51,553 bases of DNA, taken from the NCBI GenBank assembly GCA_022797375.1, contig JAAWKM010000006.1, positions 1-51,553 on the forward strand, given 5' to 3'. The notes under the pieces were generated by a model. That model made no database searches and was not told the DNA's origin. It worked only from the letters and a program-made list of their open reading frames with translations. Below, in pieces: positions 1 to 51,553 of this stretch. This DNA comes from Lachnospiraceae bacterium. GTDB taxonomy: Bacteria > Bacillota > Clostridia > Lachnospirales > Lachnospiraceae. The position numbers and the translations under genes are program-made. Within the stretch, counting starts at the first letter, position 1, and every line of letters starts with the position of its first letter.

Positions 1-934
1 AGTATGGCTGCATTGGGGCTTCATGGTTCTCACATAATAATTCGCACTGGTTTACCACATCCCACGGACAGTATACCTCTGTATTACCAAACCTGTAACC
101 ATCATACCATTCCTTAAAGAGAGTGTATTTGCCTGTAAGACCGTAATATTCCAGCATATCTGTTACTTCACTATCAGTGAAGCCAAAATACCTTGAAAAC
201 CTGCTATCAGAAATTCCCATTACTTTAAAATTATTTAAGCCTGTAAATATACTTTCTTTAGAAACCCTCAAACAGCCTGTAAGTACAGCAAATTCAAGAT
301 ATTCATTGGTTTTAAGGGCACTTCCAAAAAACAGCCGAATAAAATTTACCATTTCATCATAAAACCCGCTCTGGTATGCTTTGTCCAAGGGCACATCATA
401 TTCATCAATAATAATAATAACTTTTTTCCCATAATGCTGGCACAAAAGCCTGGATAACATATTAAGGCTTGAATATACATCTGCCATTGATTTAAATTTA
501 TTTGCAGCAATACACCTGGCATTTTCTTTATCATCTTCATCAAGCTGGCTGCTTTGTAATAATAATCTCTTATATGGGTATGCACTCCTGCTTATAATAA
601 CTTTTATCCCGTCAATAAAATCTTCAAATGACATTCCACCCACATCTTTCAAACTGAGGGAAATTACGGGATATTTTCCCTGGTACTTCTCACACAGCTC
701 TTTCTCCTTTGAAATGGCAAGCCCATTAAAAAGTGCCGCATCTGTACCTGATTTAAAAAATGTCTTTAACATATCCATATTCAGACTTTTACCAAAACGA
801 CGTGGGCGTGTAAACAAAGTTACTTCGCTTTTTGAGTTTAATAAATCCTTTATCATATCTGTTTTATCTATATAATAATAACCATTTTGAATGATTTTAC
901 TAAACGATTCTATTCCAATAGGTAACTGTTTCAT
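1..934 (-). CDS. ATPase-nuclease of the DUF1703 type, N-terminal part (runs off the window)
   Basis: The frame is open from an ATG at 934, behind an AAAGGAG ribosome site, for 311 codons to the window edge, so the 3' end is missing. Residues 43-50 read TRPRRFGKS, the P-loop variant of the AAA-ATPase_like family. Residues 172-182 (IIIIDEYDVPL) are Walker B, and EWYDGYRFG near residue 275 is the usual motif before the linker. Full-length members carry a C-terminal PD-(D/E)XK nuclease domain that would lie outside the window. The role of these proteins is not settled; mobile-element or defence functions are usually suggested. Fragments of the same family lie at 13428-13751 and 44640-45527. Family call is firm; whether the gene is intact cannot be seen. 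Confidence 0.85.
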   Translation of the reverse strand, partial: MKQLPIGIESFSKIIQNGYYYIDKTDMIKDLLNSKSEVTLFTRPRRFGKSLNMDMLKTFFKSGTDAALFNGLAISKEKELCEKYQGKYPVISLSLKDVGGMSFEDFIDGIKVIISRSAYPYKRLLLQSSQLDEDDKENARCIAANKFKSMADVYSSLNMLSRLLCQHYGKKVIIIIDEYDVPLDKAYQSGFYDEMVNFIRLFFGSALKTNEYLEFAVLTGCLRVSKESIFTGLNNFKVMGISDSRFSRYFGFTDSEVTDMLEYYGLTGKYTLFKEWYDGYRFGNTEVYCPWDVVNQCELLCENHEAPMQPY

Positions 935-985
935 TATTTACTCCTTTTATATATCATTCACATATCACAACTTTCAACTATATTA

Positions 986-1828
986 TTATTTTCTTAATTC
1001 ATCAATGATTTCAGCAGAAAGACCAGTTACTTGCATAATAAATTCTGTTGCCATATTCAACCCTATAAGGTTTTTAGCAATTTGCAGTTTTTCTGTTTCC
1101 CTGCCTTCTTGTCTGCCTTGTTCTACGCCTTCTTTATATTTTTCCCTTTCCCGCATAAGTAATGTCATATATTCCACCTGCCATTCTTTGTTTTCTTTGA
1201 TTTTCTGGACTTCCTGTGCCAGTTTTTCTGTGAAACTATCTTCTGCTGTATTGTTTTCTATAAACCTTAAGATATTCTTTGCATCCTCACTGATATTTCC
1301 CTTAGTACCAGCAGTATTAAAGAAAATTTTAGATGTACCATCTTCTAAAAATATCCTGTTATCTTCTTTACATACATTCTAAAATGTGTATCTCCACCGT
1401 CCTTTTCCAAAAGCATCAAATGTACAGATAAAAATAACAAAGCTCCGTGGCAGCTCACTGTAATCTGCCCCTTTTTCAATTGCGTTAAGGTCAATCATTC
1501 CAGAATAGTACCTGGTTCTTTTGGGAAGATTTTTGCTATTAGTAGTCTGGATTTCTATGTTGTATACAGTGCCTTTTTCATCTTTAAGATACACGTCTAA
1601 CCGTACACTTTTACTGTCTTTTGAAATATCAATAACTTTCTGTTCCTCTGGATACTCTATGTGGTCAATTTGGATATCCAGAAGCCGTTCTAACATCCCT
1701 TTGCATAATTCTGGGTTTCTCATAACCTTTGCAAACATAAAGTCATTGGAAATTCTTAAATTTTCCCAGAGCTGTTCCTCTGGAACTATAATTTTAATTG
1801 TACTCTCTTGCTGGCTCAAACCATGCAC
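986..1828 (-). pseudogene. Rpn/PD-(D/E)XK nuclease family gene cut by one in-frame amber codon
   Basis: From ATG 1828 the frame codes for a typical Rpn-family start (DFMFAKVMRNPE near residues 29-40). The nuclease core has Asp78 (VRLDV) and the E-x-Q motif at 92-94 (IEIQT). A TAG at 1379-1381 stops it at codon 150. The same frame then continues with no other stop to TAA at 986, giving 280 codons. The downstream part starts NVCKEDNRIFLEDGTSK and ends in the charged tail (REREKYKEG...GRQEGRE) seen in intact members, so only one base separates this from an intact gene. The mutated residue was probably Glu (GAG to TAG). Rpn proteins are DNases linked to RecA-independent recombination. The pseudogene call is an inference; readthrough is the alternative. 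Confidence 0.8.
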
Positions 1829-1950
1829 CTCTCTTTGTTTTAAGTATACTATTTTCCTAAAGTATATATCTATGTAACCTAACCATTATACCTTACAGTT
1901 TCTGGTAAACTGGCTACAACTTTCATAATATAATAACACCATGTAACAAT

Positions 1951-3138
1951 TTATTTTACAAAATACTGTCTTGATTTTTTTCTGTATGTATAACTCCAGA
2001 TATCCGCACCATTCTGAAAATCTTCTAAATACCTTATTTTCATTTGATATGCCTTCACTATATTCTCATTTGTATCTTGTGCTGTATTTTTATCTTTCTG
2101 CAATAACGTATATAGATCATCACAAGCAGGCAGTTTATTTATATCCACTATTCCCCTGTTTCTTACATATTTCAATAATCCAGTTTCCTGTGAGCTAAAT
2201 GATGTAACACCAAGTTCTAACAAATCTTTACCCATAGGAATAATACCAGATTTATAAAATAAGCTGTTACCACTATCAAATATAGGTGCATATTGTAACC
2301 AGTTAAGACTTTTACTGTTTCTTAATATTCCAAAATTATTTAAATGTCTGTCGGAGTTTGATATTACGAAATCTGTCAATATCTGGTATTCCATTAAATA
2401 TCTTATATTTAAGCCATGCTCGTAACATATCTGTATATAAAATTCATAATATGATTTATCATTTGGTTTCTTTCTGCTATTTACTATGTCTATTGCTGGT
2501 ATAAACTCTGTATCTATAGATGTAAAATTGGGACACTGGCAGCCTGTTATTTTCTTGCCATTAGATGATATTTTTATTAACTCATATGGTGTACTGTTAT
2601 ACTTTCCTTGCTTCTTGTGTATTTCTGTTGCAAATACTTCACTTATGCTTTGCCTGCATGAATCATTACAGTTTCCTTTTACAAGCCGCCTTACCCCATT
2701 TTCATCTATTATCCACTTTTTCTTTAAATCTCCTTTTAATGAAGCACTGGGAATAAAATTTGTCTTTCCGCTTATATCATGGCACAAATCTAATGAATAT
2801 GCTGATTTAAAATCATTCTTATATAAATTTATTTGTTTCCATGTAATATCTTCATTTACAGGACATAGCCAGTAATGGTCTGTCAATGACAGTCCTAAAT
2901 TTTCCATCATATACCGGAACGTAGATTTATTTTTTAAATCAAATTTTATATCCTGTCTTGTTACAGGTATACCTCTGTTCTTAACCCAGTCTGATAATCC
3001 CTTTTTATCTTTTACGTTTATCGGTAAATATCTTAGTGTATCACTATTATTGCTTATTTCTATTCTTGCAATGTTATCAGTATCATCTATATTTATTACA
3101 GCTACTTTCTTATCCTCATGTTTTATAAAGTAATTCAT
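1951..3138 (-). CDS. HipA-like kinase with the partner domain fused at its N-terminus
   Basis: 395 aa from ATG 3138, chosen because GCAGGAG lies 7 bases upstream; an earlier ATG at 3192 would overlap the neighbour and lacks a site. Residues 129-136 (PSASLKGD) match the HipA Gly/Ser-rich loop. Residues 261-270 (NSDRHLNNFG) are the catalytic Asp/Asn loop and IFDSG near 288 is the metal-binding DFG-like motif. Residues about 48-110 contain GIPVTR, then MMENLGLSLTDHYWL and DITWKQIN. This resembles the separate partner proteins at 14664 and 34956. HipA kinases phosphorylate targets such as glutamyl-tRNA synthetase in toxin-antitoxin systems; the substrate here is unknown. It follows a small 81-aa gene by 16 bases, so the two form an operon. 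Confidence 0.8.
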   Translation of the reverse strand: MNYFIKHEDKKVAVINIDDTDNIARIEISNNSDTLRYLPINVKDKKGLSDWVKNRGIPVTRQDIKFDLKNKSTFRYMMENLGLSLTDHYWLCPVNEDITWKQINLYKNDFKSAYSLDLCHDISGKTNFIPSASLKGDLKKKWIIDENGVRRLVKGNCNDSCRQSISEVFATEIHKKQGKYNSTPYELIKISSNGKKITGCQCPNFTSIDTEFIPAIDIVNSRKKPNDKSYYEFYIQICYEHGLNIRYLMEYQILTDFVISNSDRHLNNFGILRNSKSLNWLQYAPIFDSGNSLFYKSGIIPMGKDLLELGVTSFSSQETGLLKYVRNRGIVDINKLPACDDLYTLLQKDKNTAQDTNENIVKAYQMKIRYLEDFQNGADIWSYTYRKKSRQYFVK

Positions 3139-3154
3139 TATATTCACTCCTGCA

Positions 3155-3400
3155 CTAATCAAGCATTGATACATACCTGTTAAATTCTTCATCCATTAAT
3201 ACGGAATTTACATATAATCCTATCTCCAGCCTTAAAAATACTGGTGCCATCCAATCACCATCTGTGATATTTTTATACGTTGCACCCGCAGAACTATCTA
3301 TTACTTTATTTCCATATAATATATTTACAGTATTGCCATCATTATCTAATACCAGACTACACTCAGTATTATTTATTACTTCCTTATATATCAGCTTCAT
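3155..3400 (-). CDS. Small hypothetical protein upstream of a HipA-like kinase
   Basis: 81 aa, starting behind AAGGAGGCATTTAT and ending in TAG. I do not recognise the family. The sequence is acidic, predicted beta-rich at the start (LVLDNDGNTVNILYG), with a central motif GDWMAPVFLRLEIGLYVN and no membrane segment. It sits 16 bases ahead of the fused HipA-like kinase, so the pair is very probably co-transcribed. By analogy with kinase toxin loci it might be a regulator or antitoxin, but no DNA-binding helix-turn-helix is visible and this is only inference from position. Confidence 0.65.
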   Translation of the reverse strand: MKLIYKEVINNTECSLVLDNDGNTVNILYGNKVIDSSAGATYKNITDGDWMAPVFLRLEIGLYVNSVLMDEEFNRYVSMLD

Positions 3401-3556
3401 ATAAATGCCTCCTTATATAATTAATGCCTGGCTTCTTAATGCTTTAATAAAGACAACATCATTACAATCTATTATTTTCATCTTAAAATAGTACATTATT
3501 TCTATTTTTAAATTACCTGCCACTATTGTTAGTTTTATCCTGGTTTCTTCAATACT

Positions 3557-3929
3557 TTTCTCTGCTGTCCCAGTAGTCTGTTCCAAACTTAGCTATTACA
3601 GTGGTAAACTTTGTACAATGACTTAATAGTCAGCTATCATTAAACTATCCAGCAAACAGTAAAGAAATATATTCAACAACAAGTTTCAACTCACTGGGAT
3701 TAATACATGCAATTTCAAAATTCATAGGTAAAAGCAAGCACATGCCAAGACTGACTTTCACTTTATTAATCTCTGTTTTAGTCACGTCAGCGAGTTTCTC
3801 TATTTCCTCTACTAACAACCCATTTAATAATAAATTTTTAATAACAGTTATTTTCCCAAGAACTATTCCTATATCCTCTCCATCCGCTCTTGCAGCTTCT
3901 GCTTTATGGGCTATTATTTCTTCTGCCAA
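3557..3929 (-). pseudogene. Rearranged remnant of an Rpn-like nuclease gene
   Basis: Two pieces of the same family are joined in the wrong order. The first (from about 3929) resembles the C-terminal tail of the gene at 3953-5026: AEEIIAHKAEAARADGEDIGI, then LGKI. It then runs into a stretch resembling that gene's middle region (LVVEYISLLFAG). After a TAG at 3645 the match continues in the same frame with a second stop (FNDS, stop, LLSHCTKFTTVIAKFG), where the neighbour reads FGDSRLMKYDTKFDTVIAKYG. The stops fit CAG-to-TAG and CGA-to-TGA changes. This looks like a partial tandem duplicate of the neighbouring gene that recombined internally and then decayed. No function is expected. Confidence 0.65.
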
Positions 3930-3952
3930 CTCCTCAATAACTCAAATAACTA

Positions 3953-5026
3953 TTATACTTCGCTTTTATAAAGTAACAAATACTCCATCGCTTCTTCCGC
4001 TGTTAATGGATTATTTCTAGCATTAACAAGACGAACAATAATTTCTTCATCAGAATAACCTTCTTCTACTAAAGTTTCAATTTTTCCAAGAGCTATCCCC
4101 ATATCCTTTCCATCTGCCCTTCCACGGGCTGCTGCAGCTTCTACTTCACGTGCCACAATCTCTTCTACTTCTGAATAATATCCTGACATAGTTTTCAACT
4201 CCTCTCCATACTTAGCTATTACAGTGTCAAACTTCGTATCATACTTCATTAAACGGCTATCACCAAACTGCCCAGCAAACAGTAAAGAAACATATTCAAC
4301 AACAGGTTCCAATCCATTTTTTACTGTTTTACTCTCAAGTATACTCTTATCTATACAAACAAAATAAATATTTAACAAATCTGTTACAGCATTCATCCTT
4401 CCAACAAAGCTGCCAGGACTATCAGCCTGGTTATAATTCATATCTTTTAAACTATACCGCAACACTTTATTAGCCGCATCAGTATTCTTTCCAACTAACG
4501 TAATTCATACACTAAAGACTGGCATTAAAATCCCATAGTTAGTAGTCTGGTCAATTTTAGGTATCTGGTCACTAATTAATCTTGAACCATAATACAGACC
4601 CCTGTATGAAAGTGGATAATTCGGAGTAGAATTCCTTTGCATCTCTAAATTTAACCTAACCTGTACATATCTGCTACCTACTTCAGCCACTTTATCAGCA
4701 GGTACCCCAACCTTCACTAAAATGTCAAATTTAACAGTACCCTCTCCCTTTACATAGCTCTCACTGATAGTAATTTTATCATCAGTACCTGGCTTAACTG
4801 TTACCATGGGGTCTACAGACTCAATTAATCCAGCCACATCATCTACAGAACAATATTGGTACAATTCAATTGTTTCTTTAATTATAACTGCTAAAACACG
4901 CTTAATAGAAAAAACATTTTTAAAAGGAGCATCATAGGTAACATCTTTAAAATCAGATGACATCTTAAACATAGAACCCCCGGCTGAATTCCTGTTTTCA
5001 TCAAAAGCATGTATTTCCCTAACCAT
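3953..5026 (-). pseudogene. Rpn-like PD-(D/E)XK nuclease gene with one in-frame opal codon
   Basis: Start ATG 5026 follows GGGAGGTGTGGT. The first half carries the family start (TYDAPFKNVFSIKRVL) and the nuclease core (VKFDILV and NLEMQR). TGA at 4505-4507 interrupts at PVFSV. The same frame continues ITLVGKN... to TAA at 3953, giving 357 codons. The intact paralogue at 39868-40911 reads PVYSIWITLV at this point, so the stop replaces a Trp codon (TGG to TGA). The tail contains RGRADGKDMGIALGKIETLVEEG, the regulatory coiled region typical of the family. If the TGA is not read through, the product would be a truncated protein with most of the nuclease core. Confidence 0.8.
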
Positions 5027-5334
5027 ACCACACCTCCCTACTTTTATTAACAACACTTCACAAATCTTATACTACACTTCTATTTTAATTTTATCAAATT
5101 GCATAAACAAATGCAATTATTTGCACGCAACTTAAAAAGCACAAAAACAGTAAGCCTGGCAAATATATGAATAAGAAGAACAGAAGGGATTGTAAAATTG
5201 GCCGCCGAAGCATACAGCTTCTAACACTCCAAAAATACAATCCCATATCTGACTACAAAGGAACACTCTTAATTCCTAAAATAAAATAACAGCCATCTCT
5301 TACCCAAACCTGAATAACAGGTAACCTCACCGTC

Positions 5335-6084
5335 TTAACACCACTCATCAGTATCAATCTCGCAAACCTCTAGTATTTCGAGAGAATTGCAAAACTGGTC
5401 TAATGCAAAACACCCATCGCAAGACTCTGCTAAATAAAATGAAGGCATCCCCCAAGTAGAGCCTACAGCTTCCCTGGCACTGAACTTTAAGTCCTTAAAA
5501 TCAGAGGCATTAGCAGAACCTTGTGCAAGCACTTTTTGTCGTACGTTACTTCCATCAAAAGTAAAATATAACTCAAGCTCAATGGTGCTTTCATCATACC
5601 AAATGCCTGCTATGTCAACAATGGCGTGTCCCTCACTCATCTCACCACACTTAAAGAAATTTTCGCTGTTAAAATTATCACTTTCAAAAACACTTGGTGT
5701 AAATGCCTGGATTTCTTCTTCTGTAAAATATTTAACATCTGTCCTATAATTAACTTCTACCACTTCCGAAGCATAAAAACCTGATGTATATTCAATACAG
5801 GAACCATCAGAACCCGCTCCTTCCAAAAGGTCTTCCCGGAACCTGCCGCCTGGATAACCAGAAACTTCATAATAATATTCTTCACGTATACCATTAATAG
5901 AAGGTTCTTCTCTTTTCAAAACTTTTGTAACAGTTGTTTTTGGCGGACAAGAAGTATCATCACCAACGTATTCAATTTCCATACCACCAGCAAGATTATG
6001 CTCTAACCAGCCACCTCTGTACCGGCTGTCTTTCAAAATTACACTATCCCCAACTCTAAATTTTGAATTTTCTGAAATAAACAT
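5335..6084 (-). CDS. Hypothetical 249-aa protein with an SH3-like N-terminus
   Basis: Starts behind AAGGAAGGATTGTAA. I do not recognise a family. Residues 8-25 (FRVGDSVILKDSRYRGGW) look like a small beta-barrel of the KOW/SH3 type. The rest is acidic with Cys near 92 (CIEY) and three Cys in CDGCFALDQFC close to the end. There is no signal peptide or membrane segment, so it is probably cytoplasmic. The roughly 280 bases downstream of its stop (5057-5334) show no gene. The gene is divergent from the plus-strand gene at 6131; the two starts are under 50 bases apart and share an AT-rich promoter region (TATACTATAAT). Real gene likely; function unknown. Confidence 0.7.
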   Translation of the reverse strand: MFISENSKFRVGDSVILKDSRYRGGWLEHNLAGGMEIEYVGDDTSCPPKTTVTKVLKREEPSINGIREEYYYEVSGYPGGRFREDLLEGAGSDGSCIEYTSGFYASEVVEVNYRTDVKYFTEEEIQAFTPSVFESDNFNSENFFKCGEMSEGHAIVDIAGIWYDESTIELELYFTFDGSNVRQKVLAQGSANASDFKDLKFSAREAVGSTWGMPSFYLAESCDGCFALDQFCNSLEILEVCEIDTDEWC

Positions 6085-6130
6085 TTACAATCCTTCCTTT
6101 CTATACTATAATCACCATGGAGGTGTTTAC

Positions 6131-6550
6131 ATGAATTTTAACAACATTTTTGAATATGAAATAAAAATCTTTAAAACTTCGGCTTACATAAAAATGTATG
6201 AAATATACGAAAAACGTTTTATGCCACGCAAAAGCACCATGAAATACATTCCATTCAAAAATAAATACTACAGCTGCCAGGAGTATTATTCCCGAATACC
6301 AAGGTTTACGCTCCGATACAAAACACATAACTACAAAATTGAAAATAAAAATATTATATCCCTGAATTGCAAGGAGTGCCACGCTTTCCTCCAGGACTAT
6401 GCCCGTTTAATCTTAAAATATAGAATACAACCTGACAGCACAGAAGAAAGCAGGAGGTTTGAGGAAACTCCGCACCCAGTTCCATTAGAAACAGCAGAAC
6501 AGATAAAGCTGGCTACACTAGCTAAGTTTCAAAAAAGCTTGTGCAATTAG
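6131..6550 (+). CDS. Hypothetical basic 139-aa protein
   Basis: Plus-strand gene with a strong site, GGAGGTGTTTAC, directly before ATG 6131, and a TAG stop that overlaps the end of the minus-strand gene at 6547. The protein is rich in Lys, Tyr and Arg in its first 90 residues (KFKNKYYSCQEYYSRIPR-like composition) with a C-x2-C pair (NCKECHAF) near residue 80, which could bind a metal or nucleic acid. The opposite strand also has an open frame here (6101-6382), but that frame lacks a ribosome site. Function unknown. Confidence 0.65.
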   Translation: MNFNNIFEYEIKIFKTSAYIKMYEIYEKRFMPRKSTMKYIPFKNKYYSCQEYYSRIPRFTLRYKTHNYKIENKNIISLNCKECHAFLQDYARLILKYRIQPDSTEESRRFEETPHPVPLETAEQIKLATLAKFQKSLCN

Positions 6551-7725
6551 CAGCACACTTTCACCATACGCACGGCTTTCAGGCTTTCTTCCATTGCAAA
6601 CATTGACTCATTAAAAGAAACAAAACCATTTTCATCACTTTCTGGTTCTTTGTAGTCTGGCTTCCATTCAGCATATCTTTCTGCACCAAGATTTTCTAAC
6701 ATAGCAGCAGCACACAACTCAGGAGTCTGTTCCTTTACCCATTGTAAGGCTTCTCCATTACGTTTTACTGCTGCCATGCAAATCTCAGGTGTCTGCTCCT
6801 TTACCCATCTTAGAAGAAGCCCATTACGTTTTACTTCCCTTAAAGCATCTGCTTTACTTATTACAGGATTAGCAGACCTCCTGCCTTTCCAGCCCTCAGG
6901 ATAATAAAACAGCCTTAATGGGATACTGTCTGGAGAAAGGCTATACCCATCACAGTCCAGCCAGTCAGGTGGGTCAATAGCTTCCTTTTCGCAGTAATAT
7001 GCTGCTATGGCGTCTTTAAAACCTTTAGCCCCGTCCAGGATAAAATTCTCTACAGTTTTTCTAAATTCTAAAGGGCTGCTGAAATCCTTCTTTTCAAAAC
7101 CATATGGAGGAAGTCCTGCAAAAATCCAGTAATTTACAATATTCCTTAAGCAATTAATCTTATCCATTTCAATAGAAAGCCATCCTATAATTTTACTATC
7201 AGCACAGTCATTATTAAAATCATAACTGTAAACCTTGGTACTGCCACCAACCGCTACAGAGGAAGGTATTCTTCCACATCCACACACTTCAGCATTGCCA
7301 TAGACGCACGCATTTGGTTCTACTGAGGCATTACCACAAACTATTGCATTATCTGTAATCTCTGCACCATTTTCAACGCTTGCACACCCGCTAATTTTTG
7401 CATTTCCGTGTATTTTAGACCCTATAATACTGGCGTAGCCACAAACCACTGCATTTCCTGAAACCACAGAACCTTCCTCTATTACAGCATTGCCAGCCAC
7501 TAAAGCATCACCACAGACTACAGAATCATCAATAACTACAGCATTATCTTTCACCCATGCGTTACCACCATGGCTGAGATTATACTCCATACCTATCCAG
7601 CCACCCACATCACCCTTTTTTACACCACCAAAAGAACGTACAGCCCTTATCTGGCGCACTATAACATTCCTGTACACTGCATAGGCTTCCTTTTCTAAAC
7701 CTGTAAACTCATATTTCTTTTCCAT
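6547..7725 (-). CDS. Beta-helix (YdcK-like) protein with C-terminal DUF4116 repeats
   Basis: 392 aa. Residues 20-55 carry the VRQIRAVRSFGGVKKGDVGGW motif region that opens YdcK-like proteins. About 100 residues of left-handed beta-helix repeats follow (NAVVCGYASIIGSKIHGNAK and similar G-N-A/V steps of 5-6 residues). Residues about 300-345 hold two DUF4116 units (VKEQTPEICMAAVKRNG and VKEQTPELCAAAM). The same 22-residue unit is amplified in the genes at 30628, 32037 and 32935, so this is a fusion linking two repeat families. The role is probably scaffolding or protein binding; no catalytic residues are visible. The gene ends tail-to-tail with the plus-strand gene at 6131. Confidence 0.75.
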   Translation of the reverse strand: MEKKYEFTGLEKEAYAVYRNVIVRQIRAVRSFGGVKKGDVGGWIGMEYNLSHGGNAWVKDNAVVIDDSVVCGDALVAGNAVIEEGSVVSGNAVVCGYASIIGSKIHGNAKISGCASVENGAEITDNAIVCGNASVEPNACVYGNAEVCGCGRIPSSVAVGGSTKVYSYDFNNDCADSKIIGWLSIEMDKINCLRNIVNYWIFAGLPPYGFEKKDFSSPLEFRKTVENFILDGAKGFKDAIAAYYCEKEAIDPPDWLDCDGYSLSPDSIPLRLFYYPEGWKGRRSANPVISKADALREVKRNGLLLRWVKEQTPEICMAAVKRNGEALQWVKEQTPELCAAAMLENLGAERYAEWKPDYKEPESDENGFVSFNESMFAMEESLKAVRMVKVCC

Positions 7726-7798
7726 AAATAACCGCCTTTCTAAACTATTTTATAGTACATGACGATAACATAAGTACCACTGGCAAAGGAGGATACTT

Positions 7799-8407
7799 AT
7801 GTATAAAACTTATAACAGAATTTACACTAAACCTGATACTGGTAAAATGAAACTAATCCAAACAGATGCCGCTGGTAGCAAGCCCACATCACCCAAAGCA
7901 TATTATGACAGAAAAACAAGCACATTGCTCATCTAGTATACTTACATACGTATACGGCTGTCAGGTGATAAAACATGTTATGAACTATGGGAACACTACG
8001 AATACATGAAAAGAAGTATATCCATTGAAAACCCATCAGATGCCAGATTAACAGAACTTGCACTCCTTGCCATCAAAGAAGACCTTGGAGGTTCTGGATT
8101 AAAAGGATTAACTTTTGACTATTACGACTATACCACCAACTCTGTTGTTCCAAATCCCTGGGTTAAACGCTACAGCAGCGTCAAAGCTGAAGAATTTGCA
8201 GAACGGCTTTTCTGCGTCCTAGATTTGGAAATTGAACAAAAGTTATGTTCACAGCCAGGTTATGCGCACATTCCACGTCTTCTTAAACAAAAACTTCCAA
8301 ATGGAAAAACACTAGGTTCTTATGGAATCTGGAAACACACCAGGAAACCATTAGACAGGGAAGGACTGACAGGAATTGCTTACATTCCAAAAGTTAAAAA
8401 CATTTAA
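7799..8407 (+). pseudogene. Plus-strand gene interrupted by one in-frame amber codon
   Basis: ATG 7799 lies behind a perfect AAAGGAGGATACTT. The first 45 codons (MYKTYNRIYTKPDTGKMKL...) end at TAG 7934-7936. The same frame stays open to TAA 8407, with 23 codons bridging to an internal ATG at 8006 and no frameshift. Read as one gene it gives 202 residues, with a Tyr/Arg-rich centre (YTYIRIRLSGDKTCYELW) and a C-terminal part containing ERLFCVLDLEIEQK and GSYGIWKHTRKPLDREG. The internal ATG at 8006 has no ribosome site, which supports a single interrupted gene (CAG to TAG likely). I do not recognise the family. Confidence 0.65.
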
Positions 8408-9153
8408 CCCTCACAATTACCATGTTCACTTTATCATAAAAGGTTACACTGGCAGATGATGGTTTTCCAGCAACGAAGAAATAAGGTAAAAATTACACTG
8501 CTAAATTCTAGAAGTATAATTTATTAGGGTTTTAATGCAAAAAAAATTATAAACGTTACATAGTAATACTGAACAAATCTATCTGTTATAAAATGTTTAA
8601 AAGAGGGAAACATTACAGCTTCCCTCTGACAAACTACTTGTATTAAACAAAACTAGAAAACTATGGGCTAAGGAATGGCTGTATGAAGTTCTATCAGATA
8701 AATAATTTTATGCAATAACAACATTAATAACAAAACTTAGAAAGTAATCTGAAAATTAAAATTTCTTCCAGCCTTGGTAGAGTTTTTAAGTTAGAAAAAT
8801 TTGAAGTAATCCTGTATATTAAATACAAGCAATTTAATAAGCCTGTTAAATATATTATTAAAGATACAACTCCTTTCAAAAATTCTATTAAAAGTAATTA
8901 TAAAAGTAACTTTTTTCCACATTTCTTAAACTTAACACGAAAATTTCTTTAGCCAGAATTACTAATAAAGAAAACAATGGATAATGTTCAATAATCATGA
9001 AGATTATTAAAATACAAGTAAGACATCTAACACTAAATTTTTACAAAGACTACCAGACCTATAAAAATCTGACAATCTTTTTTGTGTAAAAAAGAAACTG
9101 TACACTAATTTTAATGTAACAGCTCCTTAAAATAAAAAACTTATTATTTTTTT
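8408..9153. other. Gene-free AT-rich stretch
   Basis: No convincing coding frame with a ribosome site is visible on either strand. A short plus-strand run near 8660-8700 (LWAKEWLYEVLSDK) could be a relic of a lost gene, but stops follow at once. It holds the probable terminator of the AriA/AriB-like operon at 8602-8632. Confidence 0.5.
8602..8632 (-). terminator. Probable terminator downstream of the PARIS-like operon
   Basis: AGAGGGAA (8602-8609) pairs with TTCCCTCT (8620-8627) around a 10-base loop. Read on the minus strand the stem is followed by TTTTAAAC. It lies about 520 bases past the stop of the DUF4435 gene, so it is a candidate only. Confidence 0.4.
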
Positions 9154-10020
9154 TTAGTCAAAACTATCCCGTACTTGCAAAATTGCGTCCTTAATATAAT
9201 TTAGTTTAGAAATATCAAAATTGTTAACCAGATGCCATTTGAAATCATTATGGTTAAACTTACTTCCGAATATATTGCGTAAATAACAGTATAAACTATC
9301 CAACAAAAACTTACCACAAATCAAATTAAAGTAATCAGGTCCATTAACATTTTGATAAATGGCATCAATCTTATCAATTTTGTTTTGTGCATCTGTATCT
9401 AACTCTATAACAGACTGCCAGTATTCTTGATATGCACCATTCTGCTGCTCAAATCCTGTTTTTATATCAATAAAAAGATAAGATGAACGGGAAACTGTTT
9501 CAATTGTAGGATGATACTTCTTTATAAAACAATAACATAAAAATAATTTAGAAGCCTCTTGTACAATCCTATTTTTCCAGTAATTAAAATTTATTTTTGC
9601 TCTTACCTCTTTATCCATTTGCTTTAACCGACCCTTAGCAAATTGTACACAGGCATCCTCATCTAAAAAATAATTTTCTATATTGTATGTTTTTAAATAA
9701 ATAAAACATGAAGCATCTATCATTTCATCTGAATAAATATATCGGTCAAAATCACCATCTACAATATAGAAATTTCTGATTCCTTCTGTTATTTCTCCGA
9801 ATTCATGATAACGCTCTTTAACTTTTAACTTACCACCTACTGCAAATATAGCAGAAATTTTAAATTGTTCTCCCAAGAGGCGCTTAAATATAGTTTCATA
9901 AATATATTCTTTATTTGTATCTTCTACAATGACATTAATCTCATTCAATCCCTGAAAAAGTAAAAATCTCGCCGCAAGTGCTTCAGAGGAATATTTTAAA
10001 TCATCTAACCCTTCATCCAT
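9154..10020 (-). CDS. ariB: DUF4435 protein, AriB-like effector of a PARIS-type defence pair
   Basis: 288 aa, ATG 10020 just 3 bases after the stop of the upstream ATPase, so the two are one transcript. Residues 31-36 (IVEDTN) give the first acidic residue of a TOPRIM-like fold, VGGK at 61-64 the turn, DGDFD at 88-92 the metal-binding Asp pair, and YNIENYFLD at 112-120 is the hallmark of DUF4435. In the described PARIS system AriB is a toprim nuclease held by the AriA ATPase and released when a phage anti-restriction protein is sensed; it then cleaves host tRNA. The function here is inferred from that family. Length matches AriB. Confidence 0.75.
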   Translation of the reverse strand: MDEGLDDLKYSSEALAARFLLFQGLNEINVIVEDTNKEYIYETIFKRLLGEQFKISAIFAVGGKLKVKERYHEFGEITEGIRNFYIVDGDFDRYIYSDEMIDASCFIYLKTYNIENYFLDEDACVQFAKGRLKQMDKEVRAKINFNYWKNRIVQEASKLFLCYCFIKKYHPTIETVSRSSYLFIDIKTGFEQQNGAYQEYWQSVIELDTDAQNKIDKIDAIYQNVNGPDYFNLICGKFLLDSLYCYLRNIFGSKFNHNDFKWHLVNNFDISKLNYIKDAILQVRDSFD

Positions 10021-10023
10021 TTC

Positions 10024-11385
10024 TTAATCCACCTTTGTGTACTTCTTTTCAAGTTTAAACATTTTATTTCTTCTTTTTCCTATTATCTCAGGAGCATGCG
10101 TGGCAAAAACTAATTGAATATTTTTATTGACTTCTAATACTTTATCAATAAATATATTTTGCCATGATAAATGCAATGACAACTCTGGTTCATCAACAAC
10201 AAATATTCCAGAAGATTTCTCTTTAACTATAAATATTAAATTTGCAAAAAAAGTTATTAATTGCTTTTCTCCTGAAGAAAGATGTTGGATACTAATTTCC
10301 TTATTACTATATTTTGTCTTAAAATATATCTGTCCATCATTATTAATACAAAGCTCCTTTCCGTCCTCACTATTTCCAATAAAGCTGTTCATTGTATTTA
10401 AAAATACTTCTAATGGCATTCTGACCTTTGCTTTTCTTTGCTCCATTTTTTCTGCAACTTCAACAGCTTTTTGTATTCTAAATATCTCTTGAAAATTGAA
10501 TGCCAATTCAATAGGGATATAATCTTTTCCGTTATTTATAAAATCTGAAAAATCATTTATGAAACTTTTGAAAAAATTGTTATAAGATACCTCTTCTGAC
10601 TCATTTATAATGTTTAATTCCTTTAAAATTTTAATATAAGATTCCTGTACCTTTTCCAATTTTTGTATATCATTGTTTCTAATCTCCGATAAAAAACTTT
10701 CAAAATTATACACAGTATTTAGTTCAATCTGAGGTTTCAGCATACTATTCCTAAAAGTGTCATTGATCTTATTTATTGCAATATTTGCTCTTGAATAATT
10801 TTGATATATCAATGTTTCAATTTTAAGCATTGCGCCATCACGGCTGTTAATATCAATATAAATATCATCCGCCAAATGATGATTACGAAATCTTGGTAAA
10901 TAAGGTAATAACTCACCTGTATCATTATATGGTGCATAAGAACGGTTTAAAGGCAAATACACATAATTAAATGTATTTTTTATTTCAACCAGAAAAGGAT
11001 ATCTGCTAAAGTATAATGATGATATGTTATTTAAGCCTTTAACCTGATGGATATTTTCCTCTAAATCATCTACCTCTATTGTATATGGTTTTTCTTTAAA
11101 CTTAACATTAAGTTTACGGTGGTTAGAAGATATAGATATCTCTTTTACACCATCTTCACCTGAACCATTGGTATATTTTAAAGCCACACTGCTAAAGACA
11201 TAATTAAAAAGTTTAAAAAGCTGTCCAGTAATTATAGCTTCAGTAATATTAAGTATGGTTGTTTTACCGCAACCATTTAAGCCGTAAATAAATGTTACAT
11301 CTGAATTGAAATCAACATAATAGTTATAGCATTTATACAATTTTATAACCGAAATACTAATAAGCTTCACTTTATTTTCCCCCAT
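10024..11385 (-). CDS. ariA: ABC/SMC-type ATPase, AriA-like sensor of a PARIS-type defence pair
   Basis: 453 aa from ATG 11385. An AAGGAGG lies 12 bases before this ATG, so an upstream ATG at 11415, which encloses that site, is less likely. The P-loop GLNGCGKTT is at about 35-43, the ABC signature LSSGEKQ near residue 370, Walker B with FVVDEPELSLH near 395, and a switch His in ATHAPEI near 430. This is the AAA_15/AAA_21 architecture of OLD- and AriA-type ATPases with a long helical insert. Paired with the DUF4435 gene 3 bases downstream, it gives the gene order ariA-ariB. Alternative: another ABC-ATPase/TOPRIM defence pair of the OLD superfamily. Confidence 0.75.
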   Translation of the reverse strand: MGENKVKLISISVIKLYKCYNYYVDFNSDVTFIYGLNGCGKTTILNITEAIITGQLFKLFNYVFSSVALKYTNGSGEDGVKEISISSNHRKLNVKFKEKPYTIEVDDLEENIHQVKGLNNISSLYFSRYPFLVEIKNTFNYVYLPLNRSYAPYNDTGELLPYLPRFRNHHLADDIYIDINSRDGAMLKIETLIYQNYSRANIAINKINDTFRNSMLKPQIELNTVYNFESFLSEIRNNDIQKLEKVQESYIKILKELNIINESEEVSYNNFFKSFINDFSDFINNGKDYIPIELAFNFQEIFRIQKAVEVAEKMEQRKAKVRMPLEVFLNTMNSFIGNSEDGKELCINNDGQIYFKTKYSNKEISIQHLSSGEKQLITFFANLIFIVKEKSSGIFVVDEPELSLHLSWQNIFIDKVLEVNKNIQLVFATHAPEIIGKRRNKMFKLEKKYTKVD

Positions 11386-11415
11386 TATCTTTTGATACCT
11401 CCTTAATTCTAGCAT

Positions 11416-12057
11416 TATTTATTAACTCATACAACCAGAACGTTTATTCTGAATCACTTTTCTTATAATTCAACATATTGCTAAATACAAACACAAAGAA
11501 TATTTCATACATTTTATTTATTTCCAAATAAAAACATCATATGCCAGGTATAACAACTTCTTTGAATACACATCTAAAATATATGTACTTCCGTGTTCTA
11601 TACAGGATACCAACTTTGTCTATTTTCTTTCCTCATAAATAATAAATAGTTTAAATACAATTTAAAATATCATATATAAAAATATATAACTTTAGACATT
11701 TATTTTTATCAAATATCTATAGCTGATATTACTATTAACAAAATCTACTATAATAATACAACAATATTTAATATAATCCATAATATAAATAAACATTTCA
11801 TTACCAAAAAATATTATATTTGTAGCAATCTCATAAAAAATTAATTTATTATTACATTTACGGGATAATAATAATATGCAACATCAATTTTCAATGAATC
11901 TTTTTTACTAGCAATAACCACAGGAGATTTACTTTGGTAATAATTTAATTCCGCAAAATTCTAGTTATTCTATTTTTTCAGTAATCGAATTTTATTCTTG
12001 CTCTTATCTCTTTATATGCAGGTAACCTGTATCAAAAAAAATTCTTGTATATAAGAC
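11416..12057. other. Very AT-rich gene-free stretch upstream of the PARIS-like operon
   Basis: No open frame with a plausible ribosome site on either strand. Base composition is more AT-rich than the flanking genes, as expected for a promoter and spacer region. I see no clear repeat or hairpin here. Confidence 0.5.
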
Positions 12058-12744
12058 TTAGGAAATAACCCTGTAACGTAACCTCACAAAAGAATTTTTC
12101 AAACCAGTTACACTTTCTAATTGTAAAACGCCCAGACTGTCTAATTCAGCAGAGCTTGTTATTGACAAACCATCAATTAAAGTTGGTGTATCCTTTCCAC
12201 CAACCAATACCGGAGCTATTACAACATCAACAAAATCAATTACCTTTTCACGTAAAAGTACACCATTCAGCGTCCCACCAGACTGCAATGTAATTCTTTC
12301 ACAATTATATACATTATATAAATCACGGAATACATCAGCTAGACAAAGCCTTTTGTATGTAAGGATTTCCAGATTATCACACTCAACAGAACGCGCCGGA
12401 TGGGCACAGTTGGTTGTAACAACAAACACATTGTAATATTTTGAGCACAAGTATTCTATACCATGTTTAGTTAAATTATGATTATCAATTACTATAAAAT
12501 TAACATCTGTTATGGTTGACTTTTCAAGCGCTTTTTCATTAACACCAATTTTAGCCTGTGTCTTACCAGTACACAATGACCAGGAATCAGTAGTTTTCTC
12601 AATCTCATAATATTGATACAGCCCTTCTTTAACACCATTAATAACAGAAAAATCTTTATCTACATCAAGTTCATTGCCTGAACCAGTGCTAATCTTTCCG
12701 TCTACAGACTGCAAAAGAAACAAAGTAGTTACTGGTCTTTTCAT
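12058..12744 (-). CDS. RibD C-terminal / dihydrofolate reductase-like oxidoreductase
   Basis: 228 aa starting behind GGAAGGGGTTATAGT. The N-terminus has LFLLQSVDGKIS, the substrate-side motif of RibD-type reductases. Near residue 150 comes LQSGGTLNGVLLREKVIDF, the NADPH-binding G-G-x-L/N loop, followed by VVIAPVLVGGKDTPTLIDG. Full-length members reduce a pyrimidine intermediate of riboflavin synthesis, but stand-alone paralogues like this one often have unknown substrates. No riboflavin gene is nearby, so a housekeeping role in that pathway is doubtful. The gene stands alone between two long gene-free stretches, so it has its own promoter. Confidence 0.8.
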   Translation of the reverse strand: MKRPVTTLFLLQSVDGKISTGSGNELDVDKDFSVINGVKEGLYQYYEIEKTTDSWSLCTGKTQAKIGVNEKALEKSTITDVNFIVIDNHNLTKHGIEYLCSKYYNVFVVTTNCAHPARSVECDNLEILTYKRLCLADVFRDLYNVYNCERITLQSGGTLNGVLLREKVIDFVDVVIAPVLVGGKDTPTLIDGLSITSSAELDSLGVLQLESVTGLKNSFVRLRYRVIS

Positions 12745-13427
12745 ACTATAACCCCTTCCTTTATAATAAAAATTTTCTCTTTGTTAATCTAACATAATTT
12801 TTTCTCTATAATCCACCATCTGCAAATAACCACAACATTCAAAAAGTGCTATCCCCTCAAAAGTTTTATGACATGGACTTAACTGAACCTGTAGCAGTCT
12901 TGTAGTTTGTTAAGAACCCGCCACAAAAAAATTCTAACCAGATAAATATTAAGGTATTTTTCTTTTTGGCACCTAAGCATTTCCTCTGATTAACAACAAG
13001 TATAAACAGCATTAGGACACATTTTAAATCTTAACAGAAATTGCATTAAGCACAACGGTAGTAATCTTTCGTTGTATTTAACAGCACCAGTTTCCTGATA
13101 CAAATTCCTGTCTGCTAAAACTTCCTATATACAGCTTTTTAACTGAAATAAAAAACAATAGTACACATACCATTACAGACATTAATAAACTTATAATTTT
13201 TATAAATACTTCTTTTCATTGCATTTGTCTCTTTTCCACTTTCTCTGTCAAACTGTAAAGAAACGCGCCAGCTTCCCTACAGCATAGATAAAATCAAAAA
13301 ACTATTTAAATTAATTCAGATACTAAAAGTTAAACCCTGTAAAATGGTTAAAGGTGTAATATTCCATAACCACATTACAGGGCGTATCACAAAACATAAT
13401 ATCATACAAAACAAACTTAACCAACTA
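12745..13427. other. Gene-free stretch with a nested palindrome
   Basis: No credible gene on either strand. The promoter of the RibD-like gene should lie at the left end. The right end carries the palindrome at 13335-13382. A TTTTTCTTTTTGGCA run near 12957 recurs near 13967, each followed within about 30 bases by GATTAACA, which hints at a dispersed degenerate repeat. Confidence 0.45.
13335..13382. repeat. Nested inverted repeat
   Basis: CCCTGTAA (13335-13342) pairs with TTACAGGG (13375-13382). Inside it, TGGTTA (13345-13350) pairs with TAACCA (13367-13372), separated by a symmetric two-base internal loop and a 16-base end loop. No T-tract follows, so it is not an obvious terminator. It may be a protein-binding site or a decayed mobile-element end. 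Confidence 0.55.
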
Positions 13428-13751
13428 TTACCTTACAGCTTTTCTTACAAAAACATACCCCATACTTTTTAATAATATGGTATCTTTAAGCTTCCATAAT
13501 CTTTTTCCTTGGAAATATACAGAATTATCTGCCACTATCCCGTCATCAAAGATTTCTTTTTCAAAGAAAGTTTTTAACATACTCTGTGCAAGTGTTTTTC
13601 CAAAACGCCTTGGACGTGTGAACAATGTAATCTTACTTTTTTGTGCGAGTAAGTCACGCACCAGCAAAGTTTTATCTACATAGTAGTAACCTTTTTCTAT
13701 CATCTCTTTATAAAATTCTATTCCCATTGGTATGGGTTTTATTTTATTCAT
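13428..13751 (-). pseudogene. Truncated DUF1703-type ATPase (N-terminal 85 residues)
   Basis: Starts well, behind AGAGAGGGACGGGTTGTT, with the family start IPMGIEFYKEMIEKGYYYVDKT and the P-loop TRPRRFGKT at about 46-54. After about residue 85 the family sequence is lost (WKLKDTILLKSMGYVF) and the frame ends at 107 residues, where relatives have more than 500. Walker B and the nuclease domain are missing. The part that remains parallels residues 1-90 of the gene at 1-934, so this is a deletion remnant of a second copy. Confidence 0.8.
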
Positions 13752-14056
13752 AACAACCCGTCCCTCTCTATTTCTATTTTATACCCATTCTAACAAAACA
13801 CAGCGAAAAAAGTAAAAAAATAAAAATAAGAAAACAGAGTGGCAATCTCCTGCCAAATACAATATACTAAACTTTCATAAGAGTACTTGTTTATTACTGT
13901 CTTGTTTTAAATTTATTTTTTGGTCAAATAACCATTTTTAAACTCTCTATTATTTATTTAAAAATTTTTCTTTTTGGCAGATTATTTATCAGATTAACAG
14001 TCTGTGTTTCCAACATACAAAAAACACCACTCTCTTGCTAAAAATAAAAGAATCTA
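13752..14056. other. Gene-free AT-rich spacer
   Basis: No coding frame with a ribosome site. It separates the truncated ATPase (minus strand) from the small peptide gene (plus strand), so both promoters face outward from here. Confidence 0.45.
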
Positions 14057-14085
14057 TAGAAATTTGTAGAAAAGTGTGCTACAAT
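14057..14085 (+). promoter_or_regulatory. Sigma-70-type promoter of the 28-aa peptide gene
   Basis: TAGAAA (14057-14062) and TACAAT (14080-14085) are separated by 17 bases. Transcription would start near 14092, leaving about 31 bases to the start codon, including the ribosome site. Confidence 0.5.
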
Positions 14086-14122
14086 AACACTGCTGTCACC
14101 CTCCAGAAAGGAGGTGGGTTGC

Positions 14123-14209
14123 ATGCTAGACATACTTATTGTACTGGCTACATCTATTCTGGCAAATATAATTGCAGATAGAGTTTGTAAATATCTTGAT
14201 AAAAGATAA
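14123..14209 (+). CDS. 28-aa single-span membrane peptide (possible type I toxin)
   Basis: ATG 14123 follows a perfect AAAGGAGGTGGGTTGC, and the frame ends in TAA. The peptide is MLDILIVLATSILANIIADR followed by VCKYLDKR: one hydrophobic helix and a short positively charged tail. A promoter lies at the right distance upstream and a strong terminator 38 bases downstream, so this is a compact one-gene transcription unit of about 190 bases. Size, membrane span, basic tail and stand-alone unit are all typical of type I toxin peptides of the Fst/Ldr/TxpA kind, which are silenced by antisense RNA. No antisense promoter was proven. A small regulatory membrane peptide is the alternative. Confidence 0.65.
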   Translation: MLDILIVLATSILANIIADRVCKYLDKR

Positions 14210-14247
14210 TGACAGTATTTACAAAATGCTTGTTATTGTTACAAGCG

Positions 14248-14283
14248 AAATACCCAGGGAGTGCAGTCTCTGGGTATTTTTTT
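14248..14283 (+). terminator. Strong intrinsic terminator of the peptide gene
   Basis: AAATACCCAGGGAG and CTCTGGGTATTT form a long GC-containing stem around TGCAGT, followed directly by seven T residues. It ends the transcript of the 28-aa peptide. Confidence 0.85.
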
Positions 14284-14337
14284 GTTGCATTTAACTTATT
14301 GTACTGGTTTACTAAAAATTACTCTAACTCATCATTA

Positions 14338-14433
14338 GAATAACTTAATTCACACTGGTGCATTACACCAAAACGTGTGAAGTTATTCCCATACAACAGT
14401 AACTATTATACCAGAATAACTCAAGATTATTCT
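14338..14433. repeat. Palindromic element with GAATAACT repeats
   Basis: GAATAACTT (14338-14346) is inverted as AAGTTATTC (14380-14388). Between them CACAC pairs with GTGTG and TGGTG with CACCA, making a 51-base three-step hairpin. A second small hairpin, AGAATAA-CTCAAGA-TTATTCT, lies at 14413-14433, so the core GAATAA(C) occurs four times in alternating orientation. It lies between two converging transcription units and is not at a start codon. The rest of 14284-14663 shows no gene. Confidence 0.6.
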
Positions 14434-14663
14434 AACGCAACCTTGTTAAATTGTCAACACAAATTCTACAAATAACTAAAGATTCTAAAAGCTATTAACC
14501 TTTATCAGATTTAACAGCCTGGACTCCCAATCCCACCAAATTTATTACTTAATAACTTTTCCTTCAGCAAAATGCTATACAACATGTTTCTAATAATGTA
14601 TAACATACAACCATTAAAATTTAGGTCTTCGTTTTTTGCCTTAAGAGGCACAAAGTGAATACA

Positions 14664-15074
14664 TCAATCAATACCCATTCTTCTCCGCTGTTTCTCAAGA
14701 ACTTTATCAGACTTTTCCAGCCAGTCCTTCTGGCAGTCTTCCCACGTCTGTGGACCATCAGGAAATTTTATCCAGCATTCATCGTCAAATGCACGTCCGC
14801 AGCTAAAATGCAAATAAGCATCTGCTTCTAAAGGAATTCCAGCATCTTCAAAAGACTGCTCTATGCCATCCCTCTCCAGCGGTGGCAGACGGTCTTTAAG
14901 AAATTCCCGGATACCCAGCCTGCTGTACCCATCCCAGAAATCAAACGGTTTCCATTCTAAATCTTCTACTGGTGTGATTACTTTAAAATCCACCCATGAA
15001 CCATCTAACTGGAATGAAAGCATTTCCTGGTCTTTTACCATTAATATGCCTTCCAGGTGCCTGATTTCAAACAT
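14664..15074 (-). CDS. Partner protein of a split HipA-like kinase
   Basis: 136 aa behind AAAGGAGGTGGAACT, 14 bases after the kinase gene stop, so they are one operon. The C-terminal half reads GIREFLKDRLPPLER, then ECWIKFPDGPQTWEDC. This lines up with IDEFFRERVFPETR...LFWLRFGGEDLTWADI in the 156-aa protein at 34956 and with the N-terminal region of the fused kinase at 1951. The shared pattern is a Pro-x-x-Arg element, about 35 residues, an aromatic-Trp-x-x-Phe strand and a Thr-Trp-x-Asp turn. This relationship is seen directly in the sequence; the job (substrate binding or inhibition of the kinase) is inference. Confidence 0.7.
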   Translation of the reverse strand: MFEIRHLEGILMVKDQEMLSFQLDGSWVDFKVITPVEDLEWKPFDFWDGYSRLGIREFLKDRLPPLERDGIEQSFEDAGIPLEADAYLHFSCGRAFDDECWIKFPDGPQTWEDCQKDWLEKSDKVLEKQRRRMGID

Positions 15075-15088
15075 AGTTCCACCTCCTT

Positions 15089-15994
15089 TTAATATTTTAT
15101 TTCAAGTGTTTTTAACACATGATGCAGCCACTTTTCTGCCAGTTTATTTGGAAATATAAAACTATTTAAATTAACGGAGGCTGGCCTGCAAAACCTGTAT
15201 TCTTTTTCAAGCCATTCTATTAAAGGCAGCTGGTTTCCAAAAGGTTTCTTTAAGGCTAGCTTCTCTGCCTGTACTAACGTTTTGTCCCTGTAAACATTAT
15301 CGTGTTCAAACAAACCCAGACCAAAATCAAAAAGAGGTGCAGCAACGCAGCCATCCCCCTTCTGCAAAATACCAAAATTATATAAATGTCTGTCTTCATT
15401 ACAAACTAAATAGTCAAGTAACAGCATCTGATAAAAATATCTACTGCAGTCAACATCTGTTTTTATTTTTATACAATCAATAGCAAATTTAAGCTGGTCA
15501 GTGCCAGCCTTGTAATCGTATAACTGCTCAACAGGATCTATTCTCTTGTAGGCAATAAATTTTCCATCAAAAACCCTGGAATAACTGCAATCTAAACCAT
15601 CCATAATACCAAGATATTGTTGCAGGCAGTTAAAACCAAATTGTGTTCCTAAGCCAGAAGCAATCACTTCTACCAGGTCATCATTCCAGTTTCTTCCCTG
15701 GTAGTTAAACTGCATTTTTATAAAAAGCTTTTTGTCTTTTGATATAAACTTTTTCTGGTTTCCCTTTGAAGAACTTGCAGAAATTAACTCTATAAAATCC
15801 TGGGACTTAAAAGCTTTTTGTCCAGATTTCTGTATATGTCTGCCTGGAACAATTCCTGCCATGTCACATTGTTCTGATAAGCAATGCAAACCTTTGGCAC
15901 AAATGGCATCCTTATTAAAAGTACAATCTTCAATCATACATAAAATTTCCAAATTATCATCTTCAAACGCATTTAACGTTTTTACATAACCCAT
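15089..15994 (-). CDS. HipA-like kinase (split form)
   Basis: 301 aa from ATG 15994 behind CAGGGGGTGTGGTT. ISASSSKGNQKKF is the Gly/Ser loop, LFIKMQF supplies the ATP-binding Lys, NEDRHLYNFG is the catalytic loop and LFDFGLGL the metal-binding motif. All key kinase residues are present, so it should be active. It lacks the N-terminal partner domain of the kinase at 1951; that domain is encoded by the next gene instead. Family members phosphorylate proteins on Ser/Thr and may act as toxins or regulators. N-terminal residues 10-45 carry four Cys (about 18, 23, 29, 35), possibly a metal site. Confidence 0.8.
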   Translation of the reverse strand: MGYVKTLNAFEDDNLEILCMIEDCTFNKDAICAKGLHCLSEQCDMAGIVPGRHIQKSGQKAFKSQDFIELISASSSKGNQKKFISKDKKLFIKMQFNYQGRNWNDDLVEVIASGLGTQFGFNCLQQYLGIMDGLDCSYSRVFDGKFIAYKRIDPVEQLYDYKAGTDQLKFAIDCIKIKTDVDCSRYFYQMLLLDYLVCNEDRHLYNFGILQKGDGCVAAPLFDFGLGLFEHDNVYRDKTLVQAEKLALKKPFGNQLPLIEWLEKEYRFCRPASVNLNSFIFPNKLAEKWLHHVLKTLEIKY

Positions 15995-16032
15995 AACCAC
16001 ACCCCCTGATAAAACAATTCATCTGTTATTTT

Positions 16033-16794
16033 TTACTGTTTCAGGACACATTCTGCATATCTGTCTTCCACACAGAAAAACTCACACTGTTTTCTGTACA
16101 CATCCTGCTCTGATTTAAAGTAATTTACAAGCCCTGTAAAGTCCCCATCGGCCTGTGCATTTCTTAGTGCCGTAATATAAACTGCCCTGTTAGAATTTTG
16201 GACAATAAACGGGGTAATATTATTTTTCAGACATTCCCTGAAAACAATTATCCTGCCAGTCCTTCCATTACCATCCTGGAATGGGTGTACAGACTCATAT
16301 TTTACATGAAGTATTGCCAGTGTTCCCAGGTTTTTATATCTAACAGAGTGATACCATTCCAACAATGATTCCATCTGGCATCCAACATCTTCTGGCAGTG
16401 TGGTTCTCATATTTCCTACAAAGTTAGGTCTTCTTTTGTAATCACCAATTGCATAACCATTTGTTCTGTCCTCAAATACACCAGCTTTCAGTTCGTAATG
16501 AAGCTCTTTGATTAATTTTTCTGACAAAACTTCTTCCATGTTTTCAAGCATATGGTTAAACATTAGGAAGTGCCCATTCATTTCTTCAATATCTTTAGCT
16601 TTATAAATATCTTCCGTTGGTGGAAGAAAACCTTCTTCAAACAAAGCAGCAGTCTGTTCCTCACTCAGCGTACTTCCTTCAATTCTGTTAGAATTGTATG
16701 CAAGTGTTCTTTGTGTAAACCCATAAATCCCACTTCTGTCATTCATTTTTCTTTCTGTACTCAGACACCATAATAACGCATCTGTAAGTCCCAT
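16033..16794 (-). CDS. Fic-domain AMP transferase with N-terminal autoinhibitory motif
   Basis: 253 aa. ATG 16794 was chosen because AAGGAGGTAATTGGA precedes it; the frame extends further upstream without a site. The complete catalytic motif HPFQDGNGRTGR begins at His170. Residues 35-40 (SNRIEG) match the [S/T]xxxE[G/N] inhibitory helix, which makes this a class II, self-inhibited Fic protein that needs no separate antitoxin. Fic enzymes usually transfer AMP from ATP to target proteins. The family has both toxins and chaperone-type regulators, and the target here is unknown. Its neighbours are a HipA-like pair downstream and a MecA-like adaptor upstream, about 120 bases away, so co-transcription is possible. 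Confidence 0.9.
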   Translation of the reverse strand: MGLTDALLWCLSTERKMNDRSGIYGFTQRTLAYNSNRIEGSTLSEEQTAALFEEGFLPPTEDIYKAKDIEEMNGHFLMFNHMLENMEEVLSEKLIKELHYELKAGVFEDRTNGYAIGDYKRRPNFVGNMRTTLPEDVGCQMESLLEWYHSVRYKNLGTLAILHVKYESVHPFQDGNGRTGRIIVFRECLKNNITPFIVQNSNRAVYITALRNAQADGDFTGLVNYFKSEQDVYRKQCEFFCVEDRYAECVLKQ

Positions 16795-16914
16795 TCCAAT
16801 TACCTCCTTTGACAGTTTTGCTTCCAGTAATACCACATTTCTGGTTTTAAACATTAAATAACACCTAATCCTGTTACTAAAATAGCACACTTCACTGTCA
16901 AAGTCTACACCTTG

Positions 16915-17568
16915 TTAAACAGCAAACTCTGCCAATTTTTCTATTGCATTTGCTTTTAACAGGCAGGTAAAATGTTCATTACAATATTCATAGAAATTGT
17001 CCCAGTAAGGGCACTGTCTGGCATATTCCAGTGTAAAAGAACACACCACATCCACATCACCAGGATTAATACCACTTGTTTCAAAACACAAATAATAAAC
17101 ACCTTTAGCATCATCTTTATACACACTGTTAAAAATACCTGTAGCAAAAGGGTATGCCGCAGCATACCCTTCTAAATTTTTGAATGACTCAAAACAAAAT
17201 ATTATTTTATTTTCTGCAAAGCTATCTGGAGCATCAGACTGTCTGGTATCCTGTACAGCATTTCCAAGCAAAGAATCGGGCACCTGTGACAACAATGGTG
17301 GCAGTTCTGGGAAATCTTTATCTTCATTACAGGAAGAAACAGTTACAACCGCTGATGAACTGTCAACTAACTGCAAATTAACCACCACTCTCGTAGAGTC
17401 TATAACATATCCTATTTTATCCTCTGCCTCTTCTATAACCATATCCAGCAGAGATTGCAATCCTGCCTGGTCTTTTATAATATCAGTAAATGTACATCCT
17501 ATAGGCTGCAAATCTTCTAATGTCACCATACACTTAAAACTATCTTCCCCAATCCGTAAAAATTTCAT
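16915..17568 (-). CDS. MecA-like adaptor protein (first copy)
   Basis: 217 aa from ATG 17568, preceded by GAGGTGTTAT. The N-terminus (LRIGEDSFKCMVTLEDLQ) matches the substrate-recognition domain of MecA. The C-terminal half (SVYKDDAKGVYYLCFE...FTLEYARQC...YCNEHFTCLLKANAIEKL) matches its ClpC-binding domain. MecA adaptors deliver proteins to the ClpC-ClpP protease. Total length is usual for the family. A second copy lies at 29567-30226 and shares the SVYKDDA/TVYKDDAxGxYYLCF core. Such genes are normally core genes; two divergent copies in an accessory region suggest specialised clients. The family call is confident; ClpC binding is untested. Confidence 0.8.
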   Translation of the reverse strand: MKFLRIGEDSFKCMVTLEDLQPIGCTFTDIIKDQAGLQSLLDMVIEEAEDKIGYVIDSTRVVVNLQLVDSSSAVVTVSSCNEDKDFPELPPLLSQVPDSLLGNAVQDTRQSDAPDSFAENKIIFCFESFKNLEGYAAAYPFATGIFNSVYKDDAKGVYYLCFETSGINPGDVDVVCSFTLEYARQCPYWDNFYEYCNEHFTCLLKANAIEKLAEFAV

Positions 17569-17611
17569 ATAACACCTCATTCCTATTATCAAGCTAGGTC
17601 ATATAAAACAT

Positions 17612-18700
17612 TTAAAAAGCAGACATTTTTTTAGTAACACAGTTTTCATTCTTATGAAAAGCTAAAAGATATGAGTATTTAGTATCCGTTAATAACCACT
17701 CCAGTTTATTTTCTCTAACATCCAGACCGCATTTTTGTGACAATTCAAACGTGCAAAAAGAAAATGAACCACAATCTTCGAAATAACATTTTCTTAGCTT
17801 TTTTCCGTGCACATATTTATATGGCTTTTCTCTAGTTACATAAGCAAGAAGCTTTTCAAAAAATGTTTCCCATGACAGACAGTATTTATTGGCATAAGCT
17901 GGTAAATCTTTAAATACATTTATAACTTTCTGATTATTTCGAAACATATTACTACACAATAATAATCCCTCAAAACACTCATAGGAATCCAATACTGCCA
18001 AGTCATAGTCCCTCAGCTTATTTACAAATCTTTCAATTTCACATCCAAATGCAGCACTATCAAATATAACAAGTATGTTTTTATCTTTTACAGGTAATTT
18101 CTCAATCTTATCAACAATTGCGCTTTTCCCACCATCAGAATGTTCCACCTGGACTGTATTTAAAAGTTTGCTAAAAAACTCAAAACCACCTGAAGTATCT
18201 TCTGTAATACAAATATCCAATCCAGAAAACTGGCTGCATTTTTTCAAATTATAAAACGGCTCTAACCAATGGTTAAGACCATCACTGCATAAACGGTATA
18301 TTGAATCAATACTGTAAGATATATTCGGCATATACCCAGCTTCCTTGGTATGTTGCTCTATTTTCAAATTTTCTCTGTTAAAAATTAATAAATATAAATT
18401 ATTTTTAACAACATATTCATAACAACACTTAGCAAATTCTGCACTATCAATAACATTAGAGTCATCGAAAATTATTATAGCATCATGTGATGCTGTCATC
18501 AAAGCTTTCCAGCCAAGGTCATCAGCAATCAGCACATCTAATGTAATATTTTTGATAATATCTGGAGATGTATCCCTTATAAGCTCTAACAAAGATGTTT
18601 TACCAGTACCACTATCCCCTTTAATAACATTTATCCTTCTTTCAAAATAAAATTTACACACATACTGGTTAGAGGTTATCTCTAATTCTATAGTACTCAT
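17612..18700 (-). CDS. P-loop ATPase of the DUF4869 module, copy 1
   Basis: 362 aa from ATG 18700 behind GGGGGGTTTGTTG; its start overlaps the end of the DUF4869 gene by 32 bases. The P-loop is GDSGTGKT (28-35) and Walker B AIIIFDDS (74-81). The second half has ITEDTSGGFEFF with Glu167, HSDGGKSAI near 188 and VIFDSAAFG with Asp214. This order of Glu, Gly-Gly and Asp-x-x-x-x-Gly looks like a TOPRIM-type fold, as in OLD nucleases, but that is inference. The protein ends KKMSAF, a C-terminal motif shared with seven other products here. It probably works with the DUF4869 partner; the function is undescribed to my knowledge. Confidence 0.75.
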   Translation of the reverse strand: MSTIELEITSNQYVCKFYFERRINVIKGDSGTGKTSLLELIRDTSPDIIKNITLDVLIADDLGWKALMTASHDAIIIFDDSNVIDSAEFAKCCYEYVVKNNLYLLIFNRENLKIEQHTKEAGYMPNISYSIDSIYRLCSDGLNHWLEPFYNLKKCSQFSGLDICITEDTSGGFEFFSKLLNTVQVEHSDGGKSAIVDKIEKLPVKDKNILVIFDSAAFGCEIERFVNKLRDYDLAVLDSYECFEGLLLCSNMFRNNQKVINVFKDLPAYANKYCLSWETFFEKLLAYVTREKPYKYVHGKKLRKCYFEDCGSFSFCTFELSQKCGLDVRENKLEWLLTDTKYSYLLAFHKNENCVTKKMSAF

Positions 18701-19118
18701 CAACAAACCCCCCAAAAGAATTTATTTTTTTCCCTGACTCAACAATTACTGCTTCAAATCCAGATTCAGGAAACTGCATAATATGGTGTAACGTAATATG
18801 GACATCTTTATTCCTGGCAATGTCTAAAATACACGGAACGCAATTATCACCACACTTGGTTGCATAAATATAAGGGTTTTCAAGCACGGCCATCAGTATA
18901 ACTGCTTTACAGCCTGTTGATAATTTTGCAGGTGCCATACCGCCAAATACAGGCGACTCGATATATTCATCTTTTACAGCTATAGATAAATCTATAGCTT
19001 TGATAATCTTTTTAACATCATCACGGTTAAACCAGTCTTTGGACTTATTCCGGTTAAAGTATGGGTCTATAGTTCTTATACATTCCCTTTCAACTGGCCC
19101 AACATGTATATATAACAT
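18669..19118 (-). CDS. DUF4869 protein, copy 1
   Basis: 149 aa behind GAGGTGGTTTA. The family marks are the start MLYIHVGPVE, a WFNRDDVKK region, SPVFGGMAPAKLSTGCKAV, then KCGDNCVPCILDIARNKDV and the end-region FPESGFEAVI. The same skeleton (SPVLGQIPP/LSGGVKAL/CGNNCAKW) is present in the copies at 20689 and 37428. DUF4869 has no assigned biochemical role. The gene overlaps the following P-loop ATPase by 32 bases, so translation of the two is coupled. The conserved Cys-Gly-x-Asn-Cys motif could be catalytic or structural. Confidence 0.8.
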   Translation of the reverse strand: MLYIHVGPVERECIRTIDPYFNRNKSKDWFNRDDVKKIIKAIDLSIAVKDEYIESPVFGGMAPAKLSTGCKAVILMAVLENPYIYATKCGDNCVPCILDIARNKDVHITLHHIMQFPESGFEAVIVESGKKINSFGGFVDEYYRIRDNL

Positions 19119-19347
19119 TAAACCACCTCTCTTCAGATTTTATTTAAAAAATTATAACAAACAGCCCGGCTAAATTATATTTTATCTATATTTAGAATTT
19201 ATAGTATAAAAACCTATCTAATCCTATTAGTGTTATATCTGAAAATATAGAAAAATTATAGACTTTATATAAACAATTTTATTCTTAAAACGAGAAATAC
19301 CCAAAATCAAGCCCCAATCTGGTTACTTTACATAAAATATGTCAATC

Positions 19348-19533
19348 AAGCATATACTTGCCATAAGAAAACGTATTCATCTGCAACCTGTACTCCAAAC
19401 GCTTAATTATATTATATGTTGTGCTTCATTAAAATTCATAATAAAACATATCTATATCACTATCAGTTAAAGAACCGTTGCCGAATACTCTTAAACACTC
19501 ATGTATATTATCAGCCTTTCCACAAGTAGCATC
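19348..19533 (-). pseudogene. Fragment of a second copy of the AAA ATPase at 24510-25877
   Basis: Read on the minus strand, the fragment gives KADNIHECLRVFGNGSLTDS then DIDMFYYEF, followed after stops by LEYRLQMNTFSYGKYML. The intact gene starts KATNIQECLRVFGNGPLTSN DIDKFYYQF and continues LEYRLQTNTFSYGKYILAG. Only the first 60 or so codons remain and they contain stops. It shows that the ATPase/helical-protein pair once existed twice in this region. The 230 bases between this and the DUF4869 gene show nothing else. Confidence 0.75.
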
Positions 19534-19974
19534 TTATTTCTTTTATTTTACCATATATCATTGTTATTTAAAATACCTGCAACCTCTAATTTACAATAAT
19601 TTTCGGCTACACTATTTAAATATTTGTTGTCAATTAGATTTTACAATACAGACGATTTATTTTAGTTTTTAAGTAGCCATACAATACTTTAGCTAGATAA
19701 GCTGGTTTTGTCCAGCACATTTAAATATATTTTGCACCATACGGACAGACTGGCCTCTCTAAGATATTTACAGGCCTTAAACAACTTATAGTATTTATTG
19801 ATAACATGCCTAAAGAGGATAAATAAGTTATGGTAAAAAGAACTGTTTACAAAATAAAAGATAATACTCATCAGCACACATATTTTATTTAGTTGGTTTT
19901 ATTAAAACGTTTTAATAACAGAAAACAAAACAGAGCAATACAAACTCTGGACAACTTGAGCTAGCAATTTAGCA
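19534..19974. other. Gene-free stretch
   Basis: An open minus-strand frame at 19689-19877 has no ribosome site and an unremarkable sequence, so I do not treat it as a gene. No repeats or clear hairpins are visible. Confidence 0.4.
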
Positions 19975-20496
19975 CTAGCTTCTGTACATTTGCCATAACC
20001 TTAATCCTGATACCAATACCACAAACAAACACACCTTATAAAAGGTTGTTTTCTTTAAACTGTAATAACCACTATCCGTTATAATATGGTCTGCAAATAT
20101 TATCTCCATAAACCAGAACATTCTTTTAAATCTTACTGTAAGACCAATATCCTCCTTTGATGGTGTACAGTCACCAGACGGGTGGTTATGGCAGATTACA
20201 AAATGCGAAGCTCCTGACAAAAGCAGCCGGATAAAAATTTCACGTGGACTGGCTACTGCCATACTAACAGTTCCATGTGATACCTCAAAAACACCAAGCA
20301 CTTTGTATGCTGCCGAAAGTGCCAGCATATACACATATTCTTCTGCCATTCTGTTCAAACCAAACACATCATTAAACATCTTGACAACAAGCTGTGGACT
20401 ATCCATTCTGTCACACACATAATTTATAGCAGCTTCTTTTACAAGAACATTGTGCCTGTTTGTATCAAGCTCTGTCCTGTATTTAGTAATTCTCAC
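19975..20496 (-). CDS. radC: RadC-like JAB-domain protein
   Basis: 173 aa starting at GTG 20496 behind AGGAGGTGTCTT. The JAMM metal-binding set is complete: Glu71 (GVFEVSHG), His103-x-His105 and Asp109 within CHNHPSGDCTPSKED. RadC proteins on mobile elements are common; the fold is a metalloprotease-like JAB domain of uncertain role, earlier linked to DNA repair. The C-terminus is odd: after SGYYSLKK the normal short ending is replaced by about 25 hydrophobic residues (KVCLFVVLVSGLRLW), suggesting a frameshift or altered 3' end. The protein is short for stand-alone RadC, lacking the helix-hairpin-helix part. Confidence 0.85.
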   Translation of the reverse strand: MRITKYRTELDTNRHNVLVKEAAINYVCDRMDSPQLVVKMFNDVFGLNRMAEEYVYMLALSAAYKVLGVFEVSHGTVSMAVASPREIFIRLLLSGASHFVICHNHPSGDCTPSKEDIGLTVRFKRMFWFMEIIFADHIITDSGYYSLKKTTFYKVCLFVVLVSGLRLWQMYRS

Positions 20497-20601
20497 AAGA
20501 CACCTCCTGTTAAAATATTAAACCCATTTCCAAGCAACTTAAAAAATAACAGTGTAACCCATAAGGTTAAATCTGCACCACTCCTAACCAGAAACAAATA
20601 C

Positions 20602-20653
20602 AAAAATAGTAAAGAGCACCAATGCACGGTCAATGGCACTCTTTACTATTTTT
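20602..20653. terminator. Long perfect hairpin, bidirectional terminator
   Basis: AAAAATAGTAAAGAG (20602-20616) pairs without mismatch with CTCTTTACTATTTTT (20639-20653); CCA/TGG extend the stem inside. T-tracts flank it on both strands. It lies between the second DUF4869 module and the RadC-like gene and should end the module transcript. Confidence 0.8.
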
Positions 20654-20688
20654 CAAAAACACTCTTTAGATTTACTAAACCAGTTACA

Positions 20689-21117
20689 CTATCTGTGGTA
20701 TTTAACCATAAAATCCATATAACTATGGTACAAATCACCAGTAGCTGCATCTATAAAATCAAATTCTGTTTCCGGAAACCTAAAGTAATGCTCTATACTG
20801 ATAGTTAAATCTTTCCGTTTACCGATTTCAAGAAACCATTTGGCACAGTTATTCCCACACGCAGTAGCCCAGATTTCCCAGTCAGTCTTTAAAGCCATGA
20901 TTAAGGCTTTTACCCCGCCAGACAAACCTGTTGGTGGAATTTGCCCGAGTACAGGGCTCTGGATACAATATGGTGAAAGAATTTCTGATTTGTCTACATC
21001 AAGTACCATTTCTTTTACAAGTGGGTCAGCCAGCCATTCTTCTTCATAATTATTATCAAAAACAGATTCCACAAGTTCAATGGTATCATCTGTTGTTCCC
21101 CATCTTATACTCAGCAT
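20689..21117 (-). CDS. DUF4869 protein, copy 2
   Basis: 142 aa. Its ATG (21117) directly follows the stop of the ATPase gene, with GGAGGCGTTTTAA as ribosome site. Family marks are MLSIRWGTTDD, EEEWLADPLVKEMV, SPVLGQIPPTGLSGGVKAL, ATACGNNCAKWFLEIGKRKDL and FRFPETEFDF. This copy is closest to what I know as the typical DUF4869 sequence. Unlike copies 1 and 3, here the ATPase comes first and DUF4869 second. Reversal of gene order with preserved pairing argues that the two proteins act together. Biochemical role unknown. Confidence 0.85.
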   Translation of the reverse strand: MLSIRWGTTDDTIELVESVFDNNYEEEWLADPLVKEMVLDVDKSEILSPYCIQSPVLGQIPPTGLSGGVKALIMALKTDWEIWATACGNNCAKWFLEIGKRKDLTISIEHYFRFPETEFDFIDAATGDLYHSYMDFMVKYHR

Positions 21118-21789
21118 TTAAAACGCCTCCATTCTGTTTGTGCCTTCATTTATGTGTATGTCAGGTTTAAACATATGATGTTTATATTGACAGGTATCTA
21201 TTTGCCTGCAAGTATTACATAAAGAATTACGTTTCAGACAATTTGGTAAATACCCTTTAGAATAATTAATTTTATCCTTTAACTGTTCCTCTGCTGCCTG
21301 TTCCTGAAAAAATTCCCAACCACTGGCTTTGTCTTCTGTTATTATATGTTTTATCTTATTAAAATCTTTTATTCCACTGACAGTATACTTCTGCCTTATC
21401 CAGTGTACCCTGCCGTTAGTTTCCATCTCATATAAATTTTCAACACACAATGGCAGAAAGTCTAAATTTTTTCTGTATATTATTATAAAATAATTGTCTG
21501 ATTTTTGCAGTATAGAGGCTACATCAGGTTCTCTTAAAATTTTATAATTTTCATCTATTATAACTATGGAATTTTGAATACCCTGAAGTCCGCTCCCATT
21601 ATCAAACGGTGCAATTGTTACTACCGGAAGACTGCTGGTAACCTTAACCGTTTTATCTCCTGTAAGCTTTTGCTGTAACAACCTGCACATATTAGTTTTT
21701 CCACTCCCGCTATCCCCCTGTATCACAGAATACTTACCTTTTATATCTAATTCATACTTTAAACGTTTTGTTTCTATTTCTATATACAT
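21118..21789 (-). CDS. P-loop ATPase of the DUF4869 module, copy 2 (short form)
   Basis: 223 aa from ATG 21789 behind AAGGAGCTCAGA. The P-loop is GDSGSGKT (25-32), Walker B SIVIIDEN (74-81), and IITEDKASGWEFF sits at 149-161 with Glu152, as in copy 1. After that the TOPRIM-like second half of copies 1 and 3 is missing. It is replaced by a Cys/His cluster: Cys184, 191, 194 and 200, and His204-205, possibly a zinc site. It ends NRMEAF, a variant of the shared C-terminal motif. The gene is complete, with good signals at both ends, so the short form may be functional rather than decayed. Confidence 0.75.
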   Translation of the reverse strand: MYIEIETKRLKYELDIKGKYSVIQGDSGSGKTNMCRLLQQKLTGDKTVKVTSSLPVVTIAPFDNGSGLQGIQNSIVIIDENYKILREPDVASILQKSDNYFIIIYRKNLDFLPLCVENLYEMETNGRVHWIRQKYTVSGIKDFNKIKHIITEDKASGWEFFQEQAAEEQLKDKINYSKGYLPNCLKRNSLCNTCRQIDTCQYKHHMFKPDIHINEGTNRMEAF

Positions 21790-21914
21790 TCTGAGCTCCT
21801 TATTATTTGATATGGGCTGGTTATATACCTTTTGTTCTTTTATCAAACCGCAGTTACAACTTAATATTTATTTGGTTCTATAGCTGGACAATGCTATCAA
21901 ATTAATAAAACTGC

Positions 21915-22619
21915 CTAAAAACTTTCACACAAAATACTGCTGCTTCCAATTCTCTTATAAACCATTCCATCATATTTTACATAACCATTTAATTTCATTA
22001 CAGGTATTTTAACAAGCAGCTTTCCTTTAAAATTAACCAATACATAATTTGCCAGGATAAAATCCTTTAACTTGTTATCTATTGGTTCTTTTTCCAGCCG
22101 CCCACCAATCTTATTATAATATCTGCCAACCCCATGAAAGTACTTAACAGCTTCTCTTCTAATACCAGGAACAGAATGTCCACTATAAATTAAAGGTTTC
22201 TCATTAAATACTTTTTCCCAATTGCTAGCCGCTTCCTTATTACCAGCAACCCCAATAAGAAGATATCCCTCTTCTTCCGAGGCTGTATTAGTCATAGCTG
22301 TAAGCGCAATAGCAATACGCCGAATTGTCTTTTCACTAACAATACCGTGTCAAAATTAGCAATCCCGACCTTATGTCCAGTCATTTGTGATTCAATAGAA
22401 GATAAGGGTAACATACAGGAAATCTCTTTTTCTTCTGCTGTCAGACCAGATTTAAACAGAATTAATAAACAGTCTTTTATCTTGTAACGGTCATACCAGC
22501 TTTCTCTGGTATTTTGTATTTACCCATATTTCGTCATCAAAATACCATTTAATAAGCCTTCCGGTTTCTTTACTTTTTACATCAAGCTTGTCTCCCACTG
22601 TTCTTTTACCCCAATTCAT
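21915..22619 (-). pseudogene. Decayed gene with DUF262-like start and AlbA_2-like end
   Basis: From ATG 22619 the frame reads MNWGKRTVGDKLD, then WVNTKYQRKLV and a TGA (22491-22493) exactly where DUF262 proteins have Trp. PLQDKRLFINSV follows and then frameshifts. A middle piece in another frame reads LTAEEKEISCMLPLS. The last frame (21915-22295 and slightly upstream) reads IRRIAIALTAMTNTASEEEG, YLLIGVA, and ends DGMVYKRIGSSS. This is the pattern of the AlbA_2/Schlafen-like nucleic-acid binding domain. The original was probably a DUF262-type restriction or defence protein. At least one nonsense change and two frameshifts are present. Confidence 0.6.
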
Positions 22620-22933
22620 AAGTATTCCCCCTTATCTTACCAACCATTAATACTTTTTTCAAGTAAAATTTAACGGTATATTTCTCACACTCAATAAAAT
22701 ACAGCAACCCTCTTAAGATTGAGTACTCAATTATGTAAACCTCTATTTTACTCTGTCAGATTATTATAGGAACGTGACAAAATATTTATGGTTTTGAAAC
22801 CGCCTGATAGATTAACTATAATTTATAAAAATATTAAACCGATTTAAACACAACAATTAATTTACTACATAAAATAAACATTAAAAACAGACCACAGAAT
22901 TTAGTAATCTGTATGTTTATAAATTAACCTGTC
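22620..22933. other. Gene-free AT-rich spacer
   Basis: No coding frame or hairpin stands out. It separates the decayed DUF262-like gene from the end of the ATPase/helical-protein operon. Confidence 0.4.
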
Positions 22934-24526
22934 CTATTGCAACAATATAAGTAATTCATCTATAAGTTTTTTAAATTTCTTTCTATCATCTCTGGTATAG
23001 AAGGATATTATATTCTTTGCTTTTCTAGCACAATTCAAGCATGCTTCATTTTTACAAATATTAAAGTAAAATATAGCATTACAATAATGTGTTTCTGCAA
23101 TTGAATAATGATTTTCTGGAAATATTTCTCTTTGAATCTTTAGCGTTTCCAAGTTATCTTTTAATGCACACCTACACCTTCCCTCGTAAACACCAATTAT
23201 CCAACTTGATAATATTTTCATACGATAATACAAAATACTGTTTATAAAAGAATTATCATCACACCAGTTAAAGAATGAATTGCAACTATTCTTGGCATCT
23301 GCAACTTTACAGTCCATTAAATTGATAACAGCGATATTATAATAATAAGTAAATACTTCTTGAATACCACTATCGTTACTAAGATGCACATAGTTTTTAT
23401 AATAACCAGACAGGTCTTTCACTTGTTTCCGCTCCCAAATGTCTAAAATAGCATAATCATTGTAGTATTTAAAAACACTAGAATAGCTAAAAAAATGTCT
23501 ATATGTAAATAAAAAAGATATATGAACAGCATTCAGTTCTCTTGCTGTCCTTACATCATTATTCTCCAACACAAAATACAGCAGGCAAGCCAGAAACGCA
23601 TCTATCCAGCCAGCAGACTTCTTCTTTAAACTTACATTAAGGTTAATCATCTCTTTGACAGCAAACAGTATTGAATAAATATTTTTAATTTCCAACTTTA
23701 AGCTGCCACAAAAACAAACCATTATTATAGCTGAAAACAGTGGAATAATGAAAGGTTCTATATACTGCATTTTATTTCTTAAGCGCAAGATATCTAAGTA
23801 GTCTAAAGTAAAGTCTATTATCCTGTAAACAACTGGCAGATAATTTTCATGGTATTTAGGATACACAATATCTGATTTACCAAAAGATAACCCTAAAAAA
23901 ACCGTTGCACTATCCAGACAATTTAAAATTTTTTTATTCAACTGTTTTAACTCAATATCATTAAGCCTGACATAACGGAACTGCTTTAACTTATATTCTA
24001 TATAATCCAGAACATTATCACCATCATATTCCAGACTTTTCACGCTGTCTGCATTTGCTGTATAAAACTCTTTAAAATTGGTATATGTAACATCATTACT
24101 CAAAAGCAACGAAAATGGTACATCATAGATTACGGTGTAATCAAGAACTATCATCGAATAACTTCCAAAATCAGGATAATTCTGCTGGAGATATGATAAC
24201 TGTGAAGAAAGAAAACCAAAAATAAGACACTTTCCGGAAACATACAAAGAATCCCTCATATAAGTAATTCTTTCTGCCAGTATTTCAAACTCTTCGTCAA
24301 ATGTTATAAATAAATAATCATTAACAGCACCTGAAATCTCTTCCAATATCAAACTTTCAGTTCCTAGCCTAATATGAGAACAATCCCTGGTTTGGTTAAT
24401 TTTACTATATACATTTTCCAACATATTTTCCGAATTAGATACAACAAACAAAAATGAACTAAAAGAATTTTCCAGCATAAATTTCAGTTTTTTATTATTT
24501 TCTACAAAATCAATGATAGCTTCCAT
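22934..24526 (-). CDS. Large helical protein partnered with an AAA ATPase
   Basis: 530 aa; its ATG (24526) overlaps the end of the ATPase gene by 17 bases, so translation is coupled. I do not recognise the family. The first 130 residues look alpha/beta (FSSFLFVVSNSENMLENVYS, DYLFITFDEEFEILAERI, GKCLIFGFLS) and could be a signalling or ATPase-related domain without a P-loop. The remaining 400 residues are almost all helical with many paired Tyr/Leu/Asn positions (AKNSCNSFFNWCDDNS, ETHYCNAIFYFNICKNEAC), like degenerate TPR hairpins. It may sense a trigger or act as the effector of the pair. Defence is suggested by neighbours only. Confidence 0.65.
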   Translation of the reverse strand: MEAIIDFVENNKKLKFMLENSFSSFLFVVSNSENMLENVYSKINQTRDCSHIRLGTESLILEEISGAVNDYLFITFDEEFEILAERITYMRDSLYVSGKCLIFGFLSSQLSYLQQNYPDFGSYSMIVLDYTVIYDVPFSLLLSNDVTYTNFKEFYTANADSVKSLEYDGDNVLDYIEYKLKQFRYVRLNDIELKQLNKKILNCLDSATVFLGLSFGKSDIVYPKYHENYLPVVYRIIDFTLDYLDILRLRNKMQYIEPFIIPLFSAIIMVCFCGSLKLEIKNIYSILFAVKEMINLNVSLKKKSAGWIDAFLACLLYFVLENNDVRTARELNAVHISFLFTYRHFFSYSSVFKYYNDYAILDIWERKQVKDLSGYYKNYVHLSNDSGIQEVFTYYYNIAVINLMDCKVADAKNSCNSFFNWCDDNSFINSILYYRMKILSSWIIGVYEGRCRCALKDNLETLKIQREIFPENHYSIAETHYCNAIFYFNICKNEACLNCARKAKNIISFYTRDDRKKFKKLIDELLILLQ

Positions 24527-25877
24527 TTAAAAACCCCCGCCTATTTGCCCAGTCCAAAACCATCGGATGTACCACATATACACCATCCCTATACTCTAAT
24601 ACTAAATCGAATCTCAATAAATTTCTAAGTAAATCATCGTTAAACTGAGCTGACGGGTGTTCAAATATATTCTTTATACGGCTTAACATTTCAGAAGAAT
24701 TTAAAAATTTTCCGTAGGAATCTTCCATCTGGTATGCCCATTCTTCCACATCAGCCATTCCTATCTGGCTCTTTCCCGATATGCCAGCATTTGTTGCTGC
24801 ACCTACAAGCAAAGAAAACAAATCCCTTATCAAGCCTCCCGATATCTTTATTGCAAATTCTAGAGCATTTTCTTCTATAAGAAATTTTTCCATTCTTTTG
24901 TAAACAAGTTGTTTTAATGAAACTATCCCATCATCAAGATAATCATGATTTACTCCAAGTATCTGGACAACACCGAGATTGAATACATCATCATAAACAT
25001 CTTTTATATTAGAATACTCAGGAGAATACAGTGCATATACAGGAAATGTTCCAATAATAGCAGCATGCATATTAATAATTACCGTAGCATGTGTATTATA
25101 TATTTCATACGCCACCTTATTGTAAGGTGTCTTGTCTAAATTTTCTAATATTATCAAAAGTCTTTTTCCATTTAACTTTTCTTGTACTCTGTCTAACATC
25201 ATGTTTAAAGCTTCCAAGAAAATATTATCATTTTTTGAGATAGTTTTATTAATAATCTCATCCACAGTACCAAATTCAGAATAGCTACTTGAAGAATTGA
25301 TATTTCCTTTCATTCCTATAGAAAGAAGCAACTTTAATTTATCCAAAACTCCGAATTTAGTAGTTATGTTCCCCTTTGCTGAAATCTCATTTGAATACTT
25401 TTTTTCATAACTATTTACATTCTCTACTACAGATTTAATCTGGATTTCAGTATCCCAATAATTATATAAAAAGTCAAATGCTTTATCATTAGCTTCTATT
25501 ATACCAGCATCTATAACAGAACGGCCCACTTTATTTACAAGTTCTACAAGCAAATTTGTATAGTTAAGAGAACCTGAACCAAAAGCGTCAGAAGCATCAA
25601 TAACTACTGAATAATAACTGCAACAGTTTCTTTTTGCTCTTGTTAATTCTGTAGATTTGCCAACGCCTCTATGTCCAGCAAGTATATATTTGCCATAAGA
25701 AAAGGTGTTAGTCTGTAAACGGTATTCCAAGTGCCTGGTTATATCTATACGCTGTAGATTAGCAAACTGATAATAAAATTTATCTATATCATTACTTGTT
25801 AATGGCCCATTACCAAAAACTCTTAAACATTCCTGTATATTAGTAGCTTTTTCCATAAGTGGCATCCTTTCTATCAT
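24510..25877 (-). CDS. AAA/STAND-type ATPase of a two-gene system
   Basis: 455 aa behind GGAGGAAATATT. The P-loop AGHRGVGKST is at about 67-76 and Walker B LLIILENLDKT near residue 240. Helices with SGGLIRDLFSLL near 355 follow, then a probable winged-helix end (LRFDLVLEYRDGVYVVHPMVLDW). The layout of P-loop, Walker B, helical lid and winged helix fits STAND or Orc-like AAA ATPases used as sensors in prokaryotic immunity. The next gene overlaps and encodes a large helical protein. A 60-codon remnant of a second copy lies at 19348-19533. I know of no name for this pair; that it defends against phage is inference. Confidence 0.7.
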   Translation of the reverse strand: MIERMPLMEKATNIQECLRVFGNGPLTSNDIDKFYYQFANLQRIDITRHLEYRLQTNTFSYGKYILAGHRGVGKSTELTRAKRNCCSYYSVVIDASDAFGSGSLNYTNLLVELVNKVGRSVIDAGIIEANDKAFDFLYNYWDTEIQIKSVVENVNSYEKKYSNEISAKGNITTKFGVLDKLKLLLSIGMKGNINSSSSYSEFGTVDEIINKTISKNDNIFLEALNMMLDRVQEKLNGKRLLIILENLDKTPYNKVAYEIYNTHATVIINMHAAIIGTFPVYALYSPEYSNIKDVYDDVFNLGVVQILGVNHDYLDDGIVSLKQLVYKRMEKFLIEENALEFAIKISGGLIRDLFSLLVGAATNAGISGKSQIGMADVEEWAYQMEDSYGKFLNSSEMLSRIKNIFEHPSAQFNDDLLRNLLRFDLVLEYRDGVYVVHPMVLDWANRRGFLNGSYH

Positions 25878-26316
25878 AATATTTCCTCCATTCTAACACA
25901 AAATCTTATTTTTTAAAATACCCACATTCATTAATATACGGTAAAGCTCTTAAAAACTTTGTCAAAATAGCACCACTAGCAAATCTAAACACCATCACAC
26001 AAAACTTTAAATACAGCTATCCTGACTGATACAACCCTTAATTTTAAAAGCCAGGATTTCTGAATAAAGGTTTCACACTTGGCTACATATCTAAACTATA
26101 CTTCTGCAAACTCCACATGCCCTGCCTATAAATCTACTTACAACAACCAGTAATACTAAAACACAAAATACACATCACGGATTTTCAAAACAAAAAGACC
26201 AGAACCAGACAGAAATCCTGTCCTTTGCCTCTTTCACTTATGTATACCAGAATACAGAACCCACATGTAATAAAATGTTTTAAGGACAGCATTTATAAAT
26301 CACAGTAATTTCCAAA
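25878..26316. other. Gene-free spacer
   Basis: No gene seen. A small hairpin (GACAG/CTGTC near 26200, T-rich on the minus strand) could be a weak terminator for the operon ending at 26317. The left end must hold the promoter of the ATPase operon. Confidence 0.4.
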
Positions 26317-27249
26317 TCACTCATCTCTTGAATATAATATTTTTCCTCTATACTCAATTTTACCGATATCTTTACATGTGAGAAGATTTTCACTCCATAA
26401 GCTGCTGCCTGCACCAAGTTCCTTAAGAAGCTCTCTCCCTCTTTTATCAGTTGAAAAGTTATAATAGTCAAAATAATCATCATCCACCATTTTCTTTATT
26501 ATGGTATCTGGACAAATTTTAGCAGCAGATTTTTTCCCGTCCACTTCAAATTCTGCTGTGACCAGTTTTGCATTTACACTCCGCAGTCCATCTGCAATTG
26601 CTTTTTCCCAAGACATCACAATTTCTGGGTTTTCCGTTAATTCCTGGATTTTTATATCAATCGTTTTCCTACATATCCATCGGTCTGTTTCTTCTTCCAG
26701 ACGTTTTGCAACTTCTTTGTTGAAATCCATGAAACCACACATCATGTCGGCTATATCCTGCTCCTTAAACATGTCATGGTACTCAGGAACACCATAGCTG
26801 TCCCCACCAGAAAACACAGCCATCCTTGCAGCTGCAAGGCAATGGTCAAGATTAATTTCTGTACTGTCACAAATTTTAAGATTTGAATAAAACTCTGGAA
26901 AAGCAACATCCCTTACATAACTGTTTGCACTTCCTATGATATCTGTAAACATAAATATATCTTCTGGTAATGGAATACCTTTAGTACGGTAATGCCATGC
27001 GTTAAAGGGGAAACCATTACATATATAAATTTTGCTATCAAGTACAATAGCAATAAGCTCTGGTGCTACATCCATACCAGAATAAAAATTAATATTTCTA
27101 TAGTCATAACAACCATAAACATAACGGGCTTTTCCCACAATGCCCTGGATAAAATAACATATTCTGGCACAGTCCTTGCCAGGTTCTGTAATTACAAACG
27201 AGCCATGGCTGCCCAATACCTTTTCTTTAAATTCTTCCATTAACACCAT
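26317..27249 (-). CDS. Hypothetical 310-aa cytoplasmic protein
   Basis: ATG 27249 follows GGGAGGAAGTACT; an upstream in-frame ATG at 27270 has no site. The family is not recognised. Mixed alpha/beta, acidic, no signal peptide. Notable stretches are GSHGSFVITEPGKDCARICY near the start, a central YVRDVAFPEFYSNL, a helical segment FNKEVAKRLEEETDRW and the end SSLWSENLLTCKDIGKIEYRG, which reads like a degraded enzymatic domain but matches nothing I know. It is the last gene of a three-gene operon with the small proteins at 27267 and 27440 and lies 17 bases after the previous stop. Confidence 0.65.
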   Translation of the reverse strand: MVLMEEFKEKVLGSHGSFVITEPGKDCARICYFIQGIVGKARYVYGCYDYRNINFYSGMDVAPELIAIVLDSKIYICNGFPFNAWHYRTKGIPLPEDIFMFTDIIGSANSYVRDVAFPEFYSNLKICDSTEINLDHCLAAARMAVFSGGDSYGVPEYHDMFKEQDIADMMCGFMDFNKEVAKRLEEETDRWICRKTIDIKIQELTENPEIVMSWEKAIADGLRSVNAKLVTAEFEVDGKKSAAKICPDTIIKKMVDDDYFDYYNFSTDKRGRELLKELGAGSSLWSENLLTCKDIGKIEYRGKILYSRDE

Positions 27250-27266
27250 AGTACTTCCTCCCGTTT

Positions 27267-27443
27267 TCAATTAACTTCACTTCCAGTTAAACAGATAACT
27301 TTATCACTATACCCAATATCATCAAGTTCAAGGTTTGAGAATGTCCTTACATTTGGAAACCTTGCACAGCTATCTGTAAATGAAAACTGGATTTCAAAAT
27401 CTCCATACTGCCTGCAAATATCTAACAGTTCTTTTATAGTCAT
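27267..27443 (-). CDS. Hypothetical 58-aa protein
   Basis: The start ATG (27443) overlaps the TGA of the upstream membrane-protein gene in an ATGA junction, so it is translationally coupled. It ends in TGA 17 bases before the next gene start. The sequence begins MTIKELLDICRQYGDFEIQF and ends SDKVICLTGSEVN; it is acidic and soluble. Size and coupling argue for a real small gene. No family recognised. Confidence 0.6.
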   Translation of the reverse strand: MTIKELLDICRQYGDFEIQFSFTDSCARFPNVRTFSNLELDDIGYSDKVICLTGSEVN

Positions 27444-27631
27444 AAGCCCTCCATATCTTCTACCTTTTCAAATAAATATTTCCATTTGCACTCCTTTTTA
27501 CAATTACTACAATTTAAAACAGACTTTTTATAGCAGCCAGAATCCAGATAATCCTCTTCCCAATATGATAGAAGAACAAATATAGTAGTTAATACAGCAA
27601 CAACAAGTACCAGTTTAAATAAAACTCCCAT
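27440..27631 (-). CDS. Small Cys-rich single-span membrane protein
   Basis: 63 aa behind AGGAGGGTAAAA. Residues 4-23 (LFKLVLVVAVLTTIFVLLSY) form one transmembrane helix. The tail carries four Cys in CYKKSVLNCSNCKKEC, probably a zinc or disulfide cluster, with a Lys-rich surface. The stop overlaps the start of the 58-aa gene by four bases (ATGA). First gene of a three-gene operon with 27267-27443 and 26317-27249. Function unknown; a membrane anchor or sensor for its operon partners is possible. Confidence 0.65.
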   Translation of the reverse strand: MGVLFKLVLVVAVLTTIFVLLSYWEEDYLDSGCYKKSVLNCSNCKKECKWKYLFEKVEDMEGL

Positions 27632-27816
27632 TTTTACCCTCCTGATAATTTTTCAATCCCTAGGGCTTCCTATAGTGCAGGATTGTTTGCAATGCTTTTA
27701 TTGCTATTTCATTTATCCTATAAAAATTTTCTCTTTTTTGAAAAATATACTGTTTTAGTATCTGTAATACTCTTTTACGTGTTTATTCTGATAACTTATA
27801 TCTTTGCAATAAAAAT

Positions 27817-28347
27817 TTACAAATAGTCTTTAAATGGTTTAACTAAATTAATATGTCCATCGTGTTGTTTTGTATAATTACCAGGCAGCAGAATATAATT
27901 TTTGAGCCAGGATGGTTCAATGAACGGCAAGGTTGCCTGTATTGGTCTTATTGTATTGATATGGGCTATAGATTTGTAGTAATGGAATACATTATGCTCA
28001 TATTTTTCAAAACTATATGGTTCATTCCATTCAGATTTATATTCGGAGTAGTAGATAATATCTGTCCAGTTATAGTAATCCTGATATCTCACATATTTTT
28101 CTATAATATGAAGTTCTAGCAAAAACAAATCTGTATCCCTGTTTGGTATTCCGTAGCAGTTACCATTTAAGCCTACGATAAGACAGAATACCGGACTGTA
28201 CTGATAACCATATGCAGACATTAAATCTTTGAATGGCTGTACATGGTTTGGTTTTGTATATGTACCAATATTTCTATAAATCTGATTTTTACACAACAGT
28301 TCTTTGGTGTGTTTATTCTGTACAGTAAGTAATTGGACTGTTCCCAC
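27817..28347 (-). CDS. Hypothetical 176-aa protein, distantly DUF3841-like
   Basis: Starts at GTG 28347; AAAGGGGGATT lies about 8 bases upstream. The N-terminal GTVQLLTVQNKHTKELL and later TDLFLLELHIIEKYVRYQDY followed by NWTDIIYYSEYK resemble the spacing of the DUF3841 family, whose function is unknown, but the match is weak. Very rich in Tyr and His. No membrane segment. It stands alone between a 185-base spacer and the terminator at 28392-28430. A minor possibility is that it is a decayed gene, but no stop or frameshift is visible. Confidence 0.5.
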   Translation of the reverse strand: MGTVQLLTVQNKHTKELLCKNQIYRNIGTYTKPNHVQPFKDLMSAYGYQYSPVFCLIVGLNGNCYGIPNRDTDLFLLELHIIEKYVRYQDYYNWTDIIYYSEYKSEWNEPYSFEKYEHNVFHYYKSIAHINTIRPIQATLPFIEPSWLKNYILLPGNYTKQHDGHINLVKPFKDYL

Positions 28348-28391
28348 TGCGTTTAATCCCCCTTTGCTAATATAGGTTTAAAAAATAACAC

Positions 28392-28430
28392 AAAAAACAA
28401 AGCTCTGTCCTTCCACTAAGACAAAGCCTC
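28392..28430 (-). terminator. Terminator of the retropepsin-like operon
   Basis: On the minus strand AGGCTTTGTC pairs (two G-U pairs) with GACAGAGCTT around a 10-base loop, followed by TGTTTTTTGTG. It lies 15 bases past the stop at 28445. Confidence 0.65.
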
Positions 28431-28444
28431 GTTTATCACTGCAA

Positions 28445-29011
28445 TTAAAAAATATCCATTACTTTTGTTAATCCCTGTTCTGGTTCATCCTTCTGTACAT
28501 AAATATATTGTAACACCTTTTTGCTGAAATTGTTATTCAGCTTAACGAATGTATACTTTGTATTTTTAGAGCTTTCTATAACGATTTCGGGATTAACAGT
28601 ATTCTGGTTAAACTTAAGCGACATCCCACCAAACATAGTATATGGTAAAATCATATGTACACCAGAGAACCTGCGGTTCATAACAGCAACATTTAAACCT
28701 TTCCAGATTATACACCCTTCGTCTGTTTTCAGAATAAATTCTGGAATATTATACACATCAGCAAAATAATCTCTTGCACTATTGTTATCTGGATTCTTTA
28801 AAAATCTCACCAATTCAGCTTCACTCCTGCCAAACCCTGTCAGTAGAAATCTGTAATCCATCTTCTTGGCTTCTGGAAATTTTGTTTTAAATGAATCTAC
28901 ATCGTAACACCATACTGGAGTAGAAGCTCCTGTATCGAATAGTAATTTCATATTGTCATATCTTATAACAGGTATAATTTTCCCAGTCAATACATTAAAC
29001 TTAAGGTTCAT
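28445..29011 (-). CDS. Retropepsin-like aspartic protease domain protein
   Basis: 188 aa; its ATG lies inside the end of the upstream gene (11-base overlap). Residues 23-30 read LLFDTGAS, the exact active-site motif of retroviral-type aspartic proteases with Asp26. The later hydrophobic-Gly stretch MILPYTMFGG fits the second flap/psi-loop element. With one Asp the enzyme would act as a dimer. Bacterial single-domain retropepsins are known but little studied. The last residues are TKVMDIF, the C-terminal motif shared with the DUF4116 and DUF4869-linked ATPase proteins, which raises the idea that tag and protease belong to one system. Activity is untested. Confidence 0.75.
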   Translation of the reverse strand: MNLKFNVLTGKIIPVIRYDNMKLLFDTGASTPVWCYDVDSFKTKFPEAKKMDYRFLLTGFGRSEAELVRFLKNPDNNSARDYFADVYNIPEFILKTDEGCIIWKGLNVAVMNRRFSGVHMILPYTMFGGMSLKFNQNTVNPEIVIESSKNTKYTFVKLNNNFSKKVLQYIYVQKDEPEQGLTKVMDIF

Positions 29012-29282
29012 CCTTTACCCCCATCTCTGCATTTAGACATTCAATTACTCCTACACTGAAACCAATAGTTGTTCTGTCTAACATGTCTTTTGATTTTTCA
29101 TCCCACATTTGTATTTGTATAGGCTCTACCTCATCATCGGTATAAACTCCTACCAAAATACCATCAATTATTCCAGAACCTACTGTCAAATTACAATCAG
29201 ACATCCTTACCCACATGCCAGGATATGCTTCTACTACTTCATCCCAAGTATATCTTTTACCAAGTTCAAGTTCCCTGCCCAT
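29001..29282 (-). CDS. Hypothetical 93-aa protein coupled to the retropepsin-like gene
   Basis: ATG 29282 follows GGAGGTAAAAGTT, and its stop overlaps the next start. The sequence begins MGRELELGKRYTWDEVVEAY and continues with VGSGIIDGILVGVYTDDEVE; it looks like a small beta-rich domain. The family is not recognised. The last 30 codons (SKDMLDRTTIGFSVGV...) have a diverged duplicate just upstream at 29289-29393, showing that this gene was once tandemly repeated. Overlap with the protease-like gene suggests a functional pair, for example substrate, inhibitor or chaperone. Confidence 0.6.
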   Translation of the reverse strand: MGRELELGKRYTWDEVVEAYPGMWVRMSDCNLTVGSGIIDGILVGVYTDDEVEPIQIQMWDEKSKDMLDRTTIGFSVGVIECLNAEMGVKDEP

Positions 29283-29288
29283 AACTTT

Positions 29289-29393
29289 TACCTCCATTTC
29301 TGCATTTAAATATCCAGTTACCCCCTGCATTAAAACCAATAGTTGTTCTGTCCAAAATATCTTTTGACTCCTCATTCCCAACTCCATACACAA
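29289..29393 (-). pseudogene. Leftover 3' end of a tandem copy of the 29001 gene
   Basis: The minus strand reads SKDILDRTTIGFNAGG, almost the same as SKDMLDRTTIGFSVGV at the end of the gene downstream. DNA similarity covers roughly 80 bases (AGACAGAACAACTATTGGTTT-type core). The rest of the earlier copy is gone. Unequal recombination between tandem copies explains it. Confidence 0.65.
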
Positions 29394-29566
29394 ACATAAA
29401 AACCGTTATTGCCAAGATTAATTACAGGATTTAAAAATACTAAAAGGAGCTGGTTTTAACCCTTCCTGTTCCATATTCTGGTTAATATTCTTGTTCTGCT
29501 GTCTTTTTAACATTGTACAATAATACGTGAAAATTGGCAAACCCCTTAACATCACATATGAAATTT

Positions 29567-30226
29567 TTATACTAAACAGCAAACTCTGATATTTTTTTCC
29601 AAAGCGTTTGATTTTATCAAACAGGTAAAATGCTCATCACAGTATCTGTGAAAATTATTCCAGCCACTGCACGGTACGGCATATTCAAGTGTAAAAAATA
29701 ACATCACATCTATCTCTCCAGGATTCATGCTGCCAATATCAAAGCATAAATAATAAATACCATTAGCATCATCCTTATATACAGTATTAACAACAGACGT
29801 ATCAAAAGGATATGCAGAAGCATACCTTTCCAAGTCCTTAAATGACTTAAAACAGAATATCATTTCATTCTCGGTGCATCTATACATACTGGAATACCCG
29901 TATATATCCCCGGCTGCTGCTGTTAAAGTATTACCAGGCACTGGAGAAACTTTTTGTAACATCCTGTCACAAACAGCACCTTCTTCACAAGTGTGGAACG
30001 TTAAAACAACTGAACCTGCATTAACAAGGCAGAAAGAAACTATTATACCATGGGTACCAGCATTATATCCTATTTCCTGTTCTGCTTCCTGAAGAACTGC
30101 AAACAATAATCCAGACAGTTTATCCTTGTCTGTTATTATATCAATAATTTGCATACCAGCAGACTGTAAATCTTCTGTAGTTACCATACACTGAAAAGTA
30201 TTTTCATCAACTTTCCAGAATTGCAT
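29567..30226 (-). CDS. MecA-like adaptor protein (second copy)
   Basis: 219 aa from ATG 30226 behind GGAGGTTTTATCT. The N-terminal WKVDENTFQCMVTTEDLQ and the C-terminal TVYKDDANGIYYLCFDIG, FTLEYAVPC, YCDEHFTCLIKSNALEK match MecA domains. The copy at 16915 shares these blocks, so they are paralogues, while the central linker differs. The extreme C-terminus departs from the family: after NALEK comes NIRVCCLV instead of the usual helix, maybe from a late frameshift. MecA adaptors feed proteins to ClpC; clients here are unknown. The gene stands alone with its own promoter region. Confidence 0.8.
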   Translation of the reverse strand: MQFWKVDENTFQCMVTTEDLQSAGMQIIDIITDKDKLSGLLFAVLQEAEQEIGYNAGTHGIIVSFCLVNAGSVVLTFHTCEEGAVCDRMLQKVSPVPGNTLTAAAGDIYGYSSMYRCTENEMIFCFKSFKDLERYASAYPFDTSVVNTVYKDDANGIYYLCFDIGSMNPGEIDVMLFFTLEYAVPCSGWNNFHRYCDEHFTCLIKSNALEKNIRVCCLV

Positions 30227-30339
30227 AGATAAAACCTCCATTCTTATTTAATATCCTTTGATGGCAGATTGCTATTTTAGTTTACACTGTTCTACAATTA
30301 ACTTGTAAAAATAATATTTTTCAAACTTCAAAAAGCAGG

Positions 30340-30563
30340 TATCTTTAAATACCTGCTGAACAACCTTTAAATAAAATTCTGGTGTTTGCTCTTTTACATA
30401 TTCTAAATTTAAACAAATTTCCATTTTAGCGGTGATTTTAACACTACAAAACTACATGCTGCTCTAACATAGATTTATCTTTTACCCAGTGCCAAACCTG
30501 ACAGTCACGTTTTACGGCTTCCATGCAAATCCCAGGCGTCTGCTTTATTACACACCACAACTT
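30340..30563 (-). pseudogene. DUF4116 repeat gene remnant
   Basis: Minus-strand pieces read VIKQTPGICMEAVKRDC then VWHWVKDKSMLEQHVVL and a TAG at 30444, followed in other frames by LEYVKEQTPEFYLKVVQQ. Unit length and the VKDKSML end-cap are those of the intact repeat genes nearby. The upstream edge (TATTTAAATAAAATT, then AAGTTG) matches the sequence just upstream of the HAD-like gene at 31900-31925, so the remnant was joined to that flank by recombination. The remaining bases of 30227-30627 show no gene. Confidence 0.6.
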
Positions 30564-30627
30564 TAATTTTATTTAAATATATCAAAATCTTATCTCCAAT
30601 AAAATAAAGAACAGTCACTCTTGTTAA

Positions 30628-31089
30628 TTAAAATATTGACATTACTGTTGATTTATTTTTATTGGAATTTGGTATAACTTTTAACATGGATTTGTCTTGT
30701 ACATATCTTAAAGCACATCCATTTTGTTTTACCGCTTCTAAGCAAATTTCAGGTGTCTGTCTTTCTACATATTCCAATGCCAAACCATTCTGCTTTACTG
30801 CCGCAATGCAAATTTCAGATGTTTGTTTTTTTACATACTGTAAAGCATAGCCATCCTGTTTTACTGCTTCTAAACAGATTTCAGATATTTGCTTTTTTAC
30901 ATAATACAAAGCATAACCATTCTGCTTTACTGCTTCTAAGCAAATTTCAGGTGTTTGCTCTTTTACAAATTCTAAAACATAGCCATTCTGTTTTACTGCT
31001 TCTAAGCAAATTTCAGGTGTTTGTTCTTTTACATACATCAAATTAAACCCGTCTTCTCTTACCATTTCCAACGCTTCTTCTTTATACAT
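30628..31089 (-). CDS. DUF4116 repeat protein, 5 units
   Basis: 153 aa behind GGAGGTAAAGATT. A cap (MYKEEALEMVREDGFNLMY) is followed by five 22-residue units of the type VKEQTPEICLEAVKQNGYAL plus two residues, then VQDKSMLK and a Ser/Asn/Lys linker ending STVMSIF. Each unit should form a helical hairpin, stacked into a solenoid suited to protein binding. DUF4116 has no known enzymatic role. The ending MSIF is one form of the shared C-terminal motif. Longer relatives lie at 32037 (11 units) and 32935 (8 units), and two decayed ones at 30340 and 31127. Confidence 0.85.
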   Translation of the reverse strand: MYKEEALEMVREDGFNLMYVKEQTPEICLEAVKQNGYVLEFVKEQTPEICLEAVKQNGYALYYVKKQISEICLEAVKQDGYALQYVKKQTSEICIAAVKQNGLALEYVERQTPEICLEAVKQNGCALRYVQDKSMLKVIPNSNKNKSTVMSIF

Positions 31090-31126
31090 AATCTTTACCT
31101 CCGATAATTATGCCGTCACTCCTAAA

Positions 31127-31376
31127 CTAAAATGCTGACATCGTTGCTGAACTGTTTGGTTTACTCTTTGGCTTTGTATTTACAGAACTTAACATAAATT
31201 TATCTCTTACATAATGGAAAGCAACTTCATTTCATTCCACTGCAGCTTTCCAAATATCTGATGTCTGGTCTTTTACAAATTGTAAAAACAGACTATTCTG
31301 TCTTACCGCTTCTAAACAAATTTCTGGCATCCACTTTTCCAATTCTGACCAAAGCGGATACTTTCTATCACTAACC
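31127..31376 (-). pseudogene. DUF4116 repeat gene remnant with an internal TGA
   Basis: The minus strand reads EKWMPEICLEAVRQNSLFLQ FVKDQTSDIWKAAVE, TGA (31232-31234), NEVAFHYVRDKFMLSSVN and ends SATMSAF at TAG 31127. The stop sits where other units have a residue such as Trp (KWNG), so TGG to TGA is likely. No start codon or end-cap is present upstream. The C-terminal MSAF is intact, which adds an eighth instance of the shared C-terminal motif. Confidence 0.65.
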
Positions 31377-31405
31377 CTATAAACAAAACATTAAACTCAT
31401 AAATT

Positions 31406-31896
31406 TTAGTCATCTAAATATCCAAGTAACGAACACCATTTGGACACTTTAATACTTTTTAGGTCATTGACATTAACCGCAGAATACCCCAAGGCTGACA
31501 TATTAGAAATATTACAATTCATATCATCTATAAATAAAATTTCAGATGCATGATATCCATTAGTTTCTTTCAATATCTGGATAACATCTGCTTTACGTTC
31601 TTGTGAAGATACTATAACAAATTTAATATCATTTCCATAATGTTTTCTTATAAACATTTTTTAGCATCCATATGCAATGAAAATCTCATCCCTGATACGC
31701 AAAACATAGGAATATTTTTTAACCGACAATATGCTACTACACCTTGTAATATCGGTGATGGATAGCAAGACTCTATAGTTTCATAAAAAACATCCGAATA
31801 CAAATATGCCTGAATAAAATAGTCATTACCTCCATTCCTGTGCTGACTATAATCTTTGTCTTTGTGTATATCTAATGCATCATCAAAATCAAACAC
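31406..31896 (-). pseudogene. HAD-like hydrolase split by a frameshift at a run of six A
   Basis: The first frame (31648-31896) holds HAD motif I, VFDFDDALD, and motif II in MFCVSGMRF. The second frame (31406-31657) holds motif III region VIVSSQERKAD and motif IV ILFIDDMNCN. The join is at GCT AAAAAA TGT: adding one A, or a -1 slip, restores one continuous protein of about 163 residues. The start is also poor: GTG 31896 has no ribosome site and the true N-terminus would need the few residues before it. HAD enzymes are phosphatases. This could be a plain pseudogene or a slippage-expressed gene; the weak start favours decay. Confidence 0.65.
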
Positions 31897-32036
31897 TGCA
31901 ACTTCAATTTTATTTAAATATAAAATATATTTCCTTCGGAATTACAGGGAGTAAAAACCACTCCCTTAATTTAATAATTTATTTTGTTACCATTTCGCGA
32001 AGCAATTAAAAGCACTGCGGCAAATTTAAAGTTCAA

Positions 32037-32903
32037 TTAAAATGCTGACATTACTGGTGACTCACTTAGCTTACTCTTTGATTTTATATTTGCAGAGTTT
32101 AACATGGATTTGTCTTTTACATATCCTAAAACACGACCAGTTTGTTCCACTGCAGCTTTACAAATTTCAGGTGTCTGTTCTTTTACATATCCTAAAGCAT
32201 AGCCATTCTGTTTTACTGCTTCTAAACAAATTTCAGGTGTCTGCTCTTTTACATTTTCTAAAGCACTACCATTCTGTTTTACTGCTTCTAAACAAATTTC
32301 AGGTGTCTGTTCTTTTACAAATCTTAAAGCATAGCCATCCTGTTTTACTGCTTCTAAGCAAATTTCAGGTGTCTGTTTTCTTACATATTCCAGTGCCAAG
32401 CCCCTTTGTTTTACTGCAGCAAGACAAATTTCAGGTGTCTGTTCTTTTACATATTGTAAGTTAAAGCCATACTGTCTTACTGCTTCTAAACAAATTTCAG
32501 GTGTCTGTTCTTTTACATAATACAAAGTATAACCATTCCACTTCACTGCCGCAAGACAAATTTCAGGTGTCTGTTTTCTTACATATTCCAGTGCAAAGCC
32601 ATCTTGTTCTATTGCTGCAAGACAAATTTCAGGCGTCTGTTCTTTTACATATTCCAAAGCACAGCCATTTTTCTTCACCGCCTTCAAACAAATTTCAGGT
32701 GTCTGTTCTTTTACATATTCCAGTGCAAAGCCATCTTGTTCTACTGCTGCAAGACAAATTTCAGGTGTTTGTTCCTTTACATAATACAATGCACAGCCAC
32801 TATGTTTTACCGCTTCTAAACAGATTTCAGGTGTTTGTTCCTTTACAAACCGTAGATTAGGACCATCTTTTCTTACCTTTTTTAACATTTCCTCATTATT
32901 CAT
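32037..32903 (-). CDS. DUF4116 repeat protein, 11 units
   Basis: 288 aa behind GGAGGTAAAATT. The N-cap MNNEEMLKKVRKDGPNLRF is followed by eleven 22-residue units (VKEQTPEICLxAVxxxGxxL and two more residues), then VKDKSMLNSANIKSKSKLSE and the end SPVMSAF. Units 7 and 1-2 vary most at the two positions after the Gly, which would lie on one face of the solenoid and may set binding specificity. The 66-base DNA repeat is so regular that long open frames also appear on the opposite strand. The cap and tail are nearly identical to those of the 8-unit gene upstream, so the two arose by duplication and differ by unit gain or loss. Confidence 0.9.
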   Translation of the reverse strand: MNNEEMLKKVRKDGPNLRFVKEQTPEICLEAVKHSGCALYYVKEQTPEICLAAVEQDGFALEYVKEQTPEICLKAVKKNGCALEYVKEQTPEICLAAIEQDGFALEYVRKQTPEICLAAVKWNGYTLYYVKEQTPEICLEAVRQYGFNLQYVKEQTPEICLAAVKQRGLALEYVRKQTPEICLEAVKQDGYALRFVKEQTPEICLEAVKQNGSALENVKEQTPEICLEAVKQNGYALGYVKEQTPEICKAAVEQTGRVLGYVKDKSMLNSANIKSKSKLSESPVMSAF

Positions 32904-32934
32904 AATTTTACCTCCAAAACAAGTGCCCTCATAT

Positions 32935-33603
32935 TTAAAATGTTGACATTACTGATGACTCACTTAGCTTACTCTTTGATTTTATATTTGCAGAGTTTAA
33001 CATGGATTTATCTTTTACATATTCTAAAGCACTACCATTCTGCTTTACTGCTTCTAAACAAATTCCAGGTGTTTGTTCTTTTACAAATCTTAAAGCATAG
33101 CCATCCTGTTTTACTGCTTCTAAGCAGATTCCCAAAGTCTGTTCTTTTGCATACAATAAAGCACAACCATTCTGTTTTACTGCCTCCAAACAAATTTCGG
33201 GTGTCTGTTCTCTTACATACAATAAAGCACAGCCATTCTGTTTTACTGCTTCTGAACAGATTTCAGGTGTCTGTTCTTTTACATACAATAAAGCATAACA
33301 ATTTTGTTTTACTGCCACTAAACAAATTTCAGGTGTCTGTTCTTTCACATATTCTAAAGCACAACCATTCCGTTTCACTGCCTTTATACAAATTTCTGGC
33401 ATCTGTTCTTTTACATATTGTAAAGCATAACCATTCTGCTTTACCGCTTCTAAACAAATTCCAGGTGTTTGTTCTTTTACATATTGCAAAGCACAGCCAT
33501 TCTGTTTTACTGCTTCTAAACAGATTTCAGATGTTTGTTCTTTTACAAACCGTAAACTAAGCCCATCTTTTCTTACCTTTTTTAGCATTTTTTCATTGTT
33601 CAT
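32935..33603 (-). CDS. DUF4116 repeat protein, 8 units
   Basis: 222 aa behind GGAGGTAAAATT. N-cap MNNEKMLKKVRKDGLSLRF, eight 22-residue units, VKDKSMLNSANIKSKSKLSE and the end SSVMSTF. Cap, tail and even the ribosome site are shared with the 11-unit gene 31 bases downstream, so the pair is a recent duplication and probably co-transcribed. One unit begins AKEQ and another has Cys in place of Gly (VKQNC), showing local drift. Its role is probably protein binding; no catalytic site is visible. It is first in the array of repeat genes, with its promoter in 33604-33980. Confidence 0.9.
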   Translation of the reverse strand: MNNEKMLKKVRKDGLSLRFVKEQTSEICLEAVKQNGCALQYVKEQTPGICLEAVKQNGYALQYVKEQMPEICIKAVKRNGCALEYVKEQTPEICLVAVKQNCYALLYVKEQTPEICSEAVKQNGCALLYVREQTPEICLEAVKQNGCALLYAKEQTLGICLEAVKQDGYALRFVKEQTPGICLEAVKQNGSALEYVKDKSMLNSANIKSKSKLSESSVMSTF

Positions 33604-33980
33604 AATTTTACCTCCAAATAAAATAATAAACTTGTAATAATCTGTTTACATTAGACTATCGTTGTAACAGTTTTAATAGTACTTATTACACACCTCTTAA
33701 TTTCTCTTCCTGTTTTAAAACCAATATTTTTACACAACTACAAGAGTTCCTCTATACCTTACACTGTCTACTTTACTATAGTGAAGCGCCTAACAATAAA
33801 CAGGTTTTCAAACAAAAACAATATAAAGATTTAAGTATGCAGCTTAAACAACTAATAGCAGTACAATGTAAGACCTGTACAATAAAAATTATTATTTTCA
33901 CTTTTTATAAAATCCTTCTCTGTTTTCACAGAAAATATTTTACAATTAGTAAGTACAAAAATAAAAAGGAGATTTTAATT
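33604..33980. other. Divergent promoter region of the repeat genes and the recombinase
   Basis: No gene. Minus-strand promoters for the DUF4116 array and plus-strand promoters for the recombinase must both lie here. An in-frame ATG for the recombinase exists at 33837, but it lacks a ribosome site, so this stretch is treated as untranslated. Confidence 0.5.
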
Positions 33981-34889
33981 ATGGATACCTTAGAAACAAT
34001 CATTAAAGACTACCTGGCTTTCTGCCAGTACCAGAAAAGGCTTGACACCAAAACGTTAAAAGCTTACAGGACAGATTTAAAACAGTTTAAAGAATTTACT
34101 AACACTCAAACAACCACGAAGGCAATTGAAGCATTTATTTACATGCTGCACCAAACCTATAAACCTAAAACAGCAAAAAGAAAAATTGCCTCATTAAAAA
34201 CGTTTTTCCATTATCTTGAATATAAAGATACCATTAGTGTAAACCCAATGAACAAAATACAGACAAAATTCCGTGAACCTGCAACCCTGCCTAAAACAAT
34301 ACCACTACATACAATAGAAACTTTACTTTCTACAATGTACAGACAAAAAGGACTTGCAAGCAGCGGATGCCAGAAAAAGTATATACTACGTGACATAGCT
34401 GTTATTGAACTTCTTTTTTCTACTGGGATAAGAGTATCTGAACTATGCTCACTTAAACAAGAAAATGTAGACCTTTATGAACGAAGCATATTAATTTATG
34501 GAAAGCGTTCTAAAGAACGCAGAATACAGCTGGTAAACAATGATGTGGTTTCCCTGCTTTCTGAGTACCAGTATGAATGCCAGGAAGAAATACATGCAGA
34601 CGGCTGGTTCTTTACAAACAGACTTCACAAAAAGCTGTCTGAGCAGTCTGTACGTGATATGGTTAACAAGCACGCCGCACTTGCTGGCATTGAAATGCAC
34701 ATTACACCACATATGTTCCGCCATTCTTTTGCAACATGCCTGCTGGAAGCTGGTGTTGACATACGTTATATACAAGAAATGCTTGGGCACAGTTCCATTA
34801 AAATAACCGAAATATATACACATGTTGCAATGTCTAAACAAAAAGACATACTCACAGCTAAACACCCAAGAAAAGATTTTTCTTTTTAG
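33981..34889 (+). CDS. Tyrosine recombinase/integrase of the XerC/D type
   Basis: 302 aa from ATG 33981 behind AAAAGGAGATTTTAATT. The N-terminal SAM-like core-binding domain is at 1-100. The catalytic set is complete: Arg151 (TGIRVSEL), Lys near 175 (GKRSKERR), His244 and Arg247 (HMFRHSFAT), His270 (LGHSS) and the nucleophile Tyr279 (TEIYTHV). It cuts and joins DNA at specific sites, either to integrate an element or to rearrange local DNA. It lies beside repeat genes of varying length and is followed by a terminator; no attachment site was identified. Compact Xer-like length suggests inversion, resolution or integration of small elements. Confidence 0.9.
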   Translation: MDTLETIIKDYLAFCQYQKRLDTKTLKAYRTDLKQFKEFTNTQTTTKAIEAFIYMLHQTYKPKTAKRKIASLKTFFHYLEYKDTISVNPMNKIQTKFREPATLPKTIPLHTIETLLSTMYRQKGLASSGCQKKYILRDIAVIELLFSTGIRVSELCSLKQENVDLYERSILIYGKRSKERRIQLVNNDVVSLLSEYQYECQEEIHADGWFFTNRLHKKLSEQSVRDMVNKHAALAGIEMHITPHMFRHSFATCLLEAGVDIRYIQEMLGHSSIKITEIYTHVAMSKQKDILTAKHPRKDFSF

Positions 34890-34914
34890 GAACAACAAAC
34901 CTGCATAGTTAAAT

Positions 34915-34954
34915 GCCTGGTACAATAATTAAAAGTACCAGGCAGGTTTCTTTT
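34915..34954 (+). terminator. Terminator of the recombinase gene
   Basis: GCCTGGTAC (34915-34923) pairs perfectly with GTACCAGGC (34935-34943), followed by AGGTTTCTTTT. It lies 26 bases past the TAG of the recombinase and before the converging gene at 34956. Confidence 0.75.
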
Positions 34955-34955
34955 G

Positions 34956-35426
34956 CTAAACATGGAACCCAGCCTCTTTCCTGAGTGCTTTTATATCTGC
35001 CCAGGTTAAATCCTCACCACCAAATCTCAACCAAAATAAACCATTGTATAAAATACCATGTGTTTTTCTTGCAATGCTTTCAGCATCGTAATTCCTGAAT
35101 CCCATCTGCCTGAGAAGTTCCTTGCAGTTCACCCTTGTTTCTGGAAAAACCCTTTCCCTGAAAAATTCATCTATGGTTCCGATTGTTATTTTTCTTCTTC
35201 CAAAAGCCTGCAAAATAATATCATCTGTAAAATTTATTACTTTTACTGACTGTTCTGCATAGTCTACAAAAACCCTTGTACACAGTTTCGGTCCGTACCA
35301 GTATTCAAATTTTAGAGTCTTTCCCACAAATGCTATACAACTACTTGCAACTGTTGTCTGTCTGTCAGAAGAAAAATGTTTCTGTTTCTCCCCGTTTTTG
35401 GTTATTTTTTTATCAAGCAAAACCAT
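34956..35426 (-). CDS. Partner protein of a split HipA-like kinase
   Basis: 156 aa from ATG 35426 (GGAG 12 bases upstream; a TTG at 35438 is also in frame). The first 45 residues are basic (LLDKKITKNGEKQKHFSSDR), then comes a beta region with FEYWYGPKLCTRVFVDY. The C-terminal block TIDEFFRERVFPETR, MGFRNYDAESIARKTHGI, LFWLRFGGEDLTWADI is shared with the 136-aa partner at 14664, with a decayed copy at 37939-38395, and more loosely with the N-terminus of the fused kinase at 1951. It follows the kinase gene by 100 bases. It may guide or restrain the kinase; that is inference from pairing and fusion. Confidence 0.7.
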   Translation of the reverse strand: MVLLDKKITKNGEKQKHFSSDRQTTVASSCIAFVGKTLKFEYWYGPKLCTRVFVDYAEQSVKVINFTDDIILQAFGRRKITIGTIDEFFRERVFPETRVNCKELLRQMGFRNYDAESIARKTHGILYNGLFWLRFGGEDLTWADIKALRKEAGFHV

Positions 35427-35526
35427 CTCAACGCACAACTCCTTTCATAGTTTTCTTTTATATCACAAATTTACAGATAAACGGCTGGATTATTTCCAGG
35501 TATTAAGCACCAGTGCCTGCACAGTA

Positions 35527-36324
35527 TCAGAACTCTTCCCATACCAGTCCTTTTGTCCTTTTTAGCCCTTCTTTTATTACAGAAAGAGCACGCTCCTCTT
35601 CCTCACATATTGTAGTAATACTGTTAAAGAAACCCCTGGTATCAATAAAAACAGGCTTTATAAACTTCCCAGCCAGCTGTCTTGTAAAGCTTGTATCAAA
35701 TGGCATAGCATAAACTTTGCACAAATTGTCTTTTAATGGGACATCCATTGGATAAGAAAACACATCAGACAGACATGACAACCCATTATCGTATACAGGT
35801 GCTTCCCTGTAACCATCAACAGTCCTAATTACAGAAAGATTATTTAAATGCCTGTCTTCATTAAAAGTTATGGCATCTAAACACAAACATCTGTCAAGAT
35901 ATCCTTTGATATCAAAACCTACTATTTCAGAAACACAATCCCTTGTATCCTCATAAGAAATTACGCTGAGGTCTATGCCATAATTTTTTAACAAACGGCT
36001 GAATGTTATACAACTCTCACCATCTTTTAAAAAATTTTCCGAATAACAGCCATTACCAACAAACTGGCCATCTTCAAATATTTCACAAAAATGATATTTT
36101 ATATAATACCTGATATCTGTATACTGAAATAAGGTGCTTACAAAAACCTCACTCACACTTTCATACCACTTCCATGTGTCAAGCTTGATAAACCTTTTCA
36201 CACTGACCCACTTACTCTGGTTTCCCTTTGAAGAAGAGGCATTTGGAATTTTATTGTTTCCCGCAACAAAAACCTTTTCTTTGTAATGTATTTTATCAAA
36301 GCTATTTGTTTTTCCAATATCCAT
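35527..36324 (-). CDS. HipA-like kinase (split form, short)
   Basis: 265 aa behind GAGGAGTGTAAT. IPNASSSKGNQSKW near 26-39 is the Gly/Ser loop, KRFIKLD carries the ATP-binding Lys, NEDRHLNNLS is the catalytic loop and PVYDNGLSC the metal-binding site, where DFG became DNG. Kinase residues are conserved, so activity is plausible. Like the gene at 15089, it has no N-terminal partner domain; that is encoded by the following gene. Shorter than canonical HipA (about 440 aa), closer to CtkA-type minimal kinases. Substrate unknown. Confidence 0.78.
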   Translation of the reverse strand: MDIGKTNSFDKIHYKEKVFVAGNNKIPNASSSKGNQSKWVSVKRFIKLDTWKWYESVSEVFVSTLFQYTDIRYYIKYHFCEIFEDGQFVGNGCYSENFLKDGESCITFSRLLKNYGIDLSVISYEDTRDCVSEIVGFDIKGYLDRCLCLDAITFNEDRHLNNLSVIRTVDGYREAPVYDNGLSCLSDVFSYPMDVPLKDNLCKVYAMPFDTSFTRQLAGKFIKPVFIDTRGFFNSITTICEEEERALSVIKEGLKRTKGLVWEEF

Positions 36325-36435
36325 ATTACACTCCTCTTCCAGACCACAGACACTAAACGCTACAAATTTGTTTAAATCTTATTCATTCCACAGGTTCTCT
36401 TATTTCCCTGGACACAGGAAAAGCTTTACATTTTA

Positions 36436-37428
36436 TCAAAAGGCAGACATTTCTTTTGTATGTTTTCTTTTTTGTTTTTTGTCATCCCCTCCATGAACCA
36501 GACTGTTATAACTGTTTATAAAATCATACAGCCCTCTACCTGTATCACTCTTAAAAACTAAATCAAAATTACTCTTGTCCAGAAATGCTTTGGGCAGATT
36601 TTTACCATGTTCATATTCCAGACAGCTTCCAATTGTTAATTCTGTCAAAACATCTTTATAATACTTCTCTATGGTAATATAATCAAATACATATTTTAAA
36701 GTAGTTGTTTGCAAATTTCTAACAAGCTGGCTTGCACACAAGAACTCCTCAAACGACTGGTAATTATAAAATTTAATACTTGGGTTATCCCTGCATCTTT
36801 TAGCAAGAATGGCATATGCCCTCCCAATATTTCCTAAATCCGCCAATACCAGAATATCCCCTGTTGTATTACGCAGTAATTTTTCTATTCTGTCACGCCC
36901 TCCTGCTGCCTGTACATTATTTAAATAACAGGACATTAATTCATGTTCTGAACGTCCTTTGTGTGATTCAGTAATTACCATTTTGCAGCCAATACAATTA
37001 TCTGATACATTTAATCCAGAAACATTTTCTATAACAAACCAGTCATTATCCCTGCTAAGTTTATATATTCCCTGTAAGGGATAATCCAGTTTTAATGGAA
37101 ATGCCCTGGTAACAGTAATAAAAAGATGCTTAGACTGGTTTATTTTTGACAGAAATCTGCTGTGTAACATTTCAGCTTCATCCACCATTATAATAGAACG
37201 GTCTGGGGTGTTCAGAATAACATCCAATGAACCAGCCGTTGCAATTGCAAAAGGCAACTCAGAAACTACTGAAATATCGCCAGTACTAATACCATCTTCC
37301 AGTAATGAAACAAATTCACTTTTGCCCTCACCACTAAATTTGCCACATATACAAGTGTAATGGCTGAATAAACGCACATTAACTGATTTGCCATCTGACC
37401 TGACAAAATTAATATCAAAACTTTCCAT
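36436..37428 (-). CDS. P-loop ATPase of the DUF4869 module, copy 3
   Basis: 330 aa behind GAGGAGGAGATATA; its ATG overlaps the TAA of the DUF4869 gene by one base (TAATG). The P-loop is GKFSGEGKS (29-37), Walker B SIIMVDEAEML (78-88), and MVITESHKG carries Glu154. AAGGRDRI near 174 and ILVLADLGNIG with Asp197 repeat the TOPRIM-like order seen in copy 1. The Lys-rich tail ends TKEMSAF, identical in the last four residues to copy 1 although the rest of the sequences differ greatly. That contrast argues that the ending is under selection. Same operon layout as copy 1. Confidence 0.75.
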   Translation of the reverse strand: MESFDINFVRSDGKSVNVRLFSHYTCICGKFSGEGKSEFVSLLEDGISTGDISVVSELPFAIATAGSLDVILNTPDRSIIMVDEAEMLHSRFLSKINQSKHLFITVTRAFPLKLDYPLQGIYKLSRDNDWFVIENVSGLNVSDNCIGCKMVITESHKGRSEHELMSCYLNNVQAAGGRDRIEKLLRNTTGDILVLADLGNIGRAYAILAKRCRDNPSIKFYNYQSFEEFLCASQLVRNLQTTTLKYVFDYITIEKYYKDVLTELTIGSCLEYEHGKNLPKAFLDKSNFDLVFKSDTGRGLYDFINSYNSLVHGGDDKKQKRKHTKEMSAF

Positions 37429-37895
37429 TATATCTCCTCCTCACCAGAGGCACACCAGCCACTGTAAGCATCATCATAGGTATCCTGCGTTAAAACAGTT
37501 CCATTTATACTTACCAGTTTTTTTTCAAAATACTCACCAGGAAAATCCATATAATGTTCGAGCACAATAGTAATATCGTTACGTGCTGCAATTTCCATTA
37601 AAAAAGGTATACAGTTATCCCCCATGCCAGACCCATAAAAAACTGTATCATTTCCGTGATAATAAATACAGCATAAAGTCTTGCACCCTGTTGAAATCAT
37701 CTCTGTGCTTATCCCACGCCCTTTGTAATCTTTAAGGGCCTCTTCAAATAAAACTGTTGAACCATCTATTTCCTTCAGGAATTTTTTTACAAAACTGTCT
37801 TCAAACCACCCAGGTTTCTTATTCCTGCGGAAATAAATACGGGTATCCAGTACAAAATCCTGGCAGTTTTCCCTTCCAAAAATAATATTTAACAT
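37428..37895 (-). CDS. DUF4869 protein, copy 3
   Basis: 155 aa behind GGAGGTTTA. Start MLNIIFGREN, then KKPGWFEDSFVKKFLKEIDG, STGCKTLCCIYYHG, GSGMGDNCIPFLMEIAARND and DFPGEYFEKKLVS. The Cys-Gly of copies 1 and 2 is Met-Gly here (GMGDNC), so only the second Cys of that motif is strictly kept. It is first in the pair, coupled to the P-loop ATPase by a TAATG overlap. No known biochemical role. This copy neighbours a HipA-like pair, as copy 1 does at a distance of about 1.6 kb. Confidence 0.8.
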   Translation of the reverse strand: MLNIIFGRENCQDFVLDTRIYFRRNKKPGWFEDSFVKKFLKEIDGSTVLFEEALKDYKGRGISTEMISTGCKTLCCIYYHGNDTVFYGSGMGDNCIPFLMEIAARNDITIVLEHYMDFPGEYFEKKLVSINGTVLTQDTYDDAYSGWCASGEEEI

Positions 37896-37938
37896 TAAAC
37901 CTCCTGACTGGCACAGTACTGTCTATGCTTGAACTCTT

Positions 37939-38395
37939 TCACCTAAAAACAGCGTACAACTCTTCACTAAGTGTCTTTGTATCTTCCCAGGTTAAAGCCT
38001 CACCACCCGATTTTAACCAGAACACATCATTATATAAAATTCCATGTGTTTTTCTTGCAATACTTTCAGCATCTTAATTCTTGAATCCCATCTGTCTGGG
38101 AAAGTCTTTACAATTCACCCTTATTTTTTTGAAAAACCCTTTCCCATAAAAATCCAGCTACTGTCCCAATTGTTATTTTCCTTCTTTCAAAAGCTTGAAA
38201 AATAATGTCATCTGTAAAATTTTCTACTTTTACTGACTGTTCCGCATAGTCTGCAAAAACCCTAGTACACAACTGGTCTTCACACCAGTATTCAAATTCC
38301 AGGTTTACTTCCAGACGTTTTAATACAGGTATCCTTTTTTCTTCCAGCCTTACATTCAGATAACTCACAGACATAATAACATAAAAATGGGGCAT
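37939..38395 (-). pseudogene. Decayed copy of the HipA-partner gene at 34956
   Basis: The first frame gives FEYWCEDQLCTRVFADYAEQ, SVKVENFTDDIIFQAFERRK, close to the partner at 34956. A frameshift in a run of A near 38125 leads into RQMGFKN, stop (TAA for Tyr), DAESIARKTHGILYNDVFWL then GEALTWEDTK and TGA at 37939. No kinase gene accompanies it. The real start is also lost. An orphan relic of a duplicated kinase/partner locus. Confidence 0.8.
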
Positions 38396-38442
38396 TGTCT
38401 AACACTCGTACCACCATCATATCCATTCTTTATTATCTGCTT

Positions 38443-38682
38443 TCACACTAAAACTGTAACCCATTTGTCAAAAGCTTCAAGTTCTTTTTCAGTATCCGCT
38501 TCTGCTTCTATAGTAACAGGCTCTGATAAATCAAGACTAAGAAGTCCCATGACTGACTTAGCGTCTACAATAAACTTTCCATGCCTGCCAGTTAATGAAA
38601 CCTGGCTAAAAACTACACACCCATTGACAAACTGCTGGAATTTGCTTATTTCATTAAGTTTTACTTTATATGTTTTTACCAT
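38443..38682 (-). CDS. HPr-family protein lacking the phosphohistidine site
   Basis: 79 aa behind GGGAGGATAGTTTAAA. The second half, DAKSVMGLLSLDLSEPVTIE AEADTEKELEAFDKWV, is the HPr fold signature (K-S-I/V-M-G-V/L-M/L-S-L). The usual active-site region GIHARPA near residue 15 is replaced by NEISKFQQFVNG, so the His that accepts phosphate from enzyme I is absent. It therefore cannot be a normal PTS phosphocarrier; a regulatory or binding role remains possible. Such His-less HPr paralogues occur in Firmicutes. No PTS gene is nearby. Confidence 0.75.
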   Translation of the reverse strand: MVKTYKVKLNEISKFQQFVNGCVVFSQVSLTGRHGKFIVDAKSVMGLLSLDLSEPVTIEAEADTEKELEAFDKWVTVLV

Positions 38683-38757
38683 TTTAAACTATCCTCCCTG
38701 TTTAAATTATTATTATTTAAAATCCACAACAAAAAACTGCCCCTCTAGCGCAAATTA

Positions 38758-38950
38758 CTAAAGTACAGTTTCTTTTAAAAATATATCCAGACTCTTTACA
38801 ACACCAGACACACCATTAACTTCTGCTATTAACGATGAGCCAATATAACCCAGTTCTTCATTAAAGCAATACCTCTCTCTGCATATCCATTTACAACGCC
38901 ACAATCTGCAAGACAAAATTCCTGCTTATTGTGGTTGTATACAAAAAAGA
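38758..38950 (-). pseudogene. Frameshifted small gene remnant
   Basis: One frame reads NKQEFCLADCGVVNGYAERG IAL; after a one-base shift the next reads NEELGYIGSSLIAEVNGVSG VVKSLDIFLKETVL and stops at TAG 38758. Both parts look like real protein sequence. No start codon with a ribosome site exists upstream. It follows the 63-aa gene at 38956 directly. The original family is not recognised. Confidence 0.45.
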
Positions 38951-38955
38951 ACAGG

Positions 38956-39147
38956 CTACAAAATTTCGTATTCAACCCCGTTATCTTTAAAAATAGTTTC
39001 AACATAAGCAACCTCTTCAGAATAAACAAATATGATATCATCACCACTTGTATAAAATGTATATCCGTTCATTTTGAGATGTTCTGTAATTTCTATATCA
39101 CCTTTATTTAACAAACAAAACCCATACCAGACTGTCCCTTCCTCCAT
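38956..39147 (-). CDS. Hypothetical 63-aa protein
   Basis: ATG 39147 follows GGTGGTTAAATTGGAT; an upstream in-frame ATG at 39195 lies inside the terminator hairpin. The sequence MEEGTVWYGFCLLNKGDIEI TEHLKMNGYTFYTSGDDIIF suggests a small alpha/beta fold similar in rhythm to ACT-like or DUF putative sensor domains, but no family is recognised. It is acidic and soluble. It ends in TAG; the remnant at 38758-38950 starts just behind it. Confidence 0.55.
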   Translation of the reverse strand: MEEGTVWYGFCLLNKGDIEITEHLKMNGYTFYTSGDDIIFVYSEEVAYVETIFKDNGVEYEIL

Positions 39148-39193
39148 ATCCAATTTAACCACCTTTCTTGCAGCAATATACAACCACATTAAC

Positions 39194-39235
39194 AAATAAA
39201 TCCAGGAAGTAAAACTACCTCCTGGATTTATTTAA
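39194..39235. terminator. Near-perfect hairpin, terminator
   Basis: AAATAAATCCAGGA pairs with TCCTGGATTTATTT around AGTAAAACTACC, with A/T tracts on both sides. It should stop minus-strand transcripts coming from the genes at 39232-39810 before they reach 39147. Confidence 0.75.
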
Positions 39236-39556
39236 AATATATTCAATTCCTTAGCTACGTTATTTTGTAAATTACCAGATAGCACAATTAAATGATTTAC
39301 CCTGGCTTTTAAAATTTCCTCATAATATCTGGCTTGTACTTCTGTGATGACTGGCACTTCTTTGTTTTACTAAATCCAAAAAACTCCTAGCCTTTTTCTA
39401 AAACCTTTACATAAAACTACAAGTTTCTGGTTTTGTTTTGCCAGGACTGTTTCATGCACTGGTATCACTATCAACTATTATTGCTATTTTTTTGCACGAC
39501 ATACTACCATAAACTTTTAAATCCTGTGGGATTCTGCTTACATCAATTATCTCCAT
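39232..39556 (-). pseudogene. Frameshifted gene coupled to the 71-aa gene
   Basis: An ATG at 39556 behind a perfect AGGAGGTTCGG overlaps the end of the upstream gene. It reads MEIIDVSRIPQDLKVYGSMS CKKIAIIVDSD, then shifts frame into PVHETVLAKQNQKLVVLCKG, shifts again and ends EVPVITEVQARYYEEILKAR VNHLIVLSGNL...ELNIF at TAA 39232. The three parts add to about 110 residues. The good start and coupling show it was an operon member until recently. Family not recognised. Confidence 0.6.
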
Positions 39557-39762
39557 CCGAACCTCCTGAACATCTGGTTACATTCAAACTCACTGATATC
39601 CCTGTCTTCCAATGCTGTTTTTAAATATGTTTCTACAGCATCTTCATGCATAAGATAAGTGCCAACATCATTTTCTTTAAAAGCTTTGTCGAGTATTGCT
39701 ATTTCTTCTTTTACAACATCTCTTAACCCATCACATACAGGTATGCTGAAATCAACATACAT
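39547..39762 (-). CDS. Hypothetical 71-aa protein
   Basis: ATG 39762 follows GGAGGTGGAATTT; the frame also extends upstream without a site. Sequence MYVDFSIPVCDGLRDVVKEE IAILDKAFKENDVGTYLMHE... is acidic and helical, without membrane spans. The last ten bases overlap the start of a frameshifted gene downstream, so it was the first gene of a two-gene operon. No family is recognised; its compact helical nature would suit a small regulator or antitoxin, but nothing in the sequence proves that. Confidence 0.6.
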   Translation of the reverse strand: MYVDFSIPVCDGLRDVVKEEIAILDKAFKENDVGTYLMHEDAVETYLKTALEDRDISEFECNQMFRRFGWR

Positions 39763-39867
39763 AAATTCCACCTCCATAAAATTGCAAACATACCAGCTAT
39801 AACACAACATTTAAAAAATTTCCCCTTGCACAGTGTTGAAACATCATCAAAACTAAACTTACAAAAA

Positions 39868-40911
39868 TTAATCAGATACTTTACCATCGAGATAATTTTT
39901 TATATAACCCCTTGCCTGTTCTTCTGTTAAGTTATATTCTTTTTCTATAAATGCAATAGTATCATCAACACTCCACTTCAACAAAAATAATGTATTAACA
40001 GTACCCAGGAGTTTACCACGTTTTTCCCCACGTTCCTCCCCACGTTTTTCGCTTTCCACTCGTTCACGCTCTATCTCAGTTAAATACGCAGCCATTTCCA
40101 TCATCTCCTTTTTATGCTTATCTACAACTGATTTGAATTTAACATCATGGTTTTGCTCAAACCTCTTATCATAAAACTGCCCTGCGAACATTAAAGACAA
40201 AAACTCTAAAATAGCTTCTAACCCATCAACGACCTCTTTTTTCACCAGCACACTTTCGTCTATGCAAATAAAAAATATATTAAACATCTGGGTTATCTCA
40301 TCCATTCTCACAACTGGTCTCTTACTACGGTCTATACTATCATTACTTGTATTTCTTATCTGATACTTTAATATCTTGTTAGACAGGTTTCCATGATGTA
40401 CCAATGTAATCCAAATACTGTAAACAGGCATAATGCTGTCATAATTAGTATCATCAGAAACTACTGTAAGCTGTTCGCTAACCTGCCTGGAAGCATAGTA
40501 CAGGCCTCTTTTAGACAAGACGTATTCAAGATAAAACTTACGTTGCATTTCTAAATCCAGCTTAATCTGAACAAATTTATACAGTAAAATTTTTTGTAAG
40601 CTACTGGGTATTCTTACGGTGACAAGTATATCAAACTTGACGGCTGCCTCACCGTCTATCGAACTTTCGGTACCAACTTGTACAATGTCATCCCTGACAT
40701 CACAAATTAAATTTTCAATATCGTCAATTTCACATGAAGCAAAGATATCTATTGTTTCTTTTATAACAATAGCAAGTATTCTTCTTATGCTGAAAACTTT
40801 TTTAAAATGTGCATCATACGTCATATCCTTAAATCTGGATGATAGTTCCACGGTCTTGCCATGCAAAGACTCATTTGCATTACCAAAAACATTCATTTTT
40901 CCCGAAGACAT
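39868..40911 (-). CDS. Rpn-like PD-(D/E)XK nuclease family protein (intact)
   Basis: 347 aa behind AAAGGAGGTTTAA. The N-terminal signature MTYDAHFKKVFSIRRILA is followed by the nuclease core: VKFDILVTV gives the Asp, and DLEMQRKF the Glu-x-Gln motif. YYASRQ and PVYSIWITLV are conserved blocks. The C-terminal 90 residues hold the charged repeats RGEERGEKRGK and a helical end. This is the intact paralogue that shows where the genes at 3953 and 3557 are broken. Rpn-family proteins are DNases that raise recombination when overexpressed and have been linked to phage defence. No operon partner. Confidence 0.8.
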   Translation of the reverse strand: MSSGKMNVFGNANESLHGKTVELSSRFKDMTYDAHFKKVFSIRRILAIVIKETIDIFASCEIDDIENLICDVRDDIVQVGTESSIDGEAAVKFDILVTVRIPSSLQKILLYKFVQIKLDLEMQRKFYLEYVLSKRGLYYASRQVSEQLTVVSDDTNYDSIMPVYSIWITLVHHGNLSNKILKYQIRNTSNDSIDRSKRPVVRMDEITQMFNIFFICIDESVLVKKEVVDGLEAILEFLSLMFAGQFYDKRFEQNHDVKFKSVVDKHKKEMMEMAAYLTEIERERVESEKRGEERGEKRGKLLGTVNTLFLLKWSVDDTIAFIEKEYNLTEEQARGYIKNYLDGKVSD

Positions 40912-41016
40912 TTAAACCTCCTTTACATTACATATATTATACCATAGACATATACCATCTGTCACTCTGTTTCGCACATCTAGCATATCAAAAAGTATTT
41001 CTGAAGCACTTCTGTT

Positions 41017-41304
41017 CTACTGCAATTCCATCTCCAACGTATCAAAAATTTCACTATCAATCCCACCATCCGCATCCAGCCATAAATCATACAGGTAATC
41101 CAGCAGTTTCTCTGTACTGTCAAACCTGGCTAAAAATTCCAGAACCTCATCATCATTTAATCCGTCTGTAAAGGAAGAAGCTATCTCCTGTTTAATTGCC
41201 GTTTCATAAGATTTATCAAAGATTTTCTGGCTGTCCAAAGTAAGTACCCGCTCTTTGTAAGTTTTAAATTCATTTTCCAGACGTTCTTTTATTATTTCTT
41301 TCAT
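41017..41304 (-). CDS. DUF3848-like protein
   Basis: 95 aa behind GAGGGGATATAAA, starting one base after the stop of the 475-aa gene, so they form an operon. KIFDKSYETAIKQEIASSF then NDDEVLEFLA and LYDLWLDADGGIDSEIFDTL resemble DUF3848, small helical proteins usually found on integrative elements of Clostridia. Function unknown. The family call rests on a remembered pattern and is moderate. Confidence 0.6.
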   Translation of the reverse strand: MKEIIKERLENEFKTYKERVLTLDSQKIFDKSYETAIKQEIASSFTDGLNDDEVLEFLARFDSTEKLLDYLYDLWLDADGGIDSEIFDTLEMELQ

Positions 41305-41305
41305 T

Positions 41306-42733
41306 TTATATCCCCTCTCTTTTTTGCGTTGTTTTTACATAAACGTGATAATCATGTGAACGTACAAAAGTCCTGCCTTCTGGCAGGCTGAGTCCGAACG
41401 CTTTTGCAGCCTGCACCGCTTCTTCAGATGCGTGCTGCCCATCAGGAAGCCTGCGGACATAACCACTTCTTGTACGCAGTTCTTCACTGTATTCCTCTTT
41501 TACATATTTGTAATTCCTGCTTTTGCCATTACCATCATTTTTCTTATAACAGTAACACACTAAAGGCTGGCTTGGATAATAAAACTCCCTCCCAAAGCTT
41601 TCCTCATCTGTCTGTTTAAGGGCAAAATTTCTTTTCCTGTCAATCACATAATCACACGTTAAAACCATATAATTTTCCAGAATAAAGTTTTCTATCTGCC
41701 ATTTCCCATCTTTAAAATCCGCATCGCCACATCCAGCAAAAAATATCTGGCTTTTAGTCCAGTAAAAGCCAGAATATTCCTCTTCACCAGTAATAACTTT
41801 AAACAACAGCACCACTTCATTAAAACGGATTGTTTCAAAGAAAATAATTTTATTTATACTGCCTGCATTTCTGTATACAGCAGTAACCCCTGTACGTGGC
41901 AGCATATAATTTCTGTCTAGCAGGCGTTCCATGTAGACTTCTGTCTTTTTCCACTGTCTTGGCAGGTTCTGTGCACCGCCACAAAATGGCTTCTCCAGTA
42001 CAAGGGAAGCAGTCCTGCCACTAATAAAAGGTGCCATAAAGTATACATTGTTCTCATGCAGACGTACAGTATTTTCAAAAAGTGCTGCCTGCTCTAGTGA
42101 ACTGACATCATACCCGTACATCCTGTAAGCTTCCCTGATATTCCTGTTACTTAAAGTTTTTGTACCCATGCCTGGTTTTAATTTCTTTTCAAGTTCATAT
42201 AAAGCAGCATCACTATAAGGAAACAACTGTTTTCCGAAAACCAGGCTGCCATCACCGCCAACACCAGTTATCTGCATATCAGGCTTATCCATGCAAAAAT
42301 ATGAAGTCTGCTGCATAAGCAGGCTTATATAAGCACTAAACACCTGTGCACCTCTGCCATACTGGTTGGAAATGTATTGTTTTTCCAGTAGCATAAAGAA
42401 ATCAAAATAATCCCTATATATATTGTTCCCTTCAATATAAACGCATGTATCCAGTAAAAACTTGTCTAGCCTTTGCACAAACCTGTCCGTACTAAGTATT
42501 GCCTCTTCAAGCTGGCTTCCATACACTTTTATAAAATACCCCATCCGGCTGTCATCACACCTGAAATACAAAACAGATTCAAATTCAACAAAATCCATCC
42601 CTGACAACACATCAACGACATAACACGCAGCATTAATTGTACGCTTTTTTGTAATCCATCTGCCATAGGGTTCACTGCCTCTTTTCCCATATAACTTCTG
42701 GCACTTCTGGAGCATTTCCAGTTTGTCTGCCAT
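41306..42733 (-). CDS. Hypothetical 475-aa mobile-element protein
   Basis: Starts behind GGAGGTGCAGTAA. I do not recognise the main part: it is soluble and mixed alpha/beta, with several Cys/Tyr-rich strands (VLYFRCDDSRMGYFIKVYG, VCYCYKKNDG). The C-terminal 60 residues (SGYVRRLPDGQHASEEAVQA AKAFGLSLPEGRTFVRSH) form a small domain that I have seen on other mobile-element proteins of gut Clostridia. This suggests the gene came with an integrative element, together with the DUF3848-like gene coupled downstream. Codon use and base composition look richer in GC than the surrounding genes. Confidence 0.65.
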   Translation of the reverse strand: MADKLEMLQKCQKLYGKRGSEPYGRWITKKRTINAACYVVDVLSGMDFVEFESVLYFRCDDSRMGYFIKVYGSQLEEAILSTDRFVQRLDKFLLDTCVYIEGNNIYRDYFDFFMLLEKQYISNQYGRGAQVFSAYISLLMQQTSYFCMDKPDMQITGVGGDGSLVFGKQLFPYSDAALYELEKKLKPGMGTKTLSNRNIREAYRMYGYDVSSLEQAALFENTVRLHENNVYFMAPFISGRTASLVLEKPFCGGAQNLPRQWKKTEVYMERLLDRNYMLPRTGVTAVYRNAGSINKIIFFETIRFNEVVLLFKVITGEEEYSGFYWTKSQIFFAGCGDADFKDGKWQIENFILENYMVLTCDYVIDRKRNFALKQTDEESFGREFYYPSQPLVCYCYKKNDGNGKSRNYKYVKEEYSEELRTRSGYVRRLPDGQHASEEAVQAAKAFGLSLPEGRTFVRSHDYHVYVKTTQKREGI

Positions 42734-42768
42734 TTACTGCACCTCCTGCCCTGGTATAAATATTAAAC

Positions 42769-42864
42769 TTACTGTTTCCTGCATTCTTTAACAGCTGAAC
42801 AATATACAGCAGCAAGAAGACTATAAAATGTTACTGCAAAAATAGCAACACCAAGTGTTTCCAT
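42769..42864 (-). CDS. 31-aa single-span membrane peptide
   Basis: ATG 42864 follows GGGGGATTGTTT. The peptide METLGVAIFAVTFYSLLAAV YCSAVKECRKQ is one hydrophobic helix with a charged Cys-containing tail. It lies 36 bases ahead of the 475-aa gene, so it may be the first gene of that operon. Small membrane peptides of this size can be toxins or regulators; no further evidence here. Confidence 0.5.
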   Translation of the reverse strand: METLGVAIFAVTFYSLLAAVYCSAVKECRKQ

Positions 42865-42931
42865 AAACAATCCCCCATTTCATTGCCTGCGCAGCCAGTA
42901 CAGGCATAATACAATGTTTTCTGATACAATC

Positions 42932-42961
42932 AAAAAGGCTGCGCCTGTTAAACGCAGCCCC
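42932..42961 (-). terminator. Terminator of the zinc-ribbon gene
   Basis: On the minus strand GGGCTGCG and CGCAGCC form a seven-base-pair GC stem around TTTAACAGG, followed by TTTTTG. It lies 10 bases past the stop of the gene at 42971. Confidence 0.85.
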
Positions 42962-42970
42962 TAAAAAAAT

Positions 42971-43162
42971 TTAAACAGCTTTTAATGGCCTGTTATTTGT
43001 AAAGACTTTATCCAGTTTTTTATGACAGTAAGGGCACGTACCAGTCTGTGCCGCATAAGCCAGGCCATCTTCCATGAATACAGTCCTGCAATGACCACAG
43101 CCCTTTACAATACCTTTGTCAACAAGAAAACAAAGCTGCTCTAAAGTACAGATATTTACCAT
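42971..43162 (-). CDS. Small zinc-ribbon protein
   Basis: 63 aa; AGAGGAG lies about 10 bases before ATG. Two Cys pairs, CGHC (about 22-25) and CPYC (about 43-46), form a zinc ribbon of the kind used to bind nucleic acid or protein. The tail is basic. It is a single-gene unit with its own terminator. The function is unknown; similar short ribbons occur on integrative elements. Confidence 0.65.
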   Translation of the reverse strand: MVNICTLEQLCFLVDKGIVKGCGHCRTVFMEDGLAYAAQTGTCPYCHKKLDKVFTNNRPLKAV

Positions 43163-43292
43163 TCTGTATACACTCCTCTCTTACAACTATAACCAGCCAG
43201 ACTTAAGTATAAAACACTACAGCCACTGGCTAAAAAGCATACTTGTGTTAGAGAGTATACCTTGTATAACATTACAATCCTATGCAAATTTA

Positions 43293-43670
43293 TTAAAACA
43301 CCAATTCAGCCGCAGCAGGGTCTCTCCCAAGCCACTCTGCCACAAGATGCCTATGGCAGAAATCTGATGGTTTTTCAAAACATAGCAGCACAGCAAAAGC
43401 CCCTCCACTACGTTCCACGATATCCGCAATATCTTTTTCTACACTTCCAGTTTTCAGTCTGCCAAGCACTTTTGTAAGATATTCTGCTGTATAAAATTCC
43501 CTTGTTTCTATATTCTTCATGCCAGTTATCATTTCATAACAAGGCGCAAGTTCCTTGTATAGGACACCTTTGTACCAGCCTGGCGGATACATGCAAATTG
43601 CAATAGGAACAGCACCTTCCATACTATAAATTTTCTTTAGCTGTGCAAAATAACTTGTTTTTATTTCCAA
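43293..43670 (-). CDS. DUF488 family protein
   Basis: 125 aa, probably starting at TTG 43670 because GGAGGCAATAA lies directly before it. The C-terminal motif LLCFEKPSDFCHRHLVAEWL is the signature of DUF488, with conserved Cys and two His that may form the active site. The N-terminal half with MYPPGWYKG also fits. The biochemical role is unsettled; DUF488 genes are often near DNA or RNA repair and mobile elements. It stands alone, about 55 bases downstream of the next gene. Confidence 0.85.
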   Translation of the reverse strand: MEIKTSYFAQLKKIYSMEGAVPIAICMYPPGWYKGVLYKELAPCYEMITGMKNIETREFYTAEYLTKVLGRLKTGSVEKDIADIVERSGGAFAVLLCFEKPSDFCHRHLVAEWLGRDPAAAELVF

Positions 43671-43724
43671 TTATTGCCTCCCTCCATAAAAAACATCCAC
43701 CATTAACAAAATATTGTAATAGAA

Positions 43725-44219
43725 TTAATTATCCTGGTAATTCAATGAATAATCTAAAACCAATTTTCCCATATCGTTAGCATAAATATAAGCTTTGGAA
43801 TTTTCATAACCAACAACATGATTAAAACCAGCAAAACCAATATCTTCCAACATAGCAGACTCCCGGCAAATCACATCATCAAATGGGACAGGTTTTCTTC
43901 CATCACACACTTCACCTTGTACAGTACCAGGGTCATAATATTCACTTTCTGGAAATTCCTCTGTATTTGCATAAGCTTTTATACAAATAACAAATTTCTT
44001 TTCTTCATTATCTGGAAAAGCTGTACAAATTCTTTTAATTATATCTGTTTTTTCCTCTTGTACACCAGAGTACCTGTATATTTCAACAATTACAGCTTCT
44101 AAAGCAAGACCAGTAAGGATACCTGCTATATCTTGCACCATAAAACTGTAACCTTTAAAATCCTCTTCTTTTGAATTTTTCTTAACATTTACAAAATTCA
44201 AGCTGGCTATAGTATTCAT
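43725..44219 (-). CDS. Hypothetical 164-aa protein
   Basis: Excellent ribosome site AAGGAGGTTTTAAA before ATG 44219. The family is not recognised. The protein is acidic, with KGYSFMVQDIAGILTGLALEA near residue 22 and a C-terminal half containing ESAMLEDIGFAGFNHVVGYE and an LVLDYSLNY end. No membrane or metal motif. It could share an operon with the DUF488 gene (55-base gap). The 44220-44639 region upstream holds only short repeats and a low-quality frame. Confidence 0.6.
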   Translation of the reverse strand: MNTIASLNFVNVKKNSKEEDFKGYSFMVQDIAGILTGLALEAVIVEIYRYSGVQEEKTDIIKRICTAFPDNEEKKFVICIKAYANTEEFPESEYYDPGTVQGEVCDGRKPVPFDDVICRESAMLEDIGFAGFNHVVGYENSKAYIYANDMGKLVLDYSLNYQDN

Positions 44220-44367
44220 TTTAAAACCTCCTTAACATTTTTAATTTACAAATTACTATAAACCGAAGAATCATATTTTACGGTTTTGGAACTTGCCCAC
44301 CAGAAAACCTGACAAACTATGCTGTTATAACTAAATTACTTTTTAGTGAGTCTTCTAAACTTTTAAA

Positions 44368-44550
44368 CTATAAAAACATTGCTTTAAACAGTGGAATACC
44401 CAAAAAAACTCCATACAAAAAAGAAGCATTTCTGGCTTCTTTTTTATTCACACTATTTATCTTTTTATCAGTTCCTGTTATCTTTTTATCAGTTCCTGTT
44501 CTTAATCCACAAATTTCTTTTATTACCATTATTATTGCAGCAATTTTCAT
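44368..44550 (-). CDS. Doubtful 60-aa frame with a duplicated heptapeptide
   Basis: The frame has a hydrophobic start (MKIAAIIMVIKEICGL), the doubled unit GTDKKI and a hydrophobic end, but no ribosome site is visible before ATG 44550. A terminator-like hairpin lies inside it. The direct repeat below accounts for the doubled peptide. I give it low confidence as a gene. Confidence 0.25.
   Translation of the reverse strand: MKIAAIIMVIKEICGLRTGTDKKITGTDKKINSVNKKEARNASFLYGVFLGIPLFKAMFL
44417..44445. terminator. A/T-flanked hairpin
   Basis: AAAAAAGAAGC pairs with GCTTCTTTTTT around ATTTCTG. T-tracts on both strands make it a plausible bidirectional terminator. Confidence 0.55.
44459..44500. repeat. 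Perfect 21-base tandem repeat, two copies
   Basis: ATCTTTTTATCAGTTCCTGTT occurs at 44459-44479 and again at 44480-44500 without a mismatch. Twenty-one bases keep any reading frame. It probably arose by slippage. Confidence 0.9.
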
Positions 44551-44639
44551 AACAACATTCTATCATTTCTTACATATAGCCTTTACATGGAATGTCCATT
44601 AAAACTTCCAGTCTTATATTGGCATAAAGCAATGCCAGT

Positions 44640-45527
44640 TTATTCCTTTTTCATTACCAGGCATTCTTTTTTATAAAAACATAAACCATATTTAAGTATA
44701 TCCGTATAGCCCTCTTCCTTGATATCATTATCATAATGAAGCCTTTCTATCTGTCCAAGTGCGTCCATGCAGCCTTTTTCAAGCCCCTGTATATTACTGG
44801 TTACTTTAAATTCAAGTATTACCGCCCTGCCTTTCCTTATTCTCTTTGTCTTAAGCACTAAATCATACCTGCCAAGGCCGCTTTCCCTGTTAGATTTTAT
44901 AAGGTATTTACCATTGTGTTTAAGAAGCCCTGCAACAAAACCGTGATAATAGTCTTCTTTGTAGTCATAGAAACTTATTGTGTCCATAAGCTGTTCTGTA
45001 ATGATATCAGATGCCATTTCACAGTCCCCTTCCTCTAATGCTTTAACCAGCCCTGACAAGTCCTGTTTTTCTATGCACTGCAAAGACCACTCCCTTATAT
45101 GGTTCTCGTATATATACAGGATTTCTTCATTTGGTATTGTCATGGAAAGATAAGTTTTACGTTCCATAAACCTTTTTCCTGCCGCTTTAAGGTATCCTGT
45201 AAAGAACAGGAAGTTCCATAAATTATCCTGTGATTTATAGATATCTGCATAAGTAATATCTTCATGTACTGGTTTTTCTATTATGCCGCCGCATATAAGT
45301 TCTTCCAGTTCCTGCCTTGTGCCATCATCTGCATTTTCAATTAATTCACGTATAATGCTGTTTGATGATATATTAGACCAGTATGGTTTTGGAAATCCAG
45401 TATTATAGTAAACAATATCTTTTACATAGTTTATCAAACTCCAGTGATTATAATAGTTGTATAATGCGAAAATAAATCTAAAATAAACTGGCACTATTTG
45501 CTGATAAAACCATAAACAAGCTGTCAA
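44640..45527 (-). pseudogene. DUF1703-type ATPase-nuclease, C-terminal half only
   Basis: From about residue 20 the frame follows the C-terminal half of the family: SLINYVKDIVYYNTGFPKPY, WSNISSNSIIRELIENAD, then EKPVHEDITYADIYKSQDNL WNFLFFTGYLKA. The PD-(D/E)XK nuclease core has GLGRYDLVLKT (Asp) and AVILEFKV (Glu-x-Lys). The whole N-terminal ATPase part (P-loop and Walker B) is missing, and the open frame starts in sequence overlapping another gene. A 5' deletion remnant is the simplest reading; a nuclease-only product translated from an internal start is the alternative. Together with 1-934 and 13428-13751, three damaged copies of this family lie here. Confidence 0.8.
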
Positions 45528-45879
45528 GCGTACCTTGTATTATTTCTGCATCATCAACAAGCTCTTTTATTTCATTTGGACATACTTTTTCCCCTTTTAA
45601 GGAAACAAGGTTCTCTGTAAGGTAATTAACCATAAACCCTTCTACATATTTCTTTAAGTTTTCTAAAAAACTGCCAACAGGGTTTCCCATATCAAAGCTG
45701 ATATCAATAAATAAATCTTCTTCTGTATGGGAAATTTTTTCAAGTGATACAAAAGTTTCTATATTGCTACGGCAGCCATAATGCCCAAGATCATGCATTT
45801 CCCACAGAATATAACTCCAGCCAGCTTCTTTCGCATATGACAGCAACAACTCCAGCATCTTATCATGTATCTGTTCCAT
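45478..45879 (-). CDS. Hypothetical acidic 133-aa protein
   Basis: ATG 45879 behind GAGGTAGAACT, TAG stop. Helical start MEQIHDKMLELLLSYAKEAG, then GWSYILWEMHDLGHYGCRSN and FVSLEKISHTEEDLFIDISF DMG. The pattern of an acidic small alpha/beta protein resembles immunity proteins, but no family is recognised. Its 3' end abuts the truncated nuclease gene, so the deletion that removed the ATPase half may have joined the two. The 300 bases upstream (45880-46180) show nothing. Confidence 0.55.
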   Translation of the reverse strand: MEQIHDKMLELLLSYAKEAGWSYILWEMHDLGHYGCRSNIETFVSLEKISHTEEDLFIDISFDMGNPVGSFLENLKKYVEGFMVNYLTENLVSLKGEKVCPNEIKELVDDAEIIQGTLDSLFMVLSANSASLF

Positions 45880-46180
45880 AGTTCTACCTCACTTACAATA
45901 TTTTAATCACCTATTTTTAAACATATCTGCGACACCAAATTTTATCTGGTGACAAGTTTTTTAAATTTTTCTTTAAATAAACATATAATACAAAGCTCTC
46001 TCTGTGCTTTCTTTTAGATTTGCCATGTCTAAATACATCCGTTTTGTTCATCAGAACAGCTATATTCAACAGAATAAATTATTAAGTAAAAATTCCAGTT
46101 CCTTGTACAATTTCATTATCCTGCCTTCAATTTTGTTATTCTTTCTGCTTTTTACGCCATAATTTGTTTTTCTGGCATAT

Positions 46181-46208
46181 AAAAAAGACAGTCGGTTAAA
46201 CGGTCTTT
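46181..46208 (-). terminator. Probable terminator
   Basis: On the minus strand AAAGAC pairs with GTCTTT across a 13-base loop, followed by TTT. It lies just past the stop of the broken gene at 46224. Confidence 0.5.
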
Positions 46209-46223
46209 CTGTTTAAATATAAT

Positions 46224-46500
46224 CTATCTTATCAATTTTATATAGCTGTGCTCAGGGAAGCTCTGCAATATTGTCCCATAAGTCATCTATAAAATCATAT
46301 GCCCTTAACTTACAAGCACGCTTAAATACTTCAGAATATATTTCAAAAGAAGTAAGCCATGCTGTATCAATACCCGCAATACTTTTCTCAACTTTATACT
46401 TTAACTTTCTAACATATCTTCAAGAACATTTAACATATCATTGGCATCAATACAACTCCATGCAATATCACAATATCCCAAAAAACTCAAAAGCTTAACC
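46224..46500 (-). pseudogene. Frameshifted small gene
   Basis: The first frame reads KLLSFLGYCDIAWSCIDAND MLNVLEDMLES and stops. A shifted frame continues KVEKSIAGIDTAWLTSFEIY SEVFKRACKLRAYDFIDDLW DNIAELPEHSYIKLIR to TAG 46224. Together they make a helical protein of about 90 residues. No ribosome site is seen at the upstream end. The family is not recognised. A terminator follows, so the unit was once expressed. Confidence 0.5.
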
Positions 46501-46571
46501 TGCCTTATTATACCATATCACCGATACAACAAAATTTCTACACTGCCAGCCTGTTATAAAATCTATAACTA

Positions 46572-47021
46572 CTACATAGAACCTATCTTGTCTATAACAG
46601 CCTGGTAAGCTGCCTCAGCCGCAGTATTTTCTTCATTCTTTATACAACCGTACAACCACTTTTCTAATTCATGGGACTTTGTTTTACTAAAAACTGCTTT
46701 TACATCATCCGCAAACTGCTCTACAGTATTATTTTTAACATAATCTTCCCATGGAACATCATAACATTTACATGAAATATTTTTACATAATGTTGCACCA
46801 AGATGCTTGTACATTTTACTACCACAGAGAGGGCAGACATCCAGAACAGGTTTCATTTTATCTAACCTGTCAACACCCGCATTACGCTCATAATAACCCA
46901 TACAGGTTTCAATATAATCCAGGTGGCTGTGGTAAAAACTATCAAAAATATCATTATTTTTACGTTCCCTGTATCCTTTAATTCTTTTCAAGGTTTCCTC
47001 ATACATATCACTTACTGCCAT
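46572..47021 (-). CDS. Zinc-ribbon hypothetical protein, 149 aa
   Basis: ATG 47021 follows GGAGGTAGAAA; the frame also runs upstream without a site. A metal site is formed by CPLCG near residue 62 and CKNISCKCYD near 78. The first half is helical and charged (YEETLKRIKGYRERKNND) and the C-terminal 50 residues are helical (VEQFADDVKAVFSKTKSHEL). It could be a nucleic-acid binding protein of a mobile element; no family is recognised. It is downstream of the 104-aa gene by about 35 bases. Confidence 0.65.
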   Translation of the reverse strand: MAVSDMYEETLKRIKGYRERKNNDIFDSFYHSHLDYIETCMGYYERNAGVDRLDKMKPVLDVCPLCGSKMYKHLGATLCKNISCKCYDVPWEDYVKNNTVEQFADDVKAVFSKTKSHELEKWLYGCIKNEENTAAEAAYQAVIDKIGSM

Positions 47022-47056
47022 TTTTCTACCTCCAGAGTAAAACTGCCTGCATACAA

Positions 47057-47371
47057 TCAAACAACACTACCAGCTACAGAATGGTATTTAATACTATTAG
47101 AAAATTTCTGTCCAATAATCAGGTAACGGTTTTCTTCCACAATCCCATCACTATTTAGTGTTGCTTCATAAAAAAGTACCTGCCCACAGTAAAGCCTCAC
47201 CATAAGATTTCCTTTGTCACACATATCCTTATACTGCAAATAAAGGTATTTTAACCCACAATTAAAGTCTTTCTGGAACAGGTCTGCTGAAACAGTTTCC
47301 CCGTTTACCCAGTTATCTTTTACAGCCATATCTTCGGTAGCCACTTTTACATTTATAACACACATCCTCAT
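47057..47371 (-). CDS. Hypothetical 104-aa protein
   Basis: Start at ATG 47371 or 47365; a weak GGAAG lies about 12 bases upstream. Mixed alpha/beta, beginning MRMCVINVKVATEDMAVKDN and containing KDMCDKGNLMVRLYCGQVLF YEA, which looks like two beta strands of a small sandwich. No membrane or metal motif. It may share an operon with the zinc-ribbon gene downstream and the 60-aa gene upstream, since the three are closely spaced. Function unknown. Confidence 0.55.
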   Translation of the reverse strand: MRMCVINVKVATEDMAVKDNWVNGETVSADLFQKDFNCGLKYLYLQYKDMCDKGNLMVRLYCGQVLFYEATLNSDGIVEENRYLIIGQKFSNSIKYHSVAGSVV

Positions 47372-47409
47372 TTCTCTCTTTACTTCCTATTTTATGTTTT
47401 CCCCAAAAG

Positions 47410-47592
47410 CTACAGCGTAAAACTGTTTTCAATAACATCATCTGGCAACCCATCAGTGCTGCGCTTTCTAATTTCCTGGTACTCTTTTAAAATAATACCT
47501 GATTGTTCTGCCCAGCCCATTTCTTCTTCAAAACTATGTCCTGTTTCTGCCAGCTTTTTTTCATCAACCTCTAATACTGCAACTATTTTCAT
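47410..47592 (-). CDS. Hypothetical 60-aa protein of a mobile-element type
   Basis: Strong site GGAGGAAATTGAA. The sequence MKIVAVLEVDEKKLAETGHS FEEEMGWAEQSGIILKEY resembles short acidic proteins that I have seen in integrative elements and phages of Clostridia (pattern SFEEExGWxxxSGI), though I cannot name the family. First gene of the run 47410, 47057, 46572. Confidence 0.6.
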   Translation of the reverse strand: MKIVAVLEVDEKKLAETGHSFEEEMGWAEQSGIILKEYQEIRKRSTDGLPDDVIENSFTL

Positions 47593-47895
47593 TTCAATTT
47601 CCTCCTTCAGATATCTAATATCTTGTTTATTTTAACCCAAAGTTCCCGCATTATTTATAACACAAACATAATAGTTCACAGCTATATTAAGACCTTAATA
47701 ACCTGCCATACCATCCATACTAAGTATCATGGCTTTTGCTATATCTGTTTTATAAAATGGGCTGTGCACTAAATATCTAATGCACAACTCATTTTTTTAT
47801 TTAAATCACAATATTTATTATTTAAATATTCTTCCGTAACAGTCCATATTTTCCAAAACACTTTAACAGCTCTGGCTGCGTTTATAATAGATACA
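47593..47895. other. Gene-free spacer with a hairpin
   Basis: No gene seen. GTTGTGCA and TGCACAGC (near 47759-47790) form a stem around a 12-base loop, with a T-tract on the plus-strand side, possibly the terminator region behind 47896 on the other strand. Confidence 0.4.
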
Positions 47896-48891
47896 TTAAT
47901 AAACTGGTTCAACGAACTGGCGTGTAATACTGTTCTTATCCCTGTTATAATAAATCACAGGAATATCCCACAAACCTGCAACAGCCTTTACAACCTCAAC
48001 ATGCTTGTACCCTTCTACACATAAAAGACCAACAGGGTTTTCATCTGAAGTTAAAATTATTTCATTTGGAGCATCTGCTGTCCTGCGGTTCCATTTCTCC
48101 AAGCACTCTGCAACAAACCTGCCATAATAATAAAAATTAGAATCATGGCTGTGTTGTGTAATAACAGAGTTATTAGCAATCTGAAGTTCTTCCATTGAAC
48201 ACTCATATTGTTTCAAATTACTGTCATTCCCTAGCGTATAATGGTTAGCATAAGCGTCAGAAGTACACATAGAAACCAGATTCTTTTCAGTAACAGGGTA
48301 CAAAACAGCAAGCATACAATCCTGGTATAATTTATTTATCTCATTAGTAAACAGGCTTGCATAAATAATTTCTTGCTTATTAATATTGCACAAAAAAGAA
48401 GCACTACCTACCGCATGTGCAACCAGCGAAAATTTCTGGCAGTCCTCAATCGCAGACTGTCCATTTTTAATCTTTGTTAATTCCAGGTTCCAGCTCCCCA
48501 GACACTGCTTAGCCATGGTACGGTCAATTATATGTATTTCTGTGTAAGCATCCAGTAAATCGTCCCAGACTTTGCGTGTTTCCCTTAATTCCTCAACCGT
48601 AAACTGCACAGATGAATCCAGCTTGTGGAGTTTAGCCAGGCTTTCCTTATATTTTTCAAAAGCCACATGCAAATCCCTTACTGTATTATCCAGCCACGTA
48701 TCAGTAAATACACCAGATTTTACATAATCAAGCTGGAACTTGCGCATTGTATTCTCTAATGCGTCAATATATGCACCACTAAATGAAGACACCTCCCTAG
48801 GAACACATGTCCTGCGGAAATGTCCTGTTAAAGTGCCTGAAGCAATCTGTTCATTCATAAATTTTTCTTTGCAAATACTTAGTATATTCAT
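47896..48891 (-). CDS. Hypothetical 331-aa protein
   Basis: ATG 48891 follows AGGGGGTATTTTT; an upstream in-frame ATG at 48933 has no site. Mainly helical in the first 200 residues (YIDALENTMRKFQLDYVKSG, AFEKYKESLAKLHKLD), then alpha/beta at the end with ADAPNEIILTSDENPVGLLC and VAGLWDIPVIYYNRDKNSIT. The family is not recognised. No membrane span. It stands alone, with a terminator hairpin upstream at 48953 belonging to the previous unit. The C-terminal 70 residues could be a small nucleotide-binding fold, but no P-loop exists. Confidence 0.6.
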   Translation of the reverse strand: MNILSICKEKFMNEQIASGTLTGHFRRTCVPREVSSFSGAYIDALENTMRKFQLDYVKSGVFTDTWLDNTVRDLHVAFEKYKESLAKLHKLDSSVQFTVEELRETRKVWDDLLDAYTEIHIIDRTMAKQCLGSWNLELTKIKNGQSAIEDCQKFSLVAHAVGSASFLCNINKQEIIYASLFTNEINKLYQDCMLAVLYPVTEKNLVSMCTSDAYANHYTLGNDSNLKQYECSMEELQIANNSVITQHSHDSNFYYYGRFVAECLEKWNRRTADAPNEIILTSDENPVGLLCVEGYKHVEVVKAVAGLWDIPVIYYNRDKNSITRQFVEPVY

Positions 48892-48952
48892 AAAAATACC
48901 CCTGAATACACTGTACCGCAAACCTCCTTCCATGTAAATGGTTACTTTAAAA

Positions 48953-48983
48953 TAAAAAAGACCCCCTGTTGGAGTCCTTTTTA
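48953..48983 (-). terminator. Terminator behind the Rpn-like gene
   Basis: On the minus strand AAAAGGACTCC pairs (with G-U pairs) with GGGGGTCTTTT across AACA, followed by TTATTTT. It lies about 135 bases past the stop at 49119. Confidence 0.6.
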
Positions 48984-49118
48984 CTAAATTTTTACATTAA
49001 TCTTGTATAACATCTACAGCAGTTTCTTAAACGCTGTGGAGCTAAAAACATTGCACTCTTTACAACTTATATGCAGTATTTCTAAACAGTTGTAAACACT
49101 TTCATTAAAAAGATTTTT

Positions 49119-50117
49119 CTAAGCCTCATTATATTTTTCGTAATATGATGCCAAAGATTTTTCTGCGTCTTCCCTGGTTAATGGATTATTTTTTGCCATT
49201 GTGAGCCTCTCAATAATTTCTTCATCTGTATAACCATCTTCTACAAGAATTTCAATTTTACCACGAACCTCTCCACGTGCTTCTCCACGTGCTTCTCCAC
49301 GAACCTCTCCACGTGTTTCAAACATTTCCATTACTGACATAACCTCATCAACCTCCTTTTGAATTTTTCTTGAATACTCATAATATGGATTAAACTGGCT
49401 GTTACTTACCTTATGCAGAAAAACAGACTGTAAATAACTTATCAGATTGTCCTGTTTTTCATCAGACCTGAAATCTTCAGACAGGTATACCAAACTTAAA
49501 TGTATCAGGTCTGCTTCCCTGTTAAGTGAAGTAATATCTGCCTTTTCTTTATTACTGTGACCTGACAATTCCAGTGTGTATACTGAATTTTGCAAACCTT
49601 CTGGTATATTATTTATCATAATCCATACTGAATACACAGGTTTTATCTGGTTATACGCTTCTTCTCCCAGCCGCTCAATTTGTCGGCTGACTAATCTGCA
49701 GCAGTAGTAAACTCCTCTTTTAACAACAGGATATTTTGGAGCGCTTTCACGCTGCATCTCTAAATCAAAATAAAAACCAACACATATTACCTTTCCTTCC
49801 GACAGGGCACAACTTACAAGAACATCATAATGAGTTACCGTTTCTCTGCCCTTGCCAAAATCTTCAGAATTGTATACCTGTGGATTCACGTCCGCAATAC
49901 TGTTTGTAGTAATTAATTTTTCTATCTCTTCTAATTCCAGGTTTTTGTATTCTGGAACAATATTTTTCAAAACAGGCGCAAGAAACACCTTATTTGAAAA
50001 CAATTCTTTAAACGGTTTATCATATGTATAATCAATATCTTCTTTTTCTTCGGATTTAATACCTGTATCAGATATACCATCACCAAATACAGTTAATTTC
50101 TTAACCCCATACTCCAT
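49119..50117 (-). CDS. Rpn-like PD-(D/E)XK nuclease family protein (second intact copy)
   Basis: 332 aa behind AAGGAAGTTTAA. The family start DYTYDKPFKELFSNKVFLA, a core with THYDVLVSC (Asp) and FDLEMQRESAPKYP (Glu-x-Gln), and PVYSVWIMIN are all present. Near residue 273 five 12-base repeats encode RGEVRGEARGEARGEVRG, a flexible charged linker. The end (EILVEDGYTDEEIIERLTMA KNNPLTREDAE) matches the tail of the broken gene at 3953. Intact reading frame and good start, so likely functional. Rpn proteins are DNases tied to recombination and possibly anti-phage action. It borders a transposase gene, a common setting for this family. Confidence 0.8.
   Translation of the reverse strand: MEYGVKKLTVFGDGISDTGIKSEEKEDIDYTYDKPFKELFSNKVFLAPVLKNIVPEYKNLELEEIEKLITTNSIADVNPQVYNSEDFGKGRETVTHYDVLVSCALSEGKVICVGFYFDLEMQRESAPKYPVVKRGVYYCCRLVSRQIERLGEEAYNQIKPVYSVWIMINNIPEGLQNSVYTLELSGHSNKEKADITSLNREADLIHLSLVYLSEDFRSDEKQDNLISYLQSVFLHKVSNSQFNPYYEYSRKIQKEVDEVMSVMEMFETRGEVRGEARGEARGEVRGKIEILVEDGYTDEEIIERLTMAKNNPLTREDAEKSLASYYEKYNEA
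49261..49320. repeat. Five 12-base tandem repeats inside the Rpn-like gene
   Basis: Units CCACG(A/T)(A/G)C(C/T)TCT follow each other without gaps from 49261 to 49320, each coding for RGEV, RGEA or a close variant. Unit number can change by slippage without breaking the frame; a related run (RGEERGEKRGK) is in the paralogue near 40020-40060. Confidence 0.8.
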
Positions 50118-50257
50118 TTAAACTTCCTTTCTATACGCAACACCATATAACAATAAATTTCCCAGCTATATTACCTGCCAGACTGCATTATAATAATTAT
50201 AACACTTTTCTTCTGGCATTGCTATACCAGAATTTAATCCAACTTCAATTAGTCTTT

Positions 50258-50286
50258 TGGACATAATGTAAAAAATTTGTTATAAT
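50258..50286 (+). promoter_or_regulatory. Promoter of the transposase gene
   Basis: TGGACA (50258-50263), 17 bases, then a perfect TATAAT (50281-50286). The start codon follows 46 bases later, behind AGGCAGGGAAC. Confidence 0.55.
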
Positions 50287-50332
50287 CGGATGGGGAAATA
50301 ACCATTCTAATATAAAGGCAGGGAACAACATT

Positions 50333-51553
50333 ATGGTACAGTTTCTTGAACCATTTAATAAAGCATTTAAAGATAAACGCAGTGGTAACTCCCATATTCC
50401 TCCAGATACACTCCTTGCACTTGCTGTCACTGAAAAACTTAAACAGAAGACAAGCCTTACAGATATCCCTTTTGCAGTTACAGATGCAGGACTGCTTGCG
50501 GAACTTGGCTGGAATGCATGGGATTACGGACGTGACGTAAATAATGGCCTTTTTTCTGAAAACGTAATGCGCAGGCTTGTGAAAAAATACAGCAGCGGGG
50601 AACTGGTTTCTTTTTATAACCATTATGTGCAGGATTATGCATTAAAAAATCTTGGTGTGCATCCGTGCATACATATACTGGATTGTACTAAAATCCCTGT
50701 AAACCTTGGTAATACAAATTATGAAAATTCTTCTGTTGTAACCATAGACGGTGAAACCATGCGTGGATATAAACCTGGTGTGCTGCGTGGCATTACAGGT
50801 GACTCTGGCATGGCAGAAGAAATAGTCTTTGGCACTTTAAAAACCCATGACATGGAATTATGCAGGGAAATGTTAAAAAACACTCCGTGTTTCCATGAAA
50901 ATGACATATTAATAAATGACAGGGGGTTCCTGTCACGTGAAATGACAAATTACCTTAAAACAGAACGTAAGACTGATACATATGTCCCTGTAAGGGAAAA
51001 CATGGATATATTTAAAGATGCAGTATCCCTGGCTGTTTCCAGTGGAAAATGGCAGAAACATCCAAATAAAAAAAGAAAGGACCAGGAAATACAGCTTGTA
51101 AAATCCCTTGGACCATTGTGGACAAGTGGTACACCTGAAAACGATGTACCAGTTAATGCATGTGTTGTGCATGATAAAAAAACAGGTAAGTTTTTTGTCT
51201 TTATGACCACTGGTACCACAAAAACCGCACGCCAGATTGTCCAGATTTATGAACTGCGCCCAGAAATAGAAGAAGACTTCCGCCAGATGAAAGATTTCTG
51301 GAAATTGAGTGGTTTCAAAAGTACACAATACAATTATATTACTTTCCACATTATAATGACCCTTACCGGCTACCTTTTCTTCCAGATATACAAAAACATT
51401 GAAGAAGGGCAGGCTTACACAGGCAAATCCTTGCCTGTTGCTGCCAAAAACTATAAAGAAACAAAACCAAAAGAGGTAGTTGTATATGTGGGACAGTATT
51501 TTGGCATTTTCCCATTCCTTGAATTTTTAAAAATCTATGCAGAATGCACATTA
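50333..51553 (+). CDS. IS4-family DDE transposase (3' end outside the window)
   Basis: ATG 50333 opens a frame of 407 codons that runs off the window. The DDE triad is visible: Asp117 in HILDCTKIPV, Asp196 in ILINDRGFLS, and the IS4-type YREK signature with Tyr306, Arg309, Glu313 and Lys320 in YELRPEIEEDFRQMK. GITGDSGMAEEIVFG and FVFMTTG are further family blocks. It is the only insertion-sequence gene in the window and reads on the plus strand, against nearly all neighbours. Its base composition is richer in GC than the flanking genes, consistent with recent arrival. The left inverted repeat should lie between 50118 and 50260 but I could not define it. Confidence 0.9.
   Translation, partial: MVQFLEPFNKAFKDKRSGNSHIPPDTLLALAVTEKLKQKTSLTDIPFAVTDAGLLAELGWNAWDYGRDVNNGLFSENVMRRLVKKYSSGELVSFYNHYVQDYALKNLGVHPCIHILDCTKIPVNLGNTNYENSSVVTIDGETMRGYKPGVLRGITGDSGMAEEIVFGTLKTHDMELCREMLKNTPCFHENDILINDRGFLSREMTNYLKTERKTDTYVPVRENMDIFKDAVSLAVSSGKWQKHPNKKRKDQEIQLVKSLGPLWTSGTPENDVPVNACVVHDKKTGKFFVFMTTGTTKTARQIVQIYELRPEIEEDFRQMKDFWKLSGFKSTQYNYITFHIIMTLTGYLFFQIYKNIEEGQAYTGKSLPVAAKNYKETKPKEVVVYVGQYFGIFPFLEFLKIYAECTL

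Follow-up and report, generated by a model that had tools for sequence, protein, structure and literature searches.

The window analysed here, a stretch of 51,553 nucleotides from a Lachnospiraceae bacterium, raises the question of what a small DUF4869 protein (Pfam PF16163) does beside a P-loop ATPase, a gene pair that it carries three times. We lean towards reading the module as an ABC-type ATPase that is split over two proteins and has control of a TOPRIM-like effector. A first-pass annotation of the sequence had stated that no function was assigned to it, and our literature text search likewise found no paper naming DUF4869 or PF16163; the partner is named only "hypothetical protein" in three annotated records.

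Gene pairs in the window and their linkage elsewhere

The three pairs proposed in that annotation are borne out, all six genes lying on the minus strand at the positions given here together with their relevant parts:

18669..19118, minus strand: copy 1 DUF4869 protein, 149 aa (Pfam PF16163, E 4.3e-29; alignments), proposed signature-bearing half of an ABC-like ATPase
18906..18923, minus strand: copy 1 signature-like motif LSTGCK, residues 66-71 (translation), aligning with the motif of 116/118 members
17612..18715, minus strand: copy 1 partner, P-loop ATPase domain with a putative TOPRIM-like second half (2.6e-45, profile excluding its own copy; alignment)
18596..18619, minus strand: copy 1 Walker A, GDSGTGKT (alignment)
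17612..18238, minus strand: copy 1 putative TOPRIM-like second half, with E172 and D219 (TTG-start numbering), a conserved FE and the tail MSAF (alignment)
20689..21117, minus strand: copy 2 DUF4869 protein, 142 aa (Pfam PF16163, E 5.4e-34)
20908..20925, minus strand: copy 2 signature-like motif LSGGVK, residues 65-70 (translation and alignment)
21118..21846, minus strand: copy 2 partner, P-loop domain only (profile match ends at about 202 of 323)
37428..37895, minus strand: copy 3 DUF4869 protein, 155 aa (Pfam PF16163, E 1.5e-22)
37680..37697, minus strand: copy 3 signature-like motif ISTGCK, residues 67-72 (translation and alignment)
36436..37428, minus strand: copy 3 partner, P-loop domain with a putative TOPRIM-like half, ending in MSAF (3e-20, profile excluding its own copy)
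36436..36987, minus strand: copy 3 putative TOPRIM-like second half, with ITES, ADLGN and SFEEF (alignment)

All three DUF4869 matches lie above the Pfam cut-off; the partners have sub-threshold P-loop matches only, and copy 3 has none of that kind. A profile of 85 relatives, built without the window's own copies, picks out all three partners among the window's ORFs (2.6e-45, 2.9e-37 and 3e-20 for copies 1, 2 and 3), and a whole-genome partner search, whose profile contained copies 1 and 3 and a fourth, gave stronger values. This fourth pair lies on another contig (C245) of the same genome in the partner-first order. In copies 1 and 3 the DUF4869 gene comes first, with an overlap of 32 bases in copy 1, counted from the likelier ATG start of its partner at 18700 (362 aa, as against 367 aa from the TTG at 18715), and of one base, TAATG, in copy 3; in copy 2 the ATPase gene comes first and the genes abut. 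Each of these arrangements is as previously described. The Walker A of copy 3, GKFSGEGKS, aligns with a one-residue insert. The copy 2 partner, with its likelier start at the ATG at 21789, had been taken for a P-loop ATPase; the P-loop domain is indeed present, but the gene is truncated, with the TOPRIM-like half after the ITED motif lost, and it has a cysteine-containing tail ending in MEAF.

The pairing recurs elsewhere, far above chance. In a contig scan with the partner profile, the best 80 of at least 369 relatives were retained as loci, which are the top matches to a profile itself derived from paired genes, and DUF4869 adjoins the partner on the same strand in 77/77 of those with a visible neighbour position (L074, L079 and L096, where the contig starts about 130 bases before the partner, are left out). 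The 77 loci comprise 78 pairs (L035-L114), with DUF4869 first in 77 and the order reversed in one (L086); among the genomes of the window's family it comes first in 69/76 adjacent pairs. Hence, the suggestion that the pairing is kept despite reversal of the order holds as far as the reversal is real, but such reversal is rare. Tight linkage with the small gene mostly in front is also what a plain toxin-antitoxin pair would present, in which DUF4869 directly blocks a toxic ATPase-TOPRIM protein and its LSxGxK motif is unrelated to ATP; we regard this reading as improbable, for reasons that the motifs bring out below.

DUF4869 is present in 57/299 genomes of the family, with up to 13 matches in one (G111). 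A partner search that scored at most seven candidates per genome placed a partner match within 1 kb of 52 of the 63 strongest DUF4869 matches in these 299 genomes, and of none of the other 11; for 40 weaker matches the count is 24, or 25/40 if G272:C143, which adjoins a DUF4869 fragment, is included. A DUF4869 gene that is broken (G183) enters this linkage count without its second fragment, and the weakest 33 partner matches are left out. Among the 11 unpaired genes, L162, L182, L183, L186, L187 and L188 are true orphans, one (L185) has a transposon-type gene, so labelled by eye, between DUF4869 and the partner, and others are broken or cut. Among 398 genomes across the phylum, the module was found only in G000 itself. 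A few loci from the contig scan, mostly metagenome bins, are labelled, among the matches listed, as Selenomonas, Coriobacteriaceae or other actinobacteria, and one as a Victivallales bin, and three plasmids also carry the module. Both genes occur on one viral contig and in 5/5 phage-collection records; three of these records are UNVERIFIED metagenome scaffolds without annotation, and the finds are therefore not taken as evidence of phage carriage. No natural fusion of DUF4869 to the partner was found among the ORFs searched. The module is thus real, strictly linked and, by the literature search for DUF4869 and PF16163, undescribed.

Distribution of ABC-type motifs over the two proteins

In the fused partners, Walker A is present in 87/88, and Walker B has its Asp in 64/67 and its Glu in 66/67; partners that consist of the P-loop domain only have Walker A in 31/33 and a D-N form of Walker B in 30/33. 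The ATPase part is about 160 residues long, and its predicted structure has the ABC nucleotide-binding fold. An ABC signature was found in none of the partner chains (0/88 fused, 0/33 P-loop-only), a very loose version of the pattern occurring at scattered places in 15/88 and 1/33, respectively. The H-loop histidine is also absent, with Arg113 in 67/67 at the position judged equivalent by strand order.

DUF4869 proteins, in turn, have a [LIM]S.G.K motif reminiscent of the ABC signature in 116/118 members, Walker A in none (0/118) and no recognizable Walker B; conservation peaks at the motif in an alignment with about 20% identity. In the predicted model, the motif (65-70) stands at the start of a helix (67-77) that is followed by a strand (82-84), a helix (90-99) and a further strand (105-109), the succession looked for in an ABC protein. 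This model resembles ABC ATPases weakly and that of the partner is also ABC-like; a profile comparison of the two families gave no homology. Judged by its motif and model, DUF4869 has the appearance of an ABC ATPase half that bears the signature and complements the partner, a point that the first-pass annotation had overlooked. Because the signature-like motif occurs only in DUF4869 and the Walker A and B motifs only in the partner, with both models being ABC-like, that of DUF4869 weakly so, we propose that the two proteins probably share a single composite ATP site, by which the TOPRIM-like effector is restrained. Heterodimeric ABC proteins with one non-canonical site, such as TM287/288, as described, are likewise asymmetric pairs with differing ATP sites; there, Walker A is present in both chains, unlike in DUF4869.

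The 67 of the 88 partners that have a DUF4869 row to pair, over which both co-variation and invariance were counted, provide a further view: DUF4869 co-varies with the P-loop half and not with the TOPRIM-like half. This is not what is expected of an antitoxin that directly blocks its toxin, and neither is a best conserved motif that supplies precisely what the partner lacks. Strict adjacency, the split and fused forms described below and this co-variation together bear out the claim that the two proteins belong together. DUF4869 is also better conserved than its partner, with a mean identity of 56% versus 51% and 44% for the partner halves.

The proposed effector half and related ATPase-TOPRIM systems

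The second half of the partner had been likened to the TOPRIM domains of OLD-type nucleases from the order of a few residues. In the partner model, strands and helices alternate after residue 160, and E166, D212 and E242 are invariant in 67/67 paired partners (E239 in 66), the E and D of the copy 1 half in the window being among the invariant positions; this order and these residues fit the C-terminal TOPRIM of OLD. In a Foldseek search with the model, rows 2-4 are taken by GajA, twice, and by retron Eco8 (E 0.017-0.024, probability 0.11-0.21), and row 9 by the Toprim domain of RNase M5 (E 0.13); thymidine kinase and other unrelated folds also come in the top ten. At the sequence level, no Pfam Toprim family was matched by 18 effector sequences and no Toprim chain was among the PDB sequences matched; one of the 18 gave a faint match to RloB (E 0.09), which is related to OLD_TOPRIM according to PMC10440598. 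The DxD metal-binding pair is absent from the fused partners, in which the consensus reads D-G-A. The likeness is weakly supported, by the invariant E, D and E and the GajA, Eco8 and RNase M5 rows, and is tempered by the low probabilities, the interspersed unrelated folds and the lack of a sequence match (Foldseek E 0.017-0.13); a TOPRIM-like effector half is plausible from residues and model.

In relatives, the second half of the partner also occurs as a separate gene, which likewise escaped the first-pass annotation. Many of the weaker DUF4869 matches come from forms whose P-loop protein is about 142 residues long. Among 40 loci fetched for P-loop-only and other doubtful cases, many of them picked for an already known partner match, DUF4869 was recognized in 37 (not in L177, L179 and L181), with a P-loop partner beside it in 35 of these (not in L162 and L175). 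A separate effector gene, mostly of about 230 residues, matches within about 153-306 of the fused partner with low scores of about 8-29 bits; ten loci have it upstream (L143-L146, L148, L152, L157, L158, L160 and L166) and seven have it downstream (L147, L153, L155, L156, L159, L173 and L174). An 18-row alignment of 14 separate effectors and four fused ones keeps E9, D10, F19, D65, F94, E95 and E159. In the distant loci L161, L168-L171, L250, L252 and L257, a third gene starts, by eye, with a hydrophobic-(T/F)ED pattern, and other loci of P-loop-only forms, e.g., L150, L172 and L178, are without such a gene. DUF4869, P-loop and effector in that order thus occur both as three genes and with the last two fused.

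Two related loci hold further genes of note. At L150, a DUF4869 pair that lacks a recognized effector gene has, immediately upstream, the gene of a 211-aa protein (4229-4864), presumably DarT-like judging by eye. At L258, a DUF4869 triple is directly preceded by a second triple (4864-6719) that lacks DUF4869 but is split in the same way, with motifs closer to the textbook: it encodes a 149-aa protein with LSSGER, a P-loop ATPase of 181 aa whose Walker B is more canonical, and a 292-aa protein in which FED and DLD occur. The P-loop protein of this second triple resembles the P-loop-only partners (E 6e-7), and its LSSGER protein has no significant similarity to DUF4869 (hhalign aligned the motif only, at a probability of 0.2%). 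It is a single instance: a search of 200 genomes of the family, of plasmids and of viral contigs found no second P-loop protein of this type, and a search of the phage collection no second effector of this type.

The module is close in kind to the OLD, PARIS and AbiL systems, of which OLD (Class 1, with GajA of Gabija as Class 2) shares with it the order of an ABC-type ATPase followed, putatively in the module, by a TOPRIM-like domain. In the account of PMC7049728, the signature of the OLD ATPase-TOPRIM chain is degenerate or absent, a further likeness, along with the GajA and Eco8 rows. It differs in that the module has a separate protein bearing a signature-like motif and lacks DxD in its fused TOPRIM-like half; the ATPase part of the module is also apparently too short for a dimerization insert like that of Ts OLD. 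PARIS, which is described as the ABC ATPase AriA and the Toprim nuclease AriB, with parts that are separate or fused and an ATPase that keeps the effector inactive (PMC12409363, PMC10568477), resembles the module in these two gene arrangements, but in the latter the ATPase itself seems to be divided over two genes and there is no significant AriA or AriB match: PADLOC AriA matches are confined to 20 and 37 residues around the copy 1 P-loop (E 0.012 and 0.015) without AriB, which was likewise not found among the 18 effector sequences. In AbiL and similar systems, TOPRIM-type toxins are under the restraint of ATPases akin to AriA, GajA and PtuA (PMC10440598), as we propose here; however, a single ATPase gene is the antitoxin there, whereas the module seems to share its ATPase between DUF4869 and the P-loop protein and often has the P-loop half fused to the effector. 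With defining features of OLD and PARIS examined and absent, we do not class it as either.

One could still picture the P-loop-TOPRIM protein as a small homomeric OLD nuclease and DUF4869 as its phage sensor, in an anti-phage system of the OLD, PARIS or AbiL type, which we hold to be quite unlikely. The domain order, the Foldseek rows and the coexistence of fused and separate forms as reported for PARIS would fit, as would the best PADLOC match, LmuB of Lamassu (E 1.8e-6 for residues 8-46 of copy 1, 2.4e-4 for 23-164 of copy 2). No PADLOC model, however, spans the whole partner or matches copy 3 or DUF4869; the latter is predicted to be weakly ABC-like and is the better conserved protein, unlike a fast-evolving sensor; and no enrichment of defence genes was seen within the loci of the module.

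Genomic setting, one-sided decay and a proposed switch

The neighbours in the window had been taken for a defence island. Fic is indeed above the Pfam cut-off, but HipA_C is below it; the supposedly PARIS-like pair at 22934-25877, an overlapping 455-aa P-loop protein and 530-aa protein with no Pfam family above cut-off, has no PADLOC match at E <= 1; and the "nuclease" at 39868-40911 has only a sub-threshold PDDEXK_2 match. Nor is such a habit supported across loci: 127 PADLOC models were matched over the 146 nearest genes versus 103 over the 144 outermost genes of the same loci, in a comparison that counts models rather than genes, uses proteins trimmed to their first 400 residues and takes its control genes mostly from 5-10 kb away, so that a very large island could mask an effect. 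The fused pair has no fixed third neighbour: when up to four genes on either side are clustered, the most frequent cluster occurs in 10/80 loci. No Pfam family of the 25 shown is matched by more than four of the 146 nearest genes, and the neighbours are varied, several being metabolic or regulatory. On two of the three plasmids they are mostly ordinary, and the third is rich in IS66. A defence island seems dispensable for the module. The same is often true of abortive-infection or toxin-antitoxin units that stand alone, and standalone loci of the module, several by ordinary genes, would also suit direct toxin-antitoxin action.

The varied neighbours and lack of defence enrichment would equally suit a housekeeping or regulatory ATPase outside of any conflict, as proposed for the archaeal OLD protein Cran1, and an OLD-class protein with a cell-cycle role is on record (PMC12796447). 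The patchy occurrence of the module in genomes of a single family, its multiple matches per genome, its frequent decay and the few finds in other taxa and on plasmids speak against this, and we think it very unlikely.

Several other features of the window lie around the pairs. A near-identical tail, M-[SDE]-[AIT]-F, is found on at least seven proteins of three unrelated kinds, with differing codons: the three ATPase copies, three DUF4116-like repeat proteins and that of 28445-29011, plus a remnant. Their gene ends are:

17612, 21118, 28445, 30628, 31127, 32037, 32935 and 36436, minus strand: shared tail, with 31127 a remnant

In the window, the DNA pattern of the tail is matched six times where 0.55 would be expected; one match (25913) is not at a listed ORF end. 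As a genome-wide tag the MSAF tail was rejected, with 33 matches against 35 in a reversed control, and it is local to the window. One idea is that it is a shared recognition tag. Two MecA-like adaptor genes, at 16915-17592 (MecA, E 1e-29), directly behind ATPase copy 1, and at 29567-30241, are 47% identical and lie near shared-tail proteins; as MecA proteins bring substrates to ClpCP, the tail might be a degron. The repeat proteins (30628-31089, 32037-32903 and 32935-33603) consist of almost identical units, each about 22 residues long; DUF4116 was recognized in the two that were scanned (5 and 10 stretches), and the third is alike by eye. A tyrosine recombinase of the phage-integrase family (33837-34889), on the strand opposite to its neighbours, sits amid the variable region.

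The decay of the module is one-sided. Among 64 type I copies, classified by eye from a table, both genes are intact in 36, and in 21 an intact DUF4869 stands with a partner that is broken (14) or absent (7); in none of the 64 is the partner intact and DUF4869 absent. Of the rest, two are ambiguous (L163 and L164), a contig end cuts another, and the remaining four are without an intact DUF4869 (L189, L190, L246 and L256). Were damage proportional to length, the partner being about 69% of the pair, a split of 21 to 0 would have a chance of about 4e-4. Most of these loci were found via DUF4869; a separate partner search of the same genomes found no near-full-length partner match without DUF4869. 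This asymmetry, in which the effector gene is never kept without its neighbour, is as for a toxin with its restrainer, and is in keeping with AAA-type ATPases that neutralize TOPRIM_OLD toxins (PMC10440598) and with AriB held inactive by AriA (PMC12409363). It would also follow from DUF4869 acting as a simple antitoxin, as would orphan DUF4869 genes that persist alone. Several broken copies, however, keep the P-loop half and have lost the effector half (L192, L193, L194 and copy 2 in the window), and P-loop-only remnants still stand beside an intact DUF4869 (L192, L193 and copy 2), which goes against this.

For the composite-site reading, the computed support comes from the strict linkage of the genes, their fused and split forms, the way in which the motifs complement each other, the one-sided decay and the coupling of DUF4869 to the P-loop half rather than to the TOPRIM-like half. 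We envisage DUF4869 as a small ABC-fold protein with a signature motif and without Walker A or a recognizable Walker B, which would form an asymmetric heterodimer with a single composite ATP site, the Walker A and B coming from the partner and the signature from DUF4869. The ATP-closed state would keep the TOPRIM-like nuclease domain, be it the second half of the partner or a third gene product, inactive; loss of DUF4869, a change of nucleotide state or a phage trigger would release the effector, and cell arrest would follow from its cutting of nucleic acid. What we infer on this scheme is that the two proteins touch, that ATP is hydrolysed and that the effector is a toxic nuclease, together with the trigger and any role in phage defence.

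More tentatively, and with a little less than even confidence, we suggest that DUF4869 might be the first known dedicated, free-standing carrier of an ABC signature, that a catalytic half without the signature and a signature half without Walker motifs might make up an obligate single-site ATP switch that checks a TOPRIM-type toxin, and that the fused, three-gene and order-swapped forms, with the unrelated-looking LSSGER triple of L258, might be a class of split-ABC effector systems in gut Bacillota. The module has the look of a novel device of gut bacteria for cell suicide or defence. If so, this would be the first function for DUF4869 and its partner, and would show how little of an ABC ATPase a regulated toxin needs, with the sides of the ATP sandwich on two proteins. 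The signature acting in trans, normally hidden in homodimers, would be open to test by omitting one gene, and a partner-supplied signature would help to explain how OLD proteins use ATP.
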